Assembly (NCBI RefSeq): GCF_026151205.1
Contig: NC_087073.1
Span: forward strand, 21,850,270-21,914,269
Length of the DNA stretch: 64,000 nucleotides
Direction of reading: 5' to 3'
Origin: Bolinopsis microptera
Taxonomy: Eukaryota > Ctenophora > Tentaculata > Lobata > Bolinopsidae
Part shown: positions 1-64,000 of the stretch, one piece after another
Layout of the letters: each line of letters begins with the position of its first letter
Position numbering within the stretch: the stretch's first letter is position 1
Notes under the pieces: model-generated
Seen by the model: the letters and a program-made list of their open reading frames with translations, nothing else
What the model was told of the DNA's origin: nothing
Database searches by the model: none
Program-made: the position numbers and the translations under genes

Positions 1-626
1 TGCAGTTCAGGTACTTTGTTTACTGAAACCCTACTTGTACAGTAGCGGGGGTCCTATTATTGCAGTTCAGGTACTTTGTTTACTGAAACCCTACTTGTAC
101 AGTAGCGGGGGTCCTATTATTGCAGTTCAGGTACTTTGTTTACTGAAACCCTACTTGTACAGTAGTGGGGGTCCTATTATTGCAGTTCAGGTACTTTGTT
201 TACTGAAACCCTACTTGTACAGTAGTGGGGGTCCTATTATTGCAGTTCAGGTACTTTGTTTACTGAAACCCAACTTGTACAGTAGCAGGGGTCCTATTAT
301 TGCAGTTCAGGTACTTTGTTTACTGAAACCCTACTTGTACAGTAGCGGGGGTCCTATTATTGCAGTTCAGGTACTTTGTTTACTGAAACCCTACTTGTAC
401 AGTAGTGGGGGTCCTATTATTGCAGTTCAGGTACTTTGTTTACTGAAACCCTACTTGTACAGTAGCGGGGGTCCTATTATTGCAGTTCAGGTACTTTGTT
501 TACTGAAACCCTACTTGTACAGTAGCGGGGGTCCTATTATTGCAGTTCAGGTACTTTGTTTACTTAACTGAAACCCTACTTGTACAGTATAGTCATATAG
601 TGGGGGTCCTATTATTGCAGTTCAGG
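1..626 (+). repeat. 60-bp array copying the GLB1 exon end plus donor site
   Basis: About nine clean 60-bp units (1-560), then a decayed, partly deleted copy to about 626. Reading through gives KPYLYSSGGPIIAVQ followed by intron-like gtactttgtttactg. KP-LY--GGPIIAVQ is the GLB1 sequence that directly precedes VENEYGS, so each unit holds 45 nt of exon end, a donor GT and 15 nt of intron. The array continues left of the window; the true exon body is there. Confidence 0.88.
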
Positions 627-2451
627 CACACGGGTCACGGGTGCTAAATATCAAATACAGGTGCTAAATATCAAATAAATAATCATATAGTGAAGAAAAA
701 TGTGATAAGTGATAATGCAGCGACTTTCAATAGCATCCAGTGGCCACCGATATCATCGATATCAGTGGCCACTGGACAAAAGAGGGTGAATCTTGGCAAA
801 TGAGTAAGTGTAACTCGTCAAGCAGGAACATACTCCCTCAACAGATTGAAATTGAGGCACTTTATTCACGATTAGATATATTTAATTCCAGTTATAGTTA
901 GATGATATTATAGTTTGCAGGAATTTTAGCTTTTACACACATAACAATGTTGGAATGTTGTTTCAATACATTATACTCACGACCATCTCAACTAACCCTA
1001 ATCTTCCTCCCATTTAATTGCAAACTTTTCTAATTCTATAAGTTTATAACTTGAATTGTTAGGAAGCTCAGTGTAAGACATTAATCTTGTAAGTTATTAG
1101 TTGTGTTTAACTCAACATACGCGTAATTTATCCTGAGAGTGCTTTAAAAGCTACAAATATGATGAATTGTTCAGCCTAATTGCGGTGTTTTTTGTCTCCA
1201 AATTTGCCGCACTTTAAAAAAAAATAAGGCAAGAGCGAAATCGCACTATTTGCAAAATATTACCGCAGTGCAACCATGGTCAGCACATGAATTACAAGTG
1301 GCTAAAACGAATAGAAGATAATATGTAATAGGAGGTAAAAAGACATAGCTGTAAGTTATTTTGCAATGAAATACTATCAAACTTGAATATTTAGATTTGC
1401 AGTGAGACTAATGTAGAAAACCTAATCCCTATTACCGTTGTTAATCATGTCCTGTAGTTGTTAACATGGCGTGAATTTCTCTATATATCAGGTGATTTCT
1501 CTTTACCAGACCCAAAATGACGTGTCGGGATTATTAATACGGTAATACAGGTAATAAAGATAATAAAGATAATACGTTTAGATCCCAAAGTGGTGTCAAA
1601 AACGCAAAATAAATTAATGTGATTTTTGATTTAACAAACATTTAACGTGCTGCGGATAAATAAACAAGCAGTAGTATACTGTAGTATATACAGTATACAC
1701 TATATGCGCTTAGTCAATAAAGGCACCGTGATTGTTATAAAAAGGAGATGATGAAGCAAGTATTCAGGAACATATGCATGACACAAAGAAGAATGGTCGG
1801 TGGGCATTGGGACATAAATATTATATGTGTATATATACACTATAAAGTCAGTATTTAAGAATTTGTACAACAACTTTTCATTTATTGACCCAATTGTAGG
1901 CGACGAAAATAATTATCGAATTATTTTTCTTATAAGTTTAACAAATAGCTTTTAGTTATACATGATAAATCTCATGATGCAAATTCAGCAGGAGAAATTA
2001 TAAAACAAGCTACAAATTTATAGAGTACGGAAGTAGGTCCACTGCGTAACTCAAAGCAAAACAACAAAGCTTCACCAATAGTAAACTTGTTGCAGTGTAG
2101 TGTTCTAAACTTATAACTTTCTAAAGAAGTAGGAACACAGCTCCACTGTCTAAACATTGGTGTATTGTTTAGATTATTCGACATATAGAGCCTGTTAGTG
2201 TTATATTAGTGATTAGAGTTATTTATTGTTTACATAATCCGTCACACCATGTCTGAATAAATAAGCAATCAGGTCTAACTGATGTGATTAGTAACTGAAT
2301 CAGTACAAACAAGGGTAATCCCAAACTAACCAGTAACTAAACCTCGTAGTCAGGGGTGTAGGAAGAGGGGGGGGGGGGGGGGGCAGGGGGGCGTAGTCCC
2401 TGATCCCTCGATAGTCTATACCACAGTATACAGAAGTTAGCGAGAAAATAA
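627..2451. other. GLB1 intron, mostly unique AT-rich sequence
   Basis: No coding exon recognised. It holds a direct duplication of about 19 bp near 640-680, a strong hairpin at 736-776, and an 18-base G run near 2371-2388 that may be a decayed transposon end. Confidence 0.6.
736..776. repeat. 19-bp inverted repeat with 3-bp loop
   Basis: tccagtggccaccgatatc and its complement (one mismatch) flank the loop atc. It would form a stable hairpin in RNA or a cruciform in DNA. No target duplication or family recognised. Confidence 0.75.
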
Positions 2452-5400
2452 TTCTTGAATGAGTACAGGAGTAACAGGAATATTGCAGGTTGGGAATGAG
2501 TACGGGAGTAACAGAAATATTGCAGGTTGAGAATGAGTACGGGAGTAACAGAAATATTGCAGGTTGAGAATGAGTAGGGGAGTAACAGGAATATTGCAGG
2601 TTGAGAATGAGTAGGGGAGTAACAGGAATATTGCAGGTTGGGAATGAGTACAGGAGTAACAGGAATATTGCAGGTTGAGAATGAGTAGGGGAGTAACAGG
2701 AATATTGCAGGTTGAGAATGAGTACGGGAGTAACAGAAATATTGCAGGCTGAGAATGAGTACGGGAGTAACAGGAATATTGCAGGTTGAGAATGAGTACG
2801 GGAGTAACAGAAATATTGCAGGCTGAGAATGAGTAGGGGAGTAACAGGAATATTGCAGGTTGAGAATGAGTACGGGAGTAACATGAATATTGCAGGTTGA
2901 GAATGAGTTCGGGAGTAACAGGAATATTGCAGGTTGAGAATGAGTACGGGAGTAACAGGAATATTGCAGGTTGAGAATGAGTTCGGGAGTAACAGGAATA
3001 TTGCAGGTTGAGAATGAGTACGGGAGTAACAGGAATATTGCAGGTTGAGAATGAGTTCGGGAGTAACAGGAATATTGCAGGTTGAGAATGAGTAGGGGAG
3101 TAACAGGAATATTGCAGGTTGAGAATGAGAACAGGAGTAACAGAAATATTGCAGGTTGAGAATGAGTACGGGAGTAACAGAAATATTGCAGGTTGAGAAT
3201 GAGTAGGGGAGTAACAGAAATATTGCAGGTTGAGAATGAGTACGGGAGTAACAGGAATATTGTAGGTTGAGAATGAGTAGGGGAGTAACAGGAATATTGC
3301 AGGTTGAGAATGAGTACGGGAGTAACAGGAATATTGCAGGTTGAGAATGAGTAGGGGAGTAACAGGAATATTGCAGGTTGAGAATGAGTACGGGAGTAAC
3401 AGGAATATTGCAGGTTGAGAATGAGTAGGGGAGTAACAGGAATATTGCAGGTTGAGAATGGGTAGGGGAGTAACAGGAATATTGCAGGTTGGGAATGAGT
3501 ACAGGAGTAACAGGAATATTGCAGGTTGAGAATGAGTAGGGGAGTAACAGGAATATTGCAGGTTGAGAATGAGTACGGGAGTAACAGGAATATTGCAGGT
3601 TGAGAATGAGTACGGGAGTAACAGGAATATTGCAGGTTGAGAATGAGTAGGGGAGTAACAGGAATATTGCAGGTTGAGAATGAGTACGGGAGTAACAGAA
3701 TATTGCAGGTTGAGAATGAGTACGGGGAGTAACAAGAATATTGCAGGTTGAGAATAAGTAGGGGAGTAACAGGAATATTGCAGGTTGAGAATGAGTAGGG
3801 GAGTAACAGGAATATTGCAGGTTGAGAATGAGTACAGGAGTAACAGGAATATTGCAGGTTGAGAATGAGTAGGGGAGTAACAGGAATATTGCAGGTTGAG
3901 AATGAGTACGGGAGTAACAGGAATATTGCAGGTTGAGAATGAGTACGGGAGTAACAGGAATATTGCAGGTTGAGAATGAGTAGGGGAGTAACAGGAATAT
4001 TGCAGGTTGAGAATGAGTACGGGAGTAACAGGAATATTGCAGGTTGAGAATGAGTACGGGAGTAACAAGAATATTGCAGGTTGAGAATGAGTACAGGAGT
4101 AACAGGAATATTGCAGGTTGAGAATGAGTACGCGAGTAACAGGAATATTGCAGGTTGAGAATGAGTACGGGAGTAACAGAAATATTGCAGGTTGAGAATG
4201 AGTACGGGAGTAACAGGAATATTGCAGGTTGAGAATGAGTACGGGAGTAACAGGAATATTGCAGGTTGAGAATGAGTACGGGAGTAACAGGAATATTGTA
4301 GGTTGAGAATGAGTACAGGAGTAACAGGAATATTGCAGGTTGAGAATGAGTAGGGGAGTAACAGGAATATTGCAGGTTGGGAATGAGTACGAAGTAACAG
4401 GAATATTGCAGGTTGGGAATGAGTACAGGAGTAACCGGAATATTGCAGGTTGAGAATGAGTACGGGAGTAACAAGAATATTGTAGGTTGAGAATGAGTAC
4501 AGGAGTAACAAGAATATTGCAGGTTGAGAATGAGTTCGGGAGTAACAAGAATATTGCAGGTTGAGAATGAGTACGGGAGTAACAGGAATATTGCAGGTTG
4601 AGAATGAGTACGGGAGTAACAGGAATATTGCAGGTTGAGAATGAGTAGGGGAGTAACAGGAATATTGCAGGTTGAGAATGAGTACGGGAGTAACAGGAAT
4701 ATTGCAGGTTGAGAATGAGTACGGGAGTAACAGGAATATTGCAGGTTGAGAATGAGTACGGGAGTAACAGGAATATTGCAGGTTGAGAATGAGTACGGGA
4801 GTAACAGGAATATTGCAGGTTGAGAATGAGTACGGAGTAACAGAATATTGCAGGTTGAGAATGAGTACGGGAGTAACAGGAATATTGCAGGTTGAGAATG
4901 AGTACAGGAGTAACAAGAATATTGCAGGTTGAGAATGAGTACGGGAGTAACAAGAATATTGCAGGTTGAGAATGAGTACGGGAGTAACAGGAATATTGCA
5001 GGTTGAGAATGAGTACGGGAGTAACAGGAATATTGCAGGTTGAGAATGAGTACGGGAGTAACAGGAATATTGCAGGTTGAGAATGAGTACGGGAGTAACA
5101 GGAATATTGCAGGTTGAGAATGAGTACGGGAGTAACAGGAATATTGCAGGTTGAGAATGAGTACGGGAGTAACAGGAATATTGCAGGTTGAGAATGAGTA
5201 CGGGAGTAACAGGAATATTGCAGGTTGAGAATGAGTACGGGAGTAACAAGAATATTGCAGGTTGAGAATGAGTACGGGAGTAACAGGAATATTGCAGGTT
5301 GAGAATGAGTACGGGAGTAACAGGAATATTGCAGGTTGAGAATGAGTACGGGGAGTAACAGGAATATTGCAGGTTGAGAATGAGTACGGGAGTAACAGGA

Positions 5401-8400
5401 ATATTGCAGGTTGAGTAACAGGAATATTGTAGGTTGAGAATGAGTACGGGAGTAACAGGAATATTGCAGGTTGAGAATGAGTACGGGAGTAACAGGAATA
5501 TTGCAGGTTGAGAATGAGTACGGGAGTAACAGGAATATTGCAGGTTGAGAATGAGTACGCGAGTAACAAGAATATTGCAGGTTGAGAATGAGTACGGGAG
5601 TAACAGGAATATTGCAGGTTGAGAATGAGTACGGGAGTAACAGGAATATTGCAGGTTGAGAATGAGTACGGGAGTAACAGGAATATTGCAGGTTGAGAAT
5701 GAGTACGGGAGTAACAGGAATATTGCAGGTTGAGAATGAGTACGGGAGTAACAGGAATATTGCAGGTTGAGAATGAGTACGGGAGTAACAGGAATATTGC
5801 AGGTTGAGAATGAGTACGGGAGTAACAGGAATATTGCAGGTTGAGAATGAGTACGGGAGTAACAGGAATATTGCAGGTTGAGAATGAGTACGGGAGTAAC
5901 AGGAATATTGCAGGTTGAGAATGAGTACGGGAGTAACAGGAATATTGCAGGTTGAGAATGAGTACGGGAGTAACAGGAATATTGCAGGTTGAGAATGAGT
6001 ACGGGAGTAACAGGAATATTGCAGGTTGAGAATGAGTACGGGAGTAACAGGAATATTGCAGGTTGAGAATGAGTACGGGAGTAACAGGAATATTGCAGGT
6101 TGAGAATGAGTACGGGAGTAACAGGAATATTGCAGGTTGAGAATGAGTACGGGAGTAACAGGAATATTGCAGGTTGAGAATGAGTACGGGAGTAACAGGA
6201 ATATTGCAGGTTGAGAATGAGTACGGGAGTAACAGGAATATTGCAGGTTGAGAATGAGTACGGGAGTAACAAGAATATTGCAGGTTGAGAATGAGTACGG
6301 GAGTAACAGGAATATTGCAGGTTGAGAATGAGTACGGGAGTAACAGGAATATTGCAGGTTGAGAATGAGTACGGGAGTAACAGGAATATTGCAGGTTGAG
6401 AATGAGTACGGGAGTAACAGGAATATTGCAGGTTGAGAATGAGTACGGGAGTAACAGGAATATTGCAGGTTGAGAATGAGTACGGGAGTAACAGGAATAT
6501 TGCAGGTTGAGAATGAGTACGGGAGTAACAGGAATATTGCAGGTTGAGAATGAGTACGGGAGTAACAGGAATATTGCAGGTTGAGAATGAGTACGGGAGT
6601 AACAGGAATATTGCAGGTTGAGAATGAGTACGGGAGTAACAGGAATATTGCAGGTTGAGAATGAGTACGGGAGTAACAGGAATATTGCAGGTTGAGAATG
6701 AGTACGGGAGTAACAGGAATATTGCAGGTTGAGAATGAGTACGGGAGTAACAGGAATATTGCAGGTTGAGAATGAGTACGGGAGTAACAGGAATATTGCA
6801 GGTTGAGAATGAGTACGGGAGTAACAGGAATATTGCAGGTTGAGAATGAGTACGGGAGTAACAGGAATATTGCAGGTTGAGAATGAGTACGGAGTAACAG
6901 GAATATTGCAGGTTGAGAATGAGTACGGGAGTAACAGGAATATTGCAGGTTGAGAATGAGTACAGGAGTAACAGGAATATTGCAGGTTGAGAATGAGTAG
7001 GGAGTAACAGGAATATTGCAGGTTGAGAATGAGTACGGGAGTAACAGGAATATTGCAGGTTGAGAATGAGTACGGGAGTAACAGGAATATTGCAGGTTGA
7101 GAATGAGTACGGGAGTAACAGGAATATTGCAGGTTGAGAATGAGTACGGGAGTAACAGGAATATTGCAGGTTGAGAATGAGTACGGGAGTAACAGGAATA
7201 TTGCAGGTTGAGAATGAGTACGGGAGTAACAGGAATATTGCAGGTTGAGAATGAGTACGGGAGTAACAGGAATATTGCAGGTTGAGAATGAGTACGGGAG
7301 TAACAAGAATATTGCAGGTTGAGAATGAGTACGGGAGTAACAGGAATATTGCAGGTTGAGAATGAGTACGGGAGTAACAGGAATATTGCAGGTTGAGAAT
7401 GAGTACGGGAGTAACAGGAATATTGCAGGTTGAGAATGAGTACGGGAGTAACAGGAATATTGCAGGTTGAGAATGAGTAGGGGAGTAACAGGAATATTGC
7501 AGGTTGAGAATGAGTACGGGAGTAACAGGAATATTGCAGGTTGAGAATGAGTACGGGAGTAACAGGAATATTGCAGGTTGAGAATGAGTACGGGAGTAAC
7601 AGGAATATTGCAGGTTGAGAATGAGTACGGGAGTAACAAGAATATTGCAGGTTGAGAATGAGTACGGGAGTAACAGGAATATTGCAGGTTGAGAATGAGT
7701 ACGGGAGTAACAGGAATATTGCAGGTTGAGAATGAGTACGGGAGTAACAGGAATATTGCAGGTTGAGAATGAGTACGGGAGTAACAGGAATATTGCAGGT
7801 TGAGAATGAGTACGGGAGTAACAGGAATATTGCAGGTTGAGAATGAGTACGGGAGTAACAGGAATATTGCAGGTTGAGAATGAGTACGGGAGTAACAGGA
7901 ATATTGCAGGTTGAGAATGAGTACGGGAGTAACAGGAATATTGCAGGTTGAGAATGAGTACGGGAGTAACAGGAATATTGCAGGTTGAGAATGAGTACGG
8001 GAGTAACAGGAATATTGCAGGTTGAGAATGAGTACGGGAGTAACAGGAATATTGCAGGTTGAGAATGAGTACGGGAGTAACAGGAATATTGCAGGTTGAG
8101 AATGAGTACGGGAGTAACAGGAATATTGCAGGTTGAGAATGAGTACGGGAGTAACAGGAATATTGCAGGTTGAGAATGAGTACGGGAGTAACAGGAATAT
8201 TGCAGGTTGAGAATGAGTACGGGAGTAACAGGAATATTGCAGGTTGAGAATGAGTACGGGAGTAACAGGAATATTGCAGGTTGAGAATGAGTACGGGAGT
8301 AACAGGAATATTGCAGGTTGAGAATGAGTACGGGAGTAACAGGAATATTGCAGGTTGAGAATGAGTACGGGAGTAACAGGAATATTGCAGGTTGAGAATG

Positions 8401-10348
8401 AGTACGGGAGTAACAGGAATATTGCAGGTTGAGAATGAGTACGGGAGTAACAGGAATATTGCAGGTTGAGAATGAGTTCGGGAGTAACAGGAATATTGCA
8501 GGTTGAGAATGAGTACGGGAGTAACAGGAATATTGCAGGTTGAGAATGAGTACGGGAGTAACAGGAATATTGCAGGTTGAGAATGAGTACGGGAGTAACA
8601 GGAATATTGCAGGTTGAGAATGAGTACGGGAGTAACAGGAATATTGCAGGTTGAGAATGAGTACGGGAGTAACAGGAATATTGCAGGTTGAGAATGAGTA
8701 CGGGAGTAACAGGAATATTGCAGGTTGAGAATGAGTACGGGAGTAACAGGAATATTGCAGGTTGAGAATGAGTACGGGAGTAACAGGAATATTGCAGGTT
8801 GAGAATGAGTACGGGAGTAACAGGAATATTGCAGGTTGAGAATGAGTACGGGAGTAACAGGAATATTGCAGGTTGAGAATGAGTACGGGAGTAACAGAAT
8901 ATTGCAGGTTGAGAATGAGTACGGGAGTAACAGGAATATTGCAGGTTGAGAATGAGTACGGGAGTAACAGGAATATTGCAGGTTGAGAATGAGTACGGGA
9001 GTAACAGGAATATTGCAGGTTGAGAATGAGTACGGGAGTAACAGGAATATTGCAGGTTGAGAATGAGTACGGGAGTAACAGGAATATTGCAGGTTGAGAA
9101 TGAGTACGGGAGTAACAGGAATATTGCAGGTTGAGAATGAGTACGGGAGTAACAGGAATATTGCAGGTTGAGAATGAGTACGGGAGTAACAGGAATATTG
9201 CAGGTTGAGAATGAGTACGGGAGTAACAGGAATATTGCAGGTTGAGAATGAGTACGGGAGTAACAGGAATATTGCAGGTTGAGAATGAGTACGGGAGTAA
9301 CAGGAATATTGCAGGTTGAGAATGAGTACGGGAGTAACAGGAATATTGCAGGTTGAGAATGAGTACGGGAGTAACAGAATATTGCAGGTTGAGAATGAGT
9401 ACGGGAGTAACAGGAATATTGCAGGTTGAGAATGAGTACGGGAGTAACAGGAATATTGCAGGTTGAGAATGAGTACGGGAGTAACAAGAATATTGCAGGT
9501 TGAGAATGAGTACGGGAGTAACAGGAATATTGCAGGTTGAGAATGAGTACGGGAGTAACAGGAATATTGCAGGTTGAGAATGAGTACGGGAGTAACAGGA
9601 ATATTGCAGGTTGAGAATGAGTACGGGAGTAACAAGAATATTGCAGGTTGAGAATGAGTACGGGAGTAACAGGAATATTGCAGGTTGAGAATGAGTACGG
9701 GAGTAACAGGAATATTGCAGGTTGAGAATGAGTACGGGAGTAACATGAATATTGCAGGTTGAGAATGAGTACGGGAGTAACAGGAATATTGCAGGTTGAG
9801 AATGAGTACGGGAGTAACAGGAATATTGCAGGTTGAGAATGAGTTCGGGAGTAACAAGAATATTGCAGGTTGAGAATGAGTACGGGAGTAACAGAATATT
9901 GCAGGTTGAGAATGAGTACGGGAGTAACAGGAATATTGCAGGTTGAGAATGAGTACGGGAGTAACAGGAATATTGCAGGTTGAGAATGAGTACGGGAGTA
10001 ACAGAAATATTGCAGGTTGAGAATGAGTTCGGGAGTAACAGGAATATTGCAGGTTGAGAATGAGTACGGGAGTAACAGGAATATTGTAGGTTGAGAATGA
10101 TTACGCGAGTAACAGGAATATTGCAGGCTGAGAATGAGTACAGGAGTAACAGGAATATTGTAGGTTGAGAATGATTACGCGAGTAACAGGAATATTGCAG
10201 GTTGAGAATGAGTTCGGGAGTAACAGGAATATTGCAGGTTGAGAATGAGTAGGGGAGTAACAGAAATATTGCAGGTTGAGAATGATTACGGGAGTAACAG
10301 GAATATTGAAGGTTGAGAATGAGTACGCGAGTAACAGGAATATTGCAG
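2452..10348 (+). repeat. 37-bp array (about 213 units) copying the GLB1 acceptor and exon A start
   Basis: The unit is 12 nt of intron end (ggaatattgcag) plus 25 nt matching the first bases of exon A (encoding VENEYGSN) with one synonymous difference. It runs without interruption into exon A. Left-hand units are more varied (agtagggg, agttcggg, cagaaat variants), the centre is highly homogeneous, and the last 600 bp diverge again. Because 37 is not a multiple of 3 and the reverse strand lacks stops in the unit, long minus-strand open frames result; these are not genes. Confidence 0.95.
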
Positions 10349-10476
10349 GTTGAAAATGAGTACGGGAGTAACAAACCCTGCGATGCAGGTCACTTTGACT
10401 ACATGACCCAGTTGAGAGACATCTACAGAGAACACCTGGGTGAAGAGATAGTCCTGCTCACCGTGGACGGAGATAG
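10349..10476 (+). CDS. GLB1: GLB1 exon A: VENEYGS acid/base motif
   Basis: Begins after attgcag with GTTGAAAATGAGTACGGG (VENEYG) and ends GGAGATAG before gtatac (phase 2). The Glu of NEYG (codon 10358-10360) matches the GH35 acid/base catalyst. The first 25 nt differ by one synonymous base from the repeat unit of the 213-copy array directly upstream, so the true acceptor is simply the last of many near-identical sites. Confidence 0.9.
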
Positions 10477-13400
10477 GTATACATTATACATTATACATTA
10501 TACATTATACATTATACATTATACATTATACATTATACACGATACACTATACATAATAGGTTCAGGTACATTGTATTATACTGGTTTATGATGTCCACTA
10601 ATTTCAGCTACAAGCTGGCTCAGTGTGGTAATATAGAGGGGCTTTACTCCACACTTAACTTCGGGTCAGGAGGTAATATTACCAGCAAGTTCCTGGTACA
10701 GAGGAAACAGGAACCCAGAGGTCCTTTTGTGTGCAGCGCCTTCTTCAGCGGCTGGCTCGATCATTGGGGGCACAAGTTTGCTAAGGTAATTACCTTCATT
10801 GTTGTTAATAGTAGCAATATTACTAATAGTCTTTTAACACGCACGCAGTTTTTGTATATTATTAGTATATTTAATATGTATATTATTAGTATATTTAATA
10901 TATTGTAAGTATATAATATAGTATATATATATTGTAGTTTAACCGTCTCTCCTGCAGACAGGAGCAGAACACCTCGCACAGGGGTTACAGAACCTACTGG
11001 AGTTTAACGGGAAAACAGCCAGTGTCAGCATGTACATGTTCCACGGGGGCACCAACTTCGCTTACATGCAGGTTACCAAGGTTACTTATAGGTTACTATG
11101 GTTACTTATAGGTTACCAAGGTTACATACAAGAGTTACAAGAGTTGCAAGAGTTGCAAGATTTACAAGAGTTACAATAGTTACAAGAGTTACAAAAGTTA
11201 TATTTCTAGTCGATGTGCACTGATCCGTAGTGTTGTGATACTCCCGCGGTCTGCGTATTTACTGGCGCTATTTAGCGTGAGGGCCCGTTAACACTAGGTT
11301 TAGGTAACACTAGGTTTAGGTAACACTAGGTTTAGGTAACACTAGGTTTAGGTAACACTAGGTTTAGGTAACACTAGGTTTAGGTAACACTAGGTTTAGG
11401 TAACACTAGGTTTAGGTAACACTAGGTTTAGGTAACACTAGGTTTAGGTAACACTAGGTTTAGGTAACACTAGGTTTAGGTAACACTAGGTTTAGGTAAC
11501 ACTAGGTTTAGGTAACACTAGGTTTAGGTAACACTAGGTTTAGGTAACACTAGGTTTAGGTAACACTAGGTTTAGGTAACACTAGGTTTAGGTAACACTA
11601 GGTTTAGGTAACACTAGGTTTAGGTAACACTAGGTTTAGGTAACACTAGGTTTAGGTAACACTAGGTTTAGGTAACACTAGGTTTAGGTAACACTAGGTT
11701 TAGGTAACACTAGCATTCTTTGCAGAAGTTGGAGTTCAAGCCACGATAAAAATCTAATTTCTGACAATATTAGTTGGATAAGTGTTGATACATTCTCTGA
11801 ACCGAGATTTTAAACTAAAGGCTATGGAGATCAATGGGTAGCGGCCTGGTGTGTTATCCATAATGTGATCCACTTGTTCTAATAGCATGTTAGGTGTGTA
11901 CTTATCCCAACATCTCCTCTGAGAACCCCTCTACAAACATCGGCGTAGGGGAAGACTACACCATACCTATGTAGACATTCTGGACCTTTACTGATAGTTG
12001 AAATTCGACATATGACGTCATCTAGCGTCATCTAGCGTCATCTAGCGTGAAATATCGCCAGATGATGATAGATGACGCTAGATGACGCTAGATGACGCTA
12101 GATGACGCCAATTAGCGACATTGTCGCTAAGTGCATGGCACCTTTCGAATGTCGCTATCTAGCGCTATCTAGCGCTATCTAGCGCTATCTAGCGCTACAT
12201 GACGCTATATGACGCTAGATGACGCTAGATGACGCTATATGACGCTAGATGACGCTAAGCACGCAGCACTGACGCCAGGCGACAGATAGCGCTATTTTCA
12301 TAAAAATTCTAGGGACGACATCTAGCGTCATCTAGCGTCATATGTTGCCGCGACATCTGACGCTATCTGACGCCATCTAGCGACATCTGACGACATCTGA
12401 CGACATCTGACGCGACGACATCTGACGCAGGCGACATCAAGCGCTGGATAGCGGGATAAGTCAGTTTACGACAGTTCACGCTATCTAGCGCTATATAGCG
12501 TCATGTAGCGCTAGATAGCGCTAGATAGCGCTAGATAGCGCTAGATAGCGACATTCGAAAGGTGCCGTGCACTTAGCGACAATGTCGCTAATTGGCGTCA
12601 TCTAGCGTCATCTAGCGTCATCTAGCGTCATCTATCATCATCTGGCGATATTTCACGCTAGATGACGCTAGATGACGCTAGATGACGTCATATGTCGAAT
12701 TTCAACTATCAGTAAAGGTCCGACATTCTGCGGAGGAACACGGGGTTTGACGACAGCAAAGAGACAAACAACCTCAGGATAGAGAGAAAAATCATTTTTG
12801 CTCGGAAATCGAAGCCGCCCTAAGTCGTGTCAGCTGACGAAATATACATATATTGCAAAATACAATTTTAATATATTGCTAGCACTGGTTAGCTGACGAA
12901 TCATATTGCAAAGTCCTATTTAGACATTTTGCGCTACTTAGCGCTAACTTACGCTAACTTGCGCTAACTGACAACAGCGCTAGCTATCGAATATCACAAA
13001 CTCTTCAAACTATCGGGTGCGAGAATTTCGCACAAATAGCACATAGCGCTATTTAGATTATCGCAAATAAAACAAATAATAAAATGAGAGTTTTTCAGAA
13101 GCAAGCTGCTGCTTTATGTGCCGTACAGAATCTTCAGTTACCATAGTTGTGCTTGCCAGGACTCCGTTCAAGTCTCCGTTAATAGTTAGTTTAGTGTGCA
13201 TAGAAAATCAGCAGGTTAATTTAAACTGTTCAAAGAGCGTGTTGCTTCTTAAGGCTACAGCTTTAGAACAAAAAGAGAAAATCATTATATCATTCTAGGA
13301 CATTTTTAAAGAACACGTGTGCCAAGTTTTAAACTGTTAAAAAAGAGTTTTTAAACACAGTTCTATTTGAAGGATAATTTTCAGTAAATTAGGAAGCCTA

Positions 13401-16400
13401 TACTTAATTAAGAAAAGGAAACTAACTGTAAGATTTAACTCTGCAAATAAAGATGCAGGGCGCAGGCGGAGGAAGTTTAAATATGAAGTAATGTGGCATA
13501 AATTATACATGAGCATAAAAACAAGTAAACAATAATATACAAGGCTAGTATAGGTCACTCCCGGTGTTGGGATGGTCTGAGGTGCTTATCTCCTTTTCAT
13601 TAACCCTAAGCCACTCTGTGTTGAGGCACTATACTGGTATACTAGCTGTAGGGGGGGTTAGCCCTACGAGCCAGGGAGTCTGTATCACCAGCCGAAGCTG
13701 TACCAAATCACAGCTTTGTAACTGGCCGACTTGAATCCGACCGGATTTCTGCCTGGGAGGCGATCGATAGTTTTACCACTACACCACCCGGCCGACATCT
13801 ATAGCCTAATTAATCTTATGGTTCAGGGAAGAAAAGGAGACTAGAAAGTAGAATAACGCCACCACTACAGACACCCCCCTCTCCTAATTAATGTATTGGT
13901 TCAGGGAGGAAGAGGAGATTGGAATAACGCCACCACTACAGACTACCCCCCCTCCTAATTAATGTATTGGTTCAGGGAGGAAGAGGAGACTGGAATAACG
14001 CCACCACTACAGACTACCCCCCTCCTAATTAATGTAATGGTTCAGGGAGGAAGAGGAGACTGGAATAACGCCATCACTACAGAACCCCCCCTCCTAATTA
14101 ATGTAATGGTTCAGGGAGGAAGAGGAGACTGGAATAACGCCACCACTACAGACTACCCCCCCCCCCCCTCCTAATTAATGTAATGGTTCAGGGAGGAAGA
14201 GGAGACTGGAATAACGCCACCACTACAGAACCCCCCCTCCTGATTAATGTAATGGTTCAGGGAGGAAGAGGAGACTGGAATAACGCCACCACTACAGACT
14301 ACCCCCCCCCCCTCCTAATTAATGTAATGGTTCAGGGAGGAAGAGGAGACTGGAATAACGCCATCACTACAGAACCCCCCCTCATAATTAATGTAATAGT
14401 CCAGGGAGGAAGAGGAGATTGGAATAACGCCACCACTACAGACTACCCCCCCTCCTAATTAATGTAATGGTTCAGGGAGGAAGAGGAGACTGGAATAACG
14501 CCACCACTACAGACTACCCCCCCCCCCCCCTCCTAATTAATGTAATGGTTCAGGGAGGAAGAGGAGACTGGAATAACGCCACCACTACAGACTACCCCCG
14601 ACTGTGGGGTAAGATGACTAGTTATGACTACGACGCACCCCTCTCAGAAGCCGGGGACACTACTTGGAAATATCAGCTCCTGCGCCAAGTCATCGGGTAT
14701 AATCACTTCCTCTTAAGTCTTAACATTATCACAATTTAAATGAGGAGATTTACGTTATTTAAGAGAAAGTAAGAACAAGTTAGTAAGTTTAAGTAAGTAA
14801 GAACATATGATTATTAAGTGTCCTGCTCCTAGCAGGATGTTTATTAGAAAACACAATTACAGAAACTGAAAAATACAAACTTTTATTATATAAAGTTACA
14901 TCACAAGAATTTTTACATAGGAAGTCATCAGAAAAAAAGACCGTAGAACAATGAAAAGTTCTGAAATACACTTCACTTAGATTCCTTACATAAATAAAAA
15001 CAGTTTATAGAGGAATGCTGGGCCGTTATTCCCCCGGAAATTGTTAACTTGCCAGCAAATAATCATGAGACAAACATTAATCTTATTATAATTTGTGCAA
15101 GGCAAGGAATTTGTGTAACCATAGTTGGACAAATTCTTTGAAATGTGTATCAGAGGAATCCCGAAAAGCAGATCCTGCAGATCCTATATCAGGTCACCTA
15201 TATCAGGTCACCTATATACCTGTATATAATAGATAGGTACCTATTACCGATAGATAATACAATTACGAAGTCTAGCTTTGTGTTCAATACCTGTTTAGGT
15301 CTACAACAGCCGCGTAACGTTGCCTGTTGCCGAAAAAGCGCCCCCCTGTTGGCGCCCCCTCCCCATTTGGCGCAGATTTGCTAGTACCTCAGTTAAGTTT
15401 TCCAAAATTGTCCCACATTCAAACCCCCCACCCCCCGCACAGCGGGGTCAGCAGGCCCCTCGTTACGCCACTAGTCTACAAACCCTTGTGATAACATGAC
15501 ATAATCGGGTAGAGAATTTCCTGCTTCTAGTCATATCATTACTATTACATGTATTAGATCATTGCTTATAATTCATAAGTCCTCAACGAAATCCCTACGA
15601 TTTCTTTTGAACAAGAAATGCGGCCGCTACCTGGCTCACCGATTAGGTAAGTAAATCCGGCCGCTACCTGGCTCGCGGCCAAGGTAGGTAAATCCGGCCG
15701 CTACCTGGCTCACCAAGGTAAGTAAATCTGGCTGCTACCTGGCTCACCAAGGTAGGTAAATCCGGCCGCTACCTGGCTCACCAAGGTAAGTAAATCCGGC
15801 CGCTACCTGGCTCACCAAGGTAATTGTAAATCCGGCCGCTACCTTGCTCGCGGCCAAGGTAATTGTAAATCTGGCCGCTACCTGGCTCGCGGCCAAGGTA
15901 AGTAAATCTGGCTGCTACCTGGCTCGCGGCCAAGGTAAGTAAATCTGGCTGCTACCTGGCTCGCGGCCAAGGTAATTGTAAATCCGGCCGCTACCTGGCT
16001 CGCGGCCAAGGTAATTGTAAATCCTGCCGCTACCTGGCTCGCGGCCAAGGTAAGTAAATCCGGCTGCTACCTGGCTCGCGGCCAAGGTAAGTAAATCTTG
16101 CTGCTACCTGGCTCACCAAGGTAAGTAAATCCTGCCGCTACCTTGCTCACCAAGGTAATTGTAAATCCTGCCGCTACCTTGCTCACCAAGGTAATTGTAA
16201 ATCTGGCTGCTACCTGGCTCACCAAGGTAAGTAAATCCTGCCGCTACCTTGCTCACCAAGGTAATTGTAAATCTTGCTGCTACCTGGCTCACCAAGGTAA
16301 GTAAATCCTGCCGCTACCTTGCTCACCAAGGTAATTGTAAATCCTGCCGCTACCTTGCTCACCAAGGTAATTGTAAATCTGGCTGCTACCTGGCTCACCA

Positions 16401-19400
16401 AGGTAAGTAAATCCTGCCGCTACCTTGCTCACCAAGGTAATTGTAAATCTGGCTGCTACCTGGCTCACCAAGGTAAGTAAATCCTGCCGCTACCTTGCTC
16501 ACCAAGGTAAGTAAATCCGGCCGCTACCTGGCTCACCAAGGTAATTGTAAATCCTGCCGCTACCTTGCTCGCGGCCAAGGTAAGTAAATCCGGCCGCTAC
16601 CTGTCTCGCGGCCAAGGTAATTCAAATTGTAAATCCGGCCGCTACCTGGCTCACCAAGGTAAGTAAATCCGGCCGCTACCTTGCTCACCAAGGTAAGTAA
16701 ATCCGGCCGCTACCTTGCTCACCAAGGTAAGTAAATCCGGCCGCTACCTGGCTCACCAAGGTAAGTAAATCCGGCCGCTACCTGGCTCACCAAGGTAAGT
16801 AAATCCGGCCGCTACCTGGCTCACCAAGGTAAGTAAATCCGGCCGCTACCTTTTTTTTTTTTTTTAAGAGAGGCTGGGCCTGGTTGGCCCACGAGAGGAT
16901 AGCATATGAATGCTTTGCCTACCTCTGGGGTATGGCAGTCCTGTGGGAGGATGCCAGTGGAATCAAGATGTGTAATCAAGGATGATGGTAAGTGTTGTGG
17001 GGTGTGTCATAGATAAACGCTTAAGTGGTGGTTGAGTGTGGAAGAGAGAGGCGAAATAAGACGGCGTTAAAGTAGTCGCTATGTTACACCTGTCTGGTCC
17101 AACTCCTCTGGCACCACTAAGCGTTTAGTGTGGTTTGTAAAGTTGACAATGGTGGAGATGTGTTGGTTGTCGAATATGTCATTGACAGAGAGGTAGTAGT
17201 CCCGGAAATATTGACCTCTTATTTGGGCAATAGCCGGGCACTGTCCGAGAAAGTGTGAGACAGTCTCCTCTTCGTCGCCGCATTTAGGACAAGCACTTGT
17301 GTCTGATTTGCGAATGGTGTGTAGGTGTTTGTTGAGGCCACAATGTCCCGTGATGAGGTGTACTGCAGTTCTATAATTTTGTCTGTTGTTACTGAGTGTA
17401 GTGTTGAGATTTTTGATGATGTTGATGTTTTTATGTCCAAGTGTCAGTTTAGTGTGTCTGGGACCATCAGTAATCCATGATTCTTGATTAAGTTTTGTGA
17501 CTTTGCCGTTGATCAGGCGTTTGATGTAAGATTGTGGAATTGGGCAATTCAAAGTGGATTCACTGGTTGTACCATTTTTGGCCAGCTCGTCTGCTTTTTC
17601 ATTACCCCACAATCCAATGTGTGCAGCTATCCATCTGATCTCTAAGGTGTTAGTGGATCCGAGTGTATTGAGGGTGTCGTAACAGTCTCTAGTAGTCCTA
17701 CTCCTCGTTGAAGGTGAGGATATGGCTTGAATAGAGGAGAGACTGTCTGACCATATGATGATGTGTGTGTTTGTATAAGTTGATAGATATTTACAAGCTT
17801 CGATGATGGCAGTGAGTTCTGTTTGATAAACGGTGCAATAATCGGGAAGCTTGAATGATCTTTCATCTAGTGTAGTGTTGTTGTTGTCTGTGGTGATAAT
17901 ATAACCAGCCCCGCTACCTGAGTCTGTGCGTGACCCGTCTGTGTAGCAGGTGATGGTTTCACTGGGGATGTTGTCGATGGTGTTTTGGAGTGAGCCTCTA
18001 TATCCAATGTTGTCAGCTCCAGGAGTGGTGACCGTGAAGCGTCGTTCAAGCATCATGGTTGGTATAGATAGGTCTCTCTCTGCTTTGGGTGGTATGTTGA
18101 GATCTACCATGAATTGTTTGTTGATAGTGGTGTGAGTTGTGATGGTACCTTTTCTGGGGGCGATAGTTTCGAGGGTTAGGCTTCCATAAGCTTGAAGCCT
18201 GGCTGTGCCCTTTGCTGCTTCACCTCTCAGGAAAAGTATGATATCTGGAGTGTTAGTGAGGTGGTTCAGTGCGATGAAGGGAGTACTAGGCATGGCACCA
18301 GACATCATTCTCAATGCCAATGCCTGAACTCGTTTGAACTTCCTCGCGTTGGTGTCTGTTTGGGTTGCTCTAATCCATATACTACAGCAGTATGATAGAA
18401 TAGGTCTGATGACAGCGGTGTACATCCATTTGCATGTTTTTGGGCTCATACCCCAAGTGGGGCCGACAGCTCTTCTACATTGCATAAGGGATGCCGTAGC
18501 TTTTTTGGTGGTATTGGTGATATGTTCATTGAAATTGAGCTTGCTGTCGAGGGTCACTCCTAGGAATTTGGCAGATTTGGATAGACCTATAGTGGTGTTA
18601 CCCACCACCACAGGTCTTAGTGTCCATTTCTTATTCCAGGTAAACATGACTATTTGTGTTTTGAGTGCGCTTATGGATAGATCTTTGGTTTGGCACCATT
18701 TTTCTATTGTGTTGATGGTTTTGCGTGTTCTGTTCCAGATGATGTCTAAATCATTCCCCTCCGCTAGAGAGAGCAGATCGTCTGCAAAAGCTTGCAGATA
18801 ACCTGGTATGTCTCTTGCGGTGTAGGCCAGGAGATCATCGACTACCAGGTTCCAGAGGAAAGGGGAAAGGATGCCACCTTGAGGGCACCCTCTCCGGATC
18901 CGAACCCTTGTCGACTTATCCTTGTGATTTAATGTGATGAATCTGTTAGTTACCATGTTGATAATCCATTGTGCTGTGGCCAGATCCACTTTCGTGGTCT
19001 TGATAGCGTCAGAAATAGCCTTGAAAGAGACATTATCAAAAGCTCCCTCTATATCTAGAAAGACGCCTAGGACATATCCCTTCTTAGCTATCCTGCGCTC
19101 GATGGTGTGAGTAACTTTATGAAGGGCTGCTTCGGTTGAACATCCTTTCTTAAAGCCAAATTGTCGTTTGTTGATGTCTTTAGCGATATTAAGGTCGTGT
19201 TGCATATGCCACAGTATCACCTTCTCCTGTAGTTTTAACATCACTGGAGAAAGGGTGATAGTGCGAAATGACTTTGGTTGGTTGTAGTCAGTTTTTCCAG
19301 GCTTTGGGAGAAAGATTCCAAGGGATTCTTTCCACAAAGTTGGAATGTGTTGGGTTTCATGATTTTTTGTCATAATGGTTCTGGTGATGTCTTTGATGTG

Positions 19401-22400
19401 TGTCCAAGCTTTCTGTATGATGATAGGTTTGAGGGTGTCGGGTCCAGCAGCTTTCAACGGATCGAAGGATTTAAGAGCCTCCTCGATTCTGTCTGGGCTG
19501 TAGATGGTATTGAGTAAGGTGGTGGTGATTGGTAGAGGACCAGGTGGAGGCACTGGCGGATCAGTGACACTATCCTTGAAGTGGGTTCGTGTCATGACCT
19601 CCAATGTCTCCTCTGCATTTTTGGTGATGTCTCCGTTTGGTTTGTAAACGGCTTCTAGTGTATGTTTGTTGTCGTTACAGGATTTCAGAATCTTATTCAT
19701 CCTTCCGGATTCCTTAACAGACTCTGTTTCCTGACAAAAAGTTCTCCAGGCATTACGCTGGGAGTTGGTTATAAGTCTGTTGTATTGTTTGTTGCTCTCT
19801 CTAAGAGCGAGCCACAGGGCATCAGTCTTCTTTTTGCGGGCAGTAATCAGTTTTTGTCTTATTCCCCTCTGTGCTTCCTCTACTTCTTGAGTTAGCCAGG
19901 GGGGTTTGCGGACGGAACTTGAGATGTAAGTAATGGGGCATGCCTCCTCGAAGGCTTCCTTTAGTGCAGTATTGATTATGTCTATTTTGTGATCAATTTC
20001 AGTCGTAGTGTTGATTTGTGTGTTGTTAAGGTTGGGGTTATTCGATAGGATCTCATCAAATCTGTCCCAGTCAGTGTTTTTGACTAGTCGGATCTGTTTG
20101 GGTTCCTTCTTTGGCCCTGTAGTTATATCGAACATAATATAGCGATGGTCAGAGTTGGAGTAAAGGTCACTAACATGCCAGTTACTAATGAGATCTCCTC
20201 CCAACTGGTTTGTTATTGTGAGATCGATAATTGAGTTGTGGCCTCGAGAGTTGAGGAAGGTTGGGGATGATCCTTTGTTGGCACATGACAGCCCTAGGGA
20301 GGAGAGAAAGTCAAGAAGCTCCTCTCCCCTTTTATTGCATGCCTTGTTCCCCCAAAGGGTGTGGTGGGAATTGGTGTCCGACCCTATAATGAGCGGGATG
20401 TTGTTATCATTTGCGTATTTTGCTAGAGGTGATGTTTCTTGTGGCGGTACCGGCCCATTTATATCCATGTACGAAGCTGCCAGAATGAGTTCTGTCGAGC
20501 TGAGTTGGATTTTAATGGCCACTTGATCGGGTGTTGTGAATTGTGTAAGTTCCCAACATTTTACTGTCAGGTTTTTGTGCAGTACAATAGCGGCACGGGG
20601 TCTTTTATCCCCGACCTTGTAGTAATATTGGGTGAGATCCTTATTGATGGGTGGTATTAGGCCGCTACCTTGCTCACCAAGGTAAGTAAATCCGGCCGCT
20701 ACCTGGCTCACCAAGGTAAGTAAATCCGGCCGCTAACTGGCTCACCAAGGTAAGTAAATCCGGCCGCTACCTTGCTCACCAAGGTAAGTAAATCCGGCCG
20801 CTACCTTGCTCACCAAGGTAAGTAAATCCGGCCGCTACCTGGCTCACCAAGGTAAGTAAATCCGGCCGCTACCTTGCTCACCAAGGTAAGTAAATCCGGC
20901 CGGTACCTGGCTCACCAAGGTAAGTAAATCCGGCCGCTACCTGGCTCACCAAGGTAAGTAAATCCGGCCGCTACCTTGCTCACCAAGGTAAGTAAATCCG
21001 GCCGCTACCTGGCTCACCAAGGTAAGTAAATCCGGCCGCTACCTGGCTCACCAAGGTAATTGTAAATCTGGCCGCTACCTTGCTCACCAAGGTAAGTAAA
21101 TCCGGCCGCTACCTGGCTCACCAAGGTAAGTAAATCCGGCCGCTACCTTGCTCACCAAGGTAAGTAAATCCGGCCGCTACCTGGCTCACCAAGGTAAGTA
21201 AATTCGGCCGCTACCTGGCTCACCAAGGTAAGTAAATCCGGCCGCTACCTTGCTCACCAAGGTAAGTAAATCCGGCCGCTACCTGGCTCATAAAGGTAAG
21301 TAAATCCGGCCGCTACCTGGCTCACCAAGGTAATTGTAAATCTGGCCGCTACCTTGCTCACCAAGGTAAGTAAATCCGGCCGCTACCTGGCTCACCAAGG
21401 TAAGTAAATCCGGCCGCTACCTTGCTCACCAAGGTAAGTAAATCCGGCCGCTACCTTGCTCACCAAGGTAATTGTAAATCTGGCCGCTACCTGGCTCACC
21501 AAGGTAAGTAAATCCGGCCGCTACCTGGCTCACCAAGGTAATTGTAAATCCTGCCGCTACCTTGCTCACCAAGGTAAGTAAATCCGGCCGCTACCTTGCT
21601 CACCAAGGTAATTGTAAATCTTGCCGCTACCTGGCTCACCAAGGTAAGTAAATCCGGCCGCTACCTTGCTCACCAAGGTAAGTAAATCCGGCCGCTACCT
21701 GGCTCACCAAGGTAAGTAAATCCGGCCGCTACCTGGCTCACCAAGGTAATTGTAAATCTGGCCGCTACCTTGCTCACCAAGGTAAGTAAATCCGGCCGCT
21801 ACCTGGCTCACCAAGGTAAGTAAATCCGGCCGCTACCTTGCTCACCAAGGTAAGTAAATCCGGCCGCTACCTTGCTCACCAAGGTAATTGTAAATCTGGC
21901 CGCTACCTGGCTCACCAAGGTAAGTAAATCCGGCCGCTACCTGGCTCACCAAGGTAATTGTAAATCCGGCCGCTACCTGGCTCGCGGCCAAGGTAAGTAA
22001 ATCCGGCCGCTACCTGGCTCGCGGCCAAGGTAATTCAAATTGTAAATCCGGCCGCTACCTTGCTCACCAAGGTAAGTAAATCCGGCCGCTACCTTGCTCA
22101 CCAAGGTAAGTAAATCCGGCCGCTACCTGGCTCACCAAGGTAAGTAAATCCGGCCGCTACCTGGCTCACCAAGGTAAGTAAATCCGGCCGCTACCTGGCT
22201 CACCAAGGTAAGTAAATCCGGCCGCTACCTTGCTCACCAAGGTAAGTAAATCCGGCCGCTACCTGGCTCACCAAGGTAAGTAAATCCGGCCGCTACCTGG
22301 CTCACCAAGGTAAGTAAATCCGGCCGCTACCTTGCTCACCAAGGTAAGTAAATCCGGCCGCTACCTTGCTCACCAAGGTAAGTAAATCCGGCTGCTACCT

Positions 22401-24716
22401 GGCTCACCAAGGTAAGTAAATCCGGCCGCTACCTGGCTCACCAAGGTAAGTAAATCCGGCCGCTACCTGGCTCACCAAGGTAAGTAAATCCGGCCGCTAC
22501 CTGGCTCACCAAGGTAAGTAAATCCGGCCGCTACCTTGCTCACCAAGGTAAGTAAATCCGGCCGCTACCTGGCTCACCAAGGTAAGTAAATCCGGCCGCT
22601 ACCTGGCTCACCAAGGTAATTGTAAATCTGGCCGCTACCTTGCTCACCAAGGTAAGTAAATCCGGCCGCTACCTGGCTCACCAAGGTAAGTAAATCCGGC
22701 CGCTACCTGGCTCACCAAGGTAAGTAAATCCGGCCGCTACCTGGCTCACCAAGGTAAGTAAATCCGGCCGCTACCTTGCTCACCAAGGTAAGTAAATCCG
22801 TCCGCTACCTGGCTCACCAAGGTAAGTAAATCCGGCCGCTACCTGGCTCACCAAGGTAATTGTAAATCTGGCCGCTACCTTGCTCACCAAGGTAAGTAAA
22901 TCCGGCCGCTACCTGGCTCACCAAGGTAAGTAAATCCGGCCGCTACCTTGCTCACCAAGGTAAGTAAATCCGGCCGCTACCTTGCTCACCAAGGTAATTG
23001 TAAATCTGGCCGCTACCTGGCTCACCAAGGTAAGTAAATCTGGCCGCTACCTTGCTCACCAAGGTAATTGTAAATCTGGCCGCTACCTGGCTCACCAAGG
23101 TAAGTAAATCCGGCCGCTACCTGGCTCGCGGCCAAGGTAATTGTAAATTTGGCCGCTACCTGGCTCACCAAGGTAATTGTAAATCCGACCGCTACCTTGC
23201 TCACCAAGGTAAGTAAATCTGGCTGCTACCTGGCTCACCAAGGTAAGTAAATCCTGCCGCTACCTTGCTCACCAAGGTAAGTAAATCCTGCCGCTACCTT
23301 GCTCACCAAGGTAAGTAAATCCGGCCGCTACCTGGCTCACCAAGGTAAGTAAATCCGGCCGCTACCTTGCTCACCAAGGTAAGTAAATCCGGCCGCTACC
23401 TTGCTCACCAAGGTAAGTAAATCCTGCCGCTACCTTGCTCACCAAGGTAAGTAAATCCGGCCGCTACCTGGCTCACAAGGTAATTGTAAATCTGGCCGCT
23501 ACCTTGCTCACCAAGGTAATTGTAAATCTGGCCGCTACCTGGCTCACAAGGTAAGTAAATCCGGCCGCTTTCCTTGCTCACCAAGGTAATTGTAATCCGG
23601 CTGCTACCTGGCTCACCAAGGTAAGTAAATCCGGCGTACCTGGCCGCGGCCAAGGTAACTGTAAATCCGGCGCTCCCGGGTACCAAGGTAATTGTAAACC
23701 CGGGCCCGTCCCTGGCTCGCGGCAAGGTAATTGTAAATCGGGCCGTCCGGCTCGGGGCCAAGGTAAGAAAAATTGGCTGTACCTGGCTCGCGCCAAAGGT
23801 AAGAAATGGGCCCGTACCTGGCTCGCGGCAGGAAATTTGTAAACGGCCGCTCCCGGCTCGCGGCCAAGGTAAGTAAATTGGGCTGTACCGGCTCCCAAAG
23901 GTAAGTAAACCCGGGCCGCTACCTGGCTCGCGGCCAAGGTAATTGTAAATCCGGCCGCTACCTGGCTCACCAAGGTAATTGTAAATCCGGCGCTACCTTG
24001 CTCACCAAGGTAAGTAAATCCGGCCGCTACCTGGCTCGCGGCCAAGGTAATTGTAAATCCGGCGCTACCTGGCTCACCAAGGTAATTGTAAATCCGGCCG
24101 CTACCTGGCTCACCAAGGTAAGTAAATCCGGCCGCTACCTGGCTCGCGGCCAAGGTAATTGTAAATCCGGCCGCTACCTGGCTCGCGGCCAAGGTAATTC
24201 AAATTGTAAGTCCGGCCGCTACCTGGCTCGCAGCCAAGGTAATTCAAATTGTAAATCCGGCCGCTACCTGGCTCGCGGCCAAGGTAGGTAAATCTGGCCG
24301 CTACCTGGCTCGCGGCCAAGGTAATTGTAAATCCGGCCGCTACCTGGCTCGCGGCCAAGGTAATTCAAATTGTAAATTTGGCCGCTACCTGGCTCGCGGC
24401 CAAGGTAAGTAAATCCGGCCGCTACCTGGCTCGCGGCCAAGGTAATTGTAAATCCGGCCGCTACCTGGCTCGCGGCCAAGGTAATTGTAAATCCGGCCGC
24501 TACCTGGCCGCTACCTGGCTCGCCAAGGTACCAGTAAATCCAGCCACTTTTCTTTTGTGGATGGCCGCTTTATTTCCAGATCCGTGATGGCGTATTTTAT
24601 CATATATTATGACGCAGTGAAATTATCGGACTATTCCGTTACAAATTGAACTGGTAATACTGCACCTCAGATCAATAAAATGTGATTAATTAATGTACAA
24701 CATTAACTAGACTTAA

Positions 24717-24747
<31 letters not shown>

Positions 24748-27700
24748 CACCCTGATTTTTTTGTGAAACTTGGTTTCGAGATAGCAGTTGACCAACAAAC
24801 TAGGACCAGTGACCAAACTTTTGAGGGGGTCCCTGACCCCAACCGCCAAACGGTGCCTGCGGGGCAGCCACGCTGGTCCAAATTAGGCCCAATTTAGCCA
24901 AATACCGTGAACATGCCCAAAATCCAGAGTTTAGGTGCTCTACTTGTAGCTAGTGGTCCCCTGAACTCGTATATGAATTTCCATCAAGATTGGACAAAAA
25001 ATGACTGAGTTATGAGCAAAAAACCATATGACCATATTTGGGCATACGCATCAAATTTGATCGATTTTGGCCCATATATTAGTCAAATATCAATATTTTT
25101 GAACGAAACCAACTTTATATGGAAGGTAAGCATATACTATATACTACACATTCTCTATGATTATCAGCTCAGTATCTACCTAACTGTGGGTTCTGTGTTC
25201 AAATAATCGCAAAAAAGGAACAAAATTGCCCATATCTCAGTTCGCGATATTTGCAAAACTGATTTCGCTCAAAACAATAGAACTCAATAGGGTTTCAATA
25301 TTTTTACATGAAATTTTCAGAATCAACGTACAATCGCATTTCAACCTTAAGTTTTGGGACAGAATTTTGAGTTAGGCCTTTAAAAAAATTTGGCGGCCAA
25401 ATTCTGAATTTCGCATTGCGAATTTTGGAATTTGGCCGCCCCCCTTAAGTAAAAGTCTATATAATAGAATATAGAAAACAAAATAGCCTACTACTACTAT
25501 GAAAGCTTAATAACAAACTGTGAAAGAGTGGTTAACGTAAATAAAACTATTCCGACACAACCAAAGAAATAGCTCTCGCAAAAGGTAACATGCATATTAT
25601 TGCATAAGGAATTATAAGGAGGCCTAGCACACTATAATCTACATGAAGTCATAAAATGTAAAACTATGCCAGTGTCTGAGGATACACATTACACGCTGAC
25701 TGACTATTATTATTAATAAATAACTTAAGATATCTATGCAAGATCTTCCGTTAAAAAGTCTGGGTAATCAGTTTATCAATTAATAATTTAATTTTAACAT
25801 CATTAATAAGTTCAGTAACCACTGAGGAGGATTTGCATATCCTATACAGTTCGTCTACAAATATTCCATACGAATGTTTTACAGGTACGTTGGAGCGTAA
25901 AAGTACCGACTTTCAAACTGAAATCACGTCATTTGTCATTATATAACAAACGCTCATAATTACAGGATTATTATTATATTTATTATTATCAAACTTTACA
26001 CAAATCCAAAGTAGTTACTAAGAACATCCTAAAGACCTCCACTTAAAAGACTTGTAGAACTAAAAACTTACTATAAAGTGGAATTACATTGCAAAGAGCA
26101 TACAAGTTCTTGTTGCTGATGATGCGGGGATAGGTCATGTTGATGATACGTCTTAGATGTTTGCGTTGACACACATCAACTTTATTGATAATGTTCTGTG
26201 GAGCTGCCCAGCTGTTACAGTTGTACAATAAAACAGGGGTAACAAATGCTTCATACAGCTTGATTTTTACAGGAAGAGAAATGCGGGATTTCTCTGCCCA
26301 TACCTTGCTGTATTTCTCAAAGGCAACGTAAGCAAGGATGCATCGGCGAGAGATATCAGCCTTACTGCAGAGCTTGGATCCAAGAGAAATAGTGTTGCGC
26401 CAGGGCTCTCTGTTCTTCACGGGTTCACCCTTGGCGTCTACCTCGTCCTTATCTGCAATGTAGAAGTGGACATGTTCTGTTTTGTCCTCGTTCACAAACA
26501 GGTTCCATTCTTCAAGGATCTCCTTACATATGGGCAGCATTTCTTTAAGAGTTTCCTCATCCTCATCTGCAAAATTGCCATCGTCGGCGTATTCCCATTC
26601 AATAGGCATGAGGGTCTCGGGGTTGAACGGTGGGTTAGGCCGAATGGTAATCACTACTGCACGGAAGTGATACATAGCTCCAGCAAAGTACAGTGTGAAG
26701 AATGCACCAGATGCAGCATCACCTTGAAACGAACCCTCGGATGTTTCAAACTCTAAGGAAATGGTGTTGTTGATTTTTATTCTCAATTTGGTGTTGGAGA
26801 GCAAGTATCTCGCCAAACGAATGTCATCCTCACAACAATCAGCACCAGCCAAAAGTTCCAGGATAACTGATCTCTTTATGGTATCGAAGGCCGAGCTCAT
26901 GTCGATTCCCATCTTGTGGAACTCCCATCTCTTCTCTTTCACAACAGAATTAGGATATAATTAATGCTCATAATTACAGGATTAAGATATAATTAATGCT
27001 CATAATTACAGGATTAGGATATAATTAACGCTCATAATTACAGGATTAGGATATAATTAATGCTCATAATTACAGCTACTAACTACTTCTCAGTAACTAC
27101 AGCAAGACACGCCCGATACCTGACAACACTACTAAACATCACGTTGGACCGGTACAATTGGAGGAGGTTATTAACATATTTGACATGGTGAGACTGCTGC
27201 AGTACGACCCTAACTGCGTGATTCAAAGCGAGTTACCTCTTCCAATGGAACAGATGGGACAGGTACTGGTTACTTTTAGTTACTTTTAGTTACTTTTAGT
27301 TACTTTTAGTTACTTTTAGTTACTTTTAGTTACTTTTAGTTACTTTTAGTTACTTTTAGTTACTTTTAGTTACTTTTAGTTACTTTTAGTTACTTTTAGT
27401 TACTTTTGGTTACTTTTAGTTACTTTTAGTTACTTTTAGTTACTTTTAAGCTTCAACTCGGAAACATCGGTTCCTACCATACCCATATTTGATATTTGTC
27501 TCCGATTATTAACTGGCAAAAATCTGTACTATAAATATTATAAATTTTAGCATAAAGTGCTCTAAAAGTGTATTGGTCAATAATAATAATGAAAAGGTTA
27601 ATTTTATTCAATTTCAAAGCAGCGAATTTTACGATTTGTCTGTTTGCTGCACTGCAACCTTAAACTGTTGAAAACCATGTAATTTTGATTAAGAGTTTTA

Positions 27701-30700
27701 TTAGGGTGTTACCATTATGAAATAATGTAACAACACGTTTCAGAATCACGGATTTGTTGTCTACCAAACTATGATACCGGAGGAAATACCTCTACCAGCA
27801 GCTATTGACATAGACCTTTACGGAGACAGGTACATACCAAGAGGCAGGCAATGGGAACTCGCCAGCCCACGGCAACATTTAATATATTGACAAAACCCCG
27901 TAACATAACAAGAGATGAGATCTGGCAATATTACACCTCAGATAAATGAAAAGTAATGATAAAGTATTATATTTAGTTATAACTAAACACTTGCAAATAT
28001 AAAATAGAATATAAAATATAATATAAAATATAATATAAAATATAATATAATCTACTATGACCTATAAGAACAGCGGAGAATTAAAACGACTAAAAACGCC
28101 ACGTGTCTTAAATGTTACAGCAGCGAACAAAATTGACCCTACTCGTTAATAGTAATATAAATAAATAATTGTAAATACATTTTTTACCAAGTACTGCAGT
28201 CAGCTTTTCAAGTCAATTTTACATCATTTTATTTGCAATTTGAGGACATAGTAAAGTTAAATAATTTTTTAAGCATTCCGAAAATCTATCGGAAATTATT
28301 TCCAGCTTGCCCCTTCATTAAAATATTGCAATTGAGGTTAATGCTTTTTTAGAATAATTTGGTTTAAAAAACGATTTTTGTAATTTAGTATTCTCTGGTG
28401 TTGGGGCATCCTCAGAAGCAACATATTATACAATATAATTGCAGCCAAATTTTGCGAAATGTACGGCAAATTTTATTCAATTAGATTGGTATTTCTGTGA
28501 TGGAAAGTTACTCATTGGGTTAGTTTAATAGTTCTTTAACGAAGGAGTAATTATTTTAAGGCCCGTTTTAAATTTTAGATCTTTAGTTAACTGGATGATA
28601 AAAGGGACCTTCTGGTTTTGCTGACGTCAGCAAAACCATAATATTTACACGGTAACCATGGCAACTGTTGCTGACGTCAGCAAAAATACTTGAATTTTAG
28701 CCAACTTTTAAATCAATTTGGTTAGCAATACTCCTCGTGTAAAATCATCTCCGAAGAAATAACAGTCTGGTTACATTCTGTCTAAAACTTTGACTCGCCA
28801 GCGATTGAATAATCGAGCACTGATGGTGATACTGCACTAGTGTATTTAGTTTAATAATTATGTAAGGAAGGGGCTAAATCAGCTACTGAGCACTGCGTAC
28901 TACTACTATATTATATAATATAAATATAATAATATTATTTAATATATATACAGGGTTTACGTAATGACAGAAGACGGTGAAGTACAGATCAGTTCCCGAA
29001 ACCGCCCTTACAAAACCTTCTCATTTAGTCGCAGGAAGCTTTACATCCTGGTTGAAGACAACGGTACGTAGTGTAATAACTCAACTTTAATATTACTCAA
29101 CTTTATGTCATGTTAGTTGTGTCAGTGAACACTGTAGCACATTTACATAACCGAAAGAGTCATTTCCCCAGACAATATGCGACTAAGAAACACTAAACAG
29201 TCTATAGTAGATTACGTCCAGACACCAGTAAAACGCATAGAAACATAACAATAACAAGATCATGTGCCTGTCTTTACTTATTTTCAGGGACAAAAGGAAA
29301 TCGCGGCATGTACGGAATCGCGATTTTTCCCATTATTTGCGACAAATTTTATGTATAGTTTAATGTATAGCCTGTTAAAATTCGCGGTATCGCGATTTTT
29401 GGCCAAAACAATCGCGAAACCCTTTTGTCCCTGCTTATTTTAGCTAAAAATGGTAACAGTTGCCATGGTTACCGTGTAAATATTAACAGTTGCCACGGTT
29501 ACCGTGTAAATATTAACAGTTGCCATGGTTACCGTATAAATATTAACAGTTGCCATGGTTACCGTGTAAATATTAACAGTTGCCATGGTTACTGTGTAAA
29601 TATTAACAGTTGCCATGGTTACCGTGTAAATATCAACAGTTGCCATGGTTACCGTATAAATATTAACAGTTGCCATGGTTACCGTATAAATATTAACAGT
29701 TGCCATGGTTACCGTGTAAATATTAACAGTTGCCATGGTTACCGTGTAAATATTAACAGTTGCCATGGTTACCGTGTAAATATTAACAGTTGCCATGGTT
29801 ACCGTGTAAATATTAACAGTTGCCATGGTTACCGTGTAAATATTAACAGTTGCCATGGTTACCGTGTAAATATTAACAGTTGCCATGGTTACCGTGTAAA
29901 TATTAACAGTTGCCATGGTTACCGTGTAAATATTAACACTTGCCATGGTTACCGTGTAAATATTAACACTTGCCATGGTTACCGTGTAAATATTAACAGT
30001 TGCCATGGTTACCGTGTAAATATTTACAGTTGCCATGGTTACCGTGTAAATATTAACAGTTGCCATGGTTACCGTGTAAATATTAACAGTTGCCATGGTT
30101 ACCGTGTAAATATTTACAGTTGCCATGGTTACAGTGTAAATATTAACAGTTGCCATGGTTACCGTGTAAATATTTACAGTTGCCATGGTTACCGTGTAAA
30201 TATTAACAGTTGCTATGGTTACCGTGTAAATATTAACAGTTGCCATGGTTACCGTGTAAATATTAACAGTTGCCATGGTTACCGTGTAAATATTAACAGT
30301 TGCCATGGTTACCGTGTAAATATTTACAGTTGCCATGGTTACCGTGTAAATATTTACAGTTGCCATGGTTACCGTGTAAATATTAACAGTTGCCATGGTT
30401 ACCGTGTAAATATTAACAGTTGCCATGGTTACCGTGTAAATATTAACAGTTGCCATGGTTACCGTGTAAATATTAACAGTTGCAATGATTACCGTGTAAA
30501 TATTAACAGTTGCCATGGTTACCGTGTAAATATTAACAGCTGCCATGGTTACCGTGTAAATATTAACAGCTGCCATGGTTACCGTGTAAATATTTACAGT
30601 TGCCATGGTTACCGTGTAAATATTAACAGTTGCCATGGTTACCGTGTAAATATTAACAGTTGCCATGGTTACCGTGTAAATATTAACAGTTGCCATGGTT

Positions 30701-33700
30701 ACCGTGTAAATATTGACAGTTGCCATGGTTACCGTGTATGGTTACCGTGTAAATATTAACAGTTGCCATGGTTACCGTGTAAATATTAACAGATGCCATG
30801 ATTACCGTGTAAATATTAACAGTTGCCATGGTTACCGTGTAAATATTAACAGTTGCCATGGTTACCGTGTAAATATTAACAGTTGCCATGGTTACCGTGT
30901 AAATATTAACACTTGCCATGGTTACCGTGTAAATATTAACAGTTGCCATGGTTACCGTGTAAATATTAACACTTGCCATGGTTACCGTGTAAATATTAAC
31001 ACTTGCCATTGTTACCGTGTAAATATTAACACTTGCCATGGTTACCGTGTAAATATTAACAGTTGCAATGATTACGTGTAAATATTAACACTTGCCATGG
31101 TTACCGTGTAAATATTAACAGTTGCCATGGTTACCGTGTAAATATTAACAGTTGCCATGGTTACCGTGTAAATATTAACAGTTGCCATGGGGTTACAGTT
31201 GTAAATTATGCTTCTAACAGTGTGCCATGGGTTTACCGTGTAAATTTTTACTGTTGCAGATCTGGTTTCCGTGCTAAATATTAACAGTTGCCATGGGTTC
31301 CGTATAATTGTAACAGTTGACATGGTGACCGTGTAAATATTAAACATCTTGCCATGGTTTTACCGGGTAAAATATTAACACGTGCCATGGTTACCGTGTA
31401 ATTACTGTTGATAACTGTTGCCATGGTTACAGTGGTATATAGTTACTGTTGCATGGTTACCGGGGTAAAGAGGTTATCAGGTGCCTTGGTTTACCGTGTT
31501 GGTAATTATGAACACTTGCCATGGTTACCGGGTATATATAGTTTATCAGTGGCCATGGGGACGGGCCCCCGTCGGATTAGAAATCTAACTCTTCAACTTA
31601 ATTATAAACAATTAAACAACCATAAAAAAGAAAGAATAAAACCCCCCCCCCCCCCCCCCCCCCCCACAAAATAAATATAAACCCAAACACTAACGCCCCA
31701 AAAATATTGAACAGTGGCCTAGGGTTCCCGTGATTATTTATTAACAGTTGCCATGGTAACGGGTTAATCTTTATCTGTTGACATGGTTACCGTGGTAAAT
31801 GTTCTATCAGTTGCCATTGGTTACCGTGTAAATAGAATCTGCTGCCATGGTTACCGTGTTATTTATTAACTAGTTGCCAAGTGGTTACCGTTGTAAATAT
31901 TAACAGCTGCCATGGTTAACGTGTAAATTATTATCACGTGGCCATGGGTTACCGGGGATCAATATATATCTAAATATTTAACACTTGCCATGGTTACGGG
32001 TAAATATTAACAGTTACCATGGTTACTGTCCTGTTGATAAAAAGATGATACAGTTGCCATGGTTACAGTGGTAATTAAGTGAACAGTTGCCATGGTGTAC
32101 CGTGGAAATATTAACAGTGCCATGGTTACCGTGATTAAGATTATCAGATGGACATGGGTGACCGGGTAATATGATTGGACTGGGCCATGGTGTCCGCGAG
32201 GTTACCGGTATAATCAACTATTAATTTTAAACTCCACAAAAAACCCCAAAATCCATTCAAATTTAAAACCATTCACAAAAATCCAACTAAATAACATAAT
32301 ATTATCTGTTGCCTTGGTTACACGTGTAAAATTTAACTAGTTGCCATGGGTTTCCGTGGAAATATATCAGGGGAAGCCATGGGTACCGGGGTTCTATTGT
32401 CAGGTGGCCTTGGTGACAGTGTAATATTAGTTAAACTCGTGGCCATGGGGTATTCCGGGCGATTGTTAGTTAACAGTTGCCCTTGGTGTACCGGGGAATT
32501 TATAGGTTTCAGGCTGCCATGGACTAACCGTGTCATTAGTATACACTGGCCCTGGGTGTACCGGGTAAATATGTTACTGGCGGCCCAGGGTTACCGGGCT
32601 TTATATGTACAAGGGGCCTTGGGTGACCGTGTTTATTGTTCCTGGTGCCAGGTGTTTACGTGACAATATTTACATGTTGCCAAGGGTTTGTCCGGGTTTT
32701 GTAGATACACAATACCTTGCAATGCTGACGTGTGTAATAGCTATAAGTTGCCATGTCTTGACCTGCGTTTAATTAGTATTCTGTTAGCCACGTTTACAGT
32801 GTAATAATTGTTATGTGTGGCAAGGGGTATCCGGGGTCACAAGTTGTTCTGGTGACTGGGTTAACGTTGTAAATTTATGAACACATGCAAGGCGTGACGT
32901 TTTGTGTCAAACTTTGAATCTGGTGCCGGGTACCGGTGGTTATAAAAGATTTTCCTGGGGCCTGGGCGGACCGGGGATATAATACAGTAGGGGACTGGGG
33001 GTACAGGGGTTTGCATGTTGATCAAAAGATCTAATAAAAAAAATAATTAACCTCCTCCATCCCCATTGGATAAGGTGGCCTTGGTTACCGTGTAAATATT
33101 AAACTTGACATGTTGACACGGGGAATGTGTTTCATGTATGGACTGGCCGTACCGTGTAATTTTTAACTGGTGCCTTGGTTACAGTGGAAATATTTATCAG
33201 TGGCCAGCGGGCCTCCGTGGTTTTATATGATTCTCCTGCAATGGGTTACAGGGTTTATGTGTTCCTGTGGCCTGGGGGTTGATCAAGGGGAAAGTGGTTA
33301 TGGGGACCATGGTTAACGTGTGAAATTTGTACATCGTTGCCTTGCGTTACCGTGTAAACATTAACAAGGTTGCCCTGGTTACCCGTGTAAAAGATTCAAC
33401 AGTTTGCCATGGATACCGTGTAAATATAAACAGTTGCCATTGTTACCGTGAAATATTAACAGTTGCCATTGTTACCGTGTAAAAAATTAACAGTTGCCAT
33501 GGTTACCGTGTAAATATTAACACTTTTGCCATGGCTTACCGTGTTAAAATATTACAGTTGCCATGGTTACCGTTGTAAATATTAACAGTTGCCATGGTTA
33601 CCGTTGGTAAATAATTGCCATGGTTACCGTGTAAATATTAACAGTTGCCATGGTTACCGTGTAAATATTAACAGTTGCCATGGTTACCGTGTAAATATTA

Positions 33701-36700
33701 ACAGTTGCCATGGTTACCGTGTAAATATTAACAGTTGCCATGGTTACCGTGTAAATATTAACAGTTGCCATGGTTACCGTGTAAATATTAACAGTTGCCA
33801 TGGTTACCGTGTAAATATTAACAGTTGCCATGGTTACCGTGTAAATATTAACAGTTGCCATGGTTACCGTGTAAATATTAACAGTTGCCATTGAAGGCCA
33901 TGGTTACCGTGTAAATATTAACAGTTGCCATGGTTACCGTGTAAATATTAACAGTTGCCATGGTTACCGTGTAAATATTAACACTTGCCATGGTTACCGT
34001 GTAAATATTAACAGTTGCCATGGTTACCGTGTAAATATTAACAGTTGCCATGGTTACCGTGTAAATATTAACAGTTGCCATGGTTACCGTGTAAATATTA
34101 ACAGTTGCCATGGTTACCGTGTAAATATTAACAGTTGCCATGGTTACCGTGTAAATATTAACAGTTGCCATGGTTACCGTGTAAATATTAACAGTTGCCA
34201 TGGTTACCGTGTAAATATTAACAGTTGCCATGGTTACCGTGTAAATATTAACAGTTGCCATGGTTACCGTGTAAATATTAACAGTTGCCATGGTTACCGT
34301 GTAAATATTAACAGTTGCCATGGTTACCGTGTAAATATTAACAGTTGCCATGGTTACCGTGTAAATATTAACAGTTGCCATGGTTACCGTGTAAATATTA
34401 ACAGTTGCCATGGTTACCGTGTAAATATTAACAGTTGCCATGGTTACCGTGTAAATATTAACAGTTGCCATGGTTACCGTGTAAATATTAACAGTTGCCA
34501 TGGTTACCGTGTAAATATTAACAGTTGCCATGGTTACCGTGTAAATATTAACAGTTGCCATGGTTACCGTGTAAATATTAACAGTTGCCATGGTTACCGT
34601 GTAAATATTAACACTTGCCATGGTTACCGTGTAAATATTAACAGTTGCCATGCTTACCGTGTAAATATTAACACTTGCCATGGTTACCGTGTAAATATTA
34701 ACAGTTGCCATGCTTACCGTGTAAATATTAACACTTGCCATGGTTACCGTGTAAATATTAACAGTTGCCATGGTTACCGTGTAAATATTAACAGTTGCCA
34801 TGGTTACCGTGTAAACATTAACAGTTGCCATGGTTACCGTGTAAATATTAACACTTGCCATGGTTACCGTGTAAACATTAACAGTTGCCATGGTTACCGT
34901 GTAAATATTAACACTTGCCATGGTTACCGTGTAAATATTAACAGTTGCCATGGTTACCGTGTAAACATTAACAGTTGCCATGGTTACCGTGTAAATATTA
35001 ACACTTGCCATGGTTACCGTGTAAATATTAACAGTTGCCATGGTTACCGTGTAAATATTAACAGTTGCCATGGTTACCGTGTAAATATTAACAGTTGCCA
35101 TGGTTACCGTGTAAATATTAACAGTTGCTATGGTTACCGTGTAAATATTAACAGTTGCCATGGTTACCGTGTAAATATTAACAGTTGCCATGGTTACCGT
35201 GTAAACATTAACACTTGCCATGGTTACCGTGTAAATATTAACAGTTGCCATGGTTACCGTGTAAATATTAACAGTTGCCATGGTTACCGTGTAAATATTA
35301 ACACTTGCCATGGTTACCGTGTAAATATTAACAGTTGCCATGGTTACCGTGTAAATATTAACAGTTGCCATGGTTACCGTGTAAATATTAACAGTTGCCA
35401 TGGTTACCGTGTAAATATTAACAGTTGCCATGGTTACCGTGTAAATATTAACAGTTGCCATGGTTACTGTGTAAATATTAACAGTTGCCATGGTTACCGT
35501 GTAAATATTAACAGTTGCCATGGTTACTGTGTAAATATTAACAGTTGCCATGGTTACTGTGTAAATATTAACAGTTGCCATGGTTACTGTGTAAATATTA
35601 ACAGTTGCCATGGTTACCGTGTAAATATTAACACTTGCCATGGTTACTGTGTAAATATTAACACTTGCCATGGTTTCCGTGTAAATATTAACAGTTGCCA
35701 TGGTTACTGTGTAAATATTAACAGTTGCCATGGTTACCGTGTAAATATTAACAGTTGCCATGGTTACTGTGTAAATATTAACAGTTGCCATGGTTACCGT
35801 GTAAATATTAACAGTTGCCATGGTTACCGTGTAAATATTAACAGTTGCCATGGTTACTGTGTAAATATTAACAGTTGCCATGGTTACCGTGTAAATATTA
35901 ACAGTTGCCATGGTTACTGTGTAAATATTAACAGTTGCCATGGTTACCGTGTAAATATTAACACTTGCCATGGTTACCGTGTAAATATTAACAGTTGCCA
36001 TGGTTACTGTGTAAATATTAACAGTTGCCATGGTTACCGTGTAAATATTAACAGTTGCCATGGTTACCGTGTAAATATTAACAGTTGCCATGGTTACTGT
36101 GTAAATATTAACAGTTGCCATGGTTACCGTGTAAATATTAACAGTTGCCATGATTACAGCGTAAATATTAACACTTGCCATGATTACAGCGTAAATATTA
36201 ACAGTTGCCATGGTTACCGTGTAAATATTAACACTTGCCATGGTTACCGTGTAAATATTAACAGTTGCCATGGTTACCGTGTAAATATTAACAGTTGCCA
36301 TGGTTACCGTGTAAATATTAACACTTGCCATGGTTACCGTGTAAATATTAACAGTTGCCATGGTTACCGTGTAAATATTAACAGTTGCCATGGTTACTGT
36401 GTAAATATTAACACTTGCCATGGTTACCGTGTAAATATTAACAGTTGCCATGATTACAGCGTAAATATTAACAGTTGCCATGATTACAGCGTAAATATTA
36501 ACAGTTGCCATGGTTACCGTGTAAATATTAACAGTTGCCATGGTTACTGTGTAAATATTAACACTTGCCATGGTTACCGTGTAAATATTAACAGTTGCCA
36601 TGGTTACCGTGTAAATATTAACAGTTGCCATGATTACAGCGTAAATATTAACAGTTGCCATGGTTACCGTGTAAATATTAACAGTTGCCATGGTTACTGT

Positions 36701-39700
36701 GTAAATATTAACACTTGCCATGGTTACCGTGTAAATATTAACACTTGCCATGGTTACCGTGTAAATATTAACAGTTGCCATGGTTACCGTGTAAATATTA
36801 ACAGTTGCCATGGTTACTGTGTAAATATTAACACTTGCCATGGTTACCGTGTAAATATTAACACTTGCCATGGTTACCGTGTAAACATTAACAGTTGCCA
36901 TGGTTACTGTGTAAATATTAACAGTTGCCACGATTACCGTGTAAATTTTAACAGTTGCCATGGTTACCGTGTAAATATTAACAGTTGCCATGGTTACCGT
37001 GTAAATATTAACAGTTGCCATGGTTACCGTGTAAATATTAACAGTTGCCATGGTTACCGTGTAAATATTAACAGTTGCCATGGTTACCGTGTAAATATTA
37101 ACAGTTGCCATGGTTACCGTGTAAATATTAACAGTTGCCATGGTTACCGTGTAAATATTAACAGTTGCCATGGTTACCGTGTAAATATTGACAGTTGCCA
37201 TGGTTACCGTGTAAATATTAACACTTGCCATGGTTACCGTGTAAATATTAACAGTTGCCATGGTTACCGTGTAAATATTAACAGTTGCCATGGTTACCGT
37301 GTAAATATTAACAGTTGCCATGGTTACCGTGTAAATATTAACAGTTGCCATGGTTACCGTGTAAATATTAACACTTGCCATGGTTACCGTGTAAATATTA
37401 ACAGTTGCCATGGTTACCGTGTAAATATTAACAGTTGCCATGTGCCATGATTACCGCGTAAATATTAACAGTTGCCACGATTACCGTGTAAATTTTAACA
37501 GTTGCCATGGTTACCGTGTAAATATTAACAGTTGCCATGGTTACCGTGTAAATATTAACAGTTGCCATGGTTACCGTGTAAATATTAACAGTTGCCATGG
37601 TTACCGTGTAAATATTAACAGTTGCCATGGTTACCGTGTAAATATTAACAGTTGCCATGGTTACCGTGTAAATATTAACAGCTGCCATGGTTACCGTGTA
37701 AATATTTACAGTTGCCATGGTTACCGTGTAAATATTAACAGTTGCCATGGTTACCGTGTAAATATTAACAGTTGCCATGGTTACTGTGTAAATATTAACA
37801 GTTGCCATGGTTACCGTGTAAATATTAACAGTTGCCATGGTTACCGTGTAAATATTAACAGTTGCCATGGTTACCGTGTAAATATTAACAGTTGCCATGG
37901 TAACTTACAGGACACAGCAACACTGGTCACGTGAGATACTCCTACAAATATTACCAGAAGGGAATAATTGGGAACGTTACAGCTAATGGCCAGGTTTGGA
38001 GCCCAATATTTGAAGATCTCATAATTTGCAAGCCCCACGGCCCTATTTTATTATTCACCATATGAAATTAAATTGCTACTCCATATACCACACTCAAATA
38101 TGTTTACTTTTTTCAGGTTCTATCAGGCTGGAAAGCGTTTCTTATTTCCAATTTCCTGCCACGTGGTCCTTATGAAGGCACTCCAGAAGAAGCTTCTAAG
38201 TGCAGCTGGAGGGCACTTGTAGCAAAACACGGAAAGAGGCGTGATGAGGCAGGAGAAGAGGTAGAGAGAGAGGTAGGGAGAGGTTTCATCCCTACCTTCT
38301 ACAGAGCTACCAGTCCTCTTTTACTAGAGAGTGATACATATGTAGACACACAAGGTTGGGGGAAGGGTATTCTCATGGTTCTTTATAACAAAGCTACTCA
38401 AACGGACGACATTAACCTTGGCAGGTCAGCGATCACTTTTATTTGTTACGTGTTAACGTTTTATGTAGATCTTCTGGGACGTCAAAAATACTTAAATTTT
38501 TGCCAAAATTTTAATCAATTTGGTTAGCAATAATCCCCGGGTAAAAAATTCTGTCCCAGGTATTGGCCACTAGCAGGTCCCCAGAAGAGACACTACTAAC
38601 AAAGTACTGTCCCAGGTATTGGCCACTAGCAGGTCCCCAGAAGAGACACCACTAACAAAGTACTGTCCCAGGTATTGGCCACTAGCAGGTCCCCAGAAGA
38701 GACACCACTAACAAAGTACTGTCCCAGGTATTGGCCACTAGCAGGTCCCCAGAAGAGACACTACTAACAAAGTACTGTCCCAGGTATTGGCCACTAGCAG
38801 GTCCCCAGAAGAGACACCACTAACAAAGTACTGTCCCAGGTATTGGCCACTAGCAGGTCCCCAGAAGAGACACCACTAACAAAGTACTGTCCCAGGTATT
38901 GGCCACTAGCAGGTCCCCAGAAGAGACACCACTAACAAAGTACTGTCCCAGGTATTGGCCACTAGCAGGTCCCCAGAAGAGACACCACTAACAAAGTACT
39001 GTCCCAGGTATTGGCCACTAGCAGGTCCCCAGAAGAGACACTACTAACAAAGTACTGTCCCAGGTATTGGCCACTAGCAGGTCCCCAGAAGAGACACCAC
39101 TAACAAAGTACTGTCCCAGGTATTGGCCACTAGCAGGTCCCCAGAAGAGACACCACTAACAAAGTACTGTCCCAGGTATTGGCCACTAGCAGGTCCCCAG
39201 AAGAGACACTACTAACAAAGTACTGTCCCAGGTATTGGCCACTAGCAGGTCCCCAGAAGAGACACTACTAACAAAGTACTGTCCCAGGTATTGGCCACTA
39301 GCAGGTCCCCAGAAGAGACACTACTAACAAAGTACTGTCCCAGGTATTGGCCACTAGCAGGTCCCCAGAAGAGACACTACTAACAAAGTACTGTCCCAGG
39401 TATTGGCCACTAGCAGGTCCCCAGAAGAGACACCACTAACAAAGTACTGTCCCAGGTATTGGCCACTAGCAGGTCCCCAGAAGAGACACTACTAACAAAG
39501 TACTGTCCCAGGTATTGGCCACTAGCAGGTCCCCAGAAGAGACACCACTAACAAAGTACTGTCCCAGGTATTGGCCACTAGCAGGTCCCCAGAAGAGACA
39601 CTACTAACAAAGTACTGTCCCAGGTATTGGCCACTAGCAGGTCCCCAGAAGAGACACCACTAACAAAGTACTGTCCCAGGTATTGGCCACTAGCAGGTCC

Positions 39701-42700
39701 CCAGAAGAGACACTACTAACAAAGTACTGTCCCAGGTATTGGCCACTAGCAGGTCCCCAGAAGAGACACTACTAACAAAGTACTGTCCCAGGTATTGGCC
39801 ACTAGCAGGTCCCCAGAAGAGACACTACTAACAAAGTACTGTCCCAGGTATTGGCCACTAGCAGGTCCCCAGAAGAGACACCACTAACAAAGTACTGTCC
39901 CAGGTATTGGCCACTAGCAGGTCCCCAGAAGAGACACTACTAACAAAGTACTGTCCCAGGTATTGGCCACTAGCAGGTCCCCAGAAGAGACACTACTAAC
40001 AAAGTACTGTCCCAGGTATTGCTCACTAGCAGGTCCCCAGAAGAGACACTACTAACAAAGTACTGTCCCAGGTATTGGCCACTAGCAGGTCCCCAGAAGA
40101 GACACTACTAACAAAGTACTGTCCCAGGTATTGGCCACTAGCAGGTCCCCAGAAGAGACACCACTAACAAAGTACTGTCCCAGGTATTGGCCACTAGCAG
40201 GTCCCCAGAAGAGACACTACTAACAAAGTACTGTCCCAGGTATTGGCCACTAGCAGGTCCCCAGAAGAGACACTACTAACAAAGTACTGTCCCAGGTATT
40301 GCTCACTAGCAGGTCCCCAGAAGAGACACCACTAACAAAGTACTGTCCCAGGTATTGGCCACTAGCAGGTCCCCAGAAGAGACACCACTAACAAAGTACT
40401 GTCCCAGGTATTGGCCACTAGCAGGTCCCCAGAAGAGACACCACTAACAAAGTTCTGTCCCAGGTATTGGCCACTAGCAGGTCCCCAGAAGAGACACCAC
40501 TAACAAAGTTCTGTCCCAGGTATTGGCCACTAGCAGGTCCCCAGAAGAGACACTACTAACAAAGTACTGTCCCAGGTATTGCTCACTAGCAGGTCCCCAG
40601 AAGAGACACTACTAACAAAGTACTGTCCCAGGTATTGGCCACTAGCAGGTCCCCAGAAGAGACACTACTAACAAAGTACTGTCCCAGGTATTGGCCACTA
40701 GCAGGTCCCCAGAAGAGACACTACTAACAAAGTACTGTCCCAGGTATTGGCCACTAGCAGGTCCCCAGAAGAGACACTACTAACAAAGTACTGTCCCAGG
40801 TATTGGCCACTAGCAGGTCCCCAGAAGAGACACTACTAACAAAGTACTGTCCCAGGTATTGGCCACTAGCAGGTCCCCAGAAGAGACACCACTAACAAAG
40901 TACTGTCCCAGGTATTGGCCACTAGCAGGTCCCCAGAAGAGACACTACTAACAAAGTACTGTCCCAGGTATTGGCCACTAGCAGGTCCCCAGAAGAGACA
41001 CCACTAACAAAGTACTGTCCCAGGTATTGGCCACTAGCAGGTCCCCAGAAGAGACAACACTAACAAAGTACTGTCCCAGGTATTGGCCACTAGCAGGTCC
41101 CCAGAAGAGACACTACTAACAAAGTACTGTCCCAGGTATTGGCCACTAGCAGGTCCCCAGAAGAGACAACACTAACAAAGTACTGTCCCAGGTATTGGCC
41201 ACTAGCAGGTCCCCAGAAGAGACAACACTAACAAAGTACTGTCCCAGGTATTGGCCACTAGCAGGTCCCCAGAAGAGACACCACTAACAAAGTACTGTCT
41301 CAGGTATTGGCCACTAGCAGGTCCCCAGAAGAGACACCAGTAACAAAGTACTGTCCCAGGTATTGGCCACTAGCAGGTCCCCAGAAGAGACACTACTAAC
41401 AAAGTACTGTCCCAGGTATTGGCCACTAGCAGGTCCCCAGAAGAGACAACACTAACAAAGTACTGTCCCAGGTATTGGCCACTAGCAGGTCCCCAGAAGA
41501 GACACTACTAACAAAGTACTGTCCCAGGTATTGGCCACTAGCAGGTCCCCAGAAGAGACACTACTAACAAAGTACTGTCCCAGGTATTGGCCACTAGCAG
41601 GTCCCCAGAAGAGACACTACTAACAAAGTACTGTCCCAGGTATTGGCCACTAGCAGGTCCCCAGAAGAGACAACACTAACAAAGTACTGTCCCAGGTATT
41701 GGCCACTAGCAGGTCCCCAGAAGAGACACCACTAACAAAGTACTGTCCCAGGTATTGGCCACTAGCAGGTCCCCAGAAGAGACACCACTAACAAAGTACT
41801 GTCCCAGGTATTGGCCACTAGCAGGTCCCCAGAAGAGACACCACTAACAAAGTACTGTCCCAGGTATTGGCCACTAGCAGGTCCCCAGAAGAGACACTAC
41901 TAACAAAGTACTGTCCCAGGTATTGGCCACTAGCAGGTCCCCAGAAGAGACACTACTAACAAAGTACTGTCCCAGGTATTGGCCACTAGCAGGTCCCCAG
42001 AAGAGACACTACTAACAAAGTACTGTCCCAGGTATTGGCCACTAGCAGGTCCCCAGAAGAGACACCACTAACAAAGTACTGTCCCAGGTATTGGCCACTA
42101 GCAGGTCCCCAGAAGAGACACCACTAACAAAGTACTGTCCCAGGTATTGGCCACTAGCAGGTCCCCAGAAGAGACACTACTAACAAAGTACTGTCCCAGG
42201 TATTGGCCACTAGCAGGTCCCCAGAAGAGACACTACTAACAAAGTACTGTCCCAGGTATTGGCCACTAGCAGGTCCCCAGAAGAGACACCACTAACAAAG
42301 TACTGTCCCAGGTATTGGCCACTAGCAGGTCCCCAGAAGAGACACTACTAACAAAGTACTGTCCCAGGTATTGGCCACTAGCAGGTCCCCAGAAGAGACA
42401 CCACTAACAAAGTACTGTCCCAGGTATTGGCCACTAGCAGGTCCCCAGAAGAGACACTACTAACAAAGTACTGTCCCAGGTATTGGCCACTAGCAGGTCC
42501 CCAGAAGAGACACCACTAACAAAGTACTGTCCCAGGTATTGGCCACTAGCAGGTCCCCAGAAGAGACACCACTAACAAAGTACTGTCCCAGGTATTGGCC
42601 ACTAGCAGGTCCCCAGAAGAGACACTACTGCCCCAGTCCAGGTCCCACCAGAGAACACATGAAGTCCACCTTCCTTCTGTTCGAGTTGGAGCGAGCGCCG

Positions 42701-42769
42701 ACTAACTTGACGATTGTTCTCACTGATACTCCACTCGTTGATGGTTCCTATGATAGTTCTCAGCAGTGA
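10349..42769 (+). CDS. GLB1: Lysosomal beta-galactosidase-like gene (GH35), 5' part outside window
   Basis: Family role: removes terminal beta-linked galactose from glycans and glycolipids in the lysosome. Exons read: 10349-10476, 10608-10785, 10958-11071, 14554-14696, 27094-27262, 27744-27829, 28954-29063, 37911-37993, 38117-38424, 42592-42769. They total 1497 nt and stay in frame across every GT-AG junction to a TGA stop (498 aa), close to the length expected downstream of the VENEYG motif in animal GLB1. Diagnostic motifs in order: VENEYGS (acid/base Glu), SGWLDHWG, HGGTNFAY, SYDYDAPLSEAGD, NLGRYWPLAGPQ. Earlier exons lie left of the window; copies of the preceding exon end (GGPIIAVQ) fill bases 1-595. 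Oddities: Ala at the expected nucleophile position, a rewritten stretch before NLGRYW, and introns up to 12.4 kb made mostly of tandem repeats and transposons. The frame is intact, so it is not an obvious pseudogene, but activity is doubtful. Confidence 0.9.
10477..10540 (+). repeat. 7-bp microsatellite starting at the exon A donor
   Basis: Tandem acattat units begin 2-3 bases after the donor GT of exon A. Confidence 0.85.
10608..10785 (+). CDS. GLB1: GLB1 exon B: SGWLDHWG region, nucleophile position altered
   Basis: Starts after atttcag in phase with exon A and ends GCTAAG before gtaatt. It encodes GLYSTLNFGSGGNIT and then PFVCSAFFSGWLDHWG. In active animal GLB1 the equivalent of CSAFF is NSEFY, where Glu is the catalytic nucleophile; here the codon 10738-10740 is GCC (Ala). 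Confidence 0.9.
10958..11071 (+). CDS. GLB1: GLB1 exon C: HGGTNFAY motif
   Basis: Starts after ctcctgcag and ends ATGCAG before gttacc (phase 0 at both ends, 38 codons). Encodes the conserved YMFHGGTNFAY strand of the GH35 TIM barrel. Three 20-bp repeats, each beginning gttac, start exactly at its donor. Confidence 0.9.
11072..11205 (+). repeat. 20-bp x3 then 9-bp repeats from the exon C donor
   Basis: Three degenerate 20-bp units, each starting gttac, begin exactly at the donor of exon C, followed by gagttacaa-type 9-bp units. Confidence 0.75.
11289..11713 (+). repeat. 16-bp minisatellite, about 26 units
   Basis: Essentially perfect repeats of taacactaggtttagg in the intron between exons C and D. 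It resembles but does not match the TTAGGG telomere repeat. Confidence 0.95.
11982..12721. mobile_element. 740-bp foldback-type DNA transposon with 8-bp target duplication
   Basis: Terminal inverted repeats of about 230 bp start ggacctttactgatagttga on both ends and match with only one or two mismatches. Each arm is built from short direct repeats (agatgacgct, agcgctatct), the organisation of foldback elements. The exact flanking direct repeat gacattct occurs at 11974-11981 and 12722-12729. No open frame for a transposase, so non-autonomous. The 8-bp duplication suits the hAT or P groups; the family is not assigned. Confidence 0.9.
12730..13590. other. Intron sequence without recognised gene
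   Basis: Contains scattered gcgctaactt-type short repeats near 12940-12975 and AT-rich unique sequence. The 60-70 aa open frames here show no conserved motif. Confidence 0.5.
13600..13795 (-). mobile_element. tRNA-derived SINE
   Basis: On the minus strand, 13794-13725 reads as a decayed tRNA: a 7-bp acceptor-like pairing (gccgggt with agtcggc, one mismatch), an A-box-like tggtgtagtgg, a tRNA-Gly(CCC)-like cgcctcccaggc arm and a B-box-like ggtcggattca. A tRNA-unrelated body follows toward 13600. The anticodon and T stems do not pair properly, so a SINE head fits better than a working tRNA. The 3' end is not well defined. Confidence 0.6.
13805..14553 (+). repeat. About 70-bp array copying the exon D acceptor and exon start
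   Basis: Ten units of 69-78 bp, each with branch-like taattaatg, the acceptor ttcag (ttcag at 13822, 13900, 13971, 14041, 14110, 14187, 14256, 14331, 14471; tccag at 14400) and 44 nt of exon D encoding GGRGDWNNATTTDYP. Length variation comes mainly from a C run of 5-14 bases at the junction and a small gactac deletion. The most diverged unit is the leftmost. The eleventh acceptor (14549-14553) is the real one. Confidence 0.93.
14554..14696 (+). CDS. GLB1: GLB1 exon D: SYDYDAPLSEAGD motif
   Basis: Starts after ggttcag with GGAGGAAGAGGAGACTGG, encodes TSYDYDAPLSEAGD, and ends ATCGG before gtataa (phase 2). Its first 44 nt plus the acceptor are repeated 10 times immediately upstream, so the exon start is the last of 11 equivalent acceptor sites. 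Confidence 0.9.
14697..15298. other. Start of the 12.4-kb GLB1 intron, nothing recognised
   Basis: AT-rich, with short direct repeats only (for example tatcaggtcacc twice near 15188-15212). No exon needed: exons D and E join in frame. Confidence 0.6.
15307..15473. mobile_element. 167-bp hAT-like MITE
   Basis: Exact 8-bp direct repeat gtctacaa at 15299-15306 and 15474-15481. Termini cagccgcgtaacg and the complement of tagtggcgtaacg match at 10 of 13 positions, of the cagnggcg type seen in hAT elements. No coding capacity. Confidence 0.75.
15617..16850 (+). repeat. 34-bp minisatellite, left part (about 36 units)
   Basis: Unit core ggccgctacctggctcacca then aggtaagtaaatcc. Variants carry gctcgcggccaaggta and aattgtaaat. 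Each standard unit contains CAAG/gtaagt, a consensus 5' splice site. The array is split by a LINE insertion at 16851-20660. Confidence 0.93.
16851..20660 (-). mobile_element. 5'-truncated LINE inserted in the 34-bp array
   Basis: Oriented minus: a 15-base T run at 16851-16865 is the poly(A) tail, followed by about 210 bp of 3' UTR and a long open frame ending at 17079. The other end breaks off inside the endonuclease domain at about 20660. Both flanks read ggccgctacc of the array, consistent with a target duplication but ambiguous in repeat DNA. The intact frame suggests a recent insertion. Confidence 0.9.
17079..20660 (-). CDS. Non-LTR retrotransposon polyprotein (endonuclease, RT, RNase H), N-terminus missing
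   Basis: About 1190 codons of continuous frame; the nominal Met at 20714 lies in minisatellite and is not native. Domains in order, counted from that Met: C-terminal part of an AP-like endonuclease (GSDTNSHHTLWG near 115, SDHRYIMF near 190), reverse transcriptase (RTITLSP near 482, FLDIEGAFDNV, GCPQGGILSP, FADDLL near 641), RNase H (CYTDGSRTDSGSGAGY near 923, WSDSLSS near 990, AAHIGLWGNEKAD), and a C-terminal zinc-knuckle-like CPKCGDEEETVSHFLGQC near 1145. This order and the RNase H domain fit the I/Jockey group of LINEs. RT and RNase H catalytic acids are present and no frameshift is seen. ORF1 and the start of the endonuclease are absent, so this copy cannot move by itself. Confidence 0.92.
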   Translation of the reverse strand, partial: LIPPINKDLTQYYYKVGDKRPRAAIVLHKNLTVKCWELTQFTTPDQVAIKIQLSSTELILAASYMDINGPVPPQETSPLAKYANDNNIPLIIGSDTNSHHTLWGNKACNKRGEELLDFLSSLGLSCANKGSSPTFLNSRGHNSIIDLTITNQLGGDLISNWHVSDLYSNSDHRYIMFDITTGPKKEPKQIRLVKNTDWDRFDEILSNNPNLNNTQINTTTEIDHKIDIINTALKEAFEEACPITYISSSVRKPPWLTQEVEEAQRGIRQKLITARKKKTDALWLALRESNKQYNRLITNSQRNAWRTFCQETESVKESGRMNKILKSCNDNKHTLEAVYKPNGDITKNAEETLEVMTRTHFKDSVTDPPVPPPGPLPITTTLLNTIYSPDRIEEALKSFDPLKAAGPDTLKPIIIQKAWTHIKDITRTIMTKNHETQHIPTLWKESLGIFLPKPGKTDYNQPKSFRTITLSPVMLKLQEKVILWHMQHDLNIAKDINKRQFGFKKGCSTEAALHKVTHTIERRIAKKGYVLGVFLDIEGAFDNVSFKAISDAIKTTKVDLATAQWIINMVTNRFITLNHKDKSTRVRIRRGCPQGGILSPFLWNLVVDDLLAYTARDIPGYLQAFADDLLSLAEGNDLDIIWNRTRKTINTIEKWCQTKDLSISALKTQIVMFTWNKKWTLRPVVVGNTTIGLSKSAKFLGVTLDSKLNFNEHITNTTKKATASLMQCRRAVGPTWGMSPKTCKWMYTAVIRPILSYCCSIWIRATQTDTNARKFKRVQALALRMMSGAMPSTPFIALNHLTNTPDIILFLRGEAAKGTARLQAYGSLTLETIAPRKGTITTHTTINKQFMVDLNIPPKAERDLSIPTMMLERRFTVTTPGADNIGYRGSLQNTIDNIPSETITCYTDGSRTDSGSGAGYIITTDNNNTTLDERSFKLPDYCTVYQTELTAIIEACKYLSTYTNTHIIIWSDSLSSIQAISSPSTRSRTTRDCYDTLNTLGSTNTLEIRWIAAHIGLWGNEKADELAKNGTTSESTLNCPIPQSYIKRLINGKVTKLNQESWITDGPRHTKLTLGHKNINIIKNLNTTLSNNRQNYRTAVHLITGHCGLNKHLHTIRKSDTSACPKCGDEEETVSHFLGQCPAIAQIRGQYFRDYYLSVNDIFDNQHISTIVNFTNHTKRLVVPEELDQTGVT
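20661..24540 (+). repeat. 34-bp minisatellite, right part (about 114 units)
   Basis: Same unit as 15617-16850, alternating ctacctggctc and ctaccttgctc variants in recurring blocks (for example near 21020-21480, 21700-21960 and 22580-22900), which indicates multi-unit duplication. About 23560-23930 is full of small deletions and substitutions and looks like low-accuracy consensus. Confidence 0.93.
24541..24712. other. Short unique intron segment
   Basis: Nothing recognised between the 34-bp array and the TTAA-flanked element. Confidence 0.5.
24717..25444. mobile_element. 728-bp TTAA-flanked MITE with G/C-run termini
   Basis: TTAA occurs at 24713-24716 and 25445-25448. The element begins with a run of about 30 G and ends in gccgcccccc, giving inverted G-run termini. 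TTAA duplication is the piggyBac hallmark, although the termini are not typical of that family. No transposase frame; the 64-aa frame inside has no motif. Confidence 0.55.
25449..25960. other. Unique AT-rich intron sequence
   Basis: No exon, RNA gene or terminal repeats recognised. Confidence 0.5.
25975..26955 (-). pseudogene. Reverse transcriptase fragment of a second retroelement
   Basis: The minus-strand frame 26942-26043 (299 aa) encodes the RT core: MGIDMSSAFDTIKR, EGSFQGDAASGAFFTLYF, YADDGNFADED (catalytic pair near residue 117), SLGSKLCSKADISRR and a C-terminal KHLRRIINMTYP region. No endonuclease or RNase H in this piece. It interrupts the 32-bp repeat: one half unit (gctcataattacaggatta) lies left at about 25952 and further units lie right at 26945-27075. 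The frame is open but far too short for a full element. Confidence 0.75.
26950..27078 (+). repeat. 32-bp repeat, 4 units, ending at the exon E branch site
   Basis: Unit ggattaggatataattaatg plus ctcataattaca. Each unit ends attacag, itself an acceptor-like sequence. The last unit runs directly into the TACTAAC branch site of exon E. Confidence 0.85.
27094..27262 (+). CDS. GLB1: GLB1 exon E
   Basis: Follows a textbook branch site and acceptor (tactaactacttctcag) and joins exon D in phase 2 to give VIGNYSK. Encodes the stretch equivalent to the animal GLB1 segment around KVTLEKL and ends PLPMEQMGQ before gtactgg. A 10-bp repeat array begins within a few bases of this donor. Confidence 0.88.
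27266..27448 (+). repeat. 10-bp repeat, about 18 units, at the exon E donor
   Basis: Tandem tacttttagt starting a few bases after the donor gtactgg, with one variant unit (ttttggttac). Confidence 0.95.
27744..27829 (+). CDS. GLB1: GLB1 exon F
   Basis: Follows cgtttcag and encodes NHGFVVYQTMIPEE, matching the HYGFVLYRT-type motif that opens the beta-sandwich region of GLB1. Ends GGAGACAG before gtacat (phase 2). Confidence 0.88.
27830..28953. other. GLB1 intron between exons F and G
   Basis: Contains an AT-rich simple array (about 28000-28050, aatataaaatat), two palindromes at 28616-28635 and 28668-28683, and part of a dispersed repeat (28671-28744) that recurs at 38478-38548. Confidence 0.6.
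28616..28744. repeat. Dispersed repeat with twin CRE-like palindromes and the seed of the 30-bp satellite
   Basis: ttttgctgacgtcagcaaaa (28616-28635) is a perfect palindrome; ttgctgacgtcagcaa recurs at 28668-28683. Between them, in reverse orientation, lies one 27-nt match to the 30-bp satellite unit (taatatttacac plus ggtaaccatggcaac). The right part (gacgtc, aatcaatttggttagcaata) matches 38478-38548, so the block is a repeated element. Confidence 0.75.
28954..29063 (+). CDS. GLB1: GLB1 exon G
   Basis: Follows atatacag, completes Arg with exon F, then encodes VYVMTEDGEV and KLYILVEDNG, equivalent to the DLLVENMGR strand of animal GLB1. The donor is gtacgt in phase 1. Confidence 0.87.
29285..29433. 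mobile_element. 149-bp hAT-like MITE
   Basis: Perfect 13-bp terminal inverted repeats cagggacaaaagg / ccttttgtccctg and an exact 8-bp target duplication cttatttt (29277-29284 and 29434-29441). Interior has inverted aatcgcgattttt segments. The length, cag termini and 8-bp duplication are those of non-autonomous hAT elements. Confidence 0.88.
29447..31190 (+). repeat. 30-bp minisatellite, left clean block (about 58 units)
   Basis: Unit gttgccatggttaccgtgta plus aatattaaca, exactly periodic with no indel over 29448-30737. It is open in a forward and a reverse frame because 30 is divisible by 3, producing long repeat-only frames that are not genes. It starts just after the hAT-like MITE. Confidence 0.95.
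31190..33500 (+). repeat. 30-bp minisatellite, degraded middle
   Basis: Same unit still visible (ccatggttaccgtg) but with frequent substitutions, indels, a C run of about 25 near 31641-31665 and foreign A/C-rich patches near 31580-31720, 32210-32310 and 33020-33065. The abrupt change from exact repeats on both sides suggests consensus error. Confidence 0.8.
33500..37900 (+). repeat. 30-bp minisatellite, right clean block (about 146 units)
   Basis: Period 30 bp. Recurring variant units (acacttgcca, actgtgtaaa, tgattacagc) appear in clusters, especially 35450-36900, showing block duplication. Small breaks occur at 33604-33618, 33892-33899 and 37441-37444. It stops 10 nt before exon H. Confidence 0.95.
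37911..37993 (+). CDS. GLB1: GLB1 exon H
   Basis: Follows taacttacag, only 10 nt after the end of the 30-bp minisatellite. Encodes GHSNTGHVRYSYKYYQKG and IIGNVTANGQ, matching the MGRVNYGAYINDFKGLVSN stretch. Phase fits exons G and I; contains GTCACGTGAG (a coding E-box). Confidence 0.87.
38117..38424 (+). CDS. GLB1: GLB1 exon I, with divergent insert
   Basis: Follows tttttttcag and encodes VLSGWKAFLISNF onward. It contains an acidic/basic low-complexity run (about 38225-38284, GAG/GTA/AGA-rich) where animal GLB1 has a short loop. It ends GWGKGILMVLYNKATQTDD then INLGR, whereas the family usually has GWTKGQVWINGFNLGRYW. Phase 2 donor gtcagc. Confidence 0.85.
38478..38548 (+). repeat. Second copy of the dispersed repeat seen at 28671-28744
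   Basis: gacgtcaaaaatactt and aatcaatttggttagcaata are shared with 28671-28744. It ends directly against the 56-bp array. Confidence 0.7.
38551..42591 (+). repeat. 56-bp array, 72 units, copying the exon J acceptor and exon start
   Basis: First ctgtcccag at 38551, last at 42583: 4032 bp, exactly 72 units without indels. Each unit has a branch-like yactaac, 15 nt, the acceptor ctgtcccag and 36 nt of exon J (encoding YWPLAGPQKRH). Variation is almost confined to one position (gacac/t/aact) plus a recurrent ttgctcact variant and a few single changes. The 73rd copy is the real exon. Confidence 0.97.
42592..42769 (+). CDS. GLB1: GLB1 terminal exon J
   Basis: Follows actgtcccag, completes the Arg of NLGRYW and encodes YWPLAGPQKRHY through FELERAPTNLT to TGA. 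The first 36 or so nt plus acceptor are the unit of the 72-copy array directly upstream. The C-terminus SYDSSQQ ends the gene 445 bp before the next start codon. Confidence 0.9.
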
Positions 42770-43214
42770 AAATACTTTCTTGAGGCAGAAGAGAGGGATT
42801 TTTTTCATTTTTTAATTTTAAGCGAGGATTTTAAAGACATAAACCGCAACTTAATGTGAGCAATTTATTTTTGATTTCGTGCTTAAACTGCTATTATATT
42901 TGTTTCGTAAGATTTTCTATCATTTTAGATACGTTTATGCTGCAGGGCAAACAAATTAACTGATTCTCGTTCTGTATTTTAGTTGTTTACTATTAGTAGT
43001 AGTAGCATTTTAGTTGATTTGTAGCTCTCCTAATTTCTATGACAAACTCCATCCATTATTCCTGATCCGATAGATAATACTGCCTGATCTAGGAATTGAA
43101 TAATTCTGATTAAGCAGCAAAATAATATTGTTAAAATATTTTCATAGTTTTTACTTCAAAGCACACCTTGTAACTAATCTAACCCTGTATTTGACGTTAG
43201 TTTAGCAGAGACCA
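42770..43214 (+). other. Intergenic: GLB1 3' end and HEX1 5' flank
   Basis: 445 bp, AT-rich, no clear AATAAA. The last about 50 bp (ctgtatttgacgttagttta then gcagagacca) are conserved before all three HEX start codons and include an acceptor-like tttagcag 8 nt before ATG. Confidence 0.6.
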
Positions 43215-45084
43215 ATGCTGCTGCCTGCTCTACTCTCTCTGCTCATTGTAACGGTACACTCAGTAGATCTACCCCGCCTACCTCTAGTCCCCTACCCTCA
43301 ACATGTCTCTCTTCTCTCCTCCTCCTCCTCCTCCTCCTCCTCCTCCTCTGCTCTTATAGACCCCCTCACCTTCACCTTCTCTACCACATCTAGCAGTGTG
43401 CTTCTTAAAGAGGTAAAATATCTGGTGTTTCTCTTTAACAGATATCATAACTGTTCGGCTCAGTAGCTTCATTGATTGGTCGGTCAATAAAACTGTTTAT
43501 CCAGATAGTTCCCGCTTTAAATACCGTTCAGAACTGTTTAATTTATATTAGTATTTTATTAGAAATAATTGTTCTGTGATAATTGCCATATCCCAGGTGT
43601 TTGATCGCTACCACAAGTATTTGAAACTCCACGATTTTGTACAGAAACTGAACGTTACTCTGCCTAACCTAGAGGTGGTTATCGAGGATCCTGACGAGGA
43701 GCTGCTTTTAATGACCAGTGAGAATTACACCCTCACTATTCAAACTAACTCTGCTATTCTTCAGGTTTCTTCTTTCTTTCACTTTTCTGCAACTCTTTTC
43801 AGCCCTTTTTCTCCACTCTTTGGTATTTGGCGGTGTTTTGTGATTGAAGCCTGCTAGTTATATAATGTGAGATATCATGTTCAGGCAGATACAGTATTCG
43901 GAGCTATGAGAGGACTAGAAACATTCAGCCAGCTAGTGAACACCAACAACTACTCTCTCCCCACCCTCCACATAGAGGACTACCCCCGCTACAAGTTCCG
44001 GGGCTTCATGTTGGACACTTCCCGGCACTACCTGAGTGTGGGGGTACTCAAGCAGCTGATCAGGGCGGCATCCTGGTCCAAACTGAACGTGTTCCACTGG
44101 CACATAGTGGACGACCCCTCCTTCCCCTACTGTAGCGTGGTCTACCCAGACCTGTGCAGAAAGGGAGCTTTCTCGCCTCACCATGTTTACTCCCAGTCTG
44201 ATGTACTGGAGATCATCCTCTTCTCCTACAAACACGGGGTTATTGTTCTGCCTGAGCTGGACACTCCTGGTCACACCCTTTCCTGGGGGGCCGCCCTCCC
44301 TGGCTTCCTCACTCACTGTCCAGGACACGGTAATATTGGCTCAGACTATGGGCCTATTGACCCGAGTAACGATGCTGTCTACCCTGTACTTAAGAAACTG
44401 TTCACTGAAATTACAAACGTTTTCCCTTCAGAATTTGTACATTTAGGTGGTGATGAAGTACACTACGGATGTTGGAAGAGTGATCAGAATCTTACTAATT
44501 GGATGGCAGTTCATAACATTTCTGGAAATTATGAAGAATTGGAGGACTATTACGAAACGAGGTTGTTGAAAATAGTGAACTCTTTGAACAAGAACTACAT
44601 TGTGTGGGAAGAAATCTACACTCATCACCTAGACATAACCCCGGAGACCATTATACACGCCTGGCTACCCAACTGGAAGAAGGTGTTTCAAAATGCCACC
44701 TCGGAGGGCTACAGGTGCATTCTCTCAGCGTGCTGGTATCTGAACCGCATATCCTACGGGGAGGATTGGCAGCGGTTCTACAAGTGTGACCCCAGGTCCT
44801 TTAACGTGACGGCTCCCTACTCCCAGCAGCAGCTGGTACTGGGGGGCACTATCTGTATGTGGGGGGAGTACGTGGACAACACTAACGTCCTCCATAGAAC
44901 CTGGCCCCGTGCCAGTGCTCCAGCAGAGCGACTGTGGGCCCCAGAGTACCTGACTGATGTGAAGTTCATGGAGCCCCGCATAGAGGCCCACAGATGTAGG
45001 ATGGTGCGCAGGGGGTACCCAGCTGAGCCCACCCTGTCACGTGGGCACTGTCACGTGGAGTACACGTGGGCAACACACCACTAG
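43215..45084 (+). CDS. HEXA/HEXB: Beta-hexosaminidase (GH20) copy 1
   Basis: Removes terminal beta-N-acetylglucosamine or -galactosamine in the lysosome. Exons 43215-43412, 43597-43764, 43885-45084 give 521 aa (human subunits are about 530-556). Residues 1-16 are a signal peptide (MLLPALLSLLIVTVHS). LVPYPQH opens the GH20 N-terminal domain. DTSRHY supplies the substrate-binding Arg (about 169), LPELDTPGH a substrate contact, and HLGGDEV the catalytic Asp-Glu pair (about 312-313). Several N-glycosylation sequons are present, as expected for a lysosomal enzyme. A (TCC)n tract in exon 1 gives 11 consecutive Ser, against 4 in the other copies. It cannot be assigned to the alpha or beta vertebrate subunit. 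It is co-oriented with GLB1 upstream and two further HEX copies downstream. Confidence 0.93.
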
Positions 45085-45450
45085 AATACTGCTTACTCAG
45101 TGGCTGGCAAACCGCCAACTCTGTTAATCATCCTTGTTTGTACATTTAGTTAAATAATTTTGTTATATTAATAACTTATCAATTGTTAATGTTGACACAA
45201 ATTTCATATTACTGTATTAGCAGAAATTTGAAATATTGTGATTTAGATAGTTTTTGATAAATTGAGCTTTTTTATGGACATTTTTAATCATTTTTGGACA
45301 TTAACATTTACTCTCACTGAATACATAAAAATATTTCTTATCAGTTAGATATTGATTCAAATTAAGATATATTGGCACTTTCACTGTGTTAAAACACCAC
45401 ACCTTCTAACTAATCTCACCCTGTATTTGACGTTAGTTTAGCAGAGACCA
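45085..45450 (+). other. Intergenic between HEX copies 1 and 2
   Basis: 366 bp, almost identical to 47310-47675. Contains 3' UTR and presumably the next promoter; no AATAAA seen, only aatacataaaa. Ends with the conserved tttagcagagacc before ATG. Confidence 0.6.
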
Positions 45451-47309
45451 ATGCTGCTGCCTGCTCTACTCTCTCTGCTCACTGTAACGGTACACTCAGT
45501 AGATCTACCCCAGCTACCTCTAGTCCCCTACCCTCAACATGTCTCTCTTCTCTCCTCCTCCTCTGCTCTTATAGACCCCCTCACCTTCACCTTCTCTACC
45601 ACATCTAGCAGTGTGCTTCTTAAAGAGGTAAAATATCTGGTGTTTCTCTTTAACAAATATCATAACTGTTCGGCAGCTTCGGCTCAGTAGCTTCATTGCT
45701 TGATCGGTCAATAAAACTGTTTATCCAGATAGTTCCCGCTTTAAATACCGTTCAGAACTGTTTAATTTATAGTATTTTATTAGAAATAATTGTTCTGTGA
45801 TTGCCATATCCCAGGTGTTTGATCGCTACCACAAGTATTTGAAACTCCACGATTTTGTACAGAAACTGAACGTTACTTTGCCTAACCTAGAGGTGGTTAT
45901 CAAGGATCCTGACGAGGAGTTGCTTTTAATGACCAGTGAGAATTACACCCTCACTATTCAAACTAACTCTGCTATTCTTCAGGTTTCTTCTTTCTTTCAC
46001 TTTTTCTCTTTCTGCAACTCTTTTCAGCCCTTTTCCTCCACTCTTTGGTATTAGGCGGTGTTTTGTGATTGAAGCCCGCTAGTTATATAATGTGAGATAT
46101 CATGTTCAGGCAGATACAGTATTCGGAGCTATGAGAGGACTAGAAACATTCAGCCAGCTAGTGAACACCAACAACTACTCTCTCCCCACCCTCCACATAG
46201 AGGACTACCCCCGCTACAAGTTCCGGGGCTTCATGTTGGACACTTCCCGGCACTACCTGAGTGTGGGGGTACTCAAGCAACTGATCAGGGCGGCATCCTG
46301 GTCCAAACTGAACGTGTTCCACTGGCACATAGTGGACGACCCCTCCTTCCCCTACTGTAGCGTGGTCTACCCAGACCTGTGCAGAAAGGGAGCTTTCTCT
46401 CCTCACCATGTTTACTCCCAGTCTGATGTTCTGGAGATCATCCTCTTCTCCTACAAACACGGGGTTATTGTTCTGCCTGAGCTGGACACTCCTGGTCACA
46501 CCCTTTCCTGGGGGGCCGCCCTCCCTGGCTTCCTTACTCACTGTCCAGGACACGGTAATATTGGATCAGACTATGGGCCTATTGACCCTAGTAACGAAGC
46601 TGTCTACCCTGTACTAAAGAAACTGTTCACTGAAATTACAAACGTTTTCCCTTCAGAATTTGTACATTTAGGTGGTGATGAGGTCCACTACGGATGTTGG
46701 AAGAGTGATCAGAATCTTACTAATTGGATGGCAGTTCATAACATTTCTGGAAATTATGAGGCATTGGAGGACTATTATGAGACGAGGTTGTTGAAAATAG
46801 TGAACTCTTTGAACAAGAACTACATTGTGTGGGAAGAAATCTACAATCATCACCTAGACATAACCCCGGAGACCATTATACACGCCTGGCTACCCAACTG
46901 GAAGAAGGTGTTTCAAAATGCCACCTCGGAGGGCTACAGGTGCATTCTCTCAGCGTGCTGGTATCTGAACCGCATATCCTACGGGGAGGATTGGCGGCGG
47001 TTCTACAAGTGTGACCCCAGGTCCTTTAACGTGACGGCTCCCTACTCCCAGCAGCAGCTGGTACTGGGGGGCACTATCTGTATGTGGGGGGAGTACGTGG
47101 ACAACACTAACGTCCTCCATAGAACCTGGCCCCGTGCCAGTGCTCCAGCAGAGCGACTGTGGGCCCCAGAGTACCTGACTGATGTGAAGTTCATGGAGCC
47201 CCGGATAGAGGCCCACAGATGTAGGATGGTGCGCAGGGGGTACCCAGCTGAGCCCACCCTGTCACGTGGGCACTGTCACGTGGAGTACACGTGGGCAACA
47301 CACCACTAG
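45451..47309 (+). CDS. HEXA/HEXB: Beta-hexosaminidase (GH20) copy 2
   Basis: Exons 45451-45627, 45815-45982, 46110-47309 give 514 aa. Nearly identical to copy 1 across exons, introns, 3' flank and the sequence before the ATG, so the duplication is recent or actively homogenised. It differs mainly by a shorter Ser tract, a 10-nt insertion in intron 1 and a few substitutions (for example EALEDYY for EELEDYY). Signal peptide, DTSRHY, LPELDTPGH and HLGGDEV are all intact, so it should be active. Confidence 0.93.
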
Positions 47310-47675
47310 AATACTGCTTACTCAGTGGCTGGCAAACCGCCAACTCTGTTAATCATCCTTGTTTGTACATTTAGTTAAATAATTTTGTTATATTAATAAC
47401 TTATCAATTGTTAATGTTGACACAAATTTCATATTACTGTATTAGCAGAAATTTGAAATATTGTGATTTAGATAGTTTTTGATAAATTGAGCTTTTTTAT
47501 GGACATTTTTAATCATTTTTGGACATTAACATTTACTCTCACTGAATACATAAAAATATTTCTTATCAGTTAGATATTGATTCAAATTAAGATATATTGG
47601 CACTTTCACTGTGTTAAAACACCAAACATTGTAACTAATCTAACCCTGTATTTGACGTTAGTTTAGCAGAGACCA
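47310..47675 (+). other. Intergenic between HEX copies 2 and 3
   Basis: Near-identical to 45085-45450, consistent with tandem duplication of a unit of about 2.2 kb that includes the promoter region. Confidence 0.6.
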
Positions 47676-49525
47676 ATGCTGCTGCCTGCTCTACTCTCTC
47701 TGCTCACTTTAACGGTACACTCAGTAGATCTACCCCACCTACCTCTAGTCCCCTACCCTCAACATGTCTCTCTTCTCTCCTCCTCCTCTGCTCTTATAGA
47801 CCCCCTCACCTTCACCTTCTCTACCACATCTAGCAGTGTGCTTCTTAAAGAGGTAAAATATATGGTGTTTCTCTTTAACAGATATCATAACTGTTCGGCT
47901 CAGTTGCTTCATGGCTTGGTCGGTCAATAAAACTGTTTATCCAGATAGTTCCCGCTTTAAATACCGTTCAGAACTGTTTAATTTATAGTATTTTATTAGA
48001 AATAATTGTTCTGTGATTGCCATATCCCAGGTGTTTGATCGCTACCACAAGTATTTGAAACTCCACGATTTTGTACAGAAACTGAACGTTACTTTGCCTA
48101 ACCTAGAGGTGGTTATCAAGGATCCTGACGAGGAGTTGCTTTTAATGACCAGTGAGAATTACACCCTCACTATTCAAACTAACTCTGCTATTCTTCAGGT
48201 TTCTTCTTTCTTTCACTTTTTCTCTTTCTGCAACTCTTTTCAGCCCTTTTCCTCCACTCTTTGGTATTAGGCGGTGTTTTGTGATTGAAGCCCGCTAGTT
48301 ATATAATGTGAGATATCATGTTCAGGCAGATACAGTATTCGGAGCTATGAGAGGACTAGAAACATTCAGCCAGCTAGTGAACACCAACAACTACTCTCTC
48401 CCCACCCTCCACATAGAGGACTACCCCCGCTACAAGTTCCGGGGCTTCATGTTAGACACTTCCCGGCACTACCTGAGTGTGGGGGTACTCAAGCAGCTGA
48501 TCAGGGCGGCATCCTGGTCCAAACTGAACGTGTTCCACTGGCACATAGTGGACGACCCCTCCTTCCCCTACTGTAGCGTGGTCTACCCAGACCTGTGCAG
48601 AAAGGGAGCTTTCTCTCCTCACCATGTTTACTCCCAGTCTGATGTACTGGAGATCATCCTCTTCTCCTACAAACACGGGGTTATTGTTCTGCCTGAGCTG
48701 GACACTCCTGGTCACACCCTTTCCTGGGGGGCCGCCCTCCCTGGCTTCCTCACTCACTGTCCAGGACACGGCAATATTGGAGCCCCTTACGGCCCTGTAG
48801 ACCCTACTAATGAGGCCGTATATCCGGTACTGAAGGAACTGTTTACGGAGATAACTAACGTGTTCCCCGGTGAGTTCGTGCACCTTGGTGGGGACGAAGT
48901 GCATTATCCCTGTTGGAAGAGCAACCCGAACATAACAGCCTGGATGGCAGCCCACAACATGACGGGGAACTACGACCAGCTGGAGAACTACTACGAGACC
49001 AGACTCCTTAACATCGTCAACTCGCTTAACAAGAACTACATAGTCTGGGAGGAGGTGTTCTACCACCATGTCGACATTACCCCCCAGACCATTGTTCACG
49101 CTTGGAAACCCAACTGGAAGACCATATTCCAGGATGCGACCGCAGCAGGGTTCCGGTGCATCCTCTCAGCAGGTTGGTACATCAGTCGTATCGCGTACGG
49201 GGAGGACTGGCAGAACTTCTACCTGGTGGAGCCCCGCTCCTTCAACGACACGGCTACCCCGGAACAGAAAGCCCTGGTGTTGGGAGGGACTGTGTGCATG
49301 TGGGGTGAGCATGTAGACAACTCCAATATTCTCTCCCGGTTTTGGCCCCGTGCCAGTGCTCCAGCAGAGCGACTGTGGGCCCCAGAGTACCTGACTGATG
49401 TGAAGTTCATGGAGCCCCGGATAGAGGCCCACAGATGTAGGATGGTGCGCAGGGGGTACCCAGCTGAGCCCACCCTGTCACGTGGGCACTGTCACGTGGA
49501 GTACACGTGGGCAACACACCACTAG
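47676..49525 (+). CDS. HEXA/HEXB: Beta-hexosaminidase (GH20) copy 3, mosaic
   Basis: Exons 47676-47852, 48031-48198, 48326-49525 give 514 aa with all GH20 motifs intact. It matches copies 1 and 2 almost base for base from upstream of the ATG to about 48770 and from about 49343 through the 3' flank. Between these points it is strongly divergent at DNA and protein level (GAPYGPVDPTNEAV, HYPCWKSNPNITAW, VFYHHVDITPQTIVHAW). The divergent block includes the catalytic Asp-Glu and the following barrel strands, so substrate preference could differ. The pattern points to gene conversion acting on the flanks or replacement of the centre. Confidence 0.92.
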
Positions 49526-49957
49526 AATACTGCTTACTCAGTGTCTGGCAGACCGCCAACACTGTTAATCATCCTTGTTTGTACATTTAGTTTGATAATC
49601 TTGTTATATTAAATAACTTATCAATTATTAATGTTAGTTCCTCTATGCGATATGTATATTTACTTTTAATAATTGTAAGTGTGAACTCGAGTAAAAAGAT
49701 CTATTTCTTCTTTATGATTTTATTCAGATTTTTTGATTTGATATTTGTATGTTGTTTAATGTTTATCTTCGATATATTATTAAAATAGTGTTGTCATATT
49801 TTTTCTCCTTTAACATAATCCGCTAACTTATAATCTATAAATTATCTTATTATTATTTCTTAAGTTATTATGTACGGGTTGTTGAGTTTAAATATACCTT
49901 GCTACACACACATGTTACAGAGTCACGTGACATGTTACATAACCCCTGTTGTTTAGG
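49526..49957 (+). other. Intergenic between HEX copy 3 and the second GLB1
   Basis: 432 bp. The first about 100 bp follow the HEX 3' flank and then diverge. AT-rich in the middle, with the CLEAR-like site near the end. Confidence 0.6.
49922..49931. promoter_or_regulatory. CLEAR-type palindromic E-box
   Basis: GTCACGTGAC is the exact consensus bound by TFEB/MITF-family factors that control lysosomal genes in animals. It lies 27 bp before the second GLB1 start codon; GTCACGTG recurs at 49962-49969 overlapping the first codons. Confidence 0.6.
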
Positions 49958-50412
49958 ATGAGTCACGTGGTGTGTACTCTCCTGTTAATACTCTTGTTGG
50001 TCTCCACCTCGCTAACTAAGAGATCCTTTGTGGTGGATCACAAAGAGAACTGCTTCAGAAAGGACGGGCTCAAGTTCCAGTTCATATCCGGCTCTATGCA
50101 CTATTACAGGTAGTGCTATGTAACCATAGTAACCATAGCACTATTACAGGTAGTGCTATGTAACCATAGCTACCATATACACGGACAAATACTTATCATG
50201 AATCCTTTCGGGCGTTCATTTTAATGTCCGTTCACGCAATGTCTGGTCGAATAACGTCCGATAAGGAAGTGGTTTGTTCCGCAAGTGCAATGTTTATTAT
50301 AGTTCAATTAGTAGTTGTCAGATTATAAATGAGTTTTCCTCAGGATACCAAAACCTTATTGGAAGGACAGATTACTAAAGCTAAAAGGGGCTGGATTTAA
50401 CACCGTTCAAAC
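49958..50412 (+). CDS. GLB1: Second beta-galactosidase-like gene, first two exons only
   Basis: Exon 1 is 49958-50109: signal peptide MSHVVCTLLLILLLVSTS, then SFVVDHKENCFRKDG and FISGSMHYYR, the GH35 N-terminal signature (FRYISGSIHYSR in relatives). Exon 2 is 50344-50412, encoding IPKPYWKDRLLKLKGAGF and NTVQT, followed by a strong gtaagtgag donor. The rest lies beyond the window, after a 19-bp satellite of at least 13.5 kb. The ATG directly follows a ttgtttag, so it may be preceded by a spliced 5' UTR. Same strand as GLB1 copy 1, which lacks its N-terminus here, so the two cannot be compared directly. Confidence 0.88.
50098..50177 (+). repeat. Two-copy 40-bp duplication across the exon 1 donor of the second GLB1 gene
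   Basis: Each copy has 12 nt of exon end (gcactattacag), the donor gtagtgc and 28 nt of intron in total. The copies differ by two bases near their ends (gtaacc/gctacc). A minimal version of the junction arrays in the first GLB1 gene. Confidence 0.9.
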
Positions 50413-50449
50413 GTAAGTGAGTCATTACAGAGGGAGAGTAAGTAATCAT

Positions 50450-53400
50450 TACAGCATCTCCTAGTGAACTTTTAATCATTACAGTATCTCCTAGCGAACT
50501 TGTAATCTCATAGCGAACTTGTAATCTCCTAGCGAACTTGTAATCTCCTAGTGAACTTGTAATCTCCTAGTGAACTTGTAATCTCTTAGTGAACTTGTAA
50601 TCTCCTAGTGAACTTGTAATCTCCTAGTGAACTTGTAATCTCCTAGCGAACTTGTAATCTCATAGCGAACTTGTAATCTCCTAGCGAACTTGTAATCTCC
50701 TAGCGAACTTGTAATCTCCTAGCGAACTTGTAATCTCCTAGCGAACTTGTAATCTCCTAGTGAACTTGTAATCTCCTAGCGAACTTGTAATCTCCTAGTG
50801 AACTTGTAATCTCCTAGCGAACTTGTAATCTCCTAGCGAACTTGTAATCTCCTAGCGAACTTGTAATCTCCTAGCGAACTTGTAATCTCCCTAGCGTACT
50901 TGTAATCTCCTAGTGAACTTGTAATCTCCTAGTGAACTTGTAATCTCCTAGTGAACTTGTAATCTCCTCGGTGAACTTGTATCTCCTAGCGAACTTGTAA
51001 TCTCTAGGCGAACTTGTAATCTCCTAGTGAACTGTAATCTCCTAGGTGAACTTGTAATCTCTAGCGATCTTGTATCTCCTGGGACTTGTAATCTTTCTAG
51101 TGAACGTGTAATCTCCTAGCGAACTTGTAATCTCCTAGCAAACTTTGTAATCTCCAGTGAATCTTGTAATCTCCTAGTGAACCTAGTAATCTCCTGAGTG
51201 AACCTTGTAATCTTCTAGCGAACTTGTAATCTCCTAGCGAACTTGTAATCTCCCTAGCGAACTTGTAATCTCCTAGCGAACTTGTAATCTCCTAGTGAAC
51301 TTGTTAATCTCCCGGTTGGGAAATTTTTAAACTCCTAGTGAAATTGTAATCTCCTGGGGGAATTGTAATCTCCTAGCGAACTTGTAATCCCCCTGGGGGG
51401 AAATTGTAAACTTCTTAGTGAACTTTTTAATCCCCCTAGGGGAAAATTTGTAATCTCCCAGCGAACTTGTAATTCCCCAAATGAAAAAGTAAACTCCCAG
51501 TGAAATTGTAATTTTCCCGGTGAACTTGTAATCTTTAGGGGAACCCTTTTAAAAACCCCAGCGAACTTGTAATTTCCTTTGCGAACTTGTAATCTCTAGC
51601 GAACTTTAATCTCCTGGGGAACTTGTAAACTCCTAGTGGAAAATTTTTAATCTCCTGGGGAACTTGTAATCTCCCGTTTAACTTGTAATCTCCTGGTGAA
51701 TTTTTAATCTCCCAGGGAATTGTAATCTCCTGGTGAAAATTGTTAAACTCCTAGGTGAACTTGTAAAACTCCTTGTGAACTTGTTAAACTCCTTTGGGGA
51801 ACTTGTAATCCCTAGTGAACTTGTAATCTCCTAGTGAACTTGTAATCTCCTAGTGAACTTGTAATCTCCTGGTGAACTTGTAATCTCCTAGTGAACTTGT
51901 AATCTCCTAGTGAACTTGTAATCTCCTAGCGAACTTGTAATCTCCTAGTGAACTTGTAATCTCCTGGTGAACTTGTAATCTCCTAGTGAACTTGTAATCT
52001 CCTAGTGAACTTGTAATCTCCTAGTGAACTTGTAATCTCCTGGTGAACTTGTAATCTCCTAGTGAACTTGTAATCTCCTGGTGAACTTGTAATCTCCTGG
52101 TGAACTTGTAATCTCCTGGTGAACTTGTAATCTCCTGGTGAACTTGTAATCTCCTAGTGAACTTGTAATCTCCTAGTGAACTTGTAATCTCCTAGCGAAC
52201 TTGTAATCTCCTAGCGAACTTGTAATCTCCTAGTGAACTTGTAATCTCCTAGTGAACTTGTAATCTCCTGGTGAACTTGTAATCTCCTAGGGAACTTGTA
52301 ATCTCCTAGTGAACTTGTAATCTCCTAGCGAACTTGTAATCTCCTAGTGAACTTGTAATCTCCTAGTGAACTTGTAATCTCCTAGTGAACTTGTAATCTC
52401 CTAGTGAACTTGTAATCTCCTGGTGAACTTGTAATCTCCTAGTGAACTTGTAATCTCCTGGTGAACTTGTAATCTCCTAGTGAACTTGTAATCTCCTAGT
52501 GAACTTGTAATCTCCTAGTGAACTTGTAATCTCCTAGGTGAACTTGTAATCTCCTGGTGAACTTGTAATCTCCTAGTGAACTTGTATCTCCTAGTGAACT
52601 TGTAATCTCCTAGTGAACTTGTAATCTCCTAGTGAACTTGTAATCTCTGGTGAACTTGTAATCTCCTGGTGAACTTGTAATCTCCTAGTGAACTTGTAAT
52701 CTCCTGGTGAACTTGTAATCTCCTAGTGAACTTGTTAATCTCCTAGCGAACTTGTAATCTCCTAGCGAACTTGTAATCTCCTAGTGACTTGTAATCTCCT
52801 GGTGAACCTTGTAATCTCCTGGTGAACTTGTAATCTCTAGTGAACTTGTAATCTCCTAGGTGAACTTGTAATCTCCTAGTGAAACTGTAATCTCCTAGTG
52901 AACTTGTAATCTCCTGGTGAACTTGTAATCTCCTAGCGAACTTGTAATCTCCTGGTGAACTTGTAATCTCCTAGTGAACTTGTAATCTCCTGGTGAACTT
53001 GTAATTCCTAGTGAACTTGTAATCTCCTGGTGAACTTGTAATCTCCTAGTGAACTTGTACTCTCTAGTGAACTTGTAATCTCCTAGCTGAACTTGTAATC
53101 TCCTGGTGAACTTGTAATCTCCTAGTGACTTGTAATCTCCTAGCTGAACTTGTAATCTCCTGCTGAACTTGTAATAAGTGACTACCCTAGCTGAACTTGT
53201 AATCTCCTAGTGAACTTGTAATATCCTAGCTGAACTTGTAATCTCCTAGGTGAAAACTTGTAATCTCCTAGTGAACTTGTAATCTCCTGGTGAACTTGTA
53301 ATCTCCTAGTGAACTTGTAATCTCCTGGTGAACTTGTAATCTCCTGGTGAACTTGTAATCTCCTAGTGAACTTGTAATCTCCTGGTGAACTTGTAATCTT

Positions 53401-56400
53401 CTAGTGAACTTGTAATCTCCCTGGTGAACTTGTAATCTCCTGGTGAACTTGTAATCTCCTAGTGAACTTGTAATCTCCTAGCGAACTTGTAATCTCCTGG
53501 TGAACTTGTAATCTCCTGGTGAACTTGTAATCTCCTAGGTGAACTTGTAATCTCCTGGTGAACTTGTAATCTCCTAGTGAACTTGTAATCTCCTAGTGAA
53601 ACTTGTAATCTCCTAGCGAACTTGTAATCTCCTGGTGAACTTGTAATCTCCTAGTGAACTTGTAATCTCCTGGTGAACTTGTAATCTCCTAGTGAACTTG
53701 TAATCTCCTGGTGAACTTGTAATCTCCTAGTGAACTTGTAATCTCCTGGTGAACTTGTAATCTCCTAGTGAACTTGTAATCTCCTAGCGAACTTGTAATC
53801 TCCTGGTGAACTTGTAATCTCCTGGTGAACTTGTAATCTCCTAGTGAACTTGTAATCTCCTGGTGAACTTGTAATCTCCTGGTGAACTTGTAATTCCTAG
53901 TGAACTTGTAATCTCCTAGCGAACTTGTAATCTCCTGGTGAACTTGTAATCTCCTGGTGAACTTGTAATCTCCCTAGTGAACTTGTAATCTCCCTGGTGA
54001 ACTTGTAATCTCTAGTGAACTTGTAATCTCCTAGCGAACTTGTAATCTCCTGGGAACTTGTAATCTCCTAGCGAACTTGTAATCTCCTGGTGAACTTGTA
54101 ATCTCCTAGTGAACTTGTAATCTCCTGGTGAACTTGTATTTCTAGGTGAACTTGTAATCTCTGGTGAACTTGTAATCTCCTGGTGAACTTGTATCTCCTG
54201 GTGAACTTGTAATCTCCTGGTGAACTTGTAATCTCCTAGTGAACTTGTAATCTCATGGTGAACTTGTAATCTCCTGGTGAACTTGTAATCTCCTAGTGAA
54301 CTTGTAATCTCCTGGTGAACTTGTAATCTCCTAGTGAACTTGTAATCTCCTAGCGAACTTGTAATCTCCTAGTGAACTTGTAATCTCCTAGCGAACTTGT
54401 AATCTCCTGGTGAACTTGTAATCTCCTGGTGAACTTGTAATCTCCTAGTGAACTTGTAATCTCCTGGTGAACTTGTAATCTCCTGGTGAACTTGTAATCT
54501 CCTAGCGAACTTGTAATCTCTGGTGAACTTGTAATCTCCTGGTGAACTTGTAATCTCCTGGTGAACTTGTAATCTCCTAGTGAACTTGTAATCTCCTGGT
54601 GAACTTGTAATCTCCTAGTGAACTTGTAATCTCCTAGCGAACTTGTAATCTCCTGGTGAACTTGTAATCTCCTAGTGAACTTGTAATCTCCTAGTGAACT
54701 TGTAATCTCCTGGTGAACTTGTAATCTCCTAGTGAACTTGTAATCTCCTGGTGAACTTGTAATCTCCTAGTGAACTTGTAATCTTCTAGTGAACTTGTAA
54801 TCTCCTAGTGAACTTGTAATCTCCTGGTGAACTTGTAATCTCCTGGTGAACTTGTAATCTCCTTGTGAACTTGTAATCTCCTGGTGAACTTGTAATCTCC
54901 TAGTGAACTTGTAATCTCCTAGCGAACTTGTAATCTCCTAGTGAACTTGTAATCTCCTAGTGAACTTGTAATCTCCTGGTGAACTTGTAATCTCCTGGTG
55001 AACTTGTAATCTCCTGGTGAACTTGTAATCTCCTGGTGAACTTGTAATCTTCTAGCGAACTTGTAATCTCCTAGCGAACTTGTAATCTCCTAGCGAACTT
55101 GTAATCTCCTAGCGAACTTGTAATCTCCTAGTGAACTTGTAATCTCCTGGCGAACTTTTAATCTCCTGGTGAACTTGTAATCTCCTAGTGAACTTGTAAT
55201 CTCCTGGTGAACTTGTAATCTCCTAGTGAACTTGTAATCTCCTGGTGAACTTGTAATCTCCTAGCGAACTTGTAATCTCCTAGCGAACTTGTAATCTCCT
55301 AGCGAACTTGTAATCTCCTAGCGAACTTGTAATCTCCTAGCGAACTTGTAATCTCCTAGGGAACTTGTAATCTCCTAGTGAACTTGTAATCTCCTAGCGA
55401 ACTTGTAATCTCCTAGCGAACTTGTAATCTCCTAGCGAACTTGTAATCTCCTAGTGAACTTGTAATCTCCTAGCGAACTTGTAATCTCCTAGTGAACTTG
55501 TAATCTCCTAGCGAACTTGTAATCTCCTAGCGAACTTGTAATCTCCTAGCGAACTTGTAATCTCCTAACGAACTTGTAATCTCCTAGCGAACTTGTAATC
55601 TCCTAGTGAACTTGTAATCTCCTAGTGAACTTGTAATCTCCTAGCGAACTTGTAATCTCCTAGCGAACTTGTAATCTCCTAGCGAACTTGTAATCTCCCT
55701 AGTGAACTTGTAATCTCCTAGCGAACTTGTAATCTCCTAGTGAACTTGTAATCTCCTAGTGAACTTGTAATCTCCTGGTGAACTTGTAATCTCCTGGTGA
55801 ACTTGTAATCTCCTGGTGACTTGTAATCTCCTGGTGAACTTGTAATCTTCTAGCGAACTTGTAATCTCCTAGCGAACTTGTAATCTCCTAGCGAACTTGT
55901 AATCTCCTAGCGAACTTGTAATCTCCTAGTGAACTTGTAATCTCCTGGCGAACTTTTAATCTCCTGGTGAACTTGTAATCTCCTAGTGAACTTGTAATCT
56001 CCTGGTGAACTTGTAATCTCCTAGTGAACTTGTAATCTCCTGGTGAACTTGTAATCTCCTAGCGAACTTGTAATCTCCTAGCGAACTTGTAATCTCCTAG
56101 CGAACTTGTAATCTCCTAGCGAACTTGTAATCTCCTAGCGAACTTGTAATCTCCTAGGGAACTTGTAATCTCCTAGTGAACTTGTAATCTCCTAGCGAAC
56201 TTGTAATCTCCTAGCGAACTTGTAATCTCCTAGCGAACTTGTAATCTCCTAGTGAACTTGTAATCTCCTAGCGAACTTGTAATCTCCTAGTGAACTTGTA
56301 ATCTCCTAGCGAACTTGTAATCTCCTAGCGAACTTGTAATCTCCTAGCGAACTTGTAATCTCCTAACGAACTTGTAATCTCCTAGCGAACTTGTAATCTC

Positions 56401-59400
56401 CTAGTGAACTTGTAATCTCCTAGTGAACTTGTAATCTCCTAGCGAACTTGTAATCTCCTAGCGAACTTGTAATCTCCTAGCGAACTTGTAATCTCCTAGT
56501 GAACTTGTAATCTCCTAGCGAACTTGTAATCTCCTAGCGAACTTGTAATCTCCTAGCGAACTTGTAATCTCCTAGTGAATTTGTAATCTCTTAGTGAACT
56601 TGTAATCTCCTGGTGAACTTGTAATCTCCTAGTGAACTTGTAATCTCCTAGTGAACTTGTAATCTCTTAGTGAACTTGTAATCTCCTAGCGAACTTGTAA
56701 TCTCCTAGTGAACTTGTAATCTCTTAGTGAACTTGTAATCTCCTAGTGAACTTGTAATCTCCTAGCGAACTTGTAATCTCCTAGTGAACTTGTAATCTCT
56801 TGGTGAACTTGTAATCTCCTGGTGAACTTGTAATCTCCTAGCGAACTTGTAATCTCCTGGTGAACTTGTAATCTCCTAGTGAACTTGTAATCTCCTGGTG
56901 AACTTGTAATCTCCTGGTGAACTTGTAATCTCCTGGTGAACTTGTAATCTCCTAGCGAACTTGTAATCTCCTGGTGAACTTGTAATCTCCTGGTGAACTT
57001 GTAATCTCCTGGTGAACTTGTAATCTCCTGGTGAACTTGTAATCTTCTAGCGAACTTGTAATCTCCTAGCGAACTTGTAATCTCCTAGCGAACTTGTAAT
57101 CTCCTAGCGAACTTGTAATCTCCTAGTGAACTTGTAATCTCCTGGCGAACTTTTAATCTCCTGGTGAACTTGTAATCTCCTAGTGAACTTGTAATCTCCT
57201 GGTGAACTTTTAATCTCCTAGTGAACTTGTAATCTCCTGGTGAACTTGTAATCTCCTAGCGAACTTGTAATCTCCTAGCGAACTTGTAATCTCCTAGCGA
57301 ACTTGTAATCTCCTAGCGACTTGTAATCTCCTAGCGAACTTGTAATCTCCTAGTGAACTTGTAATCTCCTAGTGAACTTGTAATCTCCTAGCGAACTTGT
57401 AATCTCCTAGCGAACTTGTAATCTCCTAGCGAACTTGTAATCTCCTAGTGAACTTGTAATCTCCTAGCGAACTTGTAATCTCCTAGTGAACTTGTAATCT
57501 CCTAGCGAACTTGTAATCTCCTAGCGAACTTGTAATCTCCTAGCGAACTTGTAATCTCCTAACGAACTTGTAATCTCCTAGCGAACTTGTAATCTCCTAG
57601 TGAACTTGTAATCTCCTAGTGAACTTGTAATCTCCTAGCGAACTTGTAATCTCCTAGCGAACTTGTAATCTCCTAGCGAACTTGTAATCTCCTAGTGAAC
57701 TTGTAATCTCCTAGCGAACTTGTAATCTCCTAGCAAACTTGTAATCTCCTAGCGAACTTGTAATCTCCTAGTGAACTTGTAATCTCTTAGTGAACTTGTA
57801 ATCTCCTGGTGAACTTGTAATCTCCTAGTGAACTTGTAATCTCCTAGTGAACTTGTAATCTCTTAGTGAACTTGTAATCTCCTAGCGAACTTGTAATCTC
57901 CTAGTGAACTTGTAATCTCTTAGTGAACTTGTAATCTCCTAGTGAACTTGTAATCTCCTAGCGAACTTGTAATCTCCTAGTGAACTTGTAATCTCCTAGT
58001 GAACTTGTAATCTCCTGGTGAACTTGTAATCTCCTGGTGAACTTGTAATCTCCTAGTGAACTTGTAATCTCCTGGTGAACTTGTAATCTCCTGGTGAACT
58101 TGTAATCTCCTGGTGAACTTGTAATCTCTTAGTGAACTTGTAATCTCCTAGTGAACTTGTAATCTCCTAGCGAACTTGTAATCTCCTAGTGAACTTGTAA
58201 TCTCCTGGTGAACTTGTAATCTCCTAGCGAACTTGTAATCTCCTAGCGAAACTTGTAATCTCTAGTGAACTTGTAATCTCTTAGTGAACTTGTAATCTCT
58301 GGTGAACTTGTAATCTCCTAGTGAACTTGTAATCTCCTAGTGAACTTGTAATCTCTTAGTGAACTTGTAATCTCCTAGCGAACTTGTAATCTCCTAGTGA
58401 ACTTGTAATCTCTTAGTGAACTTGTAATCTCCTAGTGAACTTGTAATCTCCTAGCGAACTTGTAATCTCCTAGTGAACTTGTAATCTCCTGGTGAACTTG
58501 TAATCTCCTGGTGAACTTGTAATCTCCTAGCGAACTTGTAATCTCCTGGTGAACTTGTAATCTCCTAGTGAACTTGTAATCTCCTGGTGAACTTGTAATC
58601 TCCTGGTGAACTTGTAATCTCCTGGTGAACTTGTAATCTCCTAGCGAACTTGTAATCTCCTGGTGAACTTGTAATCTCCTGGTGAACTTGTAATCTCCTG
58701 GTGAACTTGTAATCTCCTGGTAAACTTGTAATCTTCTAGCGAACTTGTAATCTCCTAGCGAACTTTTAATCTCCTAGCGAACTTGTAATCTCCTAGCGAA
58801 CTTGTAATCTCCTAGTGAACTTGTAATCTCCTGGCGAACTTTTAATCTCCTGGTGAACTTGTAATCTCCTAGTGAACTTGTAATCTCCTGGTGAACTTGT
58901 AATCTCCTAGTGAACTTGTAATCTCCTGGTGAACTTGTAATCTCCTAGCGAACTTGTAATCTCCTAGCGAACTTGTAATCTCCTAGCGAACTTGTAATCT
59001 CCTAGCGAACTTGTAATCTCCTAGCGAACTTGTAATCTCCTAGTGAACTTGTAATCTCCTAGTGAACTTGTAATCTCCTAGCGAACTTGTAATCTCCTAG
59101 CGAACTTGTAATCTCCTAGCGAACTTGTAATCTCCTAGTGAACTTGTAATCTCCTAGCGAACTTGTAATCTCCTAGTGAACTTGTAATCTCCTAGCGAAC
59201 TTGTAATCTCCTAGCGAACTTGTAATCTCCTAGCGAACTTGTAATCTCCTAACGAACTTGTAATCTCCTAGCGAACTTGTAATCTCCTAGTGAACTTGTA
59301 ATCTCCTAGTGAACTTGTAATCTCCTAGCGAACTTGTAATCTCCTAGCGAACTTGTAATCTCCTAGCGAACTTGTAATCTCCTAGTGAACTTGTAATCTC

Positions 59401-62400
59401 CTAGCGAACTTGTAATCTCCTAGCGAACTTGTAATCTCCTAGCGAAACTTGTAATCTCCTAGTGAACTTGTAATCTCTTAGTGAACTTGTAATCTCCTGG
59501 TGAACTTGTAATCTCCTGGTGAACTTGTAATCTCCTAGTGAACTTGTAATCTCCTAGTGAACTTGTAATCTCCTGGTGAACTTGTAATCTCCTAGCGAAC
59601 TTGTAATCTCCTAGCGAACTTGTAATCTCCTAGCGAACTTGTAATCTCCTAGTGAACTTGCAATCTCCTAGTGAACTTGTAATCTCCTAGTGAACTTGTA
59701 ATCTCCTGGTGAACTTGTAATCTCCTGGTGAACTTGTAATCTCCTGGTGAACTTGTAATCTCCTGGTGAACTTGTAATCTCCTAGTGAACTTGTAATCTC
59801 CTAGTGAACTTGTAATCTCCTGGTGAACTTATAATCTCCTAGTGAACTTGTAATCTCCTAGTGAACTTGTAATCTCCTGGTGAACTTGTAATCTCCTAGT
59901 GACTTGTAATCTCCTGGTGAACTTGTAATCTCCTAGTGAACTTGTAATCTCCTGGTGAACTTGTAATCTCCTAGTGAACTTGTAATCTCCTGGTGAACTT
60001 GTAATCTCCTGGTGAACTTGTAATCTCCTGGTGAACTTGTAATCTCCTAGTGAACTTGTAATTTCCTAGTGAACTTGTAATCTCCTAGTGAACTTGTAAT
60101 CTCCTAGTGAACTTGTAATCTCCTAGTGAACTTGTAATCTCCTGGTGAACTTGTAATCTCCTGGTGAACTTGTAATCTCCTAGTGAACTTGTAATCTCCT
60201 AGTGAACTTGTAATCTCCTAGTGAACTTGTAATCTCCTGGTGAACTTGTAATCTCCTAGTGAACTTGTAATCTCCTGGTGAACTTGTAATCTCCTAGTGA
60301 ACTTGTAATCTCCTAGTGAACTTGTAATCTCCTAGTGAACTTGTAATCTCCTGGTGAACTTGTAATCTCCTGGTGAACTTGTAATCTCCTGGTGAACTTG
60401 TAATCTCCTAGTGAACTTGTAATTTCCTAGTGAACTTGTAATCTCCTAGTGAACTTGTAATCTCCTAGTGAACTTGTAATCTCCTAGTGAACTTGTAATC
60501 TCCTGGTGAACTTGTAATCTCCTGGTGAACTTGTAATCTCCTAGTGAACTTGTAATCTCCTAGTGAACTTGTAATCTCCTAGTGAACTTGTAATCTCCTG
60601 GTGAACTTGTAATCTCCTAGTGAACTTGTAATCTCCTAGTGAACTTGTAATCTCCTGGTGAACTTGTAATCTCCTAGTGAACTTGTAATCTCCTAGTGAA
60701 CTTGTAATCTCCTAGTGAACTTGTAATCTCCTGGTGAACTTGTAATCTCCTAGTGAACTTGTAATCTCCTGGTGAACTTGTAATCTCCTAGTGAACTTGT
60801 AATCTCCTGGTGAACTTGTAATCTCCTAGTGAACTTGTAATCTCCTGGTGAACTTGTAATCTCCTAGTGAACTTGTAATCTCCTAGTGAACTTGTAATCT
60901 CCTGGTGAACTTGTAATCTCCTAGTGAACTTGTAATCTCCTGGTGAACTTGTAATCTCCTAGTGAACTTGTAATCTCCTGGTGAACTTGTAATCTCCTAG
61001 TGAACTTGTAATCTCCTGGTGAACTTGTAATCTCCTGGTGAACTTGTAATCTCCTGGTGAACTTGTAATCTCCTGGTGAACTTGTAATCTCCTGGTGAAC
61101 TTGTAATCTCCTAGCGAACTTGTAATCTCCTAGTGAACTTGTAATCTCCTAGTGAACTTGTAATCTCCTAGTGAACTTGTAATCTCCTGGTGAACTTGTA
61201 ATCTCCTAGTGAACTTGTAATCTCCTGGTGAACTTTTAATCTCCTAGTGAACTTGTAATCTCCTATTGAACTTGTAATCTTCTAGTGAACTTGTAATCTC
61301 CTAGTGAACTTGTAATCTCCTAGCGAACTTGTAATCTCCTAGTGAACTTGTAATCTCCTGGTGAACTTGTAATCTTCTAGTGAACTTGTAATCTCCTGGT
61401 GAACTTGTAATCTCCTAGCGAACTTGTAATCTCCTAGTGAACTTGTAATCTCCTAGTGAACTTGTAATCTCCTAGTGAACTTGTAATCTCCTGGTGAACT
61501 TGTAATCTCCTAGTGAACTTGTAATCTCCTGGTGAACTTTTAATCTCCTAGTGAACTTGTAATCTCCTATTGAACTTGTAATCTTCTAGTGAACTTGTAA
61601 TCTCCTAGTGAACTTGTAATCTCCTAGTGAACTTGTAATCTCCTGGTGAACTTGTAATCTCCTGGTGAACTTGTAATCTCCTAGCGAACTTGTAATCTCC
61701 TGGTGAACTTGTAATCTCCTAGTGAACTTGTAATCTCCTGGTGAACTTATAATCTCCTAGTGAACTTGTAATCTTCTAGCGAACTTGTAATCTCTAGTGA
61801 ACTTGTAATCTCCTAGTGAACTTGTAATCTCCTGGTGAACTTGTAATCTCCTGGTGAACTTATAATCTCCTAGTGAACTTGTAATCTTCTAGCGAACTTG
61901 TAATCTCCTAGCGAACTTGTAATCTCCTAGTGAACTTGTAATCTCCTGGTGAACTTATAATCTCCTAGTGAACTTGTAATCTTCTAGTGAACTTGTAATC
62001 TCCTAGTGAACTTGTAATCTCCTAGTGAACTTGTAATCTCCTGGTGAACTTATAATCTCCTAGTGAACTTGTAATCTTCTAGCGAACTTGTAATCTCCTA
62101 GTGAACTTGTAATCTCCTAGTGAACTTGTAATCTCCTGGTGAACTTGTAATCTCCTGGTGAACTTATAATCTCCTAGTGAACTTGTAATCTCCTAGCGAA
62201 CTTGTAATCTCCTAGCGAACTTGTAATCTCCTAGTGAACTTGCAATCTCCTAGTGAACTTGTAATCTCCTAGTGAACTTGTAATCTCTGGTGAACTTGTA
62301 ATCTCCTGGTGAACTTGTAATCTCCTGGTGAACTTGTAATCTCCTGGTGAACTTGTAATCTCCTAGTGAACTTGTAATCTCCTAGTGAACTTGTAATCTC

Positions 62401-64000
62401 CTGGTGAACTTGTAATCTCCTGGTGAACTTGTAATCTCCTAGTGAACTTGTAATCTCCTAGTGAACTTGTAATCTCCTAGTGAACTTGTAATCTCCTGGT
62501 GAACTTGTAATCTCCTAGTGAACTTGTAATCTCCTATGTGAACTTGTAATCTCCTGGTGAACTTGTAATCTCCTAGTGAACTTGTAATCTCCTAGCGAAC
62601 TTGTAATCTCCTAGCGAACTTGTAATCTCCTAGTGAACTTGCAATCTCCTAGTGAACTTGTAATCTCCTAGTGAACTTGTAATCTCCTGGTGAACTTGTA
62701 ATCTCCTGGTGAACTTGTAATCTCCTGGTGAACTTGTAATCTCCTGGTGAACTTGTAATCTCCTAGTGAAACTTGTAATCTCCTAGTGAACTTGTAATCT
62801 CCTGGTGAACTTGTAATCTCCTGGTGAACTTGTAATCTCCTAGTGAACTTGTAATCTCCTGGTGAACTTGTAATCTCCTAGTGAACTTGTAATTCCTGGT
62901 GAACTTGTAATCTCCAGATAATCTCTAGTGAACTTGTAATCTCCTGAATGTACTCCTAGTGAACTGTAATCTCCTAAGTGAACTTGTAATCTCCTAGTGA
63001 ACTTGTAATCTCTGGTGAACTTGTAATCTCCTAGTGAACTTGTAATCTCCTGGTGAACTTGTAATCTCCTAGTGAACTTGTAACTCTCCTGGTGAACTTG
63101 TAATCTCCTAGTGAACTTGTAATCTCCTGGTGAACTTGTAATCTCCTAGTGAACTTGTAATCTCCTAGTGAACTTGTAATCTCCTAGGTGAACTTGTAAT
63201 CTCCTAGTGAACTTGTAATCTCCTGGTGAACTTGTAATCTCCAGTGAACTTGTAATCTCCTGGTGAACTTGTAATCTCCTAGTGAACTTGTAATCTCCTA
63301 GTGAACTTGTAATCTCCTGGTGAACTTGTAATCTCCTAGTGAACTTGTAATCTCCTGGTGAACTTTGTAATCTCCTGGTGAACTTGTAATCTCCTGGTGA
63401 ACTTGTAATCTCCTGGTGAACTTGTAATCTCCTTGGTGAACTTGTAATCTTCTAGCGAACTTGTAATCTCCTAGCGAACTTGTAATCTCCTAGCGAAACT
63501 TGTAATTCTCTAGCGAACTTGTAATCTCTAGTGAACTTGTTAATCTCCTGGCGAACTTTTAATCTCCTGGTGAACTTGTAATCTCCTAGTGAACTTGTAA
63601 TCTCCTGGTGAACTTGTAATCTCCTAGTGAACTTGTAATCTCCTGGTGAACTTGTAATCTCCTAGCGAACTTGTAATCTCCTAGCGAACTTGTAATCTCC
63701 TAGCGAACTTGTAATCTCCTAGCGAACTTGTAATCTCCTAGCGAACTTGTAATCTCCTAGTGAACTTGTAATCTCCTAGTGAACTTGTAATCTCCTAGCG
63801 AACTTGTAATCTTCTAGCGAACTTGTAATCTCCTACGCGAACTGTAATCTCCTAGTGAACTTGTAATCTCCTAGCGAACTTGTAATCTCCTAGTGAACTT
63901 GTAATCTCCTAGCGAACTTGTAATCTCCTAGCGAACTTGTAATCTCCTAGCGAACTTGTAATCTCCTAACGAACTTGTAATCTCCTAGCGAACTTGTAAT
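50450..64000 (+). repeat. 19-bp satellite, about 710 units, running off the window
   Basis: Unit ctcctagtgaacttgtaat with main variants ctagcgaac and ctggtgaac. It starts shortly after the exon 2 donor and fills the intron to the window end. Five higher-order blocks can be aligned by shared rare variants. Patches near 51000-51200, 51300-51800 and 62900-62970 are unusually corrupted. Confidence 0.96.

Follow-up and report, generated by a model that had tools for sequence, protein, structure and literature searches.

Intron 3 of a GLB1-like gene of the ctenophore Bolinopsis microptera, here called gene A, carries minisatellites at both of its ends whose repeat units contain the intron's own splice sites, with 96 donors at one end and 214 acceptors at the other. 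Arrays of this kind recur in gene A and in two paralogues, Z and B, and are found at splice junctions in excess of chance; in gene A, large introns consist for the most part of repeated copies of the splice sites at their own ends. Positions given below are those of the window, the whole 64,000-nt stretch that was analysed, with negative values lying upstream of it. Gene models were built from protein alignment and from splice signals read by eye, and array copy numbers are those of the assembly and depend on it. Gene A, a GH35 beta-galactosidase gene, appears to be intact.

Acceptor and donor arrays of intron 3

The features of intron 3 and of the exon that follows it are:

1–589, forward strand: 60-bp donor-type array, the portion falling in the window, intron 3 of gene A
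2452–10373, forward strand: 37-bp acceptor-type array, intron 3 of gene A
10349–10476, forward strand: exon VENEYGSN..., whose first 25 nt are the last copy of the 37-bp array

The 37-bp array (2457–10373, period 37, 214.5 copies and 96% matches in Tandem Repeats Finder) has a unit composed of GGAATATTGCAG (12 nt, the intron end) and GTTGAGAATGAGTACGGGAGTAACA (25 nt, the exon start). It extends 25 nt inside the exon at 10349, which departs from the unit only in its second codon, GAA instead of GAG. Anchoring on the junction yields 214 acceptors from 2489 to 10349, that is, 213 decoys and the functional one at 10349, and the 213 unit lengths between them are 37 bp in 202 cases, 36 bp in seven, 38 bp in two, and 35 and 23 bp in one each. 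The AG is kept at all 214, and 173 of the 213 decoys are identical to the functional acceptor across the 20 nt upstream. The preliminary description had read the unit as the acceptor of this very gene together with the beginning of the exon, repeated every 37 bp with the functional copy last, and this reading is borne out. The presence of the catalytic motif inside the unit follows from the unit's position and needs no function.

The exon start at 10349, also proposed there, is supported on three grounds: GH35 relatives (P0121, P0122) read VQVENE ungapped across the junction, the frame from this position onward is open for 495 codons over ten exons, and an acceptor of paralogue B agrees with it in protein position and phase. 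Searched alone against Pfam, exon 10349–10476 gives a weak GH35 match (PF01301, E 0.013, below cut-off), two neighbouring exons match clearly (1.1e-07 and 4.3e-08), and the last exon, likewise searched alone, gives no match. An open frame is obtained from the last of the 214 acceptors only, and all 213 decoys run into a stop before the exon end, so that productive mRNA depends on that last acceptor, barring a correction of the error by recursive splicing. Of the two outcomes envisaged earlier for splicing, tolerance of many choices is not supported for this array, though it may apply to the 60- and 69-bp arrays.

Allowing up to three mismatches, the 37-bp unit has 207 matches in the genome, on a single strand. 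The 100 that were listed all lie within the intron 3 array, which by itself can supply the other 107, and on this search a dispersed satellite or introner element is rejected. Variant units concentrate near both ends of the array, eight variant types present among the first 53 units recur among the last 30, and the core shows almost no variation; growth therefore looks internal and not stepwise from the exon edge.

At the other end, intron 3 (−5185 to 10348) carries a 60-bp array, built from the intron's own donor, that lies mostly upstream of the window. The whole array runs from −5234 to 589 and holds 96 donors, its unit consisting of the exon end LKPYLYSSGGPIIAVQ followed by GTACTTTGTTTACTGAAACC. 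GT is kept at 94 of the 96, and each of the first 12 decoy donors would add 20 codons in frame without a stop.

Recurrence at other splice junctions

The earlier view of a single affected intron, correct in placing an array in intron 3, proved too narrow, given the 96-copy donor array and further arrays in several introns of the three paralogues. The window also contains:

10478–10558, forward strand: 7-bp array (TATACAT), beginning 1 nt into the intron 4 donor; unit without exon sequence
11070–11125, forward strand: 20-bp array of 2.8 copies, with a 2-nt overlap onto the intron 6 donor
13805–14599, forward strand: 69-bp acceptor-type array, 11 acceptors, the last functional (14554, exon GRGDWNNATTTDY...)
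27269–27448, forward strand: 10-bp array, beginning 6 nt into the intron 8 donor; unit without the junction
29454–37901, forward strand: 30-bp array, 95% of intron 10, stopping 9 nt short of the acceptor
38551–42629, forward strand: 56-bp acceptor-type array, 73 acceptors, the last functional (42592, exon YWPLAGPQKR...)
50098–50177, forward strand: 40-bp unit duplicated (two copies) in paralogue B, spanning the exon 1 donor
50486–64000, forward strand: 19-bp array, intron 2 of paralogue B, stopping 13 nt short of the acceptor

The units of the junction arrays span the exon-intron boundary. Both the acceptor units (37, 69, 56 and 45 bp) and the donor units (60, 40, 36 and 20 bp) have their functional copy at the exon edge, the 69-, 56- and 45-bp acceptor arrays and the 40- and 36-bp donor arrays being distributed over gene A and the two paralogues. 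The modelled exon boundary is the last copy in the 37-, 69- and 56-bp arrays and the first in the 60- and 40-bp arrays, and in these five the repeat unit itself holds the functional splice site, as in the class of which human IFI6 is the type. AG is kept at 11 of 11 acceptors of the 69-bp array, nine of whose ten decoys reach a stop before the exon end, the nearest (14476) being open and in frame. It is likewise kept at 73 of 73 acceptors of the 56-bp array, where all 72 decoys lead to such a stop and a branch-point-like CTAAC lies within 30 nt upstream of 71 of the 73. Upstream paralogue Z has 18 copies of the 40-bp donor unit at the same place, with GT in 18/18, versus two in B. The 19-bp array of B continues to 73903 and reaches 1231 copies, versus 46 in Z. 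In intron 10 the junction lies outside the 30-bp unit, and no extra junction copies were found there. A 34-bp array (15616–24508), in two blocks separated by a retroelement open reading frame, has a unit ending in CCAAGGTAAGT; it was rejected as a donor array, being mid-intronic with no recognised coding exon, and was not counted.

Of 53 intron arrays, seven overlap a junction (1.2 expected) and 17 lie within 15 bp of one (4.1 expected), numbers that none of 20,000 random placements reached; the other 46 do not overlap a junction. Across genes Z, A and B, where the junctions of Z and B are not independent, extra copies of exon-spanning 20-mers occur in the adjacent intron at 9 of 48 junctions, versus none of 27 20-mers from exon centres, and random intron 20-mers are often repeated too (436 of 680). 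Donor-flush arrays are also present at two loci elsewhere, a kinesin and a kinase, a sample beyond the gene cluster that is small (two cases) and partly motif-selected: the kinase motif search returned six matches, all with the word GATCT, and its prefilter probably missed others, so that it is not a fair sample. At an Aurora-like kinase locus inspected by eye no junction array was seen.

Origin of the arrays and choice of splice site

We consider it probable that tandem duplications spanning a junction are tolerated, that arrays then grow within the intron, and that exon definition picks the outermost copy. Two short tandem duplications, one at either end of intron 3 and spanning its 3′ and its 5′ junction, would each have been nearly neutral, since the copy beside the rest of the exon would still join the exons and the other copy would turn into intron. 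Seeding at the junction, suggested in the preliminary description, is still the simplest origin. Unequal exchange or slippage would then have multiplied the intronic copies to 214 acceptors and 96 donors, with purifying selection keeping one of them fixed in the exon. Other junctions of gene A and its paralogues would repeatedly have undergone this process, which would mean that introns grew from their own splice sites. The spliceosome would recognise the 115-nt and 128-nt exons as units, so that the first donor and the last acceptor would be selected. In the 69- and 60-bp arrays choice of the correct copy is not strictly required, because one decoy acceptor and 12 decoy donors, respectively, leave the frame intact and free of stops. 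Neutrality alone does not explain the excess at junctions, which may call for a mutational bias favouring exon edges.

The intactness of the decoys and their near identity to the functional sites could also mean that they are used, the arrays being substrates of stochastic or regulated alternative splicing that yields isoforms or tunes output by nonsense-mediated decay, as has been reported for the donor minisatellite of human IFI6. The in-frame, stop-free 20-residue additions from the first 12 donors of the 60-bp array and the open acceptor at 14476 would fit such use. We regard it as unlikely, as the decoys of the 37- and 56-bp arrays without exception, and nine of ten in the 69-bp array, meet a stop, the VQ/VENE junction is free of inserts in GH35 relatives, and a young homogenised array is expected to be intact even without selection. 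Recursive splicing, in which a decoy acceptor is used first and AG|GT regenerates a donor, so that stepwise removal would turn many choices into one product, is suggested by the GT after AG in the 37-bp (CAG|GTTGAG) and 56-bp (CAG|GTATTGG) units. It is ruled out as a general answer because the 69-bp (CAG|GGAGGA) and 45-bp (CAG|TAAGTA) units cannot regenerate a GT donor; GTTGAG, which we take to be a poor match to the usual donor consensus, counts against it as well, and we hold it to be highly improbable.

An origin of the introns themselves in tandemly duplicated segments that carry AGGT, with the arrays as remains, might be argued from introns A12, B2 and B8, which are 97–100% array, and from intron 6 of A, which has arrays at both ends and no counterpart in B. 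However, A3 and B5 (intron 3 of A, intron 5 of B) agree in position and phase but carry different, unrelated arrays, so that the arrays are younger than the intron, and intron gain is ruled out as the origin of intron 3. The exons as read also place A1/B2 and A2/B4 at positions common to both paralogues, and we judge this origin improbable. Finally, the genome is rich in minisatellites (in 13 stretches of 10 kb, chosen arbitrarily, tandem repeats make up about 16% on average), and the sequence looks poor in a stretch about 45–48 kb upstream of the window. Chance overlap with splice sites, or copy numbers inflated by assembly, would nevertheless be a barely credible explanation, given a junction excess above all 20,000 placements, the ordering of unit variants along the 37-bp array and the retroelement reading frame between the blocks of the 34-bp array.

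Known systems and implications

Single junction minisatellites are already known. In human IFI6 (6-16/G1P3) splice donor sites form a minisatellite (Turri, Cuin and Porter 1995, cited by both PMC2572611 and PMC4526556), of which two downstream units are used as donors according to PMC4526556. Minisatellite units supply donors in both cases, but IFI6, as described in these sources, has one donor array, whereas here both donor and acceptor sequences occur, up to 96 and 214 in one intron, and recur in several introns and genes. In potato RdRp, a tandem duplication across an intron-exon boundary accompanied intron gain (Ma, Lan and Niu 2016, PMC4974935, which also cites the AGGT model of Rogers 1989 and 24-bp repeats in fission yeast). 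There too the boundary lies within the duplicated unit, which takes branch site and acceptor along, but one or a few duplications are described as giving a new intron, whereas here tens to hundreds lengthen introns, at least one of which predates its arrays. Earthworm metallothionein genes (PMC12783039) resemble the present locus in their large intronic minisatellite blocks, tandemly duplicated genes and divergence between paralogues, and differ in that the part of that account available to us reports no units built from splice junctions. The scale, the recurrence and the both-ended form thus look new.

Hundreds of near-perfect splice-site copies in one intron amount to a natural experiment on site choice by the spliceosome: under exon definition the outermost copies win, and under intron definition, which pairs the nearest donor and acceptor, the gene should fail. 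This prediction can be tested by RNA-seq and long reads in the comb jelly, which has been reared in an aquarium, as noted in PMC10232365. The arrays also offer a route by which an intron may grow out of the splice sites at its own ends, and would account for the persistence of minisatellites at exon edges. Minisatellites may arise again and again at splice junctions throughout the genome of this ctenophore; we give this proposal, drawn from a small sample of about 299 kb of genome sequence, an even chance. On it, serial tandem duplication of an intron's own donors and acceptors would lengthen the intron from both ends, in each paralogue independently; the edge of the exon, kept in place by purifying selection, would act as a permanent seed, and strict exon definition would make the decoys, perfect and in their hundreds, harmless.

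Both ends of intron 3 in gene A

The exon that starts at 10349 is part of a GH35 beta-galactosidase gene, gene A. Pfam PF01301 is matched clearly by two exons next to it (1.1e-07 and 4.3e-08) and weakly by this exon alone (0.013), and the last exon of the gene on its own has no Pfam match. Joining the ten exons from 10349 to 42769 yields one open frame of 495 codons, and the closest relatives found, P0121 and P0122, are both 52% identical, with VQVENE ungapped at the 10349 junction. The upstream gene structure was derived by tblastn of GH35 relatives against a 184-kb stretch around the window; paralogues Z (upstream) and B were also considered. Acceptor and donor arrays are those whose unit carries the 3' or 5' splice junction of its own exon.

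Features of genes A and B (negative coordinates are upstream of the window start; ^ marks a splice junction in the text)
Upstream of the window: three modelled exons of gene A
-5185 to 10348: intron 3 of gene A, 15,534 bp, 88% tandem repeat
Gene A: 69-bp acceptor array, 11 acceptors, ending in its own exon
Gene A: 56-bp acceptor array, 73 acceptors, ending in its own exon
Gene A: short 20-bp donor array
Gene A, upstream: 41-bp array, by reading entering the first modelled exon by 12 nt
49958: start of paralogue B
Paralogue B: 36-bp donor array
Paralogue B: 45-bp acceptor array
Paralogue B: 40-bp duplication across the first donor

Intron 3 ends in a 37-bp array (2457-10373, 214.5 copies by Tandem Repeats Finder). 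Counted by junction, it holds 214 acceptors from 2489 to 10349, one functional and 213 decoys, which bears out the roughly 213 copies proposed in the preliminary description; the proposed unit, 12 nt of intron end plus 25 nt of exon start, was likewise recovered in the junction-anchored count. AG is preserved in all 214 acceptors, the spacing is exactly 37 bp in 202 of 213 units, and the 20 nt before the junction are identical to the functional acceptor in 173 of 213 decoys. Searched for genome-wide with as many as 3 mismatches allowed, a unit of the array had 207 matches on a single strand; the 100 matches listed all lie within the array. A 60-bp array opens the same intron, its unit being the donor site of that intron (LKPYLYSSGGPIIAVQ from the exon end, then GTACTTTGTTTACTGAAACC), with 96 donors including the functional one and GT in 94 of them. 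Given 96 donor and 214 acceptor copies, one intron thus consists mostly of copies of its own splice sites.

Other elements accompany these genes. One 34-bp array has two blocks, 15616-16852 and 20660-24508, and between them, as if inserted into the array, sits an open 1211-codon ORF (17082-20714, minus strand) that encodes endonuclease, reverse transcriptase and RNase H domains, a non-LTR retroelement. The same intron holds a reverse-transcriptase fragment (26046-26942, minus strand; PF00078, 2.1e-10). A palindromic element of 10-bp repeats (CGCTAGATGA/CGTCATCTAG), resembling a foldback element, occurs in two introns of gene A (12016-12969; -10795 to -10170 and -8005 to -7447). Between A and B, 43217-49525 reads as three similar tandem beta-hexosaminidase-like genes, with GH20 shown for the first; upstream, a similar arrangement seems to recur, running from the end of a GLB1-like gene through a hexosaminidase to the start of a GLB1-like gene.

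Junction arrays across the GH35 cluster

The 40-bp unit of B's first donor is present in 18 copies in paralogue Z. Intron 6 of B is 98% array, with donor copies at one end and, at the other, a 35-bp array like its acceptor (CCCAG^GTATAAAGGAG versus CACCAG^GTAAAGGAATG); intron 8 is 100% array. Arrays of 7, 10, 19 and 30 bp end a few bases within the intron, the junction lying outside the unit. Only the first five exons of Z were found (-40535 to -37425), and tblastn detected no later ones before gene A; Z may therefore be truncated. Downstream of the window, a 32-bp array (89445-89553, 3.3 copies) seems to enter the start of a late B exon (GTCATGTTCACATG...), a possible acceptor-type case left out of the counts. 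A further 56-bp array of at least 11 copies lies at a GLB1-like exon, some 45-50 kb before the window begins, in poor-looking sequence (frameshifted, homopolymer-rich) that is possibly an unpolished or duplicated haplotype.

Genes Z, A and B together have 53 arrays with a minimum period of 7 and a minimum of 2.5 copies; each was placed randomly within its own intron in 20,000 trials. Seven arrays overlap a junction versus 1.2 expected, a number reached in none of the trials, and 17 lie within 15 bp of one versus 4.1 expected (0 of 20,000 trials), the junctions not being independent as Z and B are paralogues. Without the 18 arrays of the 10-bp palindromic element, 17 of 35 lie within 15 bp versus 4.0 expected. 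Exon-spanning 20-mers have extra intron copies at 9 of 48 junctions, and exon-spanning or intron-side 20-mers at 17 of 48; exon-centre 20-mers have none (0/27). Counting against a junction bias, random intron 20-mers are repeated in 436 of 680 cases, because the introns of these genes are mostly tandem repeat.

Array growth and choice of splice site

Variant units of the 37-bp array number 42 in the first 53, 18 in the middle 107 and 18 in the last 53, among which they concentrate at the end, and eight variant types are common to the first 53 and last 30 units. This pattern fits internal amplification rather than stepwise addition at the exon side. Since the gene duplication copy number has diverged, with 18 versus 2 and 46 versus 1231 copies in Z versus B. 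Position and phase are the same for intron 3 of A and intron 5 of B, yet their arrays are unrelated; junctions were therefore seeded more than once.

In the 37-bp array, reading on from any of its 213 decoys runs into a stop before the exon end, in 182 cases 13 codons in. In the 56-bp array the stop comes 12 codons in for all 72 decoys. Of the 10 decoys in the 69-bp array, 9 run into a stop; the nearest one, at 14476, is open and in frame and would add 26 codons. Since most decoy acceptors cannot yield the protein, the exon-proximal copy must be chosen. Of the earlier alternatives, use of the last copy or tolerance of many, the second is thereby not supported for the 37-bp array, unless recursive splicing removes the error. 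The first 12 decoy donors of the 60-bp array continue in frame, so some in-frame isoforms are possible, and the donor side appears more forgiving than the acceptor side. Pairing of the nearest donor and acceptor would keep kilobases of array in the mRNA. Exon definition would pick the site nearest the exon on both sides (exons of 115 and 128 nt), and we infer from the sequence that it is the probable mechanism of site choice.

Arrays beyond the cluster

An IFI6 precedent and cases of intron gain by tandem duplication are already known from the literature. Among the open-licence publications listed for splice-site minisatellites, intron gain and ctenophore tandem repeats, no report of recurrent splice-junction minisatellites was found, and for cryptic acceptors in repeats none came up; such absence is weak evidence.

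According to PMC11797021 and PMC10232365, the B. microptera genome comprises 265 Mb in 13 chromosomes. With 3 mismatches at most, spliced-leader-like matches number 426 genome-wide (202 + 224), against 1 for the reversed pattern as control. The leader ends AATAATTTGAG^GTA, which agrees with the spliced leader of ctenophores ending in AATTTGAG (PMC8527503). Tandem matches lie at C3:13511055-13533412 and C5:21341875-21348624, spaced about 591 bp and 858 bp, and dispersed copies occur too.

The tandem fraction averages about 16% over 13 arbitrary 10-kb stretches from 12 separate places. One of these stretches holds an exon of a kinesin (23 residues; Pfam score 28.9 bits versus a cut-off of 29.3, E 7.5e-07), which ends ATTGAGAG^GTATTTG and is followed by units of ATTGAGAG^GTAATT... 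Elsewhere, two Aurora-like kinase copies share a 6.8-kb locus where no junction array was recognised by eye. In one of six kinase loci found by motif, where kinase identity and exon end were read by eye, 53 copies of GTTAGTACTTTA run from the first intron base onward, after an exon ending ...DVWSSGIILYALLV. This small sample suggests that splice-junction arrays are not limited to one gene.
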